Part shown: positions 1 to 47,622 of the stretch, piece by piece
How positions within the stretch are numbered: the stretch's first letter is position 1
Layout of the letters: every line of letters starts with the position of its first letter
DNA from: a virus
IMG/VR virus record: IMGVR_UViG_3300044644_000813
Location: 1-47,622 of that record
DNA: 47,622 nt
Direction: 5' to 3' (one strand)
Notes under the pieces: model-generated
What the model was told of the DNA's origin: nothing
The model's input: the letters and a program-made list of their open reading frames with translations, nothing else
Databases searched by the model: none
Made by a program: the position numbers and the translations under genes

Positions 1-67
1 GCCATGCAGGTGCGCCACGAAGTGCGAATGCAACTTCGCCATTTTCCATTTCTAGATTATGAGCCAT
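1..67 (-). CDS. DUF932-like phage protein, N-terminus only
   Basis: Only the first 22 codons lie in the window; the gene runs off the left edge. The start MAHNLEMENGEVAF followed by GAPAW resembles the N-terminus of the DUF932 / TIGR03299 phage-plasmid family, which commonly begins MAH-L and has an A-W-H motif near residue 20. This is recalled family knowledge, not a search. The ATG at 67 follows a GAAAGG ribosome-binding site, and a PafBC-type promoter (99-121) gives a predicted leader of about 25 nt. The function of the family is unknown. Confidence 0.6.
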   Translation of the reverse strand, partial: MAHNLEMENGEVAFALRGAPAW

Positions 68-98
68 TTTTTACCTTTCGTTTGTTTGATTAGTTGTA

Positions 99-121
99 AG
101 TATAACAGACCCCACTGACAT
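99..121 (-). promoter_or_regulatory. PafBC-type promoter 1
   Basis: On the minus strand TGTCAGTG (-26 element) is followed, with the invariant 10-nt gap after TGTCAG, by a TATACT -10 box (104-99). This fits the actinobacterial RecA-NDp / PafBC consensus tTGTCRgtg-N8-TAnnnT. It drives the DUF932-like gene. Confidence 0.75.
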
Positions 122-141
122 TGTCTACGATTAATTACAAT

Positions 142-153
142 ATGTCCGAATTG
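142..153. repeat. 12-bp element, copy 1
   Basis: ATGTCCGAATTG recurs exactly but inverted at 5402-5413. Both copies sit between a CRP-type site and a PafBC-type promoter, at the two ends of the left gene block. A shorter ATGTCCG core also occurs at 5487-5493. It may be a phage-specific operator. Confidence 0.4.
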
Positions 154-158
154 ATCCA

Positions 159-174
159 TGTGATTAATCTCACA
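159..174. promoter_or_regulatory. CRP/GlxR-type operator A
   Basis: An exact TGTGA-N6-TCACA palindrome, the CRP-family consensus (CRP, GlxR, mycobacterial Rv3676). Its centre lies about 74.5 bp upstream of the predicted start of transcript 1. Confidence 0.65.
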
Positions 175-185
175 AAATTCCAGGG

Positions 186-217
186 TTATCCACAAGTGGT
201 CGTAACCCTGTGGATAA
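186..217. promoter_or_regulatory. DnaA-box pair A
   Basis: Two perfect DnaA boxes (TTATCCACA) in opposite orientation, at 186-194 (plus) and 209-217 (minus), in the gap between two minus-strand genes. Related pairs occur in three other gaps. They could bind host DnaA for replication, titration or transcription control. Confidence 0.65.
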
Positions 218-234
218 CCCCTTAGCTTTGCGGG

Positions 235-254
235 CCAGCTGCATATGCAGCTGG
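235..254. repeat. 20-bp perfect palindrome
   Basis: A perfect 20-bp inverted repeat centred on CATATG, 10 bp downstream of the 265-519 gene. It may form the 3' end hairpin of the upstream transcript, but no U-tract follows. A shorter palindrome sits at the same relative place in module B (2012-2025). Confidence 0.6.
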
Positions 255-264
255 TGTTGGATCT

Positions 265-519
265 TTACAGACCTAACTCATCCCTGGTTAGTTTTGGATT
301 GCGATTGAAGTTAATAACTTCGGACGGGAGGTAAAGAGCAGTAGTCTTAGTCTTCTTCAATGTATCATACACATAAGCACGAACATCACCAAAGAAGTTA
401 CGGCGATTAGAAAATGCTAACTCAGTTAAGTATTCCTTATCAACGCCTTGCTCTGAATAAATTGTTACATCATTTGCTTTGTTTGCATCATAGATTTCTA
501 CTCTGAAACGATTTTTCAT
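265..519 (-). CDS. hypothetical early protein, 84 aa
   Basis: I do not recognise this protein. It is soluble, charged, and has no membrane segment or Cys motif. The ATG at 519 follows an AAAGG-type ribosome-binding site. No promoter of the repeated type lies in the 71-bp gap to the upstream gene (591-1013), so the two are probably co-transcribed from promoter 2. Coding status rests on the uninterrupted frame, strand consistency and operon position. Confidence 0.7.
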   Translation of the reverse strand: MKNRFRVEIYDANKANDVTIYSEQGVDKEYLTELAFSNRRNFFGDVRAYVYDTLKKTKTTALYLPSEVINFNRNPKLTRDELGL

Positions 520-590
520 TTTGTTGCCTTTGTTAGTAGTTGTCCCAAAAGGGAGAGCAGTTTGGCGACATACTCAGGTCGTTGGATTAT

Positions 591-1013
591 TTAGAGATAA
601 CGAGCAATAGCATTGTAAGTGCTTGTGCTTACTGTTTCCTCATCTGTCATCTTTAGAATACGAATTGCGTTTTCCAATTCCTCTTTCATCTCATTGTATG
701 AGTGGCGGTGGAGAACTTCGTAGTCCTTCTCAGGCTCTTTAGGAAAGTCTGACTCATTAACTGTTAAATCAAAATCAACATTAAGTGTCTTGTTCCATGA
801 GCGATAGTTTGTGCGTAGGTTTTCTGCCTTAGCAAAATTAGCCATAGCAAACTTTGCTACTTCTTTGCGCCACTTTTCTAAAGCCTTTTCGTGCTTTGCT
901 TCGTTGGCTTCTTGTGATGCGTAATCGGCATTTAACTTTGTCAAGCGAGTTTCTAGTGCCTTGATTACCTTTGGTGTTGCGATTTTTACGCTAATTGCTT
1001 TCTGTCGTGCCAT
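591..1013 (-). CDS. hypothetical early protein, 140 aa, helical
   Basis: The largest complete protein of the left block. It is Lys/Glu/Ala-rich through residues 15-75, suggesting long helices or a coiled coil, and has a second charged helical stretch near residues 100-130. No catalytic motif is recognised. The ATG at 1013 is preceded by GAAAGAAGG and a predicted 33-nt leader from promoter 2. It is the first gene of a two-gene unit with 265-519. Confidence 0.8.
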   Translation of the reverse strand: MARQKAISVKIATPKVIKALETRLTKLNADYASQEANEAKHEKALEKWRKEVAKFAMANFAKAENLRTNYRSWNKTLNVDFDLTVNESDFPKEPEKDYEVLHRHSYNEMKEELENAIRILKMTDEETVSTSTYNAIARYL

Positions 1014-1052
1014 TTGTTTCCTTCTTTCGTTGTGGGTTGGGTTGATGAAGTA

Positions 1053-1075
1053 ATTATAGCAGGGGGGTCTGACAT
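1053..1075 (-). promoter_or_regulatory. PafBC-type promoter 2
   Basis: The minus strand reads TGTCAG, 10 nt, then TATAAT (1058-1053). The element is of the TGTCAGACCCC subtype. It lies 25 bp from the end of the upstream gene, and no CRP-type site is present. It drives 591-1013 and probably 265-519. Confidence 0.75.
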
Positions 1076-1099
1076 TTCTGCGACCCCCCTCCCATTAAA

Positions 1100-1282
1100 T
1101 TAAACGCCTAGTAGTGTTTGAGCGGATACGGAAGTCCAACGAGTTTCCTTGTTGGGCATTTCCAATAGCACACGCACCGAGCCAGATGTTTGTGGGTGGA
1201 TTTCTTTAATCACACCTGTTTTCTTTGACTTAAGGGTAGTGAATAAATCGCCTACCTGATACAACTTGTCGTTGATTGTCAT
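1100..1282 (-). CDS. small early protein, 60 aa, beta-rich
   Basis: A short protein with alternating hydrophobic and polar residues (GDLFTTLKSKKTGVIKEI, then VRVLLEMP), suggesting a small SH3-like or KOW-like beta-barrel; this is inference. Proteins of this look are familiar from actinophage early regions, where they remain unassigned. The ATG at 1282 has an AAAGAGG ribosome-binding site and its own promoter 3, with a predicted 23-nt leader. Confidence 0.75.
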   Translation of the reverse strand: MTINDKLYQVGDLFTTLKSKKTGVIKEIHPQTSGSVRVLLEMPNKETRWTSVSAQTLLGV

Positions 1283-1311
1283 TTATTGCCTCTTTTCTTT
1301 GTTAGGGTTGT

Positions 1312-1334
1312 AGTATAGCATTGGGGTCTGACAT
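1312..1334 (-). promoter_or_regulatory. PafBC-type promoter 3
   Basis: TGTCAG, 10 nt, then TATACT (1317-1312) on the minus strand, followed by a 23-nt leader to the 1100-1282 gene. A near-perfect CRP-type site lies upstream (1372-1387). Confidence 0.75.
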
Positions 1335-1371
1335 TAGTCTAGCCCTGTCTCAGTATTTGAGAAAGTTATTG

Positions 1372-1387
1372 TGTGACCTTAGTCACT
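1372..1387. promoter_or_regulatory. CRP/GlxR-type operator E (9/10)
   Basis: TGTGA-N6-TCACT, one mismatch from consensus. It overlaps the stop codon of the 1379-1642 gene. The centre is about 74.5 bp upstream of the predicted start from promoter 3, the same distance as site A. Confidence 0.5.
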
Positions 1388-1642
1388 TTCAGGTAGCCAA
1401 GCGTGGAGATGGTGCTGCTCGATGATCGCCCACACTGGCGCACATGTCTGCCCCTTGTAAGTAATTCCATCAGGCATTTCGATGGTTTCATCCCACATGT
1501 CATCATGAGCAAAATCTATTGCTTCGATACACACTGGAACCATAGAAAGTGGAACGGGTGGGTAATGATTACCCTGTAAGTGATAACCTAGTGCTACCTC
1601 TAAATCTAATTCAGTTAAATCTAATGCTGTATTGTATCCCAT
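1379..1642 (-). CDS. hypothetical early protein, 87 aa, acidic
   Basis: An acidic soluble protein with several His and Trp residues (HLQGNHYPP, HDDMW, EQHHLHAW). I do not recognise it. The His/Asp clusters could bind metal, which is inference. Its ATG at 1642 overlaps the stop of the upstream gene in a TAATG arrangement, indicating translational coupling, and both are read from promoter 4. Confidence 0.75.
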   Translation of the reverse strand: MGYNTALDLTELDLEVALGYHLQGNHYPPVPLSMVPVCIEAIDFAHDDMWDETIEMPDGITYKGQTCAPVWAIIEQHHLHAWLPESD

Positions 1643-1845
1643 TATTCTGCCACCTTTAGTATTGCGTAAGAGCCGTTAGCATTTATTTCATCAAGAATTG
1701 GTTGTAGGCGTGGTGCTACTAAATCTTTTAGCATAGACTCTAGCATAAAGATACGAGTGGTTTCATCAAGTGCCATAACCTGTTGAGTTACTGGATGATT
1801 GTCTGCAAACTCTGTTACAAACTTTAGATTGTGTTCTACTATCAT
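1642..1845 (-). CDS. hypothetical early protein, 67 aa
   Basis: A small, mostly helical, soluble protein with no recognised domain. It is the first gene behind promoter 4, with a predicted 23-nt leader carrying GAAAGG ahead of the ATG at 1845. It ends in a TAATG overlap with 1379-1642. Confidence 0.75.
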   Translation of the reverse strand: MIVEHNLKFVTEFADNHPVTQQVMALDETTRIFMLESMLKDLVAPRLQPILDEINANGSYAILKVAE

Positions 1846-1874
1846 TTTTTGCCTTTCGTTGTTGGTATAAGAGT

Positions 1875-1897
1875 ATTATAGCCTATGCCACTGACAA
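1875..1897 (-). promoter_or_regulatory. PafBC-type promoter 4
   Basis: A perfect match to the consensus: TTGTCAGTG, 8 nt, TATAAT (1880-1875) on the minus strand. It drives 1642-1845 and 1379-1642. Confidence 0.8.
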
Positions 1898-1933
1898 ATT
1901 GTGCAACACGCCCAAGCTTTATCTAATTTATTT

Positions 1934-1949
1934 TGTGATTAATCTCACA
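1934..1949. promoter_or_regulatory. CRP/GlxR-type operator B
   Basis: An exact TGTGA-N6-TCACA site with the same spacer (TTAATC) as site A. Its centre is about 73.5 bp upstream of the predicted start from promoter 4. Confidence 0.65.
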
Positions 1950-1962
1950 AATTCCAGGGGGT

Positions 1963-1992
1963 TGTGGATAACCCCCGTAACCCTGTGGATAA
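1963..1992 (-). promoter_or_regulatory. DnaA-box pair B
   Basis: Two perfect TTATCCACA boxes, both on the minus strand (1971-1963 and 1992-1984), 21 bp apart start to start. The two repeats are separated by CCCCCGTAACCC, which is also found in module C. Confidence 0.65.
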
Positions 1993-1993
1993 C

Positions 1994-2025
1994 CCCGCAG
2001 TATTGCGGGCCTGCATAGCTATGCA
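1994..2025 (-). terminator. module B hairpins, possible terminator
   Basis: A 6-bp stem CCCGCA/TGCGGG with a 4-nt loop (1994-2009) and a 14-bp palindrome (2012-2025) lie just downstream of the small basic-protein gene ending at 2026. Together they may end the 2830-2026 operon. There is no run of T, so intrinsic termination is uncertain. Confidence 0.4.
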
Positions 2026-2157
2026 TCACTCTGTATATTTATTTTTATGTTTGATCTTTCGAAAATATTTTTTCTTATTACGAACAGGTTGCGCCGCATT
2101 ACTGCGGCGCAATTCCTGAATTCGTTTTACTTTATCTCGAAGTGAATTTTGGGACAT
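2026..2157 (-). CDS. small basic protein, 43 aa
   Basis: An open frame beginning MSQNSLRDKVKRIQELRR and ending with a Lys/Arg-rich tail (KKKYFRKIKHKNKY). The charge suggests nucleic-acid binding. It overlaps the end of the upstream gene by 26 nt and is preceded by GAGTGGG, as expected for a coupled gene. A GC-rich 10-bp inverted repeat (2089-2112) lies inside the frame, so the stretch could instead be a 3' untranslated hairpin. Moderate confidence only. Confidence 0.5.
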   Translation of the reverse strand: MSQNSLRDKVKRIQELRRSNAAQPVRNKKKYFRKIKHKNKYTE

Positions 2158-2323
2158 GATACCCACTCGCTTCGTGAAATCTATTTACATCAAATCGTTC
2201 ATTATCTTTTGCGAACATTTCCGCAAAATCATTTACCATTTTAGAAAATAACGCTGGGTGTGCTTTATCGCTTGCGAACTTTAAAATTTCTGCTACTGCG
2301 ACATAATCTTTTCGTGTCATCAT
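2132..2323 (-). CDS. hypothetical early protein, 63 aa
   Basis: A helical soluble protein containing repeated FA-D/N elements (KFASDKAH, FAEMFAKDN), with no recognised domain. It starts at tandem ATGs (2323/2320) overlapping the TGA of the upstream gene. It is the fourth gene of the five-gene operon driven by promoter 5. Confidence 0.7.
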   Translation of the reverse strand: MMTRKDYVAVAEILKFASDKAHPALFSKMVNDFAEMFAKDNERFDVNRFHEASGYHVPKFTSR

Positions 2324-2523
2324 TTAACTGATACCATTCCTGTTCTATAAAAAACTTTTGTATAGCATTTGCCTGTTGGCGTGTAAATATTTACAGTTGA
2401 GTATTCGTTAGCAAATCCCCAATCGGTGAATAAGAAAAAGTTTTCCCAAGCACCCAATTCGCTTTCGTATTCTGCTGACCAATGAGGAGCGTGTCCGTCA
2501 TAAGCACAAGTTAATTTATACAT
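2320..2523 (-). CDS. hypothetical early protein, 67 aa, aromatic-rich
   Basis: Unusually rich in Trp, Phe and Tyr (for example HWSAEYESELGAWENFFLF), probably a small beta-sheet fold. I do not recognise it. It is coupled through a TAATG overlap to the zinc-finger-like gene upstream and through ATGATGA to the next gene. Confidence 0.7.
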   Translation of the reverse strand: MYKLTCAYDGHAPHWSAEYESELGAWENFFLFTDWGFANEYSTVNIYTPTGKCYTKVFYRTGMVSVK

Positions 2524-2666
2524 TAGTCATTTTCTCCGTTCCAAAATAGTGAGCCATCATCTACGCAATCGCAAGGTTCGCAATCAAAATCATTATCATC
2601 ACCAAAAAAGATTACTCCGTGTCCGTGGCAATCTTGGCAATCTATTGTTAATACTGAGTTAATCAT
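2523..2666 (-). CDS. small zinc-finger-like protein, 47 aa
   Basis: The sequence has CQDCHGHG near residues 10-17 and CEPCDC near residues 29-34. This is a Cys4 pattern resembling half of a DnaJ-type CxxCxGxG zinc finger, with an acidic middle. It probably binds one zinc. Both ends are coupled by TAATG overlaps. It may be a host-interaction or regulatory peptide, since single-zinc micro-proteins often act by protein binding; that is inference. Confidence 0.65.
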   Translation of the reverse strand: MINSVLTIDCQDCHGHGVIFFGDDNDFDCEPCDCVDDGSLFWNGEND

Positions 2667-2830
2667 TAGTGTTGTTCCTCGCAATCTTTGTCATAGTCAA
2701 ATCCGCAAAAGTAGCAACCCATAAATTCTAGGTGTTCGATACAGTAATACTTAAATTGACTTTCATCACAACAAAAATGTTGCTCGTCTGCGATTTCATA
2801 GAAATCGGTTTTGTCGATTATGTTTAACAT
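2666..2830 (-). CDS. small Cys-rich protein, 54 aa
   Basis: It starts MLNIIDKTDFYEI and carries CC at residues 20-21, CIEH at 30-33 and CYFC at 39-42, consistent with a zinc ribbon (ligands C20/C21, C30, H33, C39, C42). The ATG at 2830 is preceded by GGAAAAC and a predicted 22-nt leader from promoter 5. It is the first gene of a five-gene overlapping operon ending at 2026. Confidence 0.65.
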   Translation of the reverse strand: MLNIIDKTDFYEIADEQHFCCDESQFKYYCIEHLEFMGCYFCGFDYDKDCEEQH

Positions 2831-2858
2831 AGTTTTCCTTTCGTTTGTTTATTTAGTT

Positions 2859-2881
2859 ATTGTATCAGTTAGCACTGACAA
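2859..2881 (-). promoter_or_regulatory. PafBC-type promoter 5
   Basis: TTGTCAGTG, 8 nt, TACAAT (2864-2859) on the minus strand. Only a degenerate half-site (TGTGA at 2886-2890) lies upstream instead of a full CRP-type operator. It drives 2830-2026. Confidence 0.75.
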
Positions 2882-2951
2882 ATTTTGTGAGGGTTCTTAC
2901 TTACGACATTGGGCGAGGACTCCCTCTAAACTGCCCCTGTTTCGATTTTAT

Positions 2952-3164
2952 TTAATCGGAAGTTTTTACGGCTAAATAGCGATAAGTATCTTTTAAATTT
3001 AGCGGTGCTGAGTAATGAGGTCTAACCTGAACCTTATAAGTTTCGCAATCCGCATACCATACGGAATTATCTTTTTCCGCTGAGATGATTTCACCCTTTA
3101 ATGATTTTGAGTGATAGGTTTTTCCTACAAGTAGGCTTTCGATTGTATAGACATTTGCTGACAT
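2952..3164 (-). CDS. hypothetical early protein, 70 aa
   Basis: Begins MSANVYTIESLLVGKTY. A longer frame is open to 3197, but that start overlaps the -10 box of promoter 6, whose predicted transcript begins near 3190, so the ATG at 3164 (leader GAAAGGCGG) is chosen. The protein is beta-rich with no recognised domain and is a single-gene unit between promoters 5 and 6. Confidence 0.7.
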   Translation of the reverse strand: MSANVYTIESLLVGKTYHSKSLKGEIISAEKDNSVWYADCETYKVQVRPHYSAPLNLKDTYRYLAVKTSD

Positions 3165-3196
3165 TTGAGTCCGCCTTTCGTTTGTTGATAGTAGCA

Positions 3197-3219
3197 ATTA
3201 TAGCCTATGGCACTGACAT
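3197..3219 (-). promoter_or_regulatory. PafBC-type promoter 6
   Basis: TGTCAGTG then TATAAT (3202-3197) at the invariant spacing on the minus strand; predicted leader 26 nt. It drives 2952-3164. Confidence 0.8.
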
Positions 3220-3266
3220 TTTCTAATTACTAGCCAGTAATTCCAAATAATGAGACGCTCAAGCCG

Positions 3267-3282
3267 TGTGATAAAAATCACA
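3267..3282. promoter_or_regulatory. CRP/GlxR-type operator C
   Basis: An exact TGTGA-N6-TCACA site. Its centre is about 84.5 bp upstream of the predicted start from promoter 6, one helical turn further than sites A and E. Confidence 0.65.
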
Positions 3283-3315
3283 AAATCTCGGGCGTGTCGG
3301 AAAATTCCAGGGGGT

Positions 3316-3362
3316 TGTGGATAACCCCCGTAACCCTGTGGATAACCCCGCTCTTTTGCGGG
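3316..3362 (-). promoter_or_regulatory. DnaA-box pair C with hairpin
   Basis: Two perfect minus-strand DnaA boxes (3324-3316 and 3345-3337) with the same 21-bp spacing as pair B, followed by a CCCGC/GCGGG stem (3347-3362). Modules C and D also share flanking sequence: TACTAGCCAGTAATTCC on the promoter side and ACACGCCGTTA on the gene-end side. Confidence 0.65.
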
Positions 3363-3396
3363 CGCATCAACTTTTGTCAAGTCGACACGCCGTTAC

Positions 3397-3495
3397 TTAT
3401 TCGAAATCTTTAAAAATTTCTTCAAGCTTTAAGATTTGCTCATCTGTTAAATGATCAATTTGAATTGATTTTTCAAATCCAAAAAAATCTGTCAT
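3397..3495 (-). CDS. micro-protein, 32 aa
   Basis: The frame begins MTDFFGFEKSIQIDHL and continues as a Glu/Lys-rich helix to the stop at 3397. It starts in an ATGA overlap with the gene ending at 3492, so it is probably translated by coupling. The F-G-F-E-x(3)-I-x(2)-H-L pattern looks like a family of tiny proteins seen in actinophage early regions, but I cannot give it a function. Confidence 0.55.
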   Translation of the reverse strand: MTDFFGFEKSIQIDHLTDEQILKLEEIFKDFE

Positions 3496-3707
3496 TCGCT
3501 CATCAACCTTTCTAAATCGTCTGCGTTATCTTTCATGTAATTATCTTGAAAATCTAAAAGTGCCTCATTGTAAGCAATCGGGTCACAATCTTTTAGAATT
3601 TGGGAGGGATAAAAAACAGCGTTACCCATTTCATAGACGGGATAACAATCATCAAGCATTTCATCAAATAATTGTTTAATCGCAAAAGTAATTTCGAAAT
3701 CTAGCAT
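3492..3707 (-). CDS. hypothetical early protein, 71 aa, acidic
   Basis: A helical, strongly acidic protein (FDEMLDDCYPVYE; C-terminal DNADDLERLMSE). I do not recognise it. It is coupled by TAATG to the upstream gene and by ATGA to the 32-aa gene downstream. It is the third gene of the operon behind promoter 7. Confidence 0.7.
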   Translation of the reverse strand: MLDFEITFAIKQLFDEMLDDCYPVYEMGNAVFYPSQILKDCDPIAYNEALLDFQDNYMKDNADDLERLMSE

Positions 3708-3868
3708 TATGCGTTTTCCTTATCTTTTAGTATTCCTAGAATAATCTCTAATTGTTTAGTAGAAAGAAGTGCTTGAGCACAACCCCACTTAAAGGCTAAA
3801 TCCATTTCGCCATAGTGTTTTTTAGCAAGGTCGGTTATTTCTTGCGTTACCTCAAAATTACTTTTCAT
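3707..3868 (-). CDS. hypothetical early protein, 53 aa
   Basis: Begins MKSNFEVTQEITDLAKKHYG and is predicted to be two amphipathic helices. No family is recognised. It overlaps the gene on each side by 1 to 4 nt (ATGA upstream, TAATG downstream), which supports real coding. Confidence 0.6.
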   Translation of the reverse strand: MKSNFEVTQEITDLAKKHYGEMDLAFKWGCAQALLSTKQLEIILGILKDKENA

Positions 3869-4038
3869 TTAGTTAAACTCCAATCTGTCCAAAATGGTAA
3901 GCGGTCATAGTCATCATAGATGTAAAATCTATCTATGTTCATTTCGCAAGTTTCGCAAAATGTGTATTGGAAATCTCCGACATTAGAAATGGACTCCATG
4001 TGTGGAGTATGTGTATGTGTATTTGTTAGTGTAGTCAT
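3865..4038 (-). CDS. hypothetical early protein, 57 aa, His/Cys-containing
   Basis: Begins MTTLTNTHTHTPHM and has a CETC motif in the middle. The His-rich N-terminus and CxxC could form one zinc site (inference). The ATG at 4038 is preferred over an upstream GTG because GAAAGGTGG is correctly spaced from it. The leader and first codons (AAATGACTACACTA) match those of the gene at 5101-5316, pointing to a duplicated expression cassette. First gene behind promoter 7. Confidence 0.7.
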   Translation of the reverse strand: MTTLTNTHTHTPHMESISNVGDFQYTFCETCEMNIDRFYIYDDYDRLPFWTDWSLTK

Positions 4039-4069
4039 TTTGACCACCTTTCTTTTTCGTTATAGTGGA

Positions 4070-4092
4070 ATTGTAGCATGGGGGTCTGACAT
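4070..4092 (-). promoter_or_regulatory. PafBC-type promoter 7
   Basis: TGTCAGACCCCC then TACAAT (4075-4070) on the minus strand; predicted leader 25 nt. It drives the four-gene operon 4038-3397. Confidence 0.75.
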
Positions 4093-4140
4093 TTCTCTAC
4101 TTACTAGCCAGTAATTCCAAGATGTGAGACGCTCAGCCTA

Positions 4141-4156
4141 TGTGATAAATATCACA
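4141..4156. promoter_or_regulatory. CRP/GlxR-type operator D
   Basis: An exact TGTGA-N6-TCACA site, its centre about 85.5 bp upstream of the predicted start from promoter 7, close to the spacing of site C. Confidence 0.65.
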
Positions 4157-4168
4157 AAAATTCTGGGG

Positions 4169-4218
4169 TTTTCCACAGATGCCCGTAACCCTGTGGATAA
4201 CTCCCGCAAGATTGCGGG
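4169..4218. promoter_or_regulatory. DnaA-box pair D with hairpin
   Basis: One box with a single mismatch on the plus strand (TTTTCCACA, 4169-4177), one perfect box on the minus strand (4200-4192), and a CCCGCA/TGCGGG stem-loop (4203-4218). The opposed orientation and 23-bp spacing match pair A. Confidence 0.6.
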
Positions 4219-4253
4219 CCAGCTCGACATTGTCAAGCCGACACGCCGTTAGG

Positions 4254-4376
4254 CTAGTGTGACTCTTGCCACATCTCTCTCATCTCTGCTTTAAAGTCAT
4301 GCCACACGATCCTCGCCATGTATAGGGCGGGGAGGGCAAGGGATAACTGCACTAGTGTAGTAAGTAGTCTATTCAT
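4254..4376 (-). CDS. small membrane protein, 40 aa
   Basis: Begins MNRLLTTLVQLSLALPALYM: one hydrophobic segment of about 20 residues followed by a charged cytoplasmic-type tail (HDFKAEMREMWQESH). Probably a single-span inner-membrane peptide. It is coupled by TAATG to the upstream Cys4 gene and is the last gene of the operon behind promoter 8. Possible roles such as membrane remodelling or superinfection exclusion are guesses. Confidence 0.55.
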   Translation of the reverse strand: MNRLLTTLVQLSLALPALYMARIVWHDFKAEMREMWQESH

Positions 4377-4546
4377 TACGCATTAACCTTATCTCTTAGT
4401 GATTGCATAGCGCTATCTATTTGATTATACGCATTAGCGCATGAGTAGCAATAGGTTTCGGTAATGATACCGCCTAATAGCATGGCATCTATTCCGCTAT
4501 AAACTAAATCGGTATTGTTGCAGTTAATTACTTTACATTCTTTCAT
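4376..4546 (-). CDS. small Cys4 protein, 56 aa
   Basis: Begins MKECKVINCNNTD and contains CYSC near residues 33-36, so four cysteines (C4, C9, C33, C36) form a zinc-ribbon-like pattern. A Gly/Ile-rich stretch separates the pairs. It is coupled at both ends by TAATG overlaps. Function unknown; one of several tiny putative zinc proteins in this block. Confidence 0.65.
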   Translation of the reverse strand: MKECKVINCNNTDLVYSGIDAMLLGGIITETYCYSCANAYNQIDSAMQSLRDKVNA

Positions 4547-4713
4547 TATGCGGTCACCTTTATGTCCATTACATTAGCGGTAAACTTTTTACCCTTGCCT
4601 AGTTCGCTATCATTAAGCGCATTTATTAGATTGTCGATTGCTTTTACATCTGTTGCGACATTGTCAATAGAGATTAGTTTAGAGCCTTGCCAAATTGAGT
4701 AAGTGATAGTCAT
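4546..4713 (-). CDS. hypothetical early protein, 55 aa
   Basis: Begins MTITYSIWQGSKLISIDN, a beta-strand start followed by a helix and a final strand. An in-frame ATG five codons upstream overlaps the previous gene, but the GGGAGAA motif is better spaced to the ATG at 4713. Not recognised. Confidence 0.65.
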   Translation of the reverse strand: MTITYSIWQGSKLISIDNVATDVKAIDNLINALNDSELGKGKKFTANVMDIKVTA

Positions 4714-4715
4714 TA

Positions 4716-4898
4716 TTAGTTCTCCCATGTTAGTTCGTATAGTTTTGCTAGTGCCTCATCATCTGAGTCATCAAATTCATCTAGTGGAGGTTGTTCCTCA
4801 TCTACCTCATCAAGGTATGCGTATGCGTCTGCGACATCTGATTGGATAGTGTCCCACTTAGACACGCTGTTAGTTTCGTATGAGTATGCGTATGACAT
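4716..4898 (-). CDS. hypothetical early protein, 60 aa, very acidic
   Basis: Tyr-rich N-terminus (MSYAYSYE) and a strongly acidic centre (LDEVDEEQPPLDEFDDSDDE). Such charge can mimic DNA, as in small phage anti-host proteins, but this is speculation from composition alone. Coupled by TAATG to the 37-aa gene upstream. Confidence 0.65.
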   Translation of the reverse strand: MSYAYSYETNSVSKWDTIQSDVADAYAYLDEVDEEQPPLDEFDDSDDEALAKLYELTWEN

Positions 4899-5011
4899 TA
4901 TTTATTCATCTCCTCTGAGATAGCCTTAGACTTAGTTAGTGCCTCTAGGGCGATTGCTAGGGAGGCAAGGCGTTGAGCCTCTACCATTTGCTTGTATTCA
5001 TCTAGTGTCAT
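4898..5011 (-). CDS. micro-protein, 37 aa, helical
   Basis: Begins MTLDEYKQMVEAQRLASL; almost entirely one amphipathic helix rich in Ala, Leu, Glu and Lys. First gene behind promoter 8, with GAAAGG in a predicted 26-nt leader. The codon-perfect TAATG junction to the next gene supports it. Confidence 0.6.
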   Translation of the reverse strand: MTLDEYKQMVEAQRLASLAIALEALTKSKAISEEMNK

Positions 5012-5043
5012 TTATTCTGACCTTTCGTTGTTGTTATGTTGTA

Positions 5044-5066
5044 AGTGTAGCATGGGGGTCTGACAA
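5044..5066 (-). promoter_or_regulatory. PafBC-type promoter 8
   Basis: TTGTCAGAC, 8 nt, TACACT (5049-5044) on the minus strand. It drives five overlapping genes from 5011 to 4254. Confidence 0.75.
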
Positions 5067-5093
5067 ATTGGGGAGGTTAGCCTATCGTGTCGG

Positions 5094-5109
5094 TGTGATA
5101 CTAGTCACA
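5094..5109. promoter_or_regulatory. CRP/GlxR-type operator F
   Basis: An exact TGTGA-N6-TCACA site overlapping the stop codon of the 5101-5316 gene. Its centre is about 64.5 bp upstream of the predicted start from promoter 8. Confidence 0.6.
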
Positions 5110-5316
5110 CTCTCCACAAGGGCATTGAGGAAACTCTCGCTCTTGCTTGATACGATTAGCAAGAGTCATGACCTTGTTATAGGTCTCGGCACTAGCACCA
5201 CGGAAGGAAACTAGTTCGCCATTGGCAACCATTTCAGCACCTAAGCGAATTCGTTGCTCTAGGTCAAGATGACCAAAGCGAGAGTGTTTAATTGTATTTT
5301 TATCTAGTGTAGTCAT
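5101..5316 (-). CDS. hypothetical early protein, 71 aa, C-terminal CPCGEC
   Basis: Begins MTTLDKNTIKHSRFGH and ends with a CPCGEC motif. It is basic and helical, with a possible half zinc site at its end. A longer frame is open to 5367, but that start lies in the -10 box of promoter 9; the ATG at 5316 after GAAAGGTGG is chosen. It is the first gene of the minus-strand block next to the divergent regulatory region. Confidence 0.7.
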   Translation of the reverse strand: MTTLDKNTIKHSRFGHLDLEQRIRLGAEMVANGELVSFRGASAETYNKVMTLANRIKQEREFPQCPCGECD

Positions 5317-5357
5317 TTGAGACCACCTTTCTTTAATTTGTTTTTCTTTATACCTTA

Positions 5358-5380
5358 AGCATAACATGGGGGTCTGACAA
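5358..5380 (-). promoter_or_regulatory. PafBC-type promoter 9
   Basis: TTGTCAGAC, 8 nt, TATGCT (5363-5358) on the minus strand; predicted leader about 35 nt to the 5101-5316 gene. Confidence 0.7.
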
Positions 5381-5401
5381 ATTGCAACTTATAAATGCGT
5401 A

Positions 5402-5413
5402 CAATTCGGACAT
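5402..5413. repeat. 12-bp element, copy 2
   Basis: CAATTCGGACAT, the exact inverse of the element at 142-153, directly abutting CRP-type site G1. A shorter relative (ATGTCCG) follows at 5487-5493. Confidence 0.4.
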
Positions 5414-5454
5414 TGTGAGGTAAGTCACAAAAAAATCGTGTGAGATAGGTCACA
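5414..5454. promoter_or_regulatory. tandem CRP/GlxR-type operators G1 and G2
   Basis: Two exact TGTGA-N6-TCACA sites, at 5414-5429 and 5439-5454, 25 bp apart, in the only divergent gap of this block. They could act on promoter 9 to the left and on the rightward promoter at 5561-5588. Confidence 0.65.
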
Positions 5455-5560
5455 AATGACCATTCATTATGGGCGCACTATCCGAAATGTCCGTTTTGCC
5501 CAAATCGTGTATCATACATGTAAAAAATATATTAACATTTTCTTAAATCTGAAAAAGCAG

Positions 5561-5588
5561 TTGACTAGAATATATGGCGGTGTATAAT
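5561..5588 (+). promoter_or_regulatory. sigma70-type leaderless promoter
   Basis: TTGACT (5561-5566), a 16-bp spacer, then a perfect TATAAT (5583-5588). The predicted +1 is the A of the ATG at 5595, so the first rightward gene is probably leaderless. Confidence 0.7.
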
Positions 5589-5594
5589 AAGAGC

Positions 5595-6323
5595 ATGGAA
5601 CCATATGCATCTATAGTTAAAAATCAGATTGATCAAATTCTAGAAAAAGAACCTAATGCGGTTCTAATTGAAGATAACATAGTTGTATTAAAAAACTGGC
5701 TATCAGATGATCTTTGCGACAAACTAGTAAGCCATGTAGAATCATTTGGAGAAGATATCTGGTGGGACAGAAATAAAAGAGAATGGTGGCATGGCAAGTT
5801 CTTTTTTATAGAAGATCCAGAACTTGATGAAGAGCTAAAACATATGCGTATAAGGCTACAGGAGCTCTTTAGACAGGAGCTTTGGGTCGAAAGCATGAAC
5901 TCTGTTCATAGAATGACCAAGGGGCAGTCTATGTTCTTACATGCTGATAATTTGTCGGAATCACTAGGTATGGATAATAAATGCGTATTTGGTGTAACAC
6001 ACTATCTAAGCAATTTTGACGGTGGTGAAATATCCTATCCAAATGTTAAGTTTATGTATAAACCTGAAAAGGGAGATTTGCTGCTACATCCTGGATTTGA
6101 AAAATATGCACACTATACAGAAGAAGTAAAAGGTGATAGGGTTAGATATATTGTAGCTGGATTTGCTTCACTTCCAGAAGCGCAAGCATTAAGAGAAAAT
6201 GACCAGCTATATGAGGGTATTAATGCAATTAAAATGTCTAGTGCTATAACTGGAGAATATGGCGAAAATGATTTGCCAAAGAATTTCTACACTTTGCCAT
6301 TTGAACATTCGGAAAAAAAATAA
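5595..6323 (+). CDS. 2-oxoglutarate/Fe(II) dioxygenase-like protein 1
   Basis: A prolyl-4-hydroxylase-like member of the 2OG-Fe(II) oxygenase superfamily, 242 aa. The double-stranded beta-helix core carries the iron ligands H116-x-D118 (LHADN), distal H173 (YAHYTEEV), and R182/R184 for 2OG binding, with the family's typical L-x-N-F-D-G-G-E strand between. Such enzymes hydroxylate proline or other substrates using O2, Fe(II) and 2-oxoglutarate. A frame start at 5574 exists but lies upstream of the promoter's -10 box, so the leaderless ATG at 5595 is preferred. It stands alone, 1.2 kb from two relatives. The substrate is unknown. Confidence 0.85.
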   Translation: MEPYASIVKNQIDQILEKEPNAVLIEDNIVVLKNWLSDDLCDKLVSHVESFGEDIWWDRNKREWWHGKFFFIEDPELDEELKHMRIRLQELFRQELWVESMNSVHRMTKGQSMFLHADNLSESLGMDNKCVFGVTHYLSNFDGGEISYPNVKFMYKPEKGDLLLHPGFEKYAHYTEEVKGDRVRYIVAGFASLPEAQALRENDQLYEGINAIKMSSAITGEYGENDLPKNFYTLPFEHSEKK

Positions 6324-6332
6324 ATTTAAGTA

Positions 6333-6362
6333 TTGACTTCAATAAAAGTTAAATGCTACACT
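6333..6362 (+). promoter_or_regulatory. sigma70-type promoter
   Basis: TTGACT (6333-6338), 18-bp spacer, TACACT (6357-6362). It precedes a non-coding structured stretch, the 25-aa gene and the tRNA, and probably transcribes them together. Confidence 0.6.
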
Positions 6363-6369
6363 TAGTTTG

Positions 6370-6556
6370 CTTTGTGGGGGCTTACCCTGAAACTCAATAT
6401 GTACCAGATATAATCTGTGGGTATTTCAGGACTGCTTCTCTATCTTTCCAAAAAGTTAAAATTTGGGGGGTAGGGGGGCTTTCCTAAAATCTAATATCCC
6501 CAGATAAATCATTAAAAAACATAAAGAAAATACATAAGAAAAGGCGGGATAGAAAG
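6370..6556 (+). ncRNA. possible structured leader or non-coding RNA
   Basis: No gene fits here. An outer stem CCTGAAA (6386-6392) / TTTCAGG (6424-6430) encloses an inner AGAT-ATA-ATCT hairpin. Downstream are two runs of six G separated by TA (6465-6478). It lies directly behind a good promoter and ahead of a micro-gene and tRNA. It may be a regulatory leader or small RNA; no known riboswitch class is recognised. Confidence 0.3.
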
Positions 6557-6634
6557 ATGAAGAATCTTATTGCAGTAGCCATAATAACTGTCATTACTTT
6601 TATCCTTGGCATACTCATACAGATAATAGGCTAA
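6557..6634 (+). CDS. membrane micro-protein, 25 aa
   Basis: Begins MKNLIAVAIITVITFILGI and is almost wholly a single transmembrane helix, stopping 5 bp before the tRNA. GAAAG lies just upstream of the ATG. Phage micro-proteins of this type are common but unassigned. It is short enough to be chance, although the continuous hydrophobic stretch argues for a real peptide. Confidence 0.45.
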   Translation: MKNLIAVAIITVITFILGILIQIIG

Positions 6635-6639
6635 TATAA

Positions 6640-6714
6640 GGGCCTATAGCTTAATCTGGTTAAAGCAATTGTCTTATATGCAATCGACTTTGGGTTCAAA
6701 TCCCAATAGGCCTA
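6640..6714 (+). tRNA. tRNA-Ile, anticodon UAU
   Basis: A complete 75-nt cloverleaf. The acceptor stem is GGGCCUA/UAGGCCU with discriminator A and no encoded CCA. The D stem is GCUU/AAGC, the anticodon stem AUUGU/GCAAU with loop CUUAUAU (anticodon UAU), and the T arm UUGGG-UUCAAAU-CCCAA. UAU decodes AUA, a codon used freely in this AT-rich genome. Many bacteria read AUA with a lysidine-modified CAU tRNA, so this tRNA would bypass that modification. CCA must be added by the host enzyme. Confidence 0.9.
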
Positions 6715-6715
6715 C

Positions 6716-6744
6716 TTGGTTTCTCATTTAATAAGGAGTATAAT
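6716..6744 (+). promoter_or_regulatory. sigma70-type leaderless promoter
   Basis: TTGGTT (6716-6721), 17-bp spacer, perfect TATAAT (6739-6744) exactly 6 nt before the ATG at 6751. The -35 box is weak. An AAGGAG lies inside the spacer, so translation from a longer transcript is also possible. Confidence 0.55.
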
Positions 6745-6750
6745 ACTTAT

Positions 6751-6903
6751 ATGCTAGCTTATGATGTCCCTCTTTCCGCCCTCCTTTTTGTGATATGGGC
6801 TGGGTTACCAGCAGAATACACAGATCAGCCTACTGAGGAAGAAATCCTGGCATATATCCAGATGTTGAAGAATATCATAGATAATGAAAATAATGGTCTC
6901 TAA
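6751..6903 (+). CDS. small protein with hydrophobic N-terminus, 50 aa
   Basis: Begins MLAYDVPLSALLFVIWAGLP, a short hydrophobic segment, then an acidic helical tail (TEEEILAYIQMLKNIIDNEN). Possibly a membrane-associated peptide. It lies between the tRNA and the second dioxygenase gene. The perfect TATAAT placed 6 nt before the ATG suggests leaderless expression. I do not recognise a family. Confidence 0.6.
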   Translation: MLAYDVPLSALLFVIWAGLPAEYTDQPTEEEILAYIQMLKNIIDNENNGL

Positions 6904-6954
6904 TTTTCGGCTCACTTTTCGCCGCACTTTCTGAAATCAATAAGGAGATATGTT

Positions 6955-7707
6955 ATGTCTATAGAAGTTGAAATATACAACGATAAAATTTTTTATTTTA
7001 AAAATGCAATACCTAATTCTAAAGAAATTCTAAAGTATATAGAATCTACGTCAAATGATATTATTACCGATTGGCTACCATGGGGAAATAAATATGCGTT
7101 TTCATTAGAGCAAAAAAAAGATTGGGAAGAATTAGGAATTACTCCAGAAGACTTTGGGTTAGCTAAATGTATATATGACCCAAACTGGTTTGACCCACAT
7201 AAAAAAGATACTGAAAGTCATTGGGTATTTGAATCTATTAATAAAGCTGTTATAGATTGCTCAGATAAGTATGCAAATTATTTAGGGATAGACACTACCT
7301 TGAATCCTAGAATCCCATCGCCTGGGTATGTTATTGGTAAATACAACTCTATGCAATCTAGAGGACTGCACACAGACTGCCCCTATGATGACCTAGAGCA
7401 CTCCTTTGTCATATATTACAATGATGATTATTCTGATGGATATTTATATTTTCCAAACTATAATTTACAAATAAAACCAGAATCTGGAAGCATCATCATG
7501 TTTAAATCTTCGGATCTAGATAATGAACATGAAGCTGTTCCTAATATAGGTTTTAAGTACATAACCCCACATTTTTGGAGAATGGGTCCATCACAAGGGT
7601 TTGTACCTTGGGGATTCAAAGATGTTAAATTACCAGAAGACATAACTAATGATTTTTATAACTTAGAAACAGTAGAAAGAAATAAAAAACGGATATTTGG
7701 TGAATGA
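6955..7707 (+). CDS. 2-oxoglutarate/Fe(II) dioxygenase-like protein 2
   Basis: A 250-aa oxygenase-fold protein. Iron ligands are H139-x-D141 (LHTDC) and distal H192 (NEHEAV); K201 takes the usual basic 2OG-anchor position. The core strand Y-Y-N-D-D-Y-S-D-G-Y-L-Y-F-P matches the phage family consensus (N-D-D-Y/F-x-G-G). AAGGAG precedes the ATG. The stop overlaps the start of the next oxygenase gene (ATGATG), so the pair is translationally coupled. The substrate cannot be read from the sequence. Confidence 0.85.
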   Translation: MSIEVEIYNDKIFYFKNAIPNSKEILKYIESTSNDIITDWLPWGNKYAFSLEQKKDWEELGITPEDFGLAKCIYDPNWFDPHKKDTESHWVFESINKAVIDCSDKYANYLGIDTTLNPRIPSPGYVIGKYNSMQSRGLHTDCPYDDLEHSFVIYYNDDYSDGYLYFPNYNLQIKPESGSIIMFKSSDLDNEHEAVPNIGFKYITPHFWRMGPSQGFVPWGFKDVKLPEDITNDFYNLETVERNKKRIFGE

Positions 7708-8300
7708 TGGATAAAGTATACTTAGATGAAAACATATTTTATATAGAAGATTTTATATCTAAAGAAGATATTGCCAAAATTCAAAAATCTATAAAGTCTA
7801 ATTCTTACATTGAAGATTATGGACATTTAGCTCACACATCTTTAATTTTAACAGAAAAAAGTTTAGTTGAAACTTGGAATTTTTATTTATCTAAATTAGA
7901 GGATATTTTTAATAACTCAACCGAATGGTTAGTACGTCCATATACAGACTTTATCTCATTAATTAAATATAGAAATATTGATTTTTTATCAAAAGACACT
8001 CCTATAGAGTTTTTAAACTCGGAATATATAATGCCACCGCATGCAGATGACGTTTCATACGATCTATCTGAAAAAGATTTAAATGAAAGAAAGTCTTTTG
8101 TATCAAAAGGTTTAGTTATATTTATTAATGATGATTTTGATGACGGTGAAATTGTTTATGTTAATAAAGGCATATCTGTAAAGCCAAAATCTGGAACTCT
8201 AATTTGTCACCCTGGCACAAAAGAATACTCCCATGCAGTAAATAGATTTTATAATGGAGATAGAGTCATAGCGTCAATGTTTGTTCACAAAAAAATTTAA
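7704..8300 (+). CDS. 2-oxoglutarate/Fe(II) dioxygenase-like protein 3
   Basis: A 198-aa compact relative. Ligands are H113-x-D115 (PPHADD), distal H177 (YSHAVN) and R187 (GDRVIA). The core strand is I-N-D-D-F-D-D-G-E-I. The prolyl-hydroxylase-like ending resembles protein 1 more than protein 2. It is coupled to the preceding gene by a 4-nt overlap and followed by a strong terminator. Confidence 0.85.
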   Translation: MMDKVYLDENIFYIEDFISKEDIAKIQKSIKSNSYIEDYGHLAHTSLILTEKSLVETWNFYLSKLEDIFNNSTEWLVRPYTDFISLIKYRNIDFLSKDTPIEFLNSEYIMPPHADDVSYDLSEKDLNERKSFVSKGLVIFINDDFDDGEIVYVNKGISVKPKSGTLICHPGTKEYSHAVNRFYNGDRVIASMFVHKKI

Positions 8301-8317
8301 TTATATAGATAAAAATA

Positions 8318-8351
8318 AAACCCCAATCAGAGGCGGATCCGATTGGGGTTT
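8318..8351. terminator. bidirectional terminator
   Basis: A perfect 11-bp stem AAACCCCAATC/GATTGGGGTTT with a 12-nt loop, A-rich on one side and T-rich on the other. It lies between the rightward dioxygenase genes and the leftward 46-aa gene, so it can serve both directions. Confidence 0.8.
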
Positions 8352-8355
8352 AGCA

Positions 8356-8396
8356 CTTACGTGCATACGTAAGGAGTATTATCTCAACTTACGTAA
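8356..8396. repeat. TTACGT palindrome cluster
   Basis: An imperfect palindrome CTTACG-N6-CGTAAG (8356-8373) and a separate CTTACGTAA follow the terminator. The clustering suggests a protein-binding site, but no promoter is seen immediately beside it. Confidence 0.3.
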
Positions 8397-8398
8397 TT

Positions 8399-8539
8399 TT
8401 ATTTTTTTCTTCTTATGCTAAAAAATCTAATAAAAAGATTTTCTATTCTACATTCAAAACATTTACAAAGTGACAAAACCTGGTTATCCATTCTAAAGTA
8501 TGGAGTTTTCATGACTTGGCTAAAATGTTTAGGTGACAT
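8399..8539 (-). CDS. small Cys-containing basic protein, 46 aa
   Basis: The frame begins MSPKHFSQVMKTPYF and has CKCFEC in the middle, followed by a basic Phe/Ile/Arg-rich tail ending RRKK. Three close cysteines and a nearby His suggest a metal-binding knuckle. A perfect TATAAT on the minus strand (8551-8546) lies exactly 6 nt before the ATG, the same leaderless arrangement as three rightward genes. Not recognised. Confidence 0.55.
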   Translation of the reverse strand: MSPKHFSQVMKTPYFRMDNQVLSLCKCFECRIENLFIRFFSIRRKK

Positions 8540-8563
8540 AAACTAATTATATCACTTTTATAA

Positions 8564-8761
8564 TTATTGCTGAGCTAGTATATCATTTTCATCAAGCTTA
8601 TTGTATATTTCAGACATAAAATAAACCATAGCTGGACGTGCTTCATTTGTTTTTGATTCTACTTCTTCTTCAGTCATTCCAGACATCAAAGCCATTTTTG
8701 TATTTATAGTCTCATATACTGCAACCATAAGCTCTACTACTGATTCTTTATCCTTATTCAT
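8564..8761 (-). CDS. hypothetical protein, 65 aa
   Basis: Begins MNKDKESVVELMVAVYETI. An acidic helical protein; the frame is open 19 codons further, but the ATG at 8761 gives a sensible 8-nt overlap with the upstream gene (stop at 8754) and follows GAAAAG. Last gene of a four-gene leftward cluster. Not recognised. Confidence 0.6.
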   Translation of the reverse strand: MNKDKESVVELMVAVYETINTKMALMSGMTEEEVESKTNEARPAMVYFMSEIYNKLDENDILAQQ

Positions 8762-8957
8762 TCTTTTCATCTTCCGCTCTAAATGCTGGGGAAGGTCCCA
8801 GCAAAAATCCATCTTCATGATATTTTACCATTTTTTCAATCTCATTACTACCCCCATTTAATTTAGCTATTAGGCATAATACATCATATATCCTATGGAG
8901 CATTATGTAGTTAACCATAGGGAGATTGTCTTCTAAATTATTACTCGGATTTTCCAT
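8754..8957 (-). CDS. hypothetical protein, 67 aa
   Basis: Begins MENPSNNLEDNLPMVNYIML. Helical, with a moderately hydrophobic centre (YDVLCLIAKL) too short for a clear membrane span. It overlaps both neighbours by 8 to 17 nt, indicating an operon with coupled translation. Not recognised. Confidence 0.65.
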   Translation of the reverse strand: MENPSNNLEDNLPMVNYIMLHRIYDVLCLIAKLNGGSNEIEKMVKYHEDGFLLGPSPAFRAEDEKNE

Positions 8958-9144
8958 CTTTTACTTTCATATCTTCAAGCAATTCATCTATAGTTGTTAA
9001 GCCTCTAGATTTAGCTTCTTCAGCATATTCTTTAACTACAATAAGTGCTTTTTCTGCAAGAAGCAAACCAGGCATATGCATACATGGTATATTCCTTGCT
9101 ACCTTAGCTCTTAAAGCCTCATCAAATTCGTTATTTAGCGGCAT
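8941..9144 (-). CDS. hypothetical protein, 67 aa
   Basis: Begins MPLNNEFDEALRAKVARNI; a helical soluble protein with a charged C-terminal helix. It overlaps the gene before it by 14 nt and the gene after it by 17 nt. Not recognised. Confidence 0.65.
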   Translation of the reverse strand: MPLNNEFDEALRAKVARNIPCMHMPGLLLAEKALIVVKEYAEEAKSRGLTTIDELLEDMKVKDGKSE

Positions 9145-9328
9145 TACTTACACTCTCCAGCATTTTTGAATAAACAGCACTTCCAATATAATTTTTATAT
9201 TGGCAAGAAATACAGTATACAAATATTTTTTCTTTTTCGTCTTGATTAGAAAAGAGAAGACCTTGGTCTAATGGACAAACCATCTCTGACACAAGGCCTT
9301 CCCTTGACAGAGCTAAATACTTAGACAC
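9131..9328 (-). CDS. putative zinc-ribbon protein, 65 aa
   Basis: Two Cys features, CPLDQG near residue 18 and CISC near residue 39, fit a small zinc ribbon with one Cys missing from the first knuckle. It is read from a GTG at 9328; no good ribosome-binding site is visible, so a leaderless or coupled start is possible. It heads the four-gene cluster below the lysozyme gene. Confidence 0.6.
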   Translation of the reverse strand: MSKYLALSREGLVSEMVCPLDQGLLFSNQDEKEKIFVYCISCQYKNYIGSAVYSKMLESVSNAAK

Positions 9329-9352
9329 TACTTGTATCTTAATATTAACCCC

Positions 9353-9916
9353 TTACTCTTTTTTAGATGGAAACTTGTCTAACCACTCTTTTGTTCGAGG
9401 AGTTAAACCTTTCCATGACGACCAATCTTGACCGCCATTGGTCATATAATACGTTATCTCTGCGTTGATTGCTGGATCGAATAACGAGTAGTTACTATCC
9501 AGTTTGAATTTTTCTTTACGATCATCACCTAGGTTTCCCAACATGTTGATCTGAAAAATTCCATAGGAACTGTCTCCAGTTTTCCTGTTGCCGTTATAAG
9601 CCATTGGGCGTCCATTAGACTCCTTTTTAGCTACAGCCCACGCCATTTTAAGGGCGCTACCCTCAAAGCCTACAGCCTTGAGAAGTTCAACCAATTCTTT
9701 GTCTGTTAAAGACTCTGATGGTTTCCACACAGTATTGCTGAATTGCTCCAGCTTTTCCTTGTTAAGTTGTGCTTCGGTTTTTACTTCTGGTTTTACAACC
9801 AGTGCAGATGCTGATTGAATTATTTCTGGTTGACCAGTAAATAAAAACAGTACAGCTACTGCTATTGCAACATAGTGATGTAAAACATCGCTAAGTTTTT
9901 GTTTTATATTCTCCAT
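9353..9916 (-). CDS. membrane-anchored lysozyme-like protein (SLT/lysozyme fold)
   Basis: A 187-aa putative peptidoglycan-cleaving enzyme. Residues 15-27 (YVAIAVAVLFLFT) form an N-terminal signal or anchor. A linker of about 40 residues follows, then a lysozyme-like/SLT domain with the probable catalytic Glu in AKKESNGRP (E99) and the family motif SSYGIFQINML (residues 116-126). It may act as an endolysin exported by its own signal, or as a virion/host wall muralytic enzyme. The ATG at 9916 is chosen because GGAGG is 8 nt upstream; TTG and ATG codons further up are too close to it. It is transcribed leftward, away from the holin candidate. Confidence 0.8.
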   Translation of the reverse strand: MENIKQKLSDVLHHYVAIAVAVLFLFTGQPEIIQSASALVVKPEVKTEAQLNKEKLEQFSNTVWKPSESLTDKELVELLKAVGFEGSALKMAWAVAKKESNGRPMAYNGNRKTGDSSYGIFQINMLGNLGDDRKEKFKLDSNYSLFDPAINAEITYYMTNGGQDWSSWKGLTPRTKEWLDKFPSKKE

Positions 9917-10124
9917 AGGCATTTCCTCCAATAGAGATAACGAACTATAAGAATACCATTAAACTTTACAATATGTCAACCTAAAAATATGATTTTATTT
10001 ATTCTAGTTAACTAATAATAGTGATTGTTTTAAAATTATTTTTTACCCTTCCTTTCTATAAAGAACTTTGGTAGAATAGGACTCTTACTAAATTTTATGT
10101 GCCATATGGCGGAAAAGAGACAAA
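9917..10124. other. divergent intergenic region
   Basis: No gene is seen. On the minus strand TTGTAA, 16 bp, TATAGT could serve the lysozyme gene. On the plus strand a TAGAAT (10072-10077) lies 48 bp before the reductase start, without a convincing -35 box. None of the repeated PafBC, CRP or DnaA elements occurs here. Confidence 0.5.
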
Positions 10125-12215
10125 ATGACAAAAATAAAAAACTTTAATCAATCCTCAGACTACTTTGAGGAAAAGCCAATGGTAATGCTTCAGCCAAATT
10201 CTGATAGTGCATTGATAAATAACCCATATGAAAACTTTATAGCTATTTCTAGATATGCAAGATGGATACCAGATCTTAATAGAAGAGAAACATGGAAAGA
10301 AACTGTAGATAGATACTTTGACTTTATGCTTAATAACTTGAAAGAAAATTTTAACTATACTCCAGATGATATATTGCTTTCTAATCTTAAGGATGCTGTA
10401 TATAAGAGAAATGTAATGCCTTCTATGAGAGCTGTCATGACTTCTGGTCCCGCCTTAGAAAGAGATAATGTTGCTGGCTATAACTGTTCTTATTTGCCAG
10501 TAGATCACCCAAGAGCATTTGACGAAACCATGTATATCTTGATGTGTGGTTCTGGAGTTGGTTTCTCGGTAGAATATAAATATATTAATAAGCTCCCGTC
10601 TATTCCACAATCTTTAGAAAAAGTCTCTGATGTTATTGTTGTAGAAGATTCTAAAACTGGATGGGCAACAGCATATAAGCTACTATTGAAGAATTTGTGG
10701 GATGGAAAGATTCCATCTTTTGATGTTACAAAAGTTAGACCAGCAGGAGCCAGACTTAAAACTATGGGTGGAAGATCTTCTGGACCTCAACCGCTAGTTA
10801 ACCTTTTTGATTTTACAATTGCAAAATTTAAGACTGCAGCTGGAAGACAGCTTAAGCCAATTGAAGCCCATGACATAATGTGTAAGATTGGCGAGGTTGT
10901 TGTTGTTGGAGGAGTTCGTAGATCAGCTATGATCTCCTTGTCTAATATCAATGACATAGAGATGGCGCAAGCAAAGTCTGGAAACTGGTGGGAAAACAAT
11001 CCTCAACGTGCTCTTTCAAACAACTCAGTAGCGTATTCTAGAAAACCAGACATGGAGCAGTTTATATCTGAATGGAAGTCTTTGTATGATTCAAAGTCTG
11101 GAGAAAGAGGAATCTATAACGTTGCTGCAGCACAAAAACAAGCTGCATTAAGTGGAAGAGATCCAGAAATACATTATGGCACTAACCCATGCTCAGAAAT
11201 CATATTGAGACCTAATCAGTTCTGTAATTTGTCAGAAGTTGTTATTCGTGAAGATGATAATGAAGAGTCAGTTTCTTTAAAAGTTGAGCTTGCTTCAGTT
11301 CTTGGAACATGGCAATCAACATTGACAAACTTTAAGTACATCAGAGAGGTTTGGAAAAAGAATACAGAAGAAGAAAGACTTCTTGGTGTATCTCTAACTG
11401 GACAGTTTGGAAATTCTTATTTTTCTGGTAAGTATCAGGCACACAAGCCAGAAGGCTACACATGCAGATATAGCTGTGAAGGAAATTGCAAAAATAAAGA
11501 TCATATTAAAGAAGATGATCACCTACGTCTTGAGCATGCTCTACAAAGACTTAAGGTCAGAGCCAAAGAAGCAAATGTTAAGGAAGCGTCAAATATAGGA
11601 ATTAACCCATCAGCTTCAGTTACATGTGTAAAGCCTTCTGGAACAGTTTCTCAACTTACTGGAGTTTCTTCTGGCATGCACCCTTGGCATTCTGAGTATT
11701 ACATTAGAACTGTTCGTGGGTCTAAGGGAGATCCTATTTCAATTTTTCTTAAAGAGATTGGAATTCCAGTAGAAGACGATGTAATGAAGCCTAACGAAAC
11801 TTATGTTTTTTCTTTCCCAGTAAAAGCACCAAATGGAGCAACATTAAGAAAAGATCTCACTGCCATAGAGCACCTAGAGCTTTGGATGATTTATCAGAAG
11901 GCTTGGTGTGACCATAAGCCATCTATTACAGTTTCTGTTAAAGATGATGAATGGATGGAGGTTGGTGCTTGGGTTTACAAAAACTTTGATGATCTTTCTG
12001 GAATCTCTTTCCTTCCATATTCTGATCATTCTTACAAGCAAGCTCCATATCAAGAAGTTGGTAAGGAAGAGTATGACGAGCTGGTGTCAAGAATGCCTAA
12101 AAGCATTAGATGGGAAGATTTATCTTTTTATGAAACAGAAGATGGTACCTCTATAAATGCTACACTTGCCTGTAGCTCTGATGGTAATTGTGAATTGGTA
12201 GATATTAGCGCATAG
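10125..12215 (+). CDS. nrdJ: class II (adenosylcobalamin-dependent) ribonucleotide reductase
   Basis: Reduces ribonucleotides to deoxyribonucleotides with a B12-derived radical, for phage DNA synthesis. At 696 aa it fits the monomeric RTPR-type class II enzymes (about 740 aa). Key residues: redox pair C121 (GYNCSY) and C367 (QFCNLS), radical loop N354-P-C356-S-E358, the S-A-S-V-T-C-V-K-P-S-G-T-V motif near 496-508, and C-terminal shuttle cysteines C683 and C689 (CSSDGNCE). Residues 436-475 contain an extra segment with C447, C451, C455 and H460, a possible zinc knuckle that I do not recall from reference enzymes. No small subunit or NrdI is nearby, as expected for class II. Confidence 0.93.
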   Translation: MTKIKNFNQSSDYFEEKPMVMLQPNSDSALINNPYENFIAISRYARWIPDLNRRETWKETVDRYFDFMLNNLKENFNYTPDDILLSNLKDAVYKRNVMPSMRAVMTSGPALERDNVAGYNCSYLPVDHPRAFDETMYILMCGSGVGFSVEYKYINKLPSIPQSLEKVSDVIVVEDSKTGWATAYKLLLKNLWDGKIPSFDVTKVRPAGARLKTMGGRSSGPQPLVNLFDFTIAKFKTAAGRQLKPIEAHDIMCKIGEVVVVGGVRRSAMISLSNINDIEMAQAKSGNWWENNPQRALSNNSVAYSRKPDMEQFISEWKSLYDSKSGERGIYNVAAAQKQAALSGRDPEIHYGTNPCSEIILRPNQFCNLSEVVIREDDNEESVSLKVELASVLGTWQSTLTNFKYIREVWKKNTEEERLLGVSLTGQFGNSYFSGKYQAHKPEGYTCRYSCEGNCKNKDHIKEDDHLRLEHALQRLKVRAKEANVKEASNIGINPSASVTCVKPSGTVSQLTGVSSGMHPWHSEYYIRTVRGSKGDPISIFLKEIGIPVEDDVMKPNETYVFSFPVKAPNGATLRKDLTAIEHLELWMIYQKAWCDHKPSITVSVKDDEWMEVGAWVYKNFDDLSGISFLPYSDHSYKQAPYQEVGKEEYDELVSRMPKSIRWEDLSFYETEDGTSINATLACSSDGNCELVDISA

Positions 12216-12224
12216 TGGTACAAT
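12195..12224 (+). promoter_or_regulatory. sigma70-type promoter
   Basis: TTGGTA (12195-12200), 18-bp spacer, TACAAT (12219-12224), at the very end of the reductase gene; a second TATAAT lies at 12227-12232. Probably the start of the holin and adhesin transcript. Confidence 0.5.
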
Positions 12225-12286
12225 TATATAATTGGGCTTAGGCTCAAAATTCCTGGGCACACCGCCTAGAAATAAGGAGGATCAAA

Positions 12287-12520
12287 ATGGCAAAAGCTAA
12301 AGAAGATCTTAATGGAGATGGAAAGGTTACAATGCAAGAGAAGATTCTAGCAGCACTAGCAAGTTATGGACGTCATTTTCTAGGAGCGGCAATCGCCCTA
12401 TATATGACAGGCAACACCAGCCCAAGAGACCTACTACTTGGCGGATTCGCTGCCACAGCACCCGTAATTTTGAAAGCACTAAACCCTAATGAACCATCAT
12501 TTGGGTTTACCAACAAGTAA
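12287..12520 (+). CDS. holin-like protein with N-terminal EF-hand loop
   Basis: A 77-aa protein. Residues 7-18 (DLNGDGKVTMQE) are a textbook EF-hand calcium loop, with D7, N9, D11, K13, T15 and E18 at positions 1, 3, 5, 7, 9 and 12. Two hydrophobic segments follow, roughly residues 22-42 and 47-64. The size and membrane segments suggest a holin or pore-forming lysis protein; a membrane-bound virion accessory is an alternative. It has a strong AAGGAGG site. It lies directly before the tail-fibre genes and 2.4 kb from the lysozyme-like gene, which is on the other strand. Confidence 0.6.
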   Translation: MAKAKEDLNGDGKVTMQEKILAALASYGRHFLGAAIALYMTGNTSPRDLLLGGFAATAPVILKALNPNEPSFGFTNK

Positions 12521-12540
12521 ACAAAAAATAGTCGATTAGA

Positions 12541-12574
12541 AATACTCCTGTGCTAAAATTAGTACAGGAGTATT
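12541..12574. terminator. hairpin overlapping a promoter -10
   Basis: A perfect 11-bp stem AATACTCCTGT/ACAGGAGTATT with TAAAAT (12554-12559) in its loop. It could end the holin transcript or act as a 5' hairpin for the fibre operon; there is no U-tract. Confidence 0.5.
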
Positions 12575-12596
12575 CCTATTTAGGAGACTATGGCAA

Positions 12597-12944
12597 ATGG
12601 CAGGACAAAAGAATTTCGAAGTAGATCAAAATGCAACATTTAGTTTTATAGTAGAATATAAAGACGAAAATGACGATGCGATTGATCTTACTGGTGCATC
12701 TGCAAAGATGCAGGTGCGTGATACAAAAGGCGGCAGCAAGTTAGCTGTTACATTAACATCACCATCTGGCGGAATTACAATTGATGGACCTAATGGTAAA
12801 TTAACTGTAAAAATGACACCAACACAAACAAGCAAAATCTTTTATCCTAAATCATCTTATGATGTTATGGTTGTAGATTCTAATGGGAATAAGATAAAGC
12901 TCCTTGAAGGGTTTATGACCCTAAATAGATCGGTAACTATTTAA
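12597..12944 (+). CDS. virion baseplate/fibre adaptor, Ig-like (BppU-N-like)
   Basis: A 115-aa all-beta protein. The start F-x-V-D-Q-x-A-T-F and the phrase D-L-T-G-A-S-A-K-M-Q-V-R-D are typical of small phage tail proteins with a BppU N-terminal-like immunoglobulin fold, which join fibres to the tail. An earlier ATG at 12590 is in another frame that soon stops. It begins the adhesin operon and overlaps the next gene by 1 nt (TAATG). Confidence 0.65.
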   Translation: MAGQKNFEVDQNATFSFIVEYKDENDDAIDLTGASAKMQVRDTKGGSKLAVTLTSPSGGITIDGPNGKLTVKMTPTQTSKIFYPKSSYDVMVVDSNGNKIKLLEGFMTLNRSVTI

Positions 12945-13384
12945 TGACTGAATCCGTAGTTGTTCGAGAGCAAATAAATAAAGTAGTAATTTCTTCTCCA
13001 GGTCCACAAGGACCAAGAGGAAGAACCATTCTAAATGGAAATGGAGACCCAGCAGCAAATTTGGGTCTTACTGGAGATTTTTACTTTGATATGCTTTCAG
13101 CTGCATTTCACGGACCAAAGCTTTCTGATTTAAATTGGTCAGGAGCAAGCAAAATATTTTTAACAAATAATACACTAGCGTATCCTTGGGAATTAACCCA
13201 AGTTACTGGTCCTTTATCTGGAGTGTATTCTGTTGTTATTAATCATGGACTAGGATATCAACCAAACGTAACAGTTAAGTCTAGTGCAGGGGATATTTTG
13301 GAAACTGGAATAGACTACAATAGTACTAATCAAATAACACTGACTATGGCTCAACCATTTTCAGGGACAGCATACCTGTCATAA
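12944..13384 (+). CDS. minor tail protein with short collagen-like motif
   Basis: A 146-aa protein. Residues about 19-26 read GPQGPRG, two collagen-type G-x-y triplets preceded by S-P, a common trimerisation linker in phage fibres. The rest is beta-rich and ends with a V-I-N-H-G-L-G-Y-Q-P-x-V-T-V segment seen in fibre head domains. Collagen-like prolines are potential targets of prolyl hydroxylases, and relatives of these enzymes are encoded in the same window. Probably a tail-tip or fibre component. Confidence 0.65.
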   Translation: MTESVVVREQINKVVISSPGPQGPRGRTILNGNGDPAANLGLTGDFYFDMLSAAFHGPKLSDLNWSGASKIFLTNNTLAYPWELTQVTGPLSGVYSVVINHGLGYQPNVTVKSSAGDILETGIDYNSTNQITLTMAQPFSGTAYLS

Positions 13385-13395
13385 GGAGATAGCAA

Positions 13396-14676
13396 ATGGC
13401 AAGAAAATTTTTAGTTAGCGTTGATCTCAACAAGAATGAGTTGCTCAATGCTAGAATCCAAAACTTAGGCTCAGCGCCTTCAAATCCAGTATCTGGTCAA
13501 ATATACTACAATACTGGCACAAATATTCTTTACTTCTACAATGGAACAGAGTGGACACCCGCATCTGGTTCTACAGAAGTAATTCAAGACATTATTGGTT
13601 CGTCCGTATTAGCAGGAACAGCTTTAACCGCAACATACGACGATACCGCAGGCACAACAACATTAAAACTTAATGATACAGCAGTAACTGCTGGATCTTA
13701 TGGGTCAGCAACAGCAATTCCGACATTTACAGTTGACTCCCAAGGTCGTTTGACTGCAGCAGGAACAGTAAACGTAGCAACCAATCTTTCAGTTGCTGGA
13801 GACACTGGAACAGACACAGTTGACCTTCTTACAGACACACTCACAGTTGCTGGCGGAGAAGGAATTGATGTAGCCGTAACGAATAACACAATTACAGTAT
13901 CTGCAGAAGATGCAACATACACAAATAAAGGTGTTGCTTCATTTAGCTCAACAGACTTTACAGTCACAGCAGGAGCAGTATCTCTTAATAAAGATCCAGT
14001 AATTACACTTTCAGGAGATGTAACTGGTTCTGCAACAATGACCAATTTGGGTGATGTAACAATATCAACAACAATTGAGCCAAACTCAGTTGTTCTTGGA
14101 ACAGACACAACTGGAAGTTACATTTCAACAATTGCTGGAACATCTGGAGAAATTACAGTTTCAGGATCTGGATCAGAATCAGCAGCAGTAACTATTGGAT
14201 TGCCAGATGATGTAACAGTTACTGGTAACTTAACCATTGGTGGAAACCTTGATGTTCAAGGATCTATTAACTCTATAAGCACAACAGAAGTTAATATTGT
14301 TGATAATAAAGTTGTTCTTAATACAAATGTTACTGGAGCCCCATCAGCAGATGCTGGTCTTAAGGTAAACCGTGGAACCTCTGCAGATGTAGAAGTTTTA
14401 TGGAATGAGGCGGCAGACCAATGGACATTAACAAATGACGGTACAAATTATCATGAGATAACAAGAAAGTATAAGACAACTCTCAATACATCAGCAACAT
14501 CTTATACAGTAACTCACAATTTAGCAACAAAAGATGTTGTAGTTTCTATATATGAAGTTGCAGCACCATATGCAGAGATTCTTACAGATATTGAGCATAC
14601 ATCAGACTCAGCAGTAACTATTAAGTTTGCAGTTGCACCAGCATCTGGAGAATATAGAGTAGTTGTAATAGGCTAA
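13396..14676 (+). CDS. tail fibre protein, beta-repeat type
   Basis: A 426-aa Thr/Ser/Ala/Val-rich protein with no Cys. The N-terminus includes G-Q-I-Y-Y-N-T-G-T-N-I-L-Y-F-Y-N-G-T-E-W, an attachment motif shared with the next gene. The middle consists of beta-solenoid-like repeats with T-L-S-G-D-V-T-G-S and N-L-T-I-G-G-N-L-D-V-Q-G phrases typical of long phage fibres. The C-terminal 80 residues repeat the H-N-L-A-T-K-D-V-V-V theme of a head domain. It has a strong AAGGAG site. Confidence 0.75.
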   Translation: MARKFLVSVDLNKNELLNARIQNLGSAPSNPVSGQIYYNTGTNILYFYNGTEWTPASGSTEVIQDIIGSSVLAGTALTATYDDTAGTTTLKLNDTAVTAGSYGSATAIPTFTVDSQGRLTAAGTVNVATNLSVAGDTGTDTVDLLTDTLTVAGGEGIDVAVTNNTITVSAEDATYTNKGVASFSSTDFTVTAGAVSLNKDPVITLSGDVTGSATMTNLGDVTISTTIEPNSVVLGTDTTGSYISTIAGTSGEITVSGSGSESAAVTIGLPDDVTVTGNLTIGGNLDVQGSINSISTTEVNIVDNKVVLNTNVTGAPSADAGLKVNRGTSADVEVLWNEAADQWTLTNDGTNYHEITRKYKTTLNTSATSYTVTHNLATKDVVVSIYEVAAPYAEILTDIEHTSDSAVTIKFAVAPASGEYRVVVIG

Positions 14677-14683
14677 GTCAAAA

Positions 14684-15148
14684 ATGAAACTTAAGTCTTC
14701 GTTAAACCTTCTAACGCTTGCAGAGAATCCATCTGCAGCTTTAGAAGGTGACGTATACTTTAACATTTTAACAAAAAATATTAGAATATACAATGGAGCA
14801 GTTTGGGTAGACATTACTCCTAAAAGCGATGACCCTACTCCATTTTATATGCACACTCACGCATATGATGGTTCAGTACATACAGTTAATACACAAAATC
14901 CTATTAATTTTAAAAATACTAATACAGCACAAAGCGTTTTAGAGACTACCCCGCTTGTTTTAGGATTTGACGGTGGTGGACCAGGTGATGAAGTAGATTT
15001 TCCTAGGTTTGAAAATCTATCATTACTTTCAGGAGGAGCACCAGATTCTTTATACTATCCCGAATCTGATAGTATTGTAATTAATGGTGGGGACTCTTCT
15101 GATCAATATTCACCAGTAATAAATGGAGGGGATTCAAGTGGCAACTAG
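14684..15148 (+). CDS. tail fibre-associated protein, 154 aa
   Basis: The N-terminal 50 residues (LEGDVYFNILTKNIRIYNGA) resemble the fibre attachment motif of 13396-14676. The C-terminus carries two copies of VINGGDSS. It overlaps the next gene, whose preferred GTG start (15138) lies within its final codons. Probably a small fibre or an adaptor between fibres. Confidence 0.6.
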   Translation: MKLKSSLNLLTLAENPSAALEGDVYFNILTKNIRIYNGAVWVDITPKSDDPTPFYMHTHAYDGSVHTVNTQNPINFKNTNTAQSVLETTPLVLGFDGGGPGDEVDFPRFENLSLLSGGAPDSLYYPESDSIVINGGDSSDQYSPVINGGDSSGN

Positions 15149-16892
15149 AATTCAATTAAGAAGAGATGTAGAAGATGATTGGTTTAGAGATAACCCAATA
15201 TTAAGATCTGGAGAAATTGGAATATCTTTAGATTTAAATACATTTAAAATTGGAGACGGACAAACTCCTTGGAGAGATCTTGATTACGCCTTGGCTGGCA
15301 CAATTGATGAATATATTCCGTTAAATCAAAAATCAGTTCCTGGTGGAGTTGCAGCACTAGATTCTGCTGGCAAAGTACCAGATTCTCAAATTCCAGCAGG
15401 AATTGCAAGAGATTCAGAAGTATCTTTAGCAATTTCTACAGAGGTTGAAAATAGAAATTCAGCTATTACAAATGCTATATCAAACCTTATAGATACAGCA
15501 CCTGATGCATTAAATACTTTAAATGAAATTGCCGCTGCAATTAATGATGATGCTTCATACGCTGCAACTATAACAACAGCACTAGGAACAAAAGCTAATT
15601 TATCTGATGTTACAGCAGCAACTGCAGCAGCAGCAGCAGATGCTACAACAAAGGCTAACGCAGCGCAAGCAGCCGCCGCATCAGATGCTACATCTAAAGC
15701 TAGCGCAGCGCAAGCCGCAGCAACTGCTGCAGCCGCATCAGATGCTACATCTAAAGCTAGCGCAGCTCAAGCAGCAGCTATCTCAGCAGCAGAAACAGAT
15801 GCTACAACAAAAGCCAACGCAGCTCAAGCAGCAGCTATCTCAGCAGCAGCAACAGATGCTACAACAAAATCCAGCGCAGCTCAAGCAGCAGCAATATCTG
15901 CAGCAGCAACAGATGCTACAACAAAGGCTAACGCAGCACAAGCAGCAGCAATAACTGCAGCAGGAACAGACGCTACAACTAAGGTAGAAGCAGAAGCAGC
16001 ACTAAGAGTATCAGGAGATGCAGCTTCAGTATCTACAGCAGCAGCAGATGCTACAACAAAGGCCAACGCCGCTCAAGCAGCAGCTATCTCAGCAGCAGCA
16101 GCAGATGCTACAACAAAGGCTAACGCCGCTCAAGCAGCAGCAAGCTCTGCGGCAGACACAAAGGTATCATCTGCAATAGCAGCACTTACAAAATCTTCAG
16201 TTGGGCTTGCAAATGTTGATAATACAGCAGATGCTTCAAAGCCAGTGTCTGCAGCACAAGCTACTGCAATCGCAACTGCTAAGTCAGAAGCAATTGCAGA
16301 TGCAACAGCTCAGGTAAATGCAGTAATCGCATCAGCGCCAGCAGCACTTAATACTCTAGACGAGCTTGCAGCAGCACTTGGAGACGACGCAAGTTTTGCC
16401 GCTACAGTAACAGCTAATCTTTCATCTAAAGCCCCAATTGCCTCACCAACATTTACTGGTACAGTATCAGGAATTACAAAGACTATGGTTGGGCTTGGTA
16501 ATGTTGACAATACTTCTGATACCAACAAACCAATTTCTTCATTAACTCAAACTGCTTTAAATGCAAAATCTGATAACTTAATATCTACAGCTGGAACAAC
16601 AAGTACAAGCTATTCAATAACATCTTCTGATCTTTATAAAAGAATAGAGTTTAATTCGGCATCACCAATTACGGTTACTATACCAGCAGATATTACTTTA
16701 AACCTACCAATTGGCTCTAGTATTGAATTGCTTCAAGCAAATACTGGAAAGATAACTGTTCAGGGAGAGAGTGTATCTGTTTTAATTTATGGACCAGACA
16801 ATCAATTTAAATCCAGAGTACAGTGGTCATCAATATTTATTGAAAAAAGAGCAGCAAACAGCTGGTTGGTAACTGGCGATACGGAAGCCTAA
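15138..16892 (+). CDS. tail fibre: Mtd-N-like head joined to Ala-rich coiled-coil repeats
   Basis: A 584-aa protein. The N-terminal 50 residues (T-R-I-Q-L-R-R-D, then G-E-I-G-I-S-L-D and F-K-I-G-D-G) match the domain found at the N-terminus of phage major tropism determinants and many fibres. Roughly residues 155-360 are tandem 19-residue repeats like DATTKANAAQAAAISAAAT, probably a trimeric coiled coil. The distal part shares a module with 22430-25042. The GTG at 15138 after GGAGGGG is preferred to an upstream in-frame ATG. The repeats make the gene prone to recombination. Confidence 0.75.
   Translation: MATRIQLRRDVEDDWFRDNPILRSGEIGISLDLNTFKIGDGQTPWRDLDYALAGTIDEYIPLNQKSVPGGVAALDSAGKVPDSQIPAGIARDSEVSLAISTEVENRNSAITNAISNLIDTAPDALNTLNEIAAAINDDASYAATITTALGTKANLSDVTAATAAAAADATTKANAAQAAAASDATSKASAAQAAATAAAASDATSKASAAQAAAISAAETDATTKANAAQAAAISAAATDATTKSSAAQAAAISAAATDATTKANAAQAAAITAAGTDATTKVEAEAALRVSGDAASVSTAAADATTKANAAQAAAISAAAADATTKANAAQAAASSAADTKVSSAIAALTKSSVGLANVDNTADASKPVSAAQATAIATAKSEAIADATAQVNAVIASAPAALNTLDELAAALGDDASFAATVTANLSSKAPIASPTFTGTVSGITKTMVGLGNVDNTSDTNKPISSLTQTALNAKSDNLISTAGTTSTSYSITSSDLYKRIEFNSASPITVTIPADITLNLPIGSSIELLQANTGKITVQGESVSVLIYGPDNQFKSRVQWSSIFIEKRAANSWLVTGDTEA
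15607..16150 (+). repeat. Ala-rich 57-bp-type tandem repeats
   Basis: Imperfect tandem units of about 57 bp (19 codons) rich in GCAGCA and encoding DATTKANAAQAAAISAA-type blocks. Related repeats occur at about 20750-21560, in the fibre gene 20343-21941. Confidence 0.75.
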
Positions 16893-18412
16893 TGAGAAGT
16901 GCTAAAAAGAAAAGGGTTGTTAACTCTAAGCTTAAAGCATATCAGCAGTTTTTAGATAGTTTTGGCGGTGTAACATTAAAAGCTGGATGGAAGTCTTACA
17001 GGGGATCCTGGGTTCTAGGTACTGGAGTTGCTATAAGTAGCTCAGACCCATCTACATATGCAATATCTGGAGTTAAGCTTTCGCTTCCAAATCTTACTGC
17101 ATCTGCTGGAGTTACTGGTGGAACGGGATTAACATATTGGGTATCAGATGCTAATAGCTGGGTTGCTTCTGTTTCTTACAATACTACATCTACAAGCTAT
17201 CCATGCAATACTGGTTTAGTAACTAATGGAAGTAATCCACCATCTGCAAATTGTTGTGGAGGCGTTTCAACAATAGCTGGATCTGCTCCATATCAGTATG
17301 CAGCACAATTAAACCCTGCTTATTCTTTTTCATATTCAGCGGAATTAAATCCTGCTTATTCATTTTCATATTCAGCGCAATTAAATCCCGCTTATTCATT
17401 TTCATATTCAGCGCAACTTAGCCCTTCTTATTCTTTTTCTTACGGTGCTGCATACCAGAATCCTTCTTCATCTAGCTACGCAGCATACAATCAGCCAGCA
17501 TCAAGTTTTACATATAGCGCAAGCAGTTCTTACACAGCCGAAACAAGGTGTTGTGGAGTTTTTAATATTTCTAAGGATTTTTATCAAAGAACAAATGGAA
17601 TACCTTTATGTTCTCAATGCAGCGGGCCATGTGAAGAAACATATTCTTTTAGCCAATGTTGTCCTTCAGGTACAACAAAATCAGGTGCAACATGTTATTA
17701 CCCAGCCTCAGTTACACTGTCTTGCCCTTCTGGAGGAACCTTGTCTGGAAGTACTTGTACTGTAAGTACGCCAGCATCAACCACCTGTCCTTCAGGAGGA
17801 ACTTTATCTGGAAATAATTGCATAGTTGATGTGCCTGGATACTACTATTGCCCTTCAGGTGGAAACCTAAGTGGGTCTACTTGCACTGTTTCTGTAGCTG
17901 CTAGCTACAGCTGCCCTTCAGGCGGTAGCCTAAGTGGGTCTACTTGCACTGTTTCTGTACCTGCTAGCTACAGCTGCCCTTCAGGTGGTAGCCTAAGTGG
18001 GTCTACTTGCACTGTTTCTGTACCTGCTAGCTACAGCTGCCCTTCAGGTGGCTCTTTGTCTGGCACAACATGCTATGTTGGCCCTGGACCAACTCAGTAC
18101 AGCTGTTACACTCAAACAACAACGCAAACAAATTATAATTATTATTTAAATGTAATAAAATCAATCGGAGGAGTAGTAAGCTCAGTCGGTACAGATGTTG
18201 CATTGCCTTCACAGCCACTAGCAATAAAAGTTATTATTTCAGGAACAAATGTAAGATCTATTGCATATTCTACAATAGGAATGACTAATTCTATAGGAGA
18301 AAGATCAGACACAATTACTTCACCGAATAGGACAGGCGTGGTTGGAATAATAAAATCTCCGTCTCCATATAATCAAGGCTCGACAGTTTCTAACTTTTCT
18401 GCTACAATATAA
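16892..18412 (+). CDS. repeat adhesin with SFSY and Cys-pair repeats
   Basis: A 506-aa virion adhesin candidate. A basic N-terminus (MRSAKKKRVV) is followed by a beta domain to about residue 135. Next come four 12-residue repeats of the type AQLNPAYSFSYS (138-185), a Cys-rich linker with CC pairs, and at least six 21-residue repeats with C-P-S-G-G-x-L-S-G-x-x-C (C278 to C394; a degenerate seventh starts at C257). The regular Cys spacing (11 within a unit, 21 between units) suggests a disulphide-stapled rod outside the cell. The C-terminal 100 residues form another beta domain. It is coupled to the preceding fibre by TAATG. Receptor binding is inference. Confidence 0.7.
   Translation: MRSAKKKRVVNSKLKAYQQFLDSFGGVTLKAGWKSYRGSWVLGTGVAISSSDPSTYAISGVKLSLPNLTASAGVTGGTGLTYWVSDANSWVASVSYNTTSTSYPCNTGLVTNGSNPPSANCCGGVSTIAGSAPYQYAAQLNPAYSFSYSAELNPAYSFSYSAQLNPAYSFSYSAQLSPSYSFSYGAAYQNPSSSSYAAYNQPASSFTYSASSSYTAETRCCGVFNISKDFYQRTNGIPLCSQCSGPCEETYSFSQCCPSGTTKSGATCYYPASVTLSCPSGGTLSGSTCTVSTPASTTCPSGGTLSGNNCIVDVPGYYYCPSGGNLSGSTCTVSVAASYSCPSGGSLSGSTCTVSVPASYSCPSGGSLSGSTCTVSVPASYSCPSGGSLSGTTCYVGPGPTQYSCYTQTTTQTNYNYYLNVIKSIGGVVSSVGTDVALPSQPLAIKVIISGTNVRSIAYSTIGMTNSIGERSDTITSPNRTGVVGIIKSPSPYNQGSTVSNFSATI
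17303..17446 (+). repeat. four 36-bp tandem repeats
   Basis: Encode A-[QE]-L-[NS]-P-[AS]-Y-S-F-S-Y-[SG] four times within the 16892-18412 adhesin. Being multiples of 3, copy changes keep the frame. Confidence 0.85.
17723..18083 (+). repeat. six 63-bp tandem repeats (Cys pairs)
   Basis: Period of 63 bp, encoding 21-residue units with two Cys each. The last three units are nearly identical at DNA level, indicating recent amplification. Confidence 0.85.
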
Positions 18413-18434
18413 ATATAAACAGAAAGAGATAATA

Positions 18435-18683
18435 ATGAAAAATCCATACATGAGGGGTGCCAGACCCTGGGATCTTTTTAATAAAGAGCTTGGAAGGGTA
18501 GATGAAGATTTAGCCCAAGAGCGACTTGAGATATGTAAAGTTTGTCCAGAGCTTATTAAAGCAACATCTCAGTGTAAAAAGTGTGGATGTATCATGAATC
18601 TAAAAACAAAATTACCAAACGCCAGTTGCCCCCTAGGTAAGTGGTCTGCAGTTAATCCAGATGAAAATGAGGAAATTATATAA
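18435..18683 (+). CDS. Cys-rich zinc-binding protein, paralogue 1
   Basis: An 82-aa protein with R-P-W-D-L-F near the start, then C-K-V-C-P, C-K-K-C-G-C-I-M and a final C-P-L-G-K-W. This gives a probable two-knuckle zinc fold. A clear paralogue (RPWDF, CLSCP, CKKCGCVM, CPIEKW) is encoded at 26645-26902. Both follow repeat adhesins, so a role in adhesin folding, assembly or modification is plausible. Similar small proteins beside phage fibre genes are known to me only as unassigned families. It has a good GAAAGAG site and overlaps the next gene (TAATG). Confidence 0.75.
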   Translation: MKNPYMRGARPWDLFNKELGRVDEDLAQERLEICKVCPELIKATSQCKKCGCIMNLKTKLPNASCPLGKWSAVNPDENEEII

Positions 18684-18961
18684 TGGAAAATCCACCAATT
18701 AAAGTTGCTTTTGTTATTGATGGCAAAGTTGTAGACGTTTTACACACAGATGAAAGACTCGCTTCAATATTTTTGAGTGACCCAGTAGTTATAGATGTAA
18801 CTGAAATTTATGCCAACGGAGGAGTTGGTATTAATATGACAAACTGGGATTGGGATGGAGAGAATTTTTCATACCCAGCATCATCATCAATTGGCTCACC
18901 AACAGAAGAAGAGCTCTTAGCAGAAGATTTAGCAATAGAAGAAGCAGACAAGCAACTTTAA
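18683..18961 (+). CDS. hypothetical adhesin-cassette protein, 92 aa
   Basis: A beta-rich start (KVAFVIDGKVVDVLHTDERL) and an acidic helical end (TEEELLAEDLAIEEADKQL). The W-D-G-E-N-F phrase resembles the W-x-Y-D-G-x-x-F phrase in the 26202-26648 protein, which occupies the same slot in the second cassette. May be an assembly factor or small virion protein. Translationally coupled to the zinc protein. Confidence 0.6.
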   Translation: MENPPIKVAFVIDGKVVDVLHTDERLASIFLSDPVVIDVTEIYANGGVGINMTNWDWDGENFSYPASSSIGSPTEEELLAEDLAIEEADKQL

Positions 18962-18980
18962 TTATTTAGAAGGGTCGGAT

Positions 18981-19664
18981 ATGAAGAAAAAAATTCTTAA
19001 GTTTGCTATGTACGATGAAGTCTTTAGTCCGATAGTTCCAATAAAATCTTTAGTTCCTGACTGGTATAAGTCTATAGATAAGTTTAAAGATGGAGCAAAG
19101 CAGTATAGCCTTAACCCACCAAATGTAACGGTAAAAGTTTGTGGTCCATATATGGATTCAATGCTTACTGGTTATGCTTTAACTGCACCTATAGATTTTT
19201 TAGTTGAAATAGAAGATGGAAAGCCAAAGATTAGACATAGGCTAGATGGACGTTTTTTTGGAGAAAGATCTGCAAACCAAGAAGTTCCAGCTCCTCCAGG
19301 ATTTTATAGTCAGCAGTTTGCTTGGGAGTCAAAAGTTGCAATCAGCATACCAGAAGGTTATAGTTTTTTGTTTACCCATCCTTTAAATAGGGTTGACCTT
19401 CCATTCTATACCCTTTCTGGAATAGTAGATGGGCCGTATGACATGCAGCCAGGAAACTTCCCATTCTACATAAGAAAAGGATTCTCTGGGGTAATTGAGG
19501 CTGGCACACCAATAGCTCAAATTATACCAATTAAAAGAGAGCCCTGGAAAGCTATTTCAGATTTAGATATCATTAAGGATGCAGAAAGAAACCATAAGCT
19601 TTCCAATAAGTCTATGATTGGCTGGTACAAGCAGAATATATGGCAAAGAAAGAGCTACGAGTAA
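18981..19664 (+). CDS. conserved cassette protein (DUF6065-like?), paralogue 1
   Basis: A 227-aa soluble protein related to 28292-29011 (shared features: P-D-W-Y / P-K-W-W near residue 27, F-F-G-E-R / F-V-G-E-R, H-P-L-N-R-V-D-L-P-F, then F-P-F-Y-I-R-K-G-F-S-G-V and A-G-T-P-I-A-Q-I-I-P-I-K-R-E). More distantly it resembles 27561-28295. The pattern looks like a beta-helix or cupin-like domain and recalls DUF6065-type proteins of unknown function; this is a tentative family call. No catalytic motif is evident. Confidence 0.6.
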   Translation: MKKKILKFAMYDEVFSPIVPIKSLVPDWYKSIDKFKDGAKQYSLNPPNVTVKVCGPYMDSMLTGYALTAPIDFLVEIEDGKPKIRHRLDGRFFGERSANQEVPAPPGFYSQQFAWESKVAISIPEGYSFLFTHPLNRVDLPFYTLSGIVDGPYDMQPGNFPFYIRKGFSGVIEAGTPIAQIIPIKREPWKAISDLDIIKDAERNHKLSNKSMIGWYKQNIWQRKSYE

Positions 19665-19727
19665 TACAAGCTTTTATAAGCCCCTTCTTAAAAATAAAAA
19701 ATATTTAAATTATAATTTTTTATAATG

Positions 19728-19733
19728 TATAAT
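19728..19733 (+). promoter_or_regulatory. candidate -10 box
   Basis: One of three TATAAT hexamers in an AT-rich 80-bp gap (19711, 19721, 19728) ahead of the fibre gene at 19765. No convincing -35 box. Confidence 0.35.
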
Positions 19734-19764
19734 TAAACCATAAGCAACACTGCCTGGAGGCAAA

Positions 19765-20316
19765 ATGGCAACAAGTTACCCAACATCAAAAGACAATTTT
19801 ACTAATCCTGCCGCAACTGAATCAATGGAAGGCCATGCAACGTTGCACGGCAACGTCAATGATGCAATTGAGGCAATTGAAAACAAGCTTGGCGTAAACG
19901 GATCAACAGATGTAAACTCGATAGACTACAAGGTTTCTCAGCTAGAAACAAGCTTAGCTACTCTTGATGCAGAAAACGCTTCAGAACTTTTGGGGCTAGA
20001 TGGAAACAACGATCTAACTATAGACGGAATAGAAAACAAAACAGCTATAGATTCATTCTCAAAGACGGTATATAAGACAGTTAGATACTCCCTGCAGATT
20101 GATAAGTCTGTTGGAAACTTAACACACACTTCAACTATTGTACTGCTTAACGATGGAACCAATGTTTACATTTCAGAATCAGACATAGTGTCAAACACAG
20201 ATTTATCTTTAGCTACAGTTACTTTTGAAGAAAATAGCGGTATAATAAGTTTGTGCGTAACTCCTGTTTCAGGATCAGTAAAAGTAAGATATTTTAGAAC
20301 AGCATTAAAAGCATAA
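19765..20316 (+). CDS. minor tail / fibre base protein, 183 aa
   Basis: The N-terminal region (H-A-T-L-H-G-N-V-N-D-A-I-E-A-I-E-N-K-L-G) is a motif common in actinophage minor tail proteins that carry fibres. A helical segment and a beta-rich C-terminus (V-R-Y-F-R-T-A-L-K-A end) follow. It has a strong GGAGG site. Its position immediately before a long Ala-rich fibre gene suggests a partner or base for that fibre. Confidence 0.65.
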   Translation: MATSYPTSKDNFTNPAATESMEGHATLHGNVNDAIEAIENKLGVNGSTDVNSIDYKVSQLETSLATLDAENASELLGLDGNNDLTIDGIENKTAIDSFSKTVYKTVRYSLQIDKSVGNLTHTSTIVLLNDGTNVYISESDIVSNTDLSLATVTFEENSGIISLCVTPVSGSVKVRYFRTALKA

Positions 20317-20342
20317 AAAAGCAGTAAAAGGGAGTCATATCA

Positions 20343-21941
20343 ATGGCAACAGTAAATAAAAACTTTAGAATTAAAAATGGGCTTATCGTTGAGGGTGGCA
20401 CAGCTACCGTTAACGGTTTTGGTGTATTAACCAAGGCCCAAGCAGACCAAGACTACATTGTTGGTATTATTGGTGGTACAGCAACTTCAGCCAATACAGC
20501 AAATACAGTAGTAAAACGCGATGCCAATGGCAATTTTGCCGCAGGAACAATTACTGCTACATTTGTTGGTAACCTTACTGGTGATGTAACAGGTACAGTT
20601 TCAAGTCTTTCAAATCATGACACAGCAGACCTTGCAGAAAATCCAGCAAACAAATATTTTACAGATGCTCGTGCATTGTCAGCAACAGCCGCAGCATACG
20701 ATGCAGCAGGCTCAGCAGCAGCAGCACAGTCAGCAGCAATTACTGCAGCAGCAACAGATGCTACAACTAAGGTAGCAGCAGAAGCAGCACTTAGAGTATC
20801 AGGCGACGCAGCTTCAGTATCAACTGCAGCAGCAGATGCAACATCTAAGGCTAACGCAGCTCAAGCAGCAGCAGAAGCAACCGCAGCAGCAGATGCAACA
20901 TCTAAGGCTAACGCAGCTCAAGCAGCAGCTATCTCAGCAGCAGCAGCAGATGCTACTACAAAAGCCAACGCAGCACAGTCTGCAGCAGCAACAGATGCTA
21001 CTACAAAAGCCAACGCCGCTCAAGCAGCAGCCGAAGCAACAGCAGCAGCAGCGCTTTCATCTGCAATCTCAACAGAGGTTTCAAACCGTAACTCAGCAAT
21101 TTCAACTGCAGTAGATTCATTAGTGGATGGCGCACCATCACTTCTTAACACATTAAATGAATTAGCAGCAGCAATCAATGATGATGCTAATTACACAACA
21201 ACTATAACAACAGCCCTTGGAACAAAGGCTAACTCAGCTCAAGTAACAACAGATATCGCGGCAGCAGTTTCAACAGCCGCATCAGATGCTACTACAAAAG
21301 CTAACGCAGCTCAAGCAGCAGCAGAAGCAACCGCAGCAGCAGATGCAACATCTAAGGCTAACGCAGCTCAAGCAGCAGCAGAAGCAACAGCAGCAGCAGC
21401 GCTTTCAACACACAGCGCAGATACAACAAACATTCACGGAATTGCAGATACTTCACTTCTAGCAACTACAGCAAATGTAGCAACAGCAGTCTCAACAGCC
21501 GCATCAGATGCTACTACAAAAGCTAACGCAGCTCAAGCAGCAGCAGAAGCAACAGCAGCAGCAGCTAATGCAGCTCAGCAAAATGGAACTACATCATTTA
21601 CAGCAATTAATTACAATGATGTTGCTAAGCAGGTTGCAGCAACAACTGGAAATATTGCGGTGGCAGCAGAAACAACAGCTATCTCATGGGTAGCAGCAGA
21701 CTACAGAAGCGCTAAGTTTGTAGTAAAAGTAAAAAATGGTGTACATACTCAGGTTTCAGACCTAGTAGTAACCCTTGATACTGCAAATAACGTAGCAGTT
21801 TCTGAATATGGAATTACATATTCAAACGGAACAGAATTGGCTGCAGTTTCAGCAGATTATTCTGGATCAGATGTAAGAATTAGAGTAACACCAGCAAACG
21901 CTAACACAGAAGTTGTGGTTGTTGGAACGCTAATTAAATAA
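20343..21941 (+). CDS. tail fibre with Ala-rich coiled-coil repeats, 532 aa
   Basis: The N-terminus (MATVNKNFRIKNGLIVEGG) is shared with the short gene at 22011. A fibre shaft with G-N-L-T-G-D-V-T-G-T-V-S-S follows, then Ala-rich repeats (DATSKANAAQAAAEATAAA) through much of the centre. A T-H-S-A-D-T-T-N-I-H-G-I motif, typical of phage fibre triple-helix registers, lies near residue 360. The C-terminus is beta-rich. It closely resembles the middle of 15138-16892 at protein and DNA level. Probably a trimeric fibre. Confidence 0.75.
   Translation: MATVNKNFRIKNGLIVEGGTATVNGFGVLTKAQADQDYIVGIIGGTATSANTANTVVKRDANGNFAAGTITATFVGNLTGDVTGTVSSLSNHDTADLAENPANKYFTDARALSATAAAYDAAGSAAAAQSAAITAAATDATTKVAAEAALRVSGDAASVSTAAADATSKANAAQAAAEATAAADATSKANAAQAAAISAAAADATTKANAAQSAAATDATTKANAAQAAAEATAAAALSSAISTEVSNRNSAISTAVDSLVDGAPSLLNTLNELAAAINDDANYTTTITTALGTKANSAQVTTDIAAAVSTAASDATTKANAAQAAAEATAAADATSKANAAQAAAEATAAAALSTHSADTTNIHGIADTSLLATTANVATAVSTAASDATTKANAAQAAAEATAAAANAAQQNGTTSFTAINYNDVAKQVAATTGNIAVAAETTAISWVAADYRSAKFVVKVKNGVHTQVSDLVVTLDTANNVAVSEYGITYSNGTELAAVSADYSGSDVRIRVTPANANTEVVVVGTLIK
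20750..21560 (+). repeat. Ala-rich repeats, second array
   Basis: GCAGCA-rich imperfect repeats encoding DATTKANAAQAAA-type blocks, related to those at 15607-16150. Interrupted by a non-repeat spacer at about 21060-21270. Confidence 0.7.
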
Positions 21942-21956
21942 TTAAATAAAGGTTTT

Positions 21957-21979
21957 GGGGGATTCCTTAAAAATCCCCC
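21957..21979 (+). terminator. hairpin between fibre genes
   Basis: An 8-bp stem GGGGGATT/AATCCCCC with a 7-nt loop, flanked by TTTT upstream and CAAAAAC downstream. A possible partial terminator after the long fibre gene. Confidence 0.6.
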
Positions 21980-22010
21980 ACAAAAACAATTAGGGGATAT
22001 GTGAACTTAA

Positions 22011-22376
22011 ATGGCAACAGTAGATAAAAATTTTAAAGTAAAAAATGGACTCAATGTAGCAGGCACTGCCACATTTGGGTCTAACGTCGTTTTAGGCGAA
22101 ACACCCCTTAGATTTGATACAGCAACAAGCAAGCTACAAATACAGCTAAATGGAACATGGGTTCCAATAGCTTTCAATTCAGATATTCCAGATACAAGTA
22201 CAACAATTAGTTTTATGGATATTGGATTAGCCATTGATTATAATGGTCAGCCAATATATACAGTACAGGCAAATGGAGTTACTCCTGAAGCAACAAGCAA
22301 GTTTGTAGATGGCGGATCGCCATCATCTACAGATGCCGATGTTTCTATGGTTTTTGACTCTGGATCTATATCTTAA
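22011..22376 (+). CDS. short tail fibre paralogue, 121 aa
   Basis: The N-terminal 20 residues (MATVDKNFKVKNGLNVAG) are nearly the same as in 20343-21941, so it likely attaches at the same site. It lacks the repeat shaft and ends after a short beta domain. It may be an alternative short fibre or a degenerated copy of the longer gene. The ATG is preceded by TAGGGG at a long distance. Confidence 0.65.
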   Translation: MATVDKNFKVKNGLNVAGTATFGSNVVLGETPLRFDTATSKLQIQLNGTWVPIAFNSDIPDTSTTISFMDIGLAIDYNGQPIYTVQANGVTPEATSKFVDGGSPSSTDADVSMVFDSGSIS

Positions 22377-22429
22377 AGCAATAAATGATACAATAAGCAG
22401 TATAAATAAAATATATAAGGGGTAACAAA

Positions 22430-25042
22430 ATGGCAACAGTAAGATTACAGTTAAGAAGAGGTACAGAAGCTCAATGGGTGGCAGCAAACCCAACCCTAGC
22501 AGCTGGAGAAATTGGTATTGAAACAGATACTAATACATTTAAATTTGGAGATGGAAGCACTGCTTGGAACTCACTAAGTTATGCTCTCTCACAAACAGTA
22601 GACGATTATATTCTTCTAAGCACTAAGGGGGTTGCCAATGGAGTTGCTTCATTAGACTCATCAGGATTTATCCCATCATCTCAACTTCCACCGCTTGCTA
22701 AAGTAACCGTAAGCGCTGTTGCAAACCAAGCAGCAAGACTAGCATTGACAGCAGAAGCTGGAGATATTGCTATTCAGTCAGATAACGGACAGTCATATGT
22801 TCTTTCTGCATCACCTGCATCAACAGATGCAAACTGGAAAGCACTAGTTGGTTCAGAAGCTGTAGTCGATACCGTAGAAACAGCATTAGTAGCTGGAACA
22901 GGATTAGACAAGACATATAATGATGAAGCAGGAACAATTACAATTGATATTGATTCAACAGTTGCAACACTAACTGGTACACAAACACTTACAAATAAAA
23001 CTTTAACATCTCCAGTTATTAATACACCAACTGGAATTACTAAGTCAGACGTTGGTCTTGCAAATGTTGATAATACAGCAGACTCAGCAAAACCAGTATC
23101 AACAGCACAAGCATCAGCAATTGCAACTGCCAAGTCAGAAGCTCAAGGATATGCTGATGAGCAAATTGGATTAGTACTTGGTGCTGCACCAGCAGCGCTA
23201 AATACTCTTAACGAGTTAGCAACAGCACTTGGTAATGACGCAAACTTTTCAGGAACTATTACATCAAGCCTTGCAACAAAAGCTCCAATAAATGCACCAA
23301 CATTTACTGGTTCTGTAACACTTCCTTCTACAACAACCATTGGCGATGTAAGCAATGTAGAGCTAGGTTATGTAAACGGAGTAACTTCTGGTATTCAGGT
23401 TCAGCTCGATGCAAAAGCACCACTAGCCTCACCAACACTTACTGGTACAGTAACTCTACCAGAATCAACTTCAATCGGTGACGTTAGCAATCTAGAAATT
23501 GGTTATCTCAACGGCGTTACATCTTCAGTTCAAGGACAAATTGATGCTAAGTTAGCATCAGCAACTGCCGCAACAACTTACGCACCACTAGCCTCACCAA
23601 CACTTACTGGTACAGTAACTCTTCCAGCATCAACTTCAATCGGTGACGTTAGCAATCTAGAAATTGGTTATCTCAACGGCGTTACATCTTCAGTTCAAGG
23701 ACAAATTGATGCTAAGTTAGCATCAGCAACTGCCGCAACAACTTACGCAACACTTGTAGCACCAACATTTACTGGAAATGTAACTCTTCCAGAATCAACT
23801 TCAATCGGTGATGTTAGCAACCTAGAAATAGGTTACCTAAACGGAGTAACATCTGGTATTCAAATACAACTAGATGCCAAGCAGGCAGTTGTTGCTAACG
23901 TTTCAGATGTTGAAATTGGCTACCTTGATGGAGTAACATCAGCAATTCAAACTCAATTAAATACCAAGCAGCCAGTTGTTGCCAACGTTTCAGATGTTGA
24001 AATCGGTTACCTTGATGGAGTAACATCATCTATTCAGACTCAAATTGATACTAAAGCACCACTTGCTTCCCCAACATTTACAGGAACAGTAACACTTCCT
24101 GCAAATACAATTACTCAATCAATGATGTCAGATGATTCAGTTGGAACTGCAGAAATTATTGCAGCATCGGTAACTAGCTCAGAACTTGCAGTTGATTCAG
24201 TAACTGAATCAAAGATTGCAGATGGCGCAGTAACTTCAGCTAAAATTGCAAACGGAACAATCGTAGATGCAGACATTAATGCTTCTGCAGCAATTGCAAC
24301 ATCTAAGATTTCAGGACTCGATACAGCTCTTGGACTAAAAGCACCACTTGCCTCACCAACATTTACAGGCACAGTATCAGGAATTACAAAGACTATGGTT
24401 GGGCTTGGATCTGTTGATAATACAGCAGACTTAGCAAAGCCAGTATCAACAGCACAGGCTACTGCAATCGCAACTGCTAAGTCAGAAGCAATTGCAGATG
24501 CAACAGCACAGGTAAATGCAGTAATTGCATCTGCTCCAGCAGCACTCAACACACTTGATGAACTTGCTGCAGCACTTGGTGATGACGCAAACTTTGCATC
24601 GACAGTCACAACTAATTTAGCAGCAAAAGCACCACTTGCTTCCCCAACATTTACTGGTACAGTAACAGTTGCAGCAGCAGGAGTAGCATTTACAGATGGC
24701 ACTCAAACAAAAGCTGGTGTCCCATCACTTACAACAATTGGAACTGAAATCTCAGCAGCATATAACCTGTCAACAGGTGGCCTTGCCCTAAGAGATCAAC
24801 TTATCCCAGTTGCAGGAACACAGGCAATTACAATACCAACAAATGCAACAACAGCTTTTCCGATTGGTACATCAATTGATTTTTACCAAGCATCAGGAAC
24901 TGGCGCAAACTTTGTAGCAGCAGATGGTACAGTTACAATTCTTCGTACACCAGGATTAAAACTAAGAACAACACATTCATCAGCAACACTTACCAAGGTA
25001 GCAGTAAACACTTGGTTGCTAGCTGGAGACTTGACAGCATAA
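22430..25042 (+). CDS. long tail fibre with Mtd-N-like head, 870 aa
   Basis: Residues 1-55 (V-R-L-Q-L-R-R-G-T-E-A-Q-W, G-E-I-G-I-E-T-D-T, F-K-F-G-D-G) are the same N-terminal domain type as in 15138-16892. The shaft contains T-Q-T-L-T-N-K-T-L motifs and several near-identical segments of type T-L-P-x-S-T-S-I-G-D-V-S-N-L-E-I-G-Y-L-N-G-V. It shares a distal module with 15138-16892 (about 24360-24650 against 16205-16510), including nearly identical DNA. No Cys. Probably the main long fibre; AAGGGG site upstream. Confidence 0.78.
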   Translation: MATVRLQLRRGTEAQWVAANPTLAAGEIGIETDTNTFKFGDGSTAWNSLSYALSQTVDDYILLSTKGVANGVASLDSSGFIPSSQLPPLAKVTVSAVANQAARLALTAEAGDIAIQSDNGQSYVLSASPASTDANWKALVGSEAVVDTVETALVAGTGLDKTYNDEAGTITIDIDSTVATLTGTQTLTNKTLTSPVINTPTGITKSDVGLANVDNTADSAKPVSTAQASAIATAKSEAQGYADEQIGLVLGAAPAALNTLNELATALGNDANFSGTITSSLATKAPINAPTFTGSVTLPSTTTIGDVSNVELGYVNGVTSGIQVQLDAKAPLASPTLTGTVTLPESTSIGDVSNLEIGYLNGVTSSVQGQIDAKLASATAATTYAPLASPTLTGTVTLPASTSIGDVSNLEIGYLNGVTSSVQGQIDAKLASATAATTYATLVAPTFTGNVTLPESTSIGDVSNLEIGYLNGVTSGIQIQLDAKQAVVANVSDVEIGYLDGVTSAIQTQLNTKQPVVANVSDVEIGYLDGVTSSIQTQIDTKAPLASPTFTGTVTLPANTITQSMMSDDSVGTAEIIAASVTSSELAVDSVTESKIADGAVTSAKIANGTIVDADINASAAIATSKISGLDTALGLKAPLASPTFTGTVSGITKTMVGLGSVDNTADLAKPVSTAQATAIATAKSEAIADATAQVNAVIASAPAALNTLDELAAALGDDANFASTVTTNLAAKAPLASPTFTGTVTVAAAGVAFTDGTQTKAGVPSLTTIGTEISAAYNLSTGGLALRDQLIPVAGTQAITIPTNATTAFPIGTSIDFYQASGTGANFVAADGTVTILRTPGLKLRTTHSSATLTKVAVNTWLLAGDLTA

Positions 25043-25071
25043 TTAAAAAAATAAAGATAGGGGCTAAATAA

Positions 25072-26115
25072 ATGGCAAATAAGAGAATAGGTAGAAAATC
25101 CTCAGCGCAGGATAACTTCTTAGAACCAAGTGCAGTTACTTCCTTAACTGCAACAAATGTGGGTACTGGGCGGGCATATAATAATGGCGCAGCATCTCTT
25201 ACATGGTCTTTGCCAGCCGCATCACCCCCAGCAACACTTTATACCATTACATCAACCCCAGCAACAACAACACAAACTACTTCTAGCACTAGTTATACAT
25301 TTACTGGATTAGCAAGTGCCACGGCTTATACTTTTACAGTTGTTGCTTCAAACGCTGCGGGATCATCTCAGCCAACAACATCAGGATCAATAACTGCTAC
25401 AACAGTTCCGCAAGCTCCAAACGCATCTGTTTCAACAAGTGCCGCTGGGCCAACCCCAGTCCCAGCTTCTGGCTTTGACAGAATTACTTTTTCTGCAAAC
25501 GCTACAGGTGGAAGCGCAATAACTACTTTTCAAATTACTTCTAGCATTCGTGGATCTTTGTCTGCTTCTGCAACATCTCCATTTGATACAGCATCTCCAA
25601 ACTCTGAAACTTATACTGTTTACGCAACGAATGCAAATGGACAGTCTGCTGGCACGACAACTGGAACTGTAGAAACTTTTACGCCACCACACTTCCCACC
25701 GTTCTTCCCACCGTTCTTCCCACCACATTTCCCACCATTCTTCCCACCTTTCTTCCCACCACACTTCCCACCGTTCTTCCCACCACACTTCCCACCGTTC
25801 TTCCCACCGTTCTTCCCACCACATTTCCCACCATTCTTCCCACCACACTTCCCACCATTCTTCCCACCATTCTTCCCACCGTTCTTCCCACCGTTCTTCC
25901 CACCACACTTCCCACCGTTCTTCCCACCACACTTCCCACCGTTCTTCCCACCGTTCTTCCCACCGTTCTTCCCACCGTTCTTCCCACCTTACTTCCCACC
26001 GTTCTTCCCACCACACTTCCCACCGTTCTTCCCACCGTTCTTCCCGCCACACTTTGTAGGAGGATCCTACTTCTGCCCATGGTGTGATTGCGCAGGGTCT
26101 AACTGGTACTGCTAA
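25072..26115 (+). CDS. FN3 adhesin with 31 PPxF tetrapeptide repeats
   Basis: A 347-aa protein. Residues about 17-112 form a fibronectin type III domain ([22 protein letters not shown]), and residues 113-204 probably form a second. Residues 205-328 are 31 perfect P-P-x-F units, where x is F (20), H (10) or Y (1). A 19-residue Cys/Trp tail ends [14 protein letters not shown]. The array likely forms an extended polyproline-like stalk with aromatic and His faces; the tail may be disulphide- or metal-bonded. The Pro array is an obvious candidate substrate for the dioxygenase genes that start 0.8 kb downstream. Confidence 0.75.
25684..26055 (+). repeat. 31 x 12-bp tandem repeat encoding PPxF
   Basis: Consensus CCACCxxxxTTC, coding strand almost free of G. 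Units vary mainly at the x codon (CAC/CAT, TTC/TTT, one TAC). The 12-bp period preserves the frame when copy number changes. Confidence 0.95.
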
Positions 26116-26125
26116 TTAATACTAA

Positions 26126-26151
26126 CTGGGGCAATAGAAATATTGCCCCAG
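26126..26151. terminator. perfect hairpin after the PPxF adhesin
   Basis: An 11-bp stem CTGGGGCAATA/TATTGCCCCAG closed by GAAA. It follows the adhesin stop by 10 bp. No clear U-tract, but the position fits a 3' end or stabilising hairpin. Confidence 0.6.
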
Positions 26152-26155
26152 GGTA

Positions 26156-26184
26156 TTGATAAAAAATAAAAAATATTGTACAAT
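26156..26184 (+). promoter_or_regulatory. sigma70-type promoter of the dioxygenase cluster
   Basis: TTGATA (26156-26161), 17-bp spacer, TACAAT (26179-26184), 17 bp ahead of the ATG at 26202. It probably transcribes the cassette from 26202 to at least 32100 separately from the adhesin. Confidence 0.65.
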
Positions 26185-26201
26185 TATTAAAAGGAGATAT
26201 A

Positions 26202-26648
26202 ATGCCATACTTTGGATATGTAAGAGACGGAATAGTCAAATACGTTCAGCTTGTAACAAGCTCTACCCCCGCACAGTCAAAATGGATAGCGCTAAATAGA
26301 TCAGGAGTTATCTTAAAAGACTCAAGTAATTACGATGTAATGCCAGGAGACTTGTTTACTGATGGTAAATTTTATAAAAAAGACGCCGAAACTAATAATA
26401 CAACTTTACTAGAAGATGGTGCATTTACTCTCCCAAACGCAATAAGAGTTGCTGGAATTGTTGATGGCGAAATAGTCGGACAATGGGGAATGGGAACAGA
26501 ACTCTTTGAAAACATAGAAGAAGCTCATCAGTTTATTGATGATATAGTTAACTCTCAAATAGTTGAAATAGAACAAGAGCAGCAGTTTTTAGTTGAAAAA
26601 GGTTGGCTTTATGATGGAGTCAATTTTACTAACCCAGACAATGCTTGA
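26202..26648 (+). CDS. hypothetical cassette protein, 148 aa
   Basis: A beta-rich N-terminal half (MPYFGYVRDGIVKYVQLV) and a helical acidic segment, ending with G-W-L-Y-D-G-V-N-F, a phrase also typical of phage tail-fibre assembly or small virion proteins. It occupies the same slot as 18683-18961 in the first cassette. AAAGGAG precedes the ATG, and the stop overlaps the zinc-protein start. Confidence 0.6.
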   Translation: MPYFGYVRDGIVKYVQLVTSSTPAQSKWIALNRSGVILKDSSNYDVMPGDLFTDGKFYKKDAETNNTTLLEDGAFTLPNAIRVAGIVDGEIVGQWGMGTELFENIEEAHQFIDDIVNSQIVEIEQEQQFLVEKGWLYDGVNFTNPDNA

Positions 26649-26902
26649 TGAGCAGCGATAGCAAAAAAAGTGCTTGGGAAAAGTATAAAGAAAGTCTAGG
26701 AGACTCCAGACCTTGGGATTTTTTAGATCCAAATACAAAATATGTAGATAAATCTGTATCTGAAAAAAGATACAGTATTTGTCTATCTTGTCCAGAATTT
26801 ATAAAAACAACAAAACAGTGTAAAAAATGTGGCTGTGTAATGACTTTAAAAACTAAACTTAGTAACGCTGAGTGTCCAATAGAAAAATGGGGAAAAGAAT
26901 GA
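26645..26902 (+). CDS. Cys-rich zinc-binding protein, paralogue 2
   Basis: 85 aa; R-P-W-D-F near residue 22, then C-L-S-C-P, C-K-K-C-G-C-V-M and C-P-I-E-K-W, the same pattern and spacing as 18435-18683. Its ATG overlaps the previous stop and its TGA overlaps the next ATG (ATGA). Conserved position beside adhesin and dioxygenase genes suggests a shared role; zinc binding is inferred from the cysteines. Confidence 0.75.
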   Translation: MMSSDSKKSAWEKYKESLGDSRPWDFLDPNTKYVDKSVSEKRYSICLSCPEFIKTTKQCKKCGCVMTLKTKLSNAECPIEKWGKE

Positions 26903-27561
26903 TGTATGAAAAAGAAGAGCTATTTCCAGGACTTTGGGTATATAGAAACGTAATTACTCCAGAGATGGATATAATTAATAGGCTAGAAAACGCTATAAGT
27001 AATTCCAAAGGTATGCATACTTGGAAAGAAGCAACAGTCGGATACAGAGAAAAAATGCCTGACTATAGAGATTGCGTAGACTTTAAATGGAAAAAGTTCG
27101 ATGATGATTTTGGAAACAAATACAATACCGAAGTGAATTCAGTATGGCAAGATGTATATGATGTTCAGGCTGTTGCACTAAATGATTACTCTTCTTTTTA
27201 CAATATTGAGTTAAAGTATTGGGAAGCAATGAATTTTATTAAATATGGAGAAGGTCAACATTTTTCTTACCATTCAGATCATGGTTGGTCATATATATCA
27301 ACAGTATCAATGGTTGCATATATTAACGATGATTATGAAGAGGGCGGACTAAGATTTGATAAGCTTGATTTAACAATAAAACCAAAAGCTGGAGACCTAT
27401 ACATATTCCCATCTACATATTTATTTTCACACGCTGCTCTTCCAGTAAAATCTGGTATTAAATATTCAATTGTTACAATGACAGATTATAATGATGCTAC
27501 ACATACAGAATCTTTTTATAGACAATTTATGTCTGAAAAGTCAATGAAAGATGGGTACTGA
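26899..27561 (+). CDS. 2-oxoglutarate/Fe(II) dioxygenase-like protein 4
   Basis: 220 aa from the ATG at 26899, which overlaps the upstream TGA; an in-frame upstream start would overlap the zinc gene by 30 nt. Ligands are H125-x-D127 (YHSDH), distal H178 (FSHAAL) and K188 at the 2OG-anchor position. The core strand is Y-I-N-D-D-Y-E-E-G-G-L. First dioxygenase after the PPxF adhesin; it overlaps the next gene. Confidence 0.85.
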   Translation: MMYEKEELFPGLWVYRNVITPEMDIINRLENAISNSKGMHTWKEATVGYREKMPDYRDCVDFKWKKFDDDFGNKYNTEVNSVWQDVYDVQAVALNDYSSFYNIELKYWEAMNFIKYGEGQHFSYHSDHGWSYISTVSMVAYINDDYEEGGLRFDKLDLTIKPKAGDLYIFPSTYLFSHAALPVKSGIKYSIVTMTDYNDATHTESFYRQFMSEKSMKDGY

Positions 27562-28295
27562 TGAACTTTGATGTTTATAAAGTTTATCCAAATCAATCAG
27601 CAAATATCCAGCCTTTAGGTGTAAAAAGAGAATGGATGGATGAGACATCTGATAAGCATGCTTATCATTGTTTTCCAGTAAGCTTATCAAATACTTTAGG
27701 TTGGGGAATTTCTTTTCCAGTTGATATTGAATTTATTTGGGACGGTATATCAGATTCAACGGATACTCATGTTAAGGTTTTAAAGGGTCACGAGTATGTT
27801 TCAACCTCAAGGGCTAATGCAACCATTAGCTTTAATACAAATTTGGTAATAAGAAGCGAAGAAAATGTAAGTATGCTGGCTATGCCGACACCAAACTGGC
27901 CAATAGATGGCGTTTGGCCTTTTACAACGTTAATAAGCACTTCATTTTTTAAAGGAACATTTCCTGTTGCATGGAGAATAACAAAGGCTAACGAAGTTAT
28001 TACTATACCAGCTAACACGCCAGTAGCATCAGTAATTCCTATATCTTTATCTAACTTAAACAATTCAGTAGCAACAATAAAAGGATACAAAGACTTGCCT
28101 ATAGACTTTTTCCCAAAAGAAGACTACGGTAAAATTGTTAGCGATATTAATAAATCTGGAAAATGGACTGACTTCTATAGAAATGCTGTAGACCATAAGA
28201 ATAATAAAATTGGATCTCATGAGGTAAAATCTTTAAGATTAAAAAATGATGAAACTTTCATAGATGGTCCAGAAGGCTGCGGTATACCAAAATGA
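27561..28295 (+). CDS. conserved cassette protein (DUF6065-like?), paralogue 2
   Basis: A 244-aa protein, beginning MNFDVYKVYPNQ, the most divergent of three related proteins. It keeps the W-P-F-T-T-L-I-S-T-S-F-F-K-G-T segment and I-P-A-N-T-P-V-A-S-V-I-P-I, equivalent to the A-G-T-P-x-x-Q-I-I-P motif in the others. Aromatic-rich N-terminus. Function unknown. Tandem arrangement with 28292-29011 between two dioxygenase genes implies a linked role. Confidence 0.6.
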   Translation: MNFDVYKVYPNQSANIQPLGVKREWMDETSDKHAYHCFPVSLSNTLGWGISFPVDIEFIWDGISDSTDTHVKVLKGHEYVSTSRANATISFNTNLVIRSEENVSMLAMPTPNWPIDGVWPFTTLISTSFFKGTFPVAWRITKANEVITIPANTPVASVIPISLSNLNNSVATIKGYKDLPIDFFPKEDYGKIVSDINKSGKWTDFYRNAVDHKNNKIGSHEVKSLRLKNDETFIDGPEGCGIPK

Positions 28296-29011
28296 ACAAG
28301 ATAACATTTCATTCTAACAAGCATTATAATGATACAGAAACAGCACCCTGCCCAACTGCAAAAGTTATACCAAAATGGTGGCATGATGCTGATATTTATA
28401 TAAAAGATTTTTATGGCAATCCAGTTTCTAATGCAAATAAAGACGGCGGTAAGATGCTAAACTTTAAAGCATGTCCAGCTATGCTTGATACATTTACAAC
28501 AGGATACACACTTGTTACACCTTGTGATATAGAATTTTATGAAAAAAATAATAGAATCAAAGCAAAAGTTCCATTAAAGTTTGATGATTTTGTTGGAGAG
28601 AGGCCAGCATCTGATGGATTCCAAGTTCCTTTTGGCTATGATAAGAATCATTTTCATTGGTATGCTAATTGGGCTCCACAGCTACCAGAAGGGTACAGCT
28701 CTTTGTATGTTCAGCCTATAAATCATTTTGATTTACCATGGCTTACTGTTGGTGGTATAATAGATAGTGATAAGGTTACAACCTCTGGGCTGATACCGTT
28801 TTTTATACAAAATGGATTTACTGGCGTTGTTCCAGCAGGGACACCATATTTACAAATAATACCATTTAAAAGAGAAGATTGGGAATCAGATTTTATTTTT
28901 CATAAGCCAATTGATATTATGCAAAAAGCTATGAAGACGTCAGAGACTTTTAGAACACCAGAGGGTGGAGTCTATAAGAAGAAATTTTGGACTAGAAGGA
29001 GATATAAGTAA
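28292..29011 (+). CDS. conserved cassette protein (DUF6065-like?), paralogue 3
   Basis: A 239-aa close relative of 18981-19664, with matching motifs P-K-W-W-H, F-V-G-E-R, I-N-H-F-D-L-P-W-L-T-V-G-G-I and A-G-T-P-Y-L-Q-I-I-P-F-K-R-E. ATGA overlap with the gene upstream; the next dioxygenase starts immediately after the stop. Same tentative family caveat as its relatives. Confidence 0.6.
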   Translation: MNKITFHSNKHYNDTETAPCPTAKVIPKWWHDADIYIKDFYGNPVSNANKDGGKMLNFKACPAMLDTFTTGYTLVTPCDIEFYEKNNRIKAKVPLKFDDFVGERPASDGFQVPFGYDKNHFHWYANWAPQLPEGYSSLYVQPINHFDLPWLTVGGIIDSDKVTTSGLIPFFIQNGFTGVVPAGTPYLQIIPFKREDWESDFIFHKPIDIMQKAMKTSETFRTPEGGVYKKKFWTRRRYK

Positions 29012-29701
29012 ATGGAAAAAAGATTAAATACCAATAAAACTCACGACTACAGGTCTTTGGGATCTATAACTCCATCTGGATTCTTTGGCGCAGGACCTGA
29101 AAATATTGTAGAGTTAAAAAACTTTTTAACAGATGAAGAAAGAGTAAGACTCACCCACTTTGCTAAAAACAATACAACTTGGGATATTACAGATTCTCAC
29201 GTAAATGAAAATGGAACTGTGATATATGATGCTAACGCTTGGCACGACAGAGTTTGCACTCGTAGATCTATGGAAATTTCTGCTGACCCACATATTGTAG
29301 ATGTTGTAGACAACCTAATATCCAGACTGCAGGTAGAGGTAGAAAAATTTTTTAACGTTAAGGTACAAGCAACAGGCCCAGCTATTGTTAGATGGCCAAT
29401 AGGGTCAAGACAGGATCCACACGCAGACAAAGAGCTTCACGAAGGTCCAGATGCAGGAACTCCAAACGATTTTCCACATTACGATATAGCTTCATTATTT
29501 TATTTTAACGATGACTACGAAGGCGGAGAATTGTTTTTCCCTGTTCAAGGAATAGAATTTAAACCTGTTGGGGGATCAGCATATTTTTTCCCAGGAGATA
29601 AAAATTATATTCATGGAGTAAGACCAATTATCGCAGGAGGAAGATACACCTCACCATTCTTTTGGCAGATACTTGAGCACACTGGTGACATAAAGCCATG
29701 A
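29012..29701 (+). CDS. 2-oxoglutarate/Fe(II) dioxygenase-like protein 5
   Basis: 229 aa. Ligands H137-x-D139 (PHADKE), distal H201 (YIHGVR) and R211 (GGRYTS) form a prolyl-hydroxylase (P4Hc)-like site; the core strand is Y-F-N-D-D-Y-E-G-G-E-L-F-F. It has a strong AAGGAG site. The long insert between D139 and the core strand (HEGPDAGTPNDFPHYD) may shape substrate entry. Confidence 0.87.
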   Translation: MEKRLNTNKTHDYRSLGSITPSGFFGAGPENIVELKNFLTDEERVRLTHFAKNNTTWDITDSHVNENGTVIYDANAWHDRVCTRRSMEISADPHIVDVVDNLISRLQVEVEKFFNVKVQATGPAIVRWPIGSRQDPHADKELHEGPDAGTPNDFPHYDIASLFYFNDDYEGGELFFPVQGIEFKPVGGSAYFFPGDKNYIHGVRPIIAGGRYTSPFFWQILEHTGDIKP

Positions 29702-30552
29702 CCCTTGAATATAAAGAGATATATCCAAAGATATGGGTATTTAAAAATCCATGGAAAGACATAGACCTATTAACAAAAACAATAATTGATTCGGAACAAA
29801 ACCCAGAAGGCTCTGCTTTAAATTGGCATGGCTGGTACACCTTTGGAAAAGAAGCTGATCAGTTTAACCATTCAATTGAATCATCTGAAAGAACTGAATT
29901 AGAAAAACGTTTCTGGGATGAAATAATTGAGGTTTTTAATAAAACAACAAGTCAGTATGCGGATACTTTTAGCGTACCACTTGATAGAGACGCAATAGTT
30001 TTTAACGAAGAAACTGGAAACGATGATCCTATGTGGAAAAGAATGGGACCTTCAATATGTAAGTATGAAGTCGATGGAGGAATTGAAGATTCCGACCTTG
30101 CAATGCATGTACATACAGACTACCAAAGAGACTATCATGATTTTAGAGGATATAAGTTTACGTTTACCTGCACCATGTATTTAAATGGAGACTATGAAGG
30201 CGGAGGACTTACTTTTTTGGTAGACAATAAAACTCTTTATTACAAACCAGAAAAGGGCGACATTTTGTTATTCCCAGCAGGAGACCCAGATTTTCTTTCC
30301 GATGCTGGACAATTTTATATGCATGGAGTTGAAAAAGTTAAGGGCACCCCTAAGTATTTTGTAAGAAACCATTGGGTTAGATTTTATCCTGGATCGCCAG
30401 AATGGCTAGAAAACGAAAAACTTTATGGAAAAGAAATATGGAAAGAAATGGAAATTGCCAGAACTAAAGAAGAAAGAAAGTCTGGAGCTTATCAAACAAT
30501 AAACTATGATGAACTTAAAAAGCTAGAAAGGATTAATTTAAATGACATTTAA
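29698..30552 (+). CDS. 2-oxoglutarate/Fe(II) dioxygenase-like protein 6
   Basis: 284 aa, the longest of the group. Ligands H139-x-D141 (HVHTDY), distal H209 (YMHGVE) and K219 or R223 for 2OG. The core strand is Y-L-N-G-D-Y-E-G-G-G-L. A charged C-terminal extension of about 50 residues after the fold is absent from the shorter relatives. Starts in an ATGA overlap with protein 5. Confidence 0.85.
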   Translation: MTLEYKEIYPKIWVFKNPWKDIDLLTKTIIDSEQNPEGSALNWHGWYTFGKEADQFNHSIESSERTELEKRFWDEIIEVFNKTTSQYADTFSVPLDRDAIVFNEETGNDDPMWKRMGPSICKYEVDGGIEDSDLAMHVHTDYQRDYHDFRGYKFTFTCTMYLNGDYEGGGLTFLVDNKTLYYKPEKGDILLFPAGDPDFLSDAGQFYMHGVEKVKGTPKYFVRNHWVRFYPGSPEWLENEKLYGKEIWKEMEIARTKEERKSGAYQTINYDELKKLERINLNDI

Positions 30553-31294
30553 TTTAGAAAATCAGAATAGAGTTAAAGAAGACATAGTGTTTTTTGAAAA
30601 TTTTCTTAGTCCAGAAGATTGCGAAAAAGTTATTAAATATTGGGAGCATTCTGTAGAAAAAGGAACTCTTCCATGGGCACCAATATCATTCTACGATTCC
30701 TTTGCTTCAAATTTACCAGACGATGAAGACAAGGAAAAGTTTGGCCTTCCTTCTGATTTTTTTACTAAGCTTCAAGATAAAATACAAGAGGCTACAGAAA
30801 TATGTAGAGGCGATAAGGTTAGACTAGTTAGCTATCACGCACAGAAATGGGTAGAGGGAGCTTATGCAGGTTACCATTCAGACAATACCCCAATAGATTC
30901 TCCAGAATACAACTCTTTTGAAAGAAGCAAGTGGGCAGCATTCCTTTACTTAAATGATGATTTTGAAGGTGGCGTTTTAAACTTTAGGGATCATGATATT
31001 TCTTTGCAGCCAAAAACTGGAATGCTAGCAGCATTTGCTGGAGGTCATCACAATATACATGAAGTACAAATGATTACTAAGGGAACAAGAATAACTATAG
31101 GATCATTTTGGGATAATGAAGAGGCTGTTTATAGCGAAGAAAAGCAGGCTATGTGGGAAACCGATATAGCAGATCAAAGAAAAAGACAGGCAGAGGACGC
31201 AGAGCTTTGGGCAGAACTTAAAGCAAGAGGTGAAAGACTAAAGCCTGGACCAGATCAAACTGCTAAAAAAGAAGTAGCATTGGAGATAGAATGA
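30542..31294 (+). CDS. 2-oxoglutarate/Fe(II) dioxygenase-like protein 7
   Basis: 250 aa. Ligands H112-x-D114 (YHSDN), distal H173 (NIHEVQ) and R183 (GTRITIGSFW). The core strand is Y-L-N-D-D-F-E-G-G-V-L. It has a highly charged helical C-terminal tail of about 55 residues. It overlaps the upstream gene by 11 nt and the downstream gene by 4 nt. Confidence 0.87.
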   Translation: MTFNLENQNRVKEDIVFFENFLSPEDCEKVIKYWEHSVEKGTLPWAPISFYDSFASNLPDDEDKEKFGLPSDFFTKLQDKIQEATEICRGDKVRLVSYHAQKWVEGAYAGYHSDNTPIDSPEYNSFERSKWAAFLYLNDDFEGGVLNFRDHDISLQPKTGMLAAFAGGHHNIHEVQMITKGTRITIGSFWDNEEAVYSEEKQAMWETDIADQRKRQAEDAELWAELKARGERLKPGPDQTAKKEVALEIE

Positions 31295-32100
31295 TAAAAA
31301 CGACTGTATTAGAAAACGGAATGATTAGAGAAGAGCTTCACCCGCAAGTTTATTATTATAGAAATGCTATCCCTAATGTAAAAGAATGGCTAGATCTTGT
31401 AAATGATTCTGAAAATCATGAAGACCTTTATTCGATTATCACACCATGGAACACATGGGATGTAGATGAAAACAGAGCTTTTGGAAACCCTTATGTTTAC
31501 GGATATAAAAAATTATGTTTGTTAAATAGTGTTTTTAATATAGATAAAGACGTCACAGAAGAAACAAAAGAGTTCTTTATTAAAATTAGAGATCCACTTT
31601 TTAATGCAATTAAGGCAGTTTGTGAAGATTATAAAGAGTCTCAAGGAATTAAAGAAGATATTATATTGCTAGAGCAATTTGGAGTTCATAGATATAGGTC
31701 TGGTAACTTTATGGGAGTTCATCATGATTCACAAGAAGGTGACACTAGACTTCTTTATTCCATGGTAGTTTGGCCTAATGATGACTATGAAGGTGGAGAA
31801 CTATCTTTTTCTATAAAAGACGGAGTTCTTACTAGCACAGAGCTTTCTTTGCAGGGCGATCTTTTTGATCCTAAAAATGAAGGCTTGTATGATTTTTATA
31901 TTAAGCCAGAAGCGGGGAGCATAGTAATATTCCCTTCACCTTCTCCATTTAGCCATACAGCACATGTTGTTAAATCTGGATGGAAGTATATGTTACCAAT
32001 GTTTTGGATAGACCCTAATGGAGAAGATGCATTGTTTAAGCAAGATCCAGAGTGGCGGCCAGAGTTTGTTTACCCAGATAAAGAAGATTTATTTAAGTAA
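31291..32100 (+). CDS. 2-oxoglutarate/Fe(II) dioxygenase-like protein 8
   Basis: 269 aa. Ligands H144-x-D146 (HHDSQEG), distal H222 (FSHTAH) and K232. The core strand is W-P-N-D-D-Y-E-G-G-E-L-S-F. A 35-residue insert follows the core strand and is shared with protein 9, so the two form a subfamily (also sharing I-I/F-I-T-P-W near residues 38-53 and the D-S/Q-Q-E-G-D phrase). ATGA start overlap. Confidence 0.86.
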   Translation: MIKTTVLENGMIREELHPQVYYYRNAIPNVKEWLDLVNDSENHEDLYSIITPWNTWDVDENRAFGNPYVYGYKKLCLLNSVFNIDKDVTEETKEFFIKIRDPLFNAIKAVCEDYKESQGIKEDIILLEQFGVHRYRSGNFMGVHHDSQEGDTRLLYSMVVWPNDDYEGGELSFSIKDGVLTSTELSLQGDLFDPKNEGLYDFYIKPEAGSIVIFPSPSPFSHTAHVVKSGWKYMLPMFWIDPNGEDALFKQDPEWRPEFVYPDKEDLFK

Positions 32101-32145
32101 AAATATCTGGTACAATTATTACAAAAGTTATAAATAGGAGGAAGT

Positions 32146-32862
32146 ATGAAAAGCGAAGAATTATTTGATAAGGTGTATTACTACACGGATGTTATAAAGG
32201 AGCCTAAAAAGCTTGTTGATTTAATCGAATCAACAGAATCTGATAAATACTCAAGCTTCATCACCCCCTGGGAAGAGTGGGGTGCATGTAGTGGACAAAT
32301 GTACATTTATGGATCACACAAAAGAATAAAGTGTTTGTCTTCTGAAGATATAGAAAAAAATATATCCGAAGATGTTATAGATGATTGCAACTATATTTTC
32401 AATGAGATATTTGATGGTATGAAAAATGTCTGTGAAGATTATGCTTCAAAAATCGGTGATGATGCTGAGATAATTTTAATGACAGATACAGCAATTAAGA
32501 AATACATGCCTGGAACTTTTATGGGATCCCACTTTGATCAGCAGGAGGGGGATAGAAGACTTAGGTATTCTATGGTAATGTATTTAAATGATGATTACGA
32601 AGGCGGAGAAATATCTTTTAATGTAAAAGATGGAGTATTGACTTCTACAGATGATGCCGCTGCAGAAGATTTTGATAGCCCACTTAATCATGATAGAATT
32701 ATGTTTCACGTTAAGCCGAAGGCTGGAAGCGTAATAATCTTTCCTTCAACAGATCCATATAGTCATACAGCACACCTTATAAAAGGCGGATCTAAGTATA
32801 TGGTCCCTTCGTTTTGGCTTAACACTGGTAAATTCGTAGATGGCGTTTTTATTCCAAACTAG
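32146..32862 (+). CDS. 2-oxoglutarate/Fe(II) dioxygenase-like protein 9
   Basis: 238 aa, a close paralogue of protein 8. Ligands H129-x-D131 (SHFDQQ), distal H207 (YSHTAH) and K217. It shares K-D-G-V-L-T-S-T after the core strand with protein 8. A TACAAT (32111-32116) and an AGGAGG site lie in the 45-bp gap before it, so it may also have its own promoter. Confidence 0.86.
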   Translation: MKSEELFDKVYYYTDVIKEPKKLVDLIESTESDKYSSFITPWEEWGACSGQMYIYGSHKRIKCLSSEDIEKNISEDVIDDCNYIFNEIFDGMKNVCEDYASKIGDDAEIILMTDTAIKKYMPGTFMGSHFDQQEGDRRLRYSMVMYLNDDYEGGEISFNVKDGVLTSTDDAAAEDFDSPLNHDRIMFHVKPKAGSVIIFPSTDPYSHTAHLIKGGSKYMVPSFWLNTGKFVDGVFIPN

Positions 32863-32874
32863 AAAGAGTTAATT

Positions 32875-33420
32875 ATGGCAATGTACGTTTTTCAAGAAAT
32901 TGCACCAAAGACATTTTATTTTACATATTGTCTTCAAGAGATTGGGAACTATATAAGCTTCCTTGAAGAAAGCGAAAAGAATCCAAGTAATTTAATTAGT
33001 CAGTGGCAAGACACAGAGTATGGATATGAGAAGAAGGTATCTTCTGATTTTTCTAACGAGTCTGGTCCAGTAGACACTCGTAGCCTTTTTATTATTAATA
33101 ACTTGAAGGCGACATTCCATCACTGTTTTAGTCAGTATAAGATATTTAACAATATAGAAGAAGAAGTTAATCTAAGCACCGACTATTTTGTAAGAAAACA
33201 TAATGAAGGACAAGTAAAAAATAATTGTGGAGCAAAGGGCAAGTATACTGCTAGACTATATATTAACGATTCTTTTTCTGGTGGAGAAATTTCAATACCT
33301 GGAAAGCCTAAGTTTAAGCCAGAGGCAGGCAGCATAATTATCTCTCCATCAGATGTACAGGTGACAGCAGAACCAGCAAATGGTAATTCAAGATACATTG
33401 CAATAGGTCATTGGGTTTAA
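32875..33420 (+). CDS. degenerate dioxygenase-fold protein 10
   Basis: 181 aa, recognisable by the core strand Y-I-N-D-S-F-S-G-G-E-I, the P-E-A-G-S-I-I-I turn and a final G-N-S-R-Y-I-A-I-G-H-W. Alignment by eye with protein 9 places Val163 where the distal iron His should be. The loop carrying H-x-D is shortened, leaving at most H109-N-E111. R173 of the 2OG anchor survives. It is therefore probably catalytically dead or altered, perhaps a partner or binding protein of the active enzymes. Last gene of the cluster. Confidence 0.7.
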   Translation: MAMYVFQEIAPKTFYFTYCLQEIGNYISFLEESEKNPSNLISQWQDTEYGYEKKVSSDFSNESGPVDTRSLFIINNLKATFHHCFSQYKIFNNIEEEVNLSTDYFVRKHNEGQVKNNCGAKGKYTARLYINDSFSGGEISIPGKPKFKPEAGSIIISPSDVQVTAEPANGNSRYIAIGHWV

Positions 33421-33434
33421 TTCCCACCCTCTGA

Positions 33435-33440
33435 TATAAT
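33435..33440 (+). promoter_or_regulatory. leaderless promoter -10 box
   Basis: A perfect TATAAT exactly 6 nt before the ATG at 33447, so that gene is probably leaderless. The possible -35 is weak (TTGGGT, 18 bp upstream). Confidence 0.6.
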
Positions 33441-33446
33441 TAAAAG

Positions 33447-35207
33447 ATGTCATACTACCTAGATGTAATAAAAGATTCTCCGATTGGCTTGTGGAAGTTA
33501 GATGAGCTTTCTGGGTCTATTGCTTATGATATTTCTGGTTGCGACAATCATGCATCTTACGTAGGTCAGATAGTTAAATTTGGAATGCCAATCGTATCGG
33601 GTGGAAACCATTCAAATAAAATTGATAGTTCTAATTATATACAGTTTACTATATCAAAAGACTTTTCTGGGACAAATGGAACTGGAGGATTTGCAACATC
33701 GGATACTTACGATAATGATTTCTCCCTTGAAGCATGGATTCATCCCAAAACATTAACATCTCTTACGCCAATTTTAGCAGATTCTTCTGGGATTGGATTA
33801 TATTGGGATAACGGAAATGTTGTATTTAAATTAGAATCCGAAAGAATTGATTATTCTGTGCCTAATCCAAATAGAGTTATTCATGTCGTTGGAGTTTACT
33901 CTATAAGATCAATGAGTCTTTATGTAGATGGGCTACTTGTAGCAACGCAAAGTGTATCTAATAAATTTACAAATACCAGCGTTACTCTTTTATCTGGACC
34001 GACTACTGCTGGTCAATATTTCTTAATCGACAGTCCAGCTGTGTACAGGTACGCCTTGTCTAACAAATCTATATCTTCACACTATAATAATTTGTTTTTA
34101 GACAAAGATGAGCAAATTGTTGTCCCAGATTTTGGTCAGCTACTTGTTGTTTCAGAAAAACATTACAATCCAGAAACAGAATATCTTTATCCAGAAAGAG
34201 AAAGTTGGAGGTCCCTATCTTTTGATAGTACCAACCTTTCTTACAATGAAAAAAATAATAGTTTATGCTTAAGCTCTGGATCTTCTGGAGAAATGATAAA
34301 AGTTTTAGGTTTAAATATTATAAAGCCTTATGTGTCTTCAAAGATTGATTGGGTTGCCTCTACTGGAGTTTCTATTTATGTTTCAGATGTTTCTGAGGCT
34401 GGGCCATGGAGCATATGTACAAATGGATCCTCTATACCAGGATTTACACAAGGGTCTAACTTTTCTACAAAAAAAATTCTATATTTTAAAATTCAATTTG
34501 CTTCTTCAAATTTAAATATTTATATGCCAGAGTTATACTCCTTAAAAATTTCTTTTTACAATGAGAAAAAGGTGTTTGCACATAATGGGGGCAATATCCT
34601 ATCGGTGCCACAGCCAACATCTGGATCCACTTGGGATGTAGATTTGTCAAGCAATAGCTATCCAGTAAGAACTAAAAATTATTATAATGGAGTTAGGCCT
34701 AAATCCTCAGTGTTTTGCGTAAGCTTATCAGAAGAAGCAAAAAGCTTAGAGATGATATTTACCCCCAAGTCCCTGTCTAGCGGATTTCTTTTATTTAATA
34801 AAACTGGTCTAGTTGAAACCTACCTATCCTGGTCGGCTAACGGCGACATAACAAAATCAAATATTAGTAGCATATATATAAATGGGCAAGATATATCCTC
34901 AGCAACTAACATTTCTTCTTATCTATATTTAGATGATCCAAACTATATATTTATTAAGGCCTCCTCTTTGTTTTCTGGAGAATTATGGTTAAACGGCAAA
35001 CAATTATTAGGGGTAAGGTCTGGAGTTCTAGACGACAACTTATACCAAAATATTGCCACCTATCTGTCAGACACGATCAACCCATCTGAGCATTATAATC
35101 TTTATATTGGAAAATCAGCAGCAATTGGCCAGGGTTCGTCTATATCGATGACAGAAGAGTCTGTTTCTACGTACTCTAGAGACAGGGTTGTGTTCCAAAT
35201 CATATAA
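33447..35207 (+). CDS. minor tail protein with LamG/concanavalin-like domain
   Basis: 586 aa. Residues about 1-220 show a LamG-type jelly roll (P-I-G-L-W-K-L-D-E, D-F-S-L-E-A-W-I-H-P, the V-I-H-V-V-G-V-Y-S-I strand and S-L-Y-V-D-G-L-L-V-A). The rest is beta-rich, with another L-W-L-N-G-K-Q motif near residue 515, suggesting a second carbohydrate-binding-like domain. Probably binds host surface glycans. No ribosome-binding site is seen; the TATAAT 6 nt upstream implies a leaderless message. Confidence 0.75.
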   Translation: MSYYLDVIKDSPIGLWKLDELSGSIAYDISGCDNHASYVGQIVKFGMPIVSGGNHSNKIDSSNYIQFTISKDFSGTNGTGGFATSDTYDNDFSLEAWIHPKTLTSLTPILADSSGIGLYWDNGNVVFKLESERIDYSVPNPNRVIHVVGVYSIRSMSLYVDGLLVATQSVSNKFTNTSVTLLSGPTTAGQYFLIDSPAVYRYALSNKSISSHYNNLFLDKDEQIVVPDFGQLLVVSEKHYNPETEYLYPERESWRSLSFDSTNLSYNEKNNSLCLSSGSSGEMIKVLGLNIIKPYVSSKIDWVASTGVSIYVSDVSEAGPWSICTNGSSIPGFTQGSNFSTKKILYFKIQFASSNLNIYMPELYSLKISFYNEKKVFAHNGGNILSVPQPTSGSTWDVDLSSNSYPVRTKNYYNGVRPKSSVFCVSLSEEAKSLEMIFTPKSLSSGFLLFNKTGLVETYLSWSANGDITKSNISSIYINGQDISSATNISSYLYLDDPNYIFIKASSLFSGELWLNGKQLLGVRSGVLDDNLYQNIATYLSDTINPSEHYNLYIGKSAAIGQGSSISMTEESVSTYSRDRVVFQII

Positions 35208-35230
35208 TTTTGTCAGGCTAGATGACAAAA
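35208..35230. terminator. hairpin after LamG-like gene
   Basis: A perfect 8-bp stem TTTTGTCA/TGACAAAA with a 7-nt loop beginning at the stop codon region. Possible terminator separating adhesin and head transcripts. Confidence 0.5.
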
Positions 35231-35290
35231 AGCTGGACTTATGTCTACAAAGATGGTAAAATAATTAACTATGGATATAAAAAGAATTAA
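35222..35290 (+). CDS. possible micro-protein, 22 aa
   Basis: The frame MTKSWTYVYKDGKIINYGYK plus two residues overlaps the start of 35271-35615 in another frame. The aromatic-rich sequence looks protein-like, but the ATG lies in a hairpin and upstream of the candidate -10 box at 35257, so it would need read-through transcription. Low confidence. Confidence 0.25.
   Translation: MTKSWTYVYKDGKIINYGYKKN
35234..35262 (+). promoter_or_regulatory. promoter of the head module
   Basis: TGGACT (35234-35239), 17-bp spacer, TAAAAT (35257-35262). The predicted start is about 2 nt before the ATG at 35271, nearly leaderless. Confidence 0.55.
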
Positions 35291-35615
35291 TGCTCAAATG
35301 AAGTCTGGTGAAACCAGGCTTGGGGTTTATGTATGGGAAATGCCTGACGGACGTTGGGTTGGCGACGAAGACAATAACTTTTTATCCATACAATCAATGA
35401 TAGGTAATAAAGAGAGAATTGCCCTTTTAGCTTCAGCTGTAGCACACTATGGAATTGATGTTGGTCAGCCTAAGTTTATTGAAGGAAGCCGACAAATTGA
35501 TGAAGAAGAATTCGAGTACCAAAAGCAAAGATTAAGATGGGGATTGACTCCAGATCCATTAGACATTGGTGTTCATAAAGAAGAGATGGCTAGACTGAAT
35601 GGTGGTAAAAAATGA
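35271..35615 (+). CDS. conserved protein preceding portal, 114 aa
   Basis: Contains G-V-Y-V-W-E-M-P-D-G-R-W-V-G-D-E-D-N and R-L-R-W-G-L-T-P-D-P-L-D-I-G, phrases I associate with a conserved, unassigned actinophage protein that commonly lies just before the portal. It may be a small packaging or virion protein. It overlaps the portal start by 4 nt (ATGA). Confidence 0.7.
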   Translation: MDIKRINAQMKSGETRLGVYVWEMPDGRWVGDEDNNFLSIQSMIGNKERIALLASAVAHYGIDVGQPKFIEGSRQIDEEEFEYQKQRLRWGLTPDPLDIGVHKEEMARLNGGKK

Positions 35616-37192
35616 AAGAATATGAAGAGAATTTAGTTTCTAACAATGTAGAGATATCTAATGTTGCGGATTGGATGAGATTTAGCAATCCTACAACACA
35701 AAAATCTGACGACTTGTTTGATATAGATGCCGAAGAAGTTTTAAAGCTATCGGGCCTTGGGGCATCATTTAGAAGAAAAGTATCTAGAGATATTCAGAAA
35801 GCATTTACTGGTAAAGATGGATCTGTAAGCCAGCAACTTCAGCACCAACAAGCAGTTAGCGGATACGCGACCTTTGACTTAATTCAGCCAGAATACAACC
35901 TTGACTATTTGTCAACAATTTATGAAATTTCTCCATATAACTATGCAGCCATAAATGCAAAAGTTGCAAATATTGTCGGACTAGGATTTGATTTTATCGA
36001 GTCAAAAAAGACAACAGATGCACTAGACGAAATTACCGATGAGAAGCAATTAGAAAGAGCACGTAAAAAGCTAAATAGAATTAAGCAAGACTTGCACAGA
36101 TGGCTTGAAGATTGCAATGAAGATGAAACTTTCAAGGAAACTCTTATCAAGTTCTACACCGACATAGAGGCTACTGGTAATGGCTATCTGGAGGTCGGTA
36201 GAACGACAACTGGTAAGATTGGGTACATCGGCCATATCCCTTCAAAGACAATGCGTGTAAGACGCCTTAGAGACGGTTTTATACAGCTTCTTTATGGCAA
36301 GGCGGTATACTTTAGAAACTTCGGGGACACAGAAACAATAAACCCTATAGCAGGTCAAGAAGATAGACCTAATGAAATTATTCACTTGAAGAAGTACACC
36401 CCAAAGAATAACTATTACGGAATCCCAGATATTATTGCTGCACAAAATGCAATGGCTGGAAATGAATTTGCTGGTAAATATAACCTAGACTATTTTGAAA
36501 ATAAGGCAGTCCCACGATATATCATTACAGTTAAGGGAGCAAAGCTTTCTACAGAATCTGAAAGAAAACTACTTGAATTTTTCCAGGTTGGGCTAAAGGG
36601 CAAAAACCACAGATCTTTGTATATCCCTCTGCCACCAGACTCTCCAGACTCAAAAACTGAATTTAAAATGGAGCCAATTGAGGCAGGAGCGCAAGAAGGC
36701 TCATTTGAAAAATATAGAAATTCAAATAGAGATGAAATCCTAATGGCTCATAGAGTTCCAATTAATAAAATTGGAACTCCAGCTGGAATAAACTTAGCCG
36801 CAGCTAGAGATGCAGACAAGACATTTAAGGAGCAGGTTTGCCTTCCAGCACAACAAAATCTAGAAAAGAAATTAAATAAAATAATTCAAGAAATGACTGA
36901 TGCCTTGGAGCTTAAGTTCAACGAGCTTTCCTTGACCGATGCAGATACTCAGTCTAAGATCGATGAAAGATATCTTAGATTCCAGGTAATTACTCCAAAT
37001 GAAATTAGGGTAAGAATGGGAATGGTTCCAAGAGAAGGCGGGGATGTCCCAGTAGATCTTGCAGCCCAAGCAGCCGAAGTTAAGGCTCAGGCAAATCAAA
37101 GCAGAGCTCGTGACCAAGAAAGGTCAGCAAATTCTCCAGATAAATCGGGTGAAGGCAGAAATGCTAAGGGAGATGGAAGACAAGTCAACTAG
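35612..37192 (+). CDS. portal protein
   Basis: 526 aa, in the size range of siphovirus portals. Features include Y-E-I-S-P-Y-N-Y-A-A-I-N-A-K near residue 105, the E-A-T-G-N-G-Y-L-E-V strand near 190, the I-I-H-L-K-K-Y-T-P-K-N-N-Y-Y-G-I-P wing motif near 255, and an H-R-V-P-I-N-K-I-G-T-P segment near 380, all typical of HK97/SPP1-like phage portals. It forms the dodecameric DNA gate at the capsid vertex and docks terminase. Charged, unstructured C-terminal tail. Confidence 0.88.
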   Translation: MKEYEENLVSNNVEISNVADWMRFSNPTTQKSDDLFDIDAEEVLKLSGLGASFRRKVSRDIQKAFTGKDGSVSQQLQHQQAVSGYATFDLIQPEYNLDYLSTIYEISPYNYAAINAKVANIVGLGFDFIESKKTTDALDEITDEKQLERARKKLNRIKQDLHRWLEDCNEDETFKETLIKFYTDIEATGNGYLEVGRTTTGKIGYIGHIPSKTMRVRRLRDGFIQLLYGKAVYFRNFGDTETINPIAGQEDRPNEIIHLKKYTPKNNYYGIPDIIAAQNAMAGNEFAGKYNLDYFENKAVPRYIITVKGAKLSTESERKLLEFFQVGLKGKNHRSLYIPLPPDSPDSKTEFKMEPIEAGAQEGSFEKYRNSNRDEILMAHRVPINKIGTPAGINLAAARDADKTFKEQVCLPAQQNLEKKLNKIIQEMTDALELKFNELSLTDADTQSKIDERYLRFQVITPNEIRVRMGMVPREGGDVPVDLAAQAAEVKAQANQSRARDQERSANSPDKSGEGRNAKGDGRQVN

Positions 37193-37210
37193 TCCTACTC
37201 AACTAGTTAT

Positions 37211-37239
37211 TTGCCTTTTGATACAACAATCTCTATAAT
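37211..37239 (+). promoter_or_regulatory. promoter of protease/capsid genes
   Basis: TTGCCT (37211-37216), 17-bp spacer, TATAAT (37234-37239). Predicted start about 3 nt before the ATG at 37249. The same TTGCCT -35 recurs before the tail-tube gene. Confidence 0.65.
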
Positions 37240-37248
37240 ATATAACAT

Positions 37249-38565
37249 ATGATCATAGAAAAGTCACATTGGTCTTCTAATGGAAATGCTATTAATTTAT
37301 CAGTTCCTTTTACGAAGGTCAACAGAGAAAAAAGAACAGTCTCAGGTTTTGCAACATTAGATAACCTGGATCAGACTGGTGATGTCGTTACCCAAGAAGC
37401 TAGCATGAAAGCGTTTGAAAGCTTTAGAGGTAATCTAAGAGAGATGCATCAACCTCTTGCAGTTGGTAAGGTTGCATCATTCAGACCAGAAACCTTTTAT
37501 GATCCAACAACAAAAGAGTTTTACAATGGAGTTTATGTAGACGCTTATATCTCAAAAGGCGCACAAGACACATGGGAAAAAGTTTTGGACGGGACCTTAA
37601 CAGGATTTTCAATCGGCGGAAAGATTCTTGATTCAGAAAACGAAGTAAACAAATCAACAGGAGCATCAGTAAGATTTATTAAAGATTACGCACTAGTTGA
37701 ATTATCAATCGTTGATTCACCAGCAAATGAACTATGTAACATTCTATCTATTGAAAAAGTAAACGGACAAATGATTTTTAAAGGCATCGCAGCAGATGTT
37801 AAAATGGAAAATATTTTTTATTGTGCAGATAGTGATTCTGTTTTTATGTCAACAGAATCAGAATACCTTTCTCCAGTTACTGGTAAAAAAACAGAACTAA
37901 TTGGATGGGTAGAATCAAACGACGTAAACAAAGCAAAAGAAATAGAGAAGATTCTTGATTCACGTAGATCAAGATTGCAAACATTGCCTGACAACACAAA
38001 CATAAATATGGCAATTGCAGAAGGAGGAAATGAAGTGGAAAAGCTTAATGTAACAGAAGCAACTCCAGTAGTAGAAGAAGCAGTAGCTCCAGAAGCACCT
38101 GCAGAAATTATTGAAGAAGTTGCCCCAGTAGAACAAGAGTCTGCTGAAGTTGTAGCTGAAGAAACTTCTGCCGAAGTTCTGGAAAAATCAGCAGAACTAA
38201 CAGTTCAGGAATCACCTGACTTTGTTAAAATGCTAGGCGACCTTAAGGGTTTCTTCTCAGAGACTTTGGAAAAGGCCTCTGAGGCAAACGCTGCTCAGGT
38301 TTCAACAATCAAGGAGACAGTCGAAGCTTTTAGCAAGAATGTCGATTTGAGAATTTCAGAATTAGCAGAAAAGCACACAGAACTCTCAACAGCAGTTGAT
38401 TCAATTAAGTCCATCATGGACACAGTTGAAAAAAGAGTAGACGCAGTAGAATCAGACACTGCAATTAAGAAGTCCTCTGACCTTGGCGGGTCAACAGGAG
38501 TAACAATCAAAAAATCAAAATGGAACGGCACTTTCCTCGGTTCCGTTAGCGAATTAACAAAATAA
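37249..38565 (+). CDS. prohead protease fused to scaffold-like domain
   Basis: 438 aa. Residues 1-180 are an HK97-family prohead protease (S78-like): S-G-F-A-T-L-D near 32, catalytic His in REMHQP (H67) and catalytic Ser in V-E-L-S-I-V-D-S-P-A-N (S153). Residues about 265-420 are acidic then coiled-coil (V-V-E-E-A-V-A-P-E-A-P-A, later K-E-T-V-E-A-F-S-K-N), fitting an internal scaffold released after assembly. No separate scaffold gene is present. Nearly leaderless start. Confidence 0.85.
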   Translation: MIIEKSHWSSNGNAINLSVPFTKVNREKRTVSGFATLDNLDQTGDVVTQEASMKAFESFRGNLREMHQPLAVGKVASFRPETFYDPTTKEFYNGVYVDAYISKGAQDTWEKVLDGTLTGFSIGGKILDSENEVNKSTGASVRFIKDYALVELSIVDSPANELCNILSIEKVNGQMIFKGIAADVKMENIFYCADSDSVFMSTESEYLSPVTGKKTELIGWVESNDVNKAKEIEKILDSRRSRLQTLPDNTNINMAIAEGGNEVEKLNVTEATPVVEEAVAPEAPAEIIEEVAPVEQESAEVVAEETSAEVLEKSAELTVQESPDFVKMLGDLKGFFSETLEKASEANAAQVSTIKETVEAFSKNVDLRISELAEKHTELSTAVDSIKSIMDTVEKRVDAVESDTAIKKSSDLGGSTGVTIKKSKWNGTFLGSVSELTK

Positions 38566-38583
38566 GGGTATGGTGAAAAACTA

Positions 38584-39633
38584 ATGAGTAATGAACTATT
38601 AGCAAAAGCAGCTGAAGCAGGCACAACACTAACAGGTGGAATGACTGGCGCAGCAAACCCTACCGACGGAATTCACGTAGGTTCCGAGGGTAAGGGAGGC
38701 TTGCTCAATCCTGAGCAATCCGCAAGATTCCTAGATTACATGTTCGATGCAACAGTAATCGGTAAGGTAGCACGTACAGTTCGAATGAGAGCTGACACTA
38801 CAGAGATTGATCGTATCGGCGTCGGAGAGAAGCTTATGAAGCTTGCATCCGAAGCAGAGAACACTGGCTCAAACGCAGCAGTACAGTTCTCAAAGATTTC
38901 TCTCACAACAAAGAAGCTTCGCCTAGATTGGGAACTTTCAACTGAGTCTCTAGAAGACAACATTGAAGGTGCAGATCTAGAAGATCACATTGCAAGACTG
39001 ATGGCAACACAGGCTGGTAATGACCTAGAGGACGTAGTCCTTAACGGTAACACAGCTCTATCTTCAGATAACCTATACAAGGCATTTGATGGTATTGTCA
39101 AGATTGCAAAGACAAATGGTCGTGTAGTAGCTGGAGCGGGCGCAAACGTGTCTCGTGACATCTTCAACAAGGCACTAAAGGCTATGCCACGTAAGTACAA
39201 GCAGCGTCGTCCAGACCTACGCTTCCTTGCAGGCTCAAACCTAATTCAAGACTACTTGTACTCAACATCACAGAACATCCAGAACGTTAACCCACAAGAT
39301 ATTGCTTCAAGCATTATCCGTGGAGACCAGGGTGGTCTAGGTGGTCCAGCAGGATATGTGGCACCATTCGCATTTGGTATTCCAATTGTTGAAGTTCCAC
39401 TACTTAAGGAAACACAGACAGGTTCATATGCAACACCAACAGGAGAGCACGGAGACGTCCACTTGACATTCCCAAATAACGTTGTTATTGGTATCAAGCG
39501 TGATGTAACTGTTTACCGCTTCTTCTGGCCAAAGAAGGACTCAATCGAATATACAATGTATACTCGTGTGGGTACCCAAATTGAGCAGGCAGATGCATGG
39601 GTAGTCGTAAAAGACGTTAAGGTTGCTTCTTAA
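38584..39633 (+). CDS. major capsid protein
   Basis: 349 aa, HK97-fold type, directly after the protease/scaffold. A Gly-rich N-terminus (T-L-T-G-G-M-T-G-A) is followed by the S-A-R-F-L-D-Y-M-F-D helix. The L-R-L-D-W-E-L-S-T-E-S-L-E-D-N segment with D-L-E-D-V-V-L-N-G-N is a familiar siphovirus capsid motif. Codon choice here is richer in C/G at third positions than in neighbours (for example CGT, AAG), as in highly expressed genes. A strong terminator follows. Confidence 0.9.
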   Translation: MSNELLAKAAEAGTTLTGGMTGAANPTDGIHVGSEGKGGLLNPEQSARFLDYMFDATVIGKVARTVRMRADTTEIDRIGVGEKLMKLASEAENTGSNAAVQFSKISLTTKKLRLDWELSTESLEDNIEGADLEDHIARLMATQAGNDLEDVVLNGNTALSSDNLYKAFDGIVKIAKTNGRVVAGAGANVSRDIFNKALKAMPRKYKQRRPDLRFLAGSNLIQDYLYSTSQNIQNVNPQDIASSIIRGDQGGLGGPAGYVAPFAFGIPIVEVPLLKETQTGSYATPTGEHGDVHLTFPNNVVIGIKRDVTVYRFFWPKKDSIEYTMYTRVGTQIEQADAWVVVKDVKVAS

Positions 39634-39658
39634 TTAAATAAGAAATAACTACCGAAAG

Positions 39659-39684
39659 GCCCCCAATTAATTTTGGGGGCTTTT
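39659..39684 (+). terminator. intrinsic terminator after capsid gene
   Basis: An 8-bp stem GCCCCCAA/TTGGGGGC with a 6-nt loop followed by TTTT. Confidence 0.9.
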
Positions 39685-39709
39685 CATTTTAATTTTATAG
39701 TGCTATAAT
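39681..39709 (+). promoter_or_regulatory. promoter after capsid terminator
   Basis: TTTTCA (39681-39686), 17-bp spacer, TATAAT (39704-39709). A 27-nt leader with AAAGGAG precedes the gene at 39737. Confidence 0.55.
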
Positions 39710-39736
39710 TTATATACATACCAAAGGAGTATACAC

Positions 39737-40135
39737 ATGTCATTTGACACACTTAAGGTCAAAGATCTAAAGACATTAGCAGCGGACTTCGCAGTTGATG
39801 TTGATGGACTAAAAAATAAAGCAGATGTTATTGCAGCCCTAACAGAAGAAGGAGTAACTTGGTCAGTTTATCAAGGTACACTCAAAAACATAGAGAACGC
39901 AAAAGAAGATGCAGATGAAATTCTTCCTAGACTTGATCCAAATCAAAAGCTTGATGAAGATATGGTTCTTGTAAAGATGGATCGACCAAACTACAGATAT
40001 GATGCACTTGGATTTACATTCACGATTGAGCACCCATTTGTAGCAATGAAGCCAGATTTGGCTCAAGAAATTTTTGATAAGGAGGAAGGGTTTAGATTGG
40101 CTACACCTAGAGAAGTACAGGAGTACTACAACTAA
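39737..40135 (+). CDS. head protein with N-terminal HeH/SAP-like motif, 132 aa
   Basis: The first 35 residues (L-K-V-K-D-L-K-T-L-A-A-D-F, then K-A-D-V-I-A-A-L) resemble HeH/LEM or SAP-like helix-extended loop-helix motifs that bind nucleic acid. The remainder is acidic with V-K-M-D-R-P-N-Y-R-Y-D. A gene of this type often sits between capsid and connector genes in actinophages and may be a head-closure or DNA-contacting virion protein. Strong AAAGGAG site. Confidence 0.6.
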   Translation: MSFDTLKVKDLKTLAADFAVDVDGLKNKADVIAALTEEGVTWSVYQGTLKNIENAKEDADEILPRLDPNQKLDEDMVLVKMDRPNYRYDALGFTFTIEHPFVAMKPDLAQEIFDKEEGFRLATPREVQEYYN

Positions 40136-40144
40136 GCCTAATAC

Positions 40145-41128
40145 ATGGCAGAGATATACATAAACACAAGCACGGCAGCAACAACAAAACTTTACGTAAA
40201 AGGTGAAGCTGTAACGCCAACATCATCAGTAGTTGTAAAATTCTATGACATAACTGGAGATCCGCTTGTTTCACCACAAATTAGCCCCTCATCGATTGTT
40301 GCAACTGTAACAGCAGAAGCAAGCGAAGTTGATCAAGGATCCTTTAGTGCTTATCTGCCAGTGCAGCATGCAACAAGAAATAGAAAGTTTAAGTTAGTAT
40401 GGGATTGGCAGTTCAACTCAGTTGAATACTCCACTACAACTTACCTAGATGTTGTTACTCCATACGTTGATATTCAAGAGGCAGCTCAAGAGATGGGTCT
40501 TGGTTCAGATGCAAATGATCCAAGTCATAAAACATACCAGGAATTAAAGCTAGCGGAAAGATATGCTAGAAACATAATTGATGGACATACTGGGCAAAAG
40601 TTTTATTTGCATGATGATAGCTTTTTTACGATAGGAAGTGATTCAGATACACTTTCAATGCCTAAAAAAATAAATCGGCTACATACGCTACATGCCAATG
40701 ATGAATTGCTTATAGACAATATCAATAACATTAATAATGTTGGAATATCTGTTGAAAATACAGTAAGCGGTTTTGGAATAAGAGCAAGCCATACATCATT
40801 ATTAGACAATGATGTATATATTGCAAATGGAATGGTTCCGCCATCTATCAATGATTTATCTCCAAATATTTTTAGAAGATCAAAGTCGTACAAGGTTTAT
40901 GCAAGATTTGGTTGGGACTATGTACCAAATGAAATTAGAGATGCAGCAGTTGAACTAATGAAGATGTACTTTGCAAAAGATCGTATATGGAGAGAAAGAT
41001 ATGTTAAAAAGATATCTACAACAGACTGGGATTTTGAATATTCTTCAGAGGCGTTTGGCGGAACTGGATCTTCTTACGCAGATAAACTTCTAGCAGATTA
41101 TGTTATAACACAAATGGTATTGGTATAA
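40145..41128 (+). CDS. head-tail connector/adaptor protein, 327 aa
   Basis: Residues about 1-105 form an Ig-like beta domain. Residues 110-327 include a helical region (L-K-L-A-E-R-Y-A-R-N-I-I-D, later R-D-A-A-V-E-L-M-K-M-Y-F-A-K-D), as in gp6/gp15-like adaptor proteins that ring the portal. The fusion of an Ig-like domain to the adaptor is somewhat unusual. The stop overlaps the next start (TAATG). Confidence 0.65.
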   Translation: MAEIYINTSTAATTKLYVKGEAVTPTSSVVVKFYDITGDPLVSPQISPSSIVATVTAEASEVDQGSFSAYLPVQHATRNRKFKLVWDWQFNSVEYSTTTYLDVVTPYVDIQEAAQEMGLGSDANDPSHKTYQELKLAERYARNIIDGHTGQKFYLHDDSFFTIGSDSDTLSMPKKINRLHTLHANDELLIDNINNINNVGISVENTVSGFGIRASHTSLLDNDVYIANGMVPPSINDLSPNIFRRSKSYKVYARFGWDYVPNEIRDAAVELMKMYFAKDRIWRERYVKKISTTDWDFEYSSEAFGGTGSSYADKLLADYVITQMVLV

Positions 41129-41553
41129 TGTTTGAAATAGTTGATGGTTTAATGACCATGAAAATGGATGTCTATCGTCAATCTGAACGGCAAGATCCAA
41201 ATACTGGTGCAATGGTTAGAGAGTTTTCTTATATAAAAACAATAGACTGCTATGCTAGAGGAGTAATTACAGAAAGCCGAAATAGATCTAACGATAGCCA
41301 AAAGTTTTCAAACAAGTATTCAAATAACCAATATATAGAGGTCAGAACATCTGAAAGGCTAACTGCCAGAGATAAGGTTAAAAATATTGTTGATGTTAAT
41401 GGTAAACCAATTTGGTATGAGTTAAACTATCCAAACGATACCGACACAGTGTTTGATGTTATAGGAACAACTCCAATAGCAGAACCATTTGGAAATGTCG
41501 TTGGGTATAACTCATCACTACAAAGAGCGGAGAATCAGCAAATTGGCATCTGA
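41128..41553 (+). CDS. head closure protein (probable), 141 aa
   Basis: A small beta-rich protein (M-K-M-D-V-Y-R-Q-S-E-R-Q-D-P-N-T-G, then D-K-V-K-N-I-V-D), in the position and size range of head-tail joining (stopper) proteins. The assignment rests mainly on gene order between adaptor and tail-completion genes. Confidence 0.55.
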   Translation: MFEIVDGLMTMKMDVYRQSERQDPNTGAMVREFSYIKTIDCYARGVITESRNRSNDSQKFSNKYSNNQYIEVRTSERLTARDKVKNIVDVNGKPIWYELNYPNDTDTVFDVIGTTPIAEPFGNVVGYNSSLQRAENQQIGI

Positions 41554-42334
41554 AATTTTAGCTATTAAAGCAGCAAGCGGTCTAGTTAGCTTAATGTCTA
41601 ACAAGCCCGCAAGCGGTGCTATAAAAGATAGCACAGTAGCTCAGATATCTGCAGCATTATTTTATAAAACAAATGTTATGGCAAAGCTAGCATCAAATCC
41701 TCAATTTCAATCTGCATTTAGAAATATAATTTTTGATCAGTTGCAAGTTGATTTTGGAGACTACATTGATGCAAAATCAAGAACTTCACCAAAGTCTTTT
41801 CACCACGTTTATGAGTGGGGTAGAATTGGCGAAGATGAAGCAAGACTATTTAAACTAAAAAAGCTACCAGCAGATGGACTATCTCTAAAAGTTAATTATG
41901 AATTGACTGACTCTAAATCTTTTGTACCATCTGAAAATTCTAATAATAAACATGTCTTTGTAAAAAAGGCTGAAATAATGGAGCAGGGAAAGACTGTAGT
42001 TATTGCTCCAAGATTTTCAGAAAGACTTGTTTTTGATATAGATGGATATACTGTATTCATGCCAAAGGGACAATCGGTTACTGTTAGAAAGCCAGGCGGA
42101 GCGGCAACTAAAAATGCATTTTTTGCACAGTATAGGTATTTCTTTACTGGACAGCTAGTCAACATGTCAATAAAAAAATCGGGATTTCAAAGATTATTTA
42201 ACTCATCATTATCTAGAGCATTAGGTGTTCCAGCACAAGTTAGAACAGTTAAATATAGCTTCTCGCCAAATCAGCTGGCAAATGAAGCAGAAGCTGCCAC
42301 ATCAGCAGCATTTGCGAGGTTCGTAAATGGCTAA
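41543..42334 (+). CDS. tail completion / head-tail joining protein, 263 aa
   Basis: Read from a TTG at 41543 with GGAGAA 8 nt upstream; the frame is open further upstream but deep inside the previous gene. The N-terminal half is helical, and the C-terminal half is beta-rich with basic residues (F-F-T-G-Q-L-V-N-M-S-I-K-K-S-G-F-Q-R). Order suggests a neck protein (HK97 gp10-like) or minor tail component. Ends in an 8-nt overlap with the next gene. Confidence 0.55.
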   Translation: MASEILAIKAASGLVSLMSNKPASGAIKDSTVAQISAALFYKTNVMAKLASNPQFQSAFRNIIFDQLQVDFGDYIDAKSRTSPKSFHHVYEWGRIGEDEARLFKLKKLPADGLSLKVNYELTDSKSFVPSENSNNKHVFVKKAEIMEQGKTVVIAPRFSERLVFDIDGYTVFMPKGQSVTVRKPGGAATKNAFFAQYRYFFTGQLVNMSIKKSGFQRLFNSSLSRALGVPAQVRTVKYSFSPNQLANEAEAATSAAFARFVNG

Positions 42335-42836
42335 TTATAAATTAGATTCAATGTTTGAAATAAGAAAGTTTTTATGGAACAGACTAACTTGGCTTGGCAT
42401 ATTTGACGAGAATGATTATTATTCAGACAACCTAGGCGAAGCCCTTATCCCAATAGTACCAGTTCAACAACAGCCAGAAATGAATCAATTCTTAAGCGGC
42501 AAGAAGCACATAGTCTACGACAAGGTAGGAATGTCCTATGAGAATAACTGGATGATATGTTGCGAGCAAATCCTATTAACCCTATATTCACCAGACATCT
42601 TGGATATTGTTGAAATAAGAAACTTCCTAACTGATGAATTTAGAAGAATGGATGAGTCTGCCAGAGATGTCAATAAATGGACGGGATTATCAGATAAGTT
42701 CAAGTTTCATAGCATCCAGGTAGCAGACATATCATCTACATCACCATCAGAAGAGATCCAAGGATTCTATGCAGCAGATGTAGTATTGGAGATAAAATAC
42801 TCCAGAATACTGGATGGCAAAGGCAGGTTTGCCTAG
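42327..42836 (+). CDS. tail terminator-like protein, 169 aa
   Basis: A mixed alpha/beta protein immediately before the tail-tube gene, the usual place for a tail terminator (gpU-like) or neck component. Motifs include E-I-R-K-F-L-W-N-R-L-T-W-L-G and a final A-D-V-V-L-E-I-K-Y-S-R. No definitive signature; assigned by synteny. Confidence 0.5.
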   Translation: MANYKLDSMFEIRKFLWNRLTWLGIFDENDYYSDNLGEALIPIVPVQQQPEMNQFLSGKKHIVYDKVGMSYENNWMICCEQILLTLYSPDILDIVEIRNFLTDEFRRMDESARDVNKWTGLSDKFKFHSIQVADISSTSPSEEIQGFYAADVVLEIKYSRILDGKGRFA

Positions 42837-42845
42837 TTTGCCTTT
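42819..42845 (+). terminator. hairpin at end of neck genes
   Basis: AAAGGCA/TGCCTTT stem with a 13-nt loop, ending in TTTT, partly overlapping the 42327-42836 stop codon. Confidence 0.6.
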
Positions 42846-42866
42846 TATAAGCTAGTAGAGTAAAAT
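42838..42866 (+). promoter_or_regulatory. tail-tube promoter
   Basis: TTGCCT (42838-42843), 17-bp spacer, TAAAAT (42861-42866); the -35 is the same hexamer as at 37211. A leader of about 67 nt precedes the ATG at 42940. Confidence 0.6.
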
Positions 42867-42939
42867 TAGAACAGAGGAAAGGGCCTAGCCAGCCAAATAT
42901 ATATATTAATTTCATATGAAATCAGGAGGAAATACAATT

Positions 42940-43722
42940 ATGGCATATCAAAATACAGGTGACGCTAAGAATATTCTTGTTGGCGCATCACCACTATTTT
43001 TGTCAGTAGAAGACTCAACAACATCAGGTTACAACACAAACATGGAAGCGGGACTAGCGAAAGCTTTCGTTGCAGATAAAAACCGTCTTGTACCAGCATT
43101 TGTAGAAGCAGAGTCTTATACTACAACACTAAACAAAGTTTTACCAGTTACAGCAGCTACACAACAGACAACACCAACAGAGGCAAACCCTCTAAAGGGT
43201 GCAGCATACCGTAACGTTGGTTACACAAATAACGGTCTTCAGATCAGTTACCAACCAACATACGATTCTGTAACAGTTGATCAGCTTCTAGATACAGCTA
43301 AGCTATTTAAATCTGCAATGCAGGTTCAAATTTCAACTGAAATGGCAGAAGGAACCCTAGAAAATATTCTTGCAGTATTTGGACAGAAGTCAGATACACT
43401 AAAGCCAAAGAAGGGTGGAACTCCAGAAGCAGTCCTAACAGGACTAGCAGCAGAAGATCACCTTGGCCTAGAAGCAGGTGCACTTGGTTCAGCTCCAACA
43501 GAGCGTCAACTAATTGCAATTGGACAGGCTCCAACATCAGAAGCAGCAGAAACTGAGCGTGTATACTATGCACGTCGTGTTTTGTCTGTTGAGCAGTCAC
43601 AGTTCTCTTTGGCTCGTACAGCAGCAACAACATTCCCAGTAACATTCCGTCTTCTACCAGACGGTAATTATGCTGGTTCAGAATACGGTAAGATTATTGA
43701 CCGTGTACTAAGACTAAACTAA
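42940..43722 (+). CDS. major tail tube protein
   Basis: 260 aa. The ATG at 42940 follows AGGAGGAAATACAATT; an in-frame ATG 8 codons upstream lies on the ribosome-binding site. The protein starts A-Y-Q-N-T-G-D-A-K-N-I-L-V-G-A-S-P-L-F and ends in a beta-strand-rich region (A-A-T-T-F-P-V-T-F-R-L-L-P-D-G), fitting tail tube folds. As in the capsid gene, codons such as CGT and GGT are enriched, indicating high expression. A strong terminator and the G/GT chaperones follow. Confidence 0.82.
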   Translation: MAYQNTGDAKNILVGASPLFLSVEDSTTSGYNTNMEAGLAKAFVADKNRLVPAFVEAESYTTTLNKVLPVTAATQQTTPTEANPLKGAAYRNVGYTNNGLQISYQPTYDSVTVDQLLDTAKLFKSAMQVQISTEMAEGTLENILAVFGQKSDTLKPKKGGTPEAVLTGLAAEDHLGLEAGALGSAPTERQLIAIGQAPTSEAAETERVYYARRVLSVEQSQFSLARTAATTFPVTFRLLPDGNYAGSEYGKIIDRVLRLN

Positions 43723-43740
43723 TTATATAAATAATTATAA

Positions 43741-43772
43741 GTAAAGCCTCCAAGAAATTGGGGGCTTTACTG
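43741..43772 (+). terminator. intrinsic terminator after tail-tube gene
   Basis: GTAAAGCCTCC/GGGGGCTTTAC stem (11 bp with one wobble pair) with an 8-nt loop, followed by a short T-containing tail. Confidence 0.8.
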
Positions 43773-43801
43773 TTGTATCCGTATAATGGTTATGCTATAA
43801 T
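43773..43801 (+). promoter_or_regulatory. promoter of chaperone/tape-measure genes
   Basis: TTGTAT (43773-43778), 17-bp spacer, TATAAT (43796-43801); leader of about 22 nt with AAGGAGG. Confidence 0.65.
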
Positions 43802-43829
43802 AATTTAGACGATCCTTAAGGAGGATAAA

Positions 43830-44162
43830 TTGGCAACAACAGTATATGATGTAGAAGAGATTGAACTACAAAGCGGAGCTAAAGTAAAGCTCAAGCCATT
43901 ATCAATCAAGCAACTGCGTAAGTTTATGGAAGTAATCAAGAAGGTTCAAGATGCGGAAGATGAAGCTGCTACTCTTGGAATTTTAGTTGAAGCATGCGGA
44001 GTTGCACTAGAAGTTCAGCTGCCAGATCTTGTTCAAGATATCGATAAGCTTGAAGAAGCATTAGATGTTCCAACAATTAATCGCATCCTTGAAGTTTGCG
44101 GAGGAATTAAGATGGACGACCCAAACCTAATAGCGGCAGCGGTACTGGCTGGTCAGAACTAG
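43830..44162 (+). CDS. tail assembly chaperone gpG-like
   Basis: 110 aa from a TTG start with a strong AAGGAGG site. A helical acidic protein (L-K-P-L-S-I-K-Q-L-R-K-F-M-E-V-I-K-K, then A-C-G-V-A-L-E-V-Q-L-P-D-L) as expected for the shorter tail chaperone that coats the tape measure during tail assembly. Most ribosomes stop at 44160-44162; a fraction shifts frame at 44120-44126 to make the longer product. Confidence 0.85.
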   Translation: MATTVYDVEEIELQSGAKVKLKPLSIKQLRKFMEVIKKVQDAEDEAATLGILVEACGVALEVQLPDLVQDIDKLEEALDVPTINRILEVCGGIKMDDPNLIAAAVLAGQN

Positions 44163-44497
44163 ATTTAGCCGCTTTAGAAGGCCAAGTTTTTCTTTTAGGT
44201 CACTGGAAGAATTACGAAGAGCTAGAAGAAAATTTATCGATGCCAGAATTGGTTCAAACCATAACAGCGATAAATGAAAAAGAGCATAACCAAAGAAGAT
44301 TCGCAGCATCTCTAAAAGGAATACAATTAGATGATGATGTAGAAGAAAAAGAAAAAGGTTCTACCTTTGAGGATATCCAAAGAAGAGCTCTTGGAATTAA
44401 AGCATCAGCAGATGATGTTGTTGGTTTACAAGGTCCCTTCGCAGCGCAAGCTGGATTTGGAATTGGCGCAGGGTTAGGATACTCTAGGAGTAATTAG
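43830..44497 (+). CDS. tail assembly chaperone gpGT-like, -1 frameshift product
   Basis: The zero frame is read to AAC (44124-44126) of the slippery heptamer C-CCA-AAC, then the -1 frame from 44126 continues P-N-S-G-S-G-T-G-W-S-E-L-D-L-A-A-L-E to the stop at 44495-44497, giving about 222 aa. The -1 frame is open from 44111, so fusion is possible only within a short window containing this heptamer. The T part (G-H-W-K-N-Y-E-E-L-E-E-N-L, Q-R-R-F-A-A-S-L-K-G) is typical of tail chaperones. It ends 1 nt into the tape-measure start. Confidence 0.85.
44120..44126 (+). other. programmed -1 frameshift site CCCAAAC
   Basis: A canonical X-XXY-YYZ slippery heptamer in the zero frame, 34 nt before the gpG stop codon and inside the region where both frames are open. 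Confidence 0.85.
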
Positions 44498-47400
44498 TGG
44501 CTGACGAACAAATCGTAACCAGTATAGTCGCCAAAGCCGACTTGTCTAGCCTTGTGTCTGAAGTACACAGGGCTAGCGCTAGTCTACAACAATTACAAAG
44601 AGAGCTTCTTTCTTCAAACAGAGCAATAGCTGCTTCAACAAAGTTAGCAAATAACTTATTTAGAGATACACTGACTGGTAGTGGACAATACTCCAGCCAC
44701 TTTGTAAACCTTAATTCTGATGTAGATAAGTTTGGTAAAAACTTAGACGCTGGTAGATTAAAACTTAAAAACTATTTTTCAACATTTAGAGAGCATGCTA
44801 CAACACAAAAGGGCATGATCAGGGAGCTTGCCAAAGAGCAGGTAATGCTTCAGAATGCAGTACTTCAACCATTGGGTAGAAATGCTCAAGGTTTAATGCA
44901 GTACAATGTTATGATTCCTAGAGGTTTAGATGCTGTAAGAAATAGCGCACAACTAGCTCGAATGGAAATGCAGATAATGAATCGTGCATTGTCTGAAGGA
45001 GCAGGATCTTTAATTAACTGGGGTAAGAATACTCAGTGGGCAGGTAGACAGCTAACAGTTGGATTAACCGTTCCACTTACAATGTTTGGAGCGGCAGCTG
45101 GTAAAGCATTTAGAGAAGCAGATGCTGAATTAGTAAGATTAACAAAGGTTTACGGAGGACTAGCATCAACATCTGCACAAGATCTCAAAGCAATTAGAGA
45201 AGAAGTTGTGCAAACAGCAAAGTCTTTATCCCAAACAATGGGAGCCTCATTTAAAGATACAATTGCATTGGGTGCTGATATTGCAGCGACTGGAAAGATG
45301 GGCAACGATCTTTTAGAGTCAATTTCAGAAACTACTAGACTTTCTATTTTGGGTGAAGTTGACAGACAAGATGCTATGAAAGCAACTCTATCAATTCAAA
45401 CAGCATTTAAACAGAATACAGAAGAGCTTACAGAATCAATTAACTTTTTAAACGCAGTTGAAAACCAGACATCAACTACACTTGCGGATTTAGTAGAAGC
45501 AATTCCAAAAGCAGGTCCAGTAATTCAGCAACTAGGCGGAGATGTCAAAGACTTAGCTCTTTATTTGACAGCAATGCGAGAAGGTGGAATTAATGCATCA
45601 GAAGGTGCTAACGCATTAAAGTCTGGACTTGCATCTCTTATAAACCCAACAAAACAAACTGTCGGTATGATGTCAGACTTTGGCATAGATGTTATGGGTA
45701 TGGTTGCAAAAAATACTGGAGACACAACAGGCTTATTAACAGACTTACAAAAAGCTTTAGACAGCCTTGACCCGTTAAGCAAAGCAAGGGCAATGGAGCA
45801 AATGTTTGGAAAGTTTCAGTTTGCAAGAATGAGCGCCTTGCTTAATAACCTAGGCAAAGAAGGTAGCCAGACACTTCAGGTTATGGAATTGATGAAAGCA
45901 AGCACTTCAGATTTAGCAGGAATTGCTGAGCGAGAATTAGGAATGATAACGGAATCCGCTTCTGGAAAATATAGAAGAGCTATGGAATCCCTAAAAGCAT
46001 CTCTGGCAGATATTGGAGAAGATTTCCTACCAGTTGCAACAAAGCTTGTAAATGCAGCAGCAAAGATATTAGACTTCTTTAGTAATTTACCATCCCCAAT
46101 TAAAAAAGCAGTTACTTTCTTAGCAGGATTTACCGCATTAGTTGGACCACTTATTATGTTAACTGGTGTTCTTGCTAACTTCTTTGGATACATAACTAAG
46201 GGTATTGTTCAACTAAGAGCATTCTTTATGAAAGCTAATGGATGGAAGATGCTTACTCCAGAAATTATTGCCGCTCAAAAAGCAGCAGAAATGGTGGAGA
46301 ACGCATTTTATTCAGATGCAGCAGCAGCTCAAGTTCTTCACAATGCATTACAAAAACTTGTTTTAGATTATCAAAATTTGCAAGCAGCTTCGATGAAAAA
46401 TGCTGTTCCTGTAAACCCAGGAGTAAGTACAGTTGGCGGTGCACCAGTAATGGTTGCTGGAAGAAGAGTTGTTGACCCTAATGATCCTTATGTAGGAGAT
46501 GTTAACACTAGAGCAATGTCTCACATTAACCCTAGAGATCCTAATAATCCTGCAACAATATTTGGTGGTGTTCCTGGCGCAGTTCCAGTTAACAGAGGAA
46601 TATCAAGAACCCCTCAAGTATACATGCATGATAGACTTCCAAATATTGAAGGACTAACAAGTATAAAAGGAATATCGACAGGAATTGTTCCAGGAGAAGC
46701 AGCTAAATTTCACGCATTGATGGCAACACTTGGTATGCAAACCAAGCAAGAGGTTGCGGAATTAAAGAAAACAATTGCTATGGGTGGAACAGTAAGCAGA
46801 GAGCTACTAGACACATTTGATGACATATTGCCAATAACTCAAAGATTTGCAGATAGTGCAGCAACACAAGCAGCAGTAATTGTGCAGCAAATGAGAAATG
46901 CAGAAATAACAGTTGAGCAGGCAAAGGCAAGAATCTTAGCACTCAATGCACAAATAGAGGCAGACATGGGTACAGCGGTAAGCATGTATGCTGCAGGCCG
47001 AGGAAGAACGCTAGATTTAACAAGAGCTCCGATGATGGATCAACCAGTTGTTGATGCAAATGGTCAGTTTACACTAAGAGATCTTTATAAGAAAAAAGCA
47101 AATGCTTCTGTGATGGAAGAGTTTGGAAGACTTCGTGGAGTAAGAACATTCGGCGCACCATATAGTATTCAAACAACAAGAATGCCTAGATTTAATACTG
47201 GAGGAGACGTAGAGTCGTTTGGCCCAAATAAAACTATGGTGTCTGGTCCATCTTCAATTAACTATGACGATAGGTTGGGAGAGGTCCCTCTCGGTGGATA
47301 TGTTTTAAATCAGCAGGCTTCCATGGATCCAGCAAATGCTGATTTGGTTGCTATGGCTCCATCTACTTATTTGAATAATGGTGGAAGCATTACCGCAGCT

Positions 47401-47622
47401 CTTACCCCACGGGAGGTTGTCTTTGGTCCACAAATTCAAAGAATGCCTGAGCTTTATGCAGCCGTAGATGCAGCAAATAGTGGATATAATTTCGGCGGGC
47501 AGATTATGGCTGGTATTACTGGATATGGAAAGAAAACATCTAATACTCCAGGAAGCAAAATGGATGAAAGACTGTTTAAAAAACAGTACAAGGAATATTT
47601 AAGATTTATTAATAACCCACGA
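44497..47622 (+). CDS. tape measure protein, 3' end outside window
   Basis: 1042 codons are present with no stop; the gene continues beyond the right edge. The GTG at 44497 overlaps the gpGT stop and follows TAGGAG. The N-terminus is coiled-coil (L-S-S-L-V-S-E-V-H-R-A-S-A-S-L-Q-Q-L). Residues about 180-560 match a TP901-like tape measure domain (T-V-P-L-T-M-F-G-A-A-A-G-K-A-F-R-E-A-D-A-E, M-F-G-K-F-Q-F-A-R-M). A hydrophobic region near 538-565 may contact membrane at injection. It sets tail length and is ejected with DNA. Confidence 0.9.
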   Translation, partial: MADEQIVTSIVAKADLSSLVSEVHRASASLQQLQRELLSSNRAIAASTKLANNLFRDTLTGSGQYSSHFVNLNSDVDKFGKNLDAGRLKLKNYFSTFREHATTQKGMIRELAKEQVMLQNAVLQPLGRNAQGLMQYNVMIPRGLDAVRNSAQLARMEMQIMNRALSEGAGSLINWGKNTQWAGRQLTVGLTVPLTMFGAAAGKAFREADAELVRLTKVYGGLASTSAQDLKAIREEVVQTAKSLSQTMGASFKDTIALGADIAATGKMGNDLLESISETTRLSILGEVDRQDAMKATLSIQTAFKQNTEELTESINFLNAVENQTSTTLADLVEAIPKAGPVIQQLGGDVKDLALYLTAMREGGINASEGANALKSGLASLINPTKQTVGMMSDFGIDVMGMVAKNTGDTTGLLTDLQKALDSLDPLSKARAMEQMFGKFQFARMSALLNNLGKEGSQTLQVMELMKASTSDLAGIAERELGMITESASGKYRRAMESLKASLADIGEDFLPVATKLVNAAAKILDFFSNLPSPIKKAVTFLAGFTALVGPLIMLTGVLANFFGYITKGIVQLRAFFMKANGWKMLTPEIIAAQKAAEMVENAFYSDAAAAQVLHNALQKLVLDYQNLQAASMKNAVPVNPGVSTVGGAPVMVAGRRVVDPNDPYVGDVNTRAMSHINPRDPNNPATIFGGVPGAVPVNRGISRTPQVYMHDRLPNIEGLTSIKGISTGIVPGEAAKFHALMATLGMQTKQEVAELKKTIAMGGTVSRELLDTFDDILPITQRFADSAATQAAVIVQQMRNAEITVEQAKARILALNAQIEADMGTAVSMYAAGRGRTLDLTRAPMMDQPVVDANGQFTLRDLYKKKANASVMEEFGRLRGVRTFGAPYSIQTTRMPRFNTGGDVESFGPNKTMVSGPSSINYDDRLGEVPLGGYVLNQQASMDPANADLVAMAPSTYLNNGGSITAALTPREVVFGPQIQRMPELYAAVDAANSGYNFGGQIMAGITGYGKKTSNTPGSKMDERLFKKQYKEYLRFINNPR

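Follow-up and report, generated by a model that had tools for sequence, protein, structure and literature searches.

The 506-amino-acid open reading frame (ORF) at positions 16892-18412 of the window, by which we mean the whole 47.6-kb IMG/VR record that was analyzed, probably encodes a receptor-binding protein, located in the tail fiber or baseplate of a freshwater actinophage, that displays a fast-evolving, fully disulfide-bonded element. The ORF is intact, and its product is predicted to be a jelly-roll protein that carries one giant insertion of repeats, near relatives of which are found on 13 viral contigs. From the cysteine pattern of the family, the predicted fold and the gene neighborhood, we infer the disulfides, the virion location and the receptor role of this protein. 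All features described here lie on the plus strand.

Repeat arrays and cysteines of the ORF

Alignment with its family divides the ORF into two scaffold halves and an insertion. The N-terminal half (residues 1-104, positions 16892-17203) contains the conserved YWVSDANSW strand and no Cys, and the C-terminal half (residues 406-506, positions 18107-18409) was delimited by the alignment and by AF2. Between them, the insertion (residues 105-405, positions 17204-18106) holds all 24 Cys of the protein; at the same site, the relatives L185, L187, and L188 have a turn of 9 amino acids. The insertion begins its repeats with four Cys-free 12-residue YSFSY units at positions 17297-17439 (TRF period 36 bp, 4.0 copies), as the initial annotation had described for four SFSY-type repeats. 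Exact YSFSY occurs four times in the ORF and 4, 3, 2, or 1 times among relatives. A separate Cys cluster, C220-C257 (positions 17549-17662), is apparent from the Cys positions between the two arrays and is conserved in L025 and L050.

The second array opens with a degenerate unit read from the sequence, CPSGTTKSGATC (C-P-S-G-T-T-K-S-G-A-T-C, positions 17660-17695), which is followed at positions 17723-18100 by six 21-residue C-P-S-G-G-x-L-S-G-x-x-C units of 63 bp each. A degenerate DNA pattern for C-P-S-G-G-x-L-S-G-x-x-C-x-V gave six matches at exact 63-bp spacing (17723, 17786, 17849, 17912, 17975, and 18038) and none in 100 dinucleotide shuffles, and TRF reported a 63-bp array at 17849-18051. 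The earlier count of at least six Cys units therefore stands, with a seventh, degenerate unit of the form C-P-S-G-x-x-x-S-G-x-x-C preceding the six exact ones. The near-identity claimed for the last DNA units holds for units 3-5, which are identical at 59-62 of 63 bases, but not for the final unit, which has diverged to 31-36 of 63 bases relative to the other units. Cys makes up 4.74% of the residues of this ORF, a share that is only 0.62% (67 of 10,723 residues) across the other 38 ORFs counted in the window. Six of the seven other ORFs counted in 12597-18961 are Cys-free, and the seventh, at 18435, encodes a small six-Cys protein. No hydrophobic signal segment was evident when the sequence of the ORF was read by eye.

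Predicted fold of the scaffold

The two flanks are confidently predicted to form a single Cys-free jelly roll of the CBM66/concanavalin-like type. The AF2 model of the window protein has a mean pLDDT of 63.9, with blocks of 76-91 over residues 21-100 and of 76-94 over residues 411-506, and long stretches of the insertion fall below 50. For the distant relative L036, the mean pLDDT is 77.6, and its insertion is flanked in the model by two 21-residue strands (residues 93-113 and 175-195) that lead in and out. Since the insertion is poorly predicted, a hairpin fold of its units is something that we infer. In VIA-align comparisons, the predicted window model matched CBM66 (4b1m; Z 17.6, rmsd 2.4, 149 residues aligned), the Douge central fiber gp20 (8zdp; Z 16.8, rmsd 3.1, 165 aligned), chain a of the Douge baseplate (8zdo; Z 15.3, rmsd 4.5, 173 aligned), and the TM4 GP23 receptor-binding domain (9n6a; Z 15.3, rmsd 2.9, 166 aligned). 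Many GH43 and lectin entries have Z scores just a few units below these top matches, so the jelly roll is a common fold and the function of the protein is not established by the fold match. Matches in a library of viral models were to uncultured Caudovirales proteins and to minor tail or fiber proteins of Arthrobacter, Gordonia, and Rhodococcus phages.

The Douge domains that share this jelly roll, namely the C-terminal domain of gp20 (8zdp/8zdq) and the BppU CBM (8zdo), are positioned at the tail tip or baseplate and have about 10-13% sequence identity to the window protein. CFP-tip-CTD and BppU-CBM of Douge are reported to bind M. smegmatis and glycans, and the word disulfide is absent from the text of that paper (PMC13033339). 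The C-terminal domain of TM4 GP23, which is described as receptor-binding in the title of its structure entry, has the same fold at 8% identity. At the sequence level, no Pfam (E 0.1) or PHROG family matched the ORF, no Pfam family of concanavalin/CBM66-like fold (e.g., Laminin_G_3) was found at E 1 in any of the eight further members scanned, and a search of solved structures gave chance-level matches only.

Where the repeats had been taken as the body of an adhesin, they instead constitute a 301-amino-acid insertion, which comparison with relatives places within one hairpin of the predicted Cys-free jelly roll. A free-standing repeat adhesin was ruled out by L036-L038, in which the flanks form a single domain with other insertions.

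A family defined by its insertion site

L036-L038 were found with the N-terminal part alone as the query; these three distant relatives keep both flanks and carry other Cys-rich sequence at the position of the repeats. The family was collected in three scans of IMG/VR that used the scaffold motif only and were thus blind to Cys. Relatives made up 158 of 167, 183 of 204, and 126 of 139 scanned stretches, and the best 80 were taken per scan. A first set combined scans one and two (best 80 each) with earlier loci, including loci found by the CPSGG pattern, which are Cys-rich by choice and were not selected for parity. HMMs for the two scaffold halves identified 110 ORFs with the N half and 110 with the C half; the 108 with both halves in order were kept and the rest were dropped. 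Insertions of at least 25 amino acids are present in 105 of these members and fall into 60 clusters, defined by less than 15% shared 5-mers between insertions, and three members (L185, L187, and L188) have the 9-residue turn. Cys is present in 59 of the 60 clusters, the exception being L219, which is Tyr-rich and Cys-free.

In the first 73 ORFs, the insertions span 73-446 amino acids and contain 6-64 Cys. Representatives differ sharply between insertions and scaffolds in Cys (11.4% vs. 0.1%), Tyr (9.4% vs. 3.5%), and charged residues (4.0% vs. 9.7%); His accounts for 0.3% of insertion residues, and CxC, CC, and CxxC spacings are common. The alignments indicate that the insertion site is shared across the family, with unrelated Cys-rich insertions at the one site, and distant members keep the site, the Cys-free scaffold, and an open frame. 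The scaffold is Cys-free in most members. Among isolated phages, tblastn gave no match for P0001, L045, L057, L036, or L107, and L185 gave only weak partial matches, the best of them covering 33% of the query at E 7e-4. Within one full-text literature library queried with limited terms, no paper describes such a phage family in its title or opening abstract.

Even numbers of cysteines

Cys counts are even across the family. We counted with the insertion those Cys that lie fewer than 10 residues from an HMM edge, a boundary rule that was set after four odd counts had been seen. By this rule, all 59 Cys-containing clusters of the first set have even counts, compared with 55 of 59 at the HMM edges and 54 of 59 for the whole domain. 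Each of the four clusters that are odd at the HMM edges has one more Cys just beyond the edge, and the rule excludes one Cys of L165 (offset 10) and a single deeper scaffold Cys in L220, L189, L131, and L203. Fifteen other residues were even in 25-38 of the 59 clusters, as were 11 of 19 Cys counts in control non-family ORFs of at least 150 amino acids and at least 6 Cys from related loci.

The boundary rule was fixed before the last scan, which served as a held-out test. After four members with just the N half had been dropped, that scan left 58 in which both halves were present in the proper order; 25 members resemble earlier clusters and the remainder form 20 new clusters. Even counts were observed in 20/20 of these by the boundary rule, in 20/20 for the whole domain, and in 11/20 at the bare HMM edges, where each of the nine odd clusters has one more Cys one residue beyond the edge. 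Harder merging left 44 clusters, all 44 of them even. Because the clusters share descent, they are not independent events, and binomial p-values overstate their independence. Even totals persist where repeat units carry one Cys each (46 in L240, 10 in L201, 12 in L195, and 20 in L123, boundary Cys included). This family-wide rule points to full disulfide pairing of the insertion and lends strong support to the initial proposal that the 21-residue units are disulfide-capable.

Mirrored cysteine spacing

For some members of the family, the gaps from one Cys to the next are mirrored about the middle of the insertion. Of 54 clusters, 20 were more strongly mirrored than shuffles (p < 0.05), as were 12 of 18 held-out clusters (13 of 18 in a second run); when the two outermost gaps per side were left out, these numbers were 8 of 43 and 8 of 18. 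The corresponding controls were 6/56 for Tyr, 0/55 for Gly, 1/40 for Asn, 3/24 for Pro, and 7/60 for Ser. In L039, one arm is built of CNPY repeats and the other of C-Y-x-T repeats, an arrangement that is reversed in L238. Such spacing fits nested cross-strand disulfides of an antiparallel, disulfide-zipped ribbon. The ladder of Cys pairs that had been read into the window protein is, in this mirrored form, found only in its relatives: mirror symmetry is absent from its own cluster (p 0.81 vs. shuffles). For three held-out clusters whose repeats are rich in CC, the p values for mirroring were 0.987 to 1.0.

Variation of the insertions

Two further contigs, L004 and L005, are the same as the window DNA across the 13.5 kb compared except for one additional 63-bp unit, which strongly supports the earlier suggestion of recent unit expansion. 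Aligned sequences indicate that insertions diverge faster than scaffolds: in 37 pairs whose scaffolds are 70-80% identical, the insertions have a median identity of 39% across aligned columns, and in one pair with scaffolds 78% identical, the insertions share 27% of residues. A diversity-generating retroelement target of the Mtd type was considered and rejected, the reverse transcriptase RVT_1 being found in 0 of 18 related records, the 110-kb record of L005 included, with positive controls. Near-identical repeats can be miscounted in metagenome assembly, and unit number could be an artifact.

Proposed mechanism and alternatives

We propose that the large, fast-evolving insertion projects from one long antiparallel hairpin of the jelly roll, as the model suggests, and that all of its Cys would pair as disulfides when the virion reaches oxidizing lake water or air after lysis. 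The result would be a stiff, protease-resistant insertion that needs no hydrophobic core. Each 21-residue unit would most likely be a small disulfide-closed hairpin (Cys i to i+11), and the Tyr-rich YSFSY stretch may be an additional beta segment. Gain or loss of whole units, with two Cys each, could change reach and contact surface and leave no free thiol. The insertion would contact the host surface, perhaps jointly with the lectin-like body.

It is possible, though we consider it unlikely, that the insertion binds nothing and is instead a passive, stiff, protease-resistant spacer or stalk, or an inter-chain disulfide linker. Repeats of changing copy number and the scarcity of charged residues would suit such an element, and the tail and baseplate of phage Milano are reported to be disulfide-linked (PMC10811340). 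The Milano disulfides join sheath, tube, and baseplate subunits, whereas here the Cys belong to a variable insertion within one domain; the Milano precedent nevertheless tempers the earlier view of Cys pairs on a phage appendage as unusual. A hairpin insertion that does not lie between two domains is in an odd position for a spacer, divergence faster than that of the scaffold better suits a contact surface, and even counts best fit intrachain pairing, although paired inter-chain bonds may also fit.

Far less probable is that slippage multiplied two-Cys units in a functionless, low-complexity drift of which even counts are a by-product. The identity among units 3-5 and the one-unit difference between otherwise identical contigs are what drift would leave, but insertions built from one-Cys units are also even, as are all 44 clusters under stricter clustering, and distant members still have the insertion site, a scaffold free of Cys, and an unbroken frame. 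We give hardly any credence to a reduced protein whose insertion Cys bind zinc or an iron-sulfur center. The frequent CxC, CC, and CxxC spacings, together with a thioredoxin above the cutoff in 10 of 18 related records, would be in keeping with metal binding. Against it, just 43 of 79 clusters have a Cys count divisible by four, so there is no tetrad bias of the kind expected for metal tetrads; His is scarce, and the mirrored spacings on two arms fit cross-strand pairs. In addition, TraN has 22 conserved Cys, and the Cys in its models could all be disulfide-bonded (PMC9246713).

Relationship to TraN and to bovine antibodies

TraN, which stabilizes mating pairs in type-F conjugation, bears on the 21-residue unit itself. 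The unit pattern matched 41 viral and 12 genome stretches, and the latter include TraN of Sphingobium and Sphingorhabdus, Polynucleobacter proteins, and one chance-like short ORF (L089). The unit is not private to the phage. The TraN proteins L081 and L091 carry 21-22-residue C-P-x-G-x-x-L-x-G-x-x-C arrays and match PF06986 (F_T4SS_TraN) at 1e-66 and 5e-62, respectively. The window ORF has no PF06986 domain and is therefore ruled out as a TraN. TraN is a cell-envelope protein with PF06986 as its own C-terminal domain, and its likeness to the window protein is confined to the tandem unit, which may be convergent or exchanged. A variable tip hairpin of TraN is reported to enter the recipient porin and bind the recipient receptor (PMC9246713). 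By the shared unit and adhesion role, TraN is a good functional parallel and not a member of the same family.

As an analogy, the overall format of the phage insertion resembles, by what would be convergence, the bovine ultralong CDR-H3, in which a beta-ribbon stalk on a beta-sandwich bears a Cys-rich disulfide knob of variable Cys number, with conserved CPDG and YxYxY motifs (PMC5994613). These motifs recall CPSG and YSYSY of the phage family. The two strands that leave the beta-sandwich in the L036 model (residues 93-113 and 175-195) would correspond to the stalk, and the insertion, modeled with low confidence but even in Cys and mirrored in spacing, to the knob. The bovine element differs in having an Ig fold, no homology, and at most 70 amino acids, compared with 73-446 in the phage insertions of the first set, and AID activity in B cells has been proposed as the source of its diversity.

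What looks like a disulfide-locked variable docking element on a phage tail protein would be a new phage design. More tentatively, and with confidence that stops a little short of even, we suggest that an antibody-like format arose independently in phages of freshwater Actinobacteria: a constant Cys-free jelly roll, a long beta-ribbon, and a hypervariable, fully disulfide-paired element with as many as 32 bonds, in many cases zipped through mirrored cystines between strands. Its reach and specificity would shift as cystine rungs are gained or lost, with no need of a reverse transcriptase. Even and mirror-symmetric Cys offer a sequence-only signature from which oxidized folding can be predicted for a protein that is made in the reducing cytoplasm and is likely to be part of the virion. 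Unit gain and loss would offer a simple mechanism by which phages that infect abundant lake bacteria could rapidly alter receptor binding, and it becomes testable by what means these phages diversify their host recognition in the absence of diversity-generating retroelements. If the proposal is true, natural disulfide-zipped ribbons of 73-446 residues would be a new scaffold material comparable to bovine knob domains.

Genomic context and host

Immediately upstream of the ORF, at positions 15123-16892, lies a tail-fiber gene with an Mtd_N domain (Pfam, 7.5e-09) and matches to tail PHROGs, the stop codon of which overlaps the ATG of the ORF by one base (TAATG). Together with the fold of receptor-binding domains, this overlap supports the initial reading of the protein as an adhesin on a phage appendage. 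In L036, the genes for sheath and tube follow 3-5 kb downstream. Among 18 related records, glutaredoxin exceeded the cutoff in one, and the thiol oxidase Evr1_Alr was found in none, an absence that carries no weight because the controls likewise gave no match. A cyanophage origin was rejected, with psbA in 0 of the 18. WhiB, an actinobacterial marker (PMC6802176), exceeded the cutoff in 15 of the 18, the record of L005 among them, and the scaffold-sharing family in IMG/VR consists mostly of actinophages.

Neighboring fibre-like and oxygenase-like genes

Domain and repeat searches of the gene at 25072-26115 revealed an FN3 domain followed by approximately 29 copies of a 12-bp repeat encoding FPPF or FPPH and, after these repeats, a Cys-bearing tail (14 residues, not shown). 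Its product is a further repeat-rich, fibre-like protein in the block that it shares with the Cys-rich protein encoded at 16892-18412. Ala-rich 57-bp (19-aa) repeats were also observed at 15624-16155 and 20703-21399, within two separate fibre genes, and a second lectin-like protein is encoded at 33447-35207 (Laminin_G_3, E = 4.9e-15).

A run of 2OG-Fe(II) oxygenase-like genes occupies 5574-8300 and 26872-33420. Eight have a Pfam or PHROG match, two of these matches being below the Pfam cut-off, and the remaining genes of the run were assigned by eye. Since these genes adjoin those for Pro-rich repeat proteins, it is possible that the fibres are prolyl-hydroxylated by the neighboring oxygenase-like products.

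Small six-Cys DUF6171-like proteins are encoded twice, immediately 3' of the Cys-rich protein gene (18435-18683, by domain search) and after the FPPF protein gene (26645-26902, by eye).

Family members and a unit-bearing protein in other genomes

Among family members sharing the jelly-roll scaffold, the one at L219 (from position 3001) carries a Tyr-rich insertion of 194 aa without Cys, a naturally occurring Cys-less alternative within the family. Two other family loci, L255 and L259, lie only a few kb apart on the same virus contig (109629 bases), suggesting that they are paralogues. Outside viruses, many C-P-x-G-G units are present in a 660-aa protein of an uncultured Firmicutes MAG (L085, 2886-4865), the N-terminus of which appears prepilin-like by eye.
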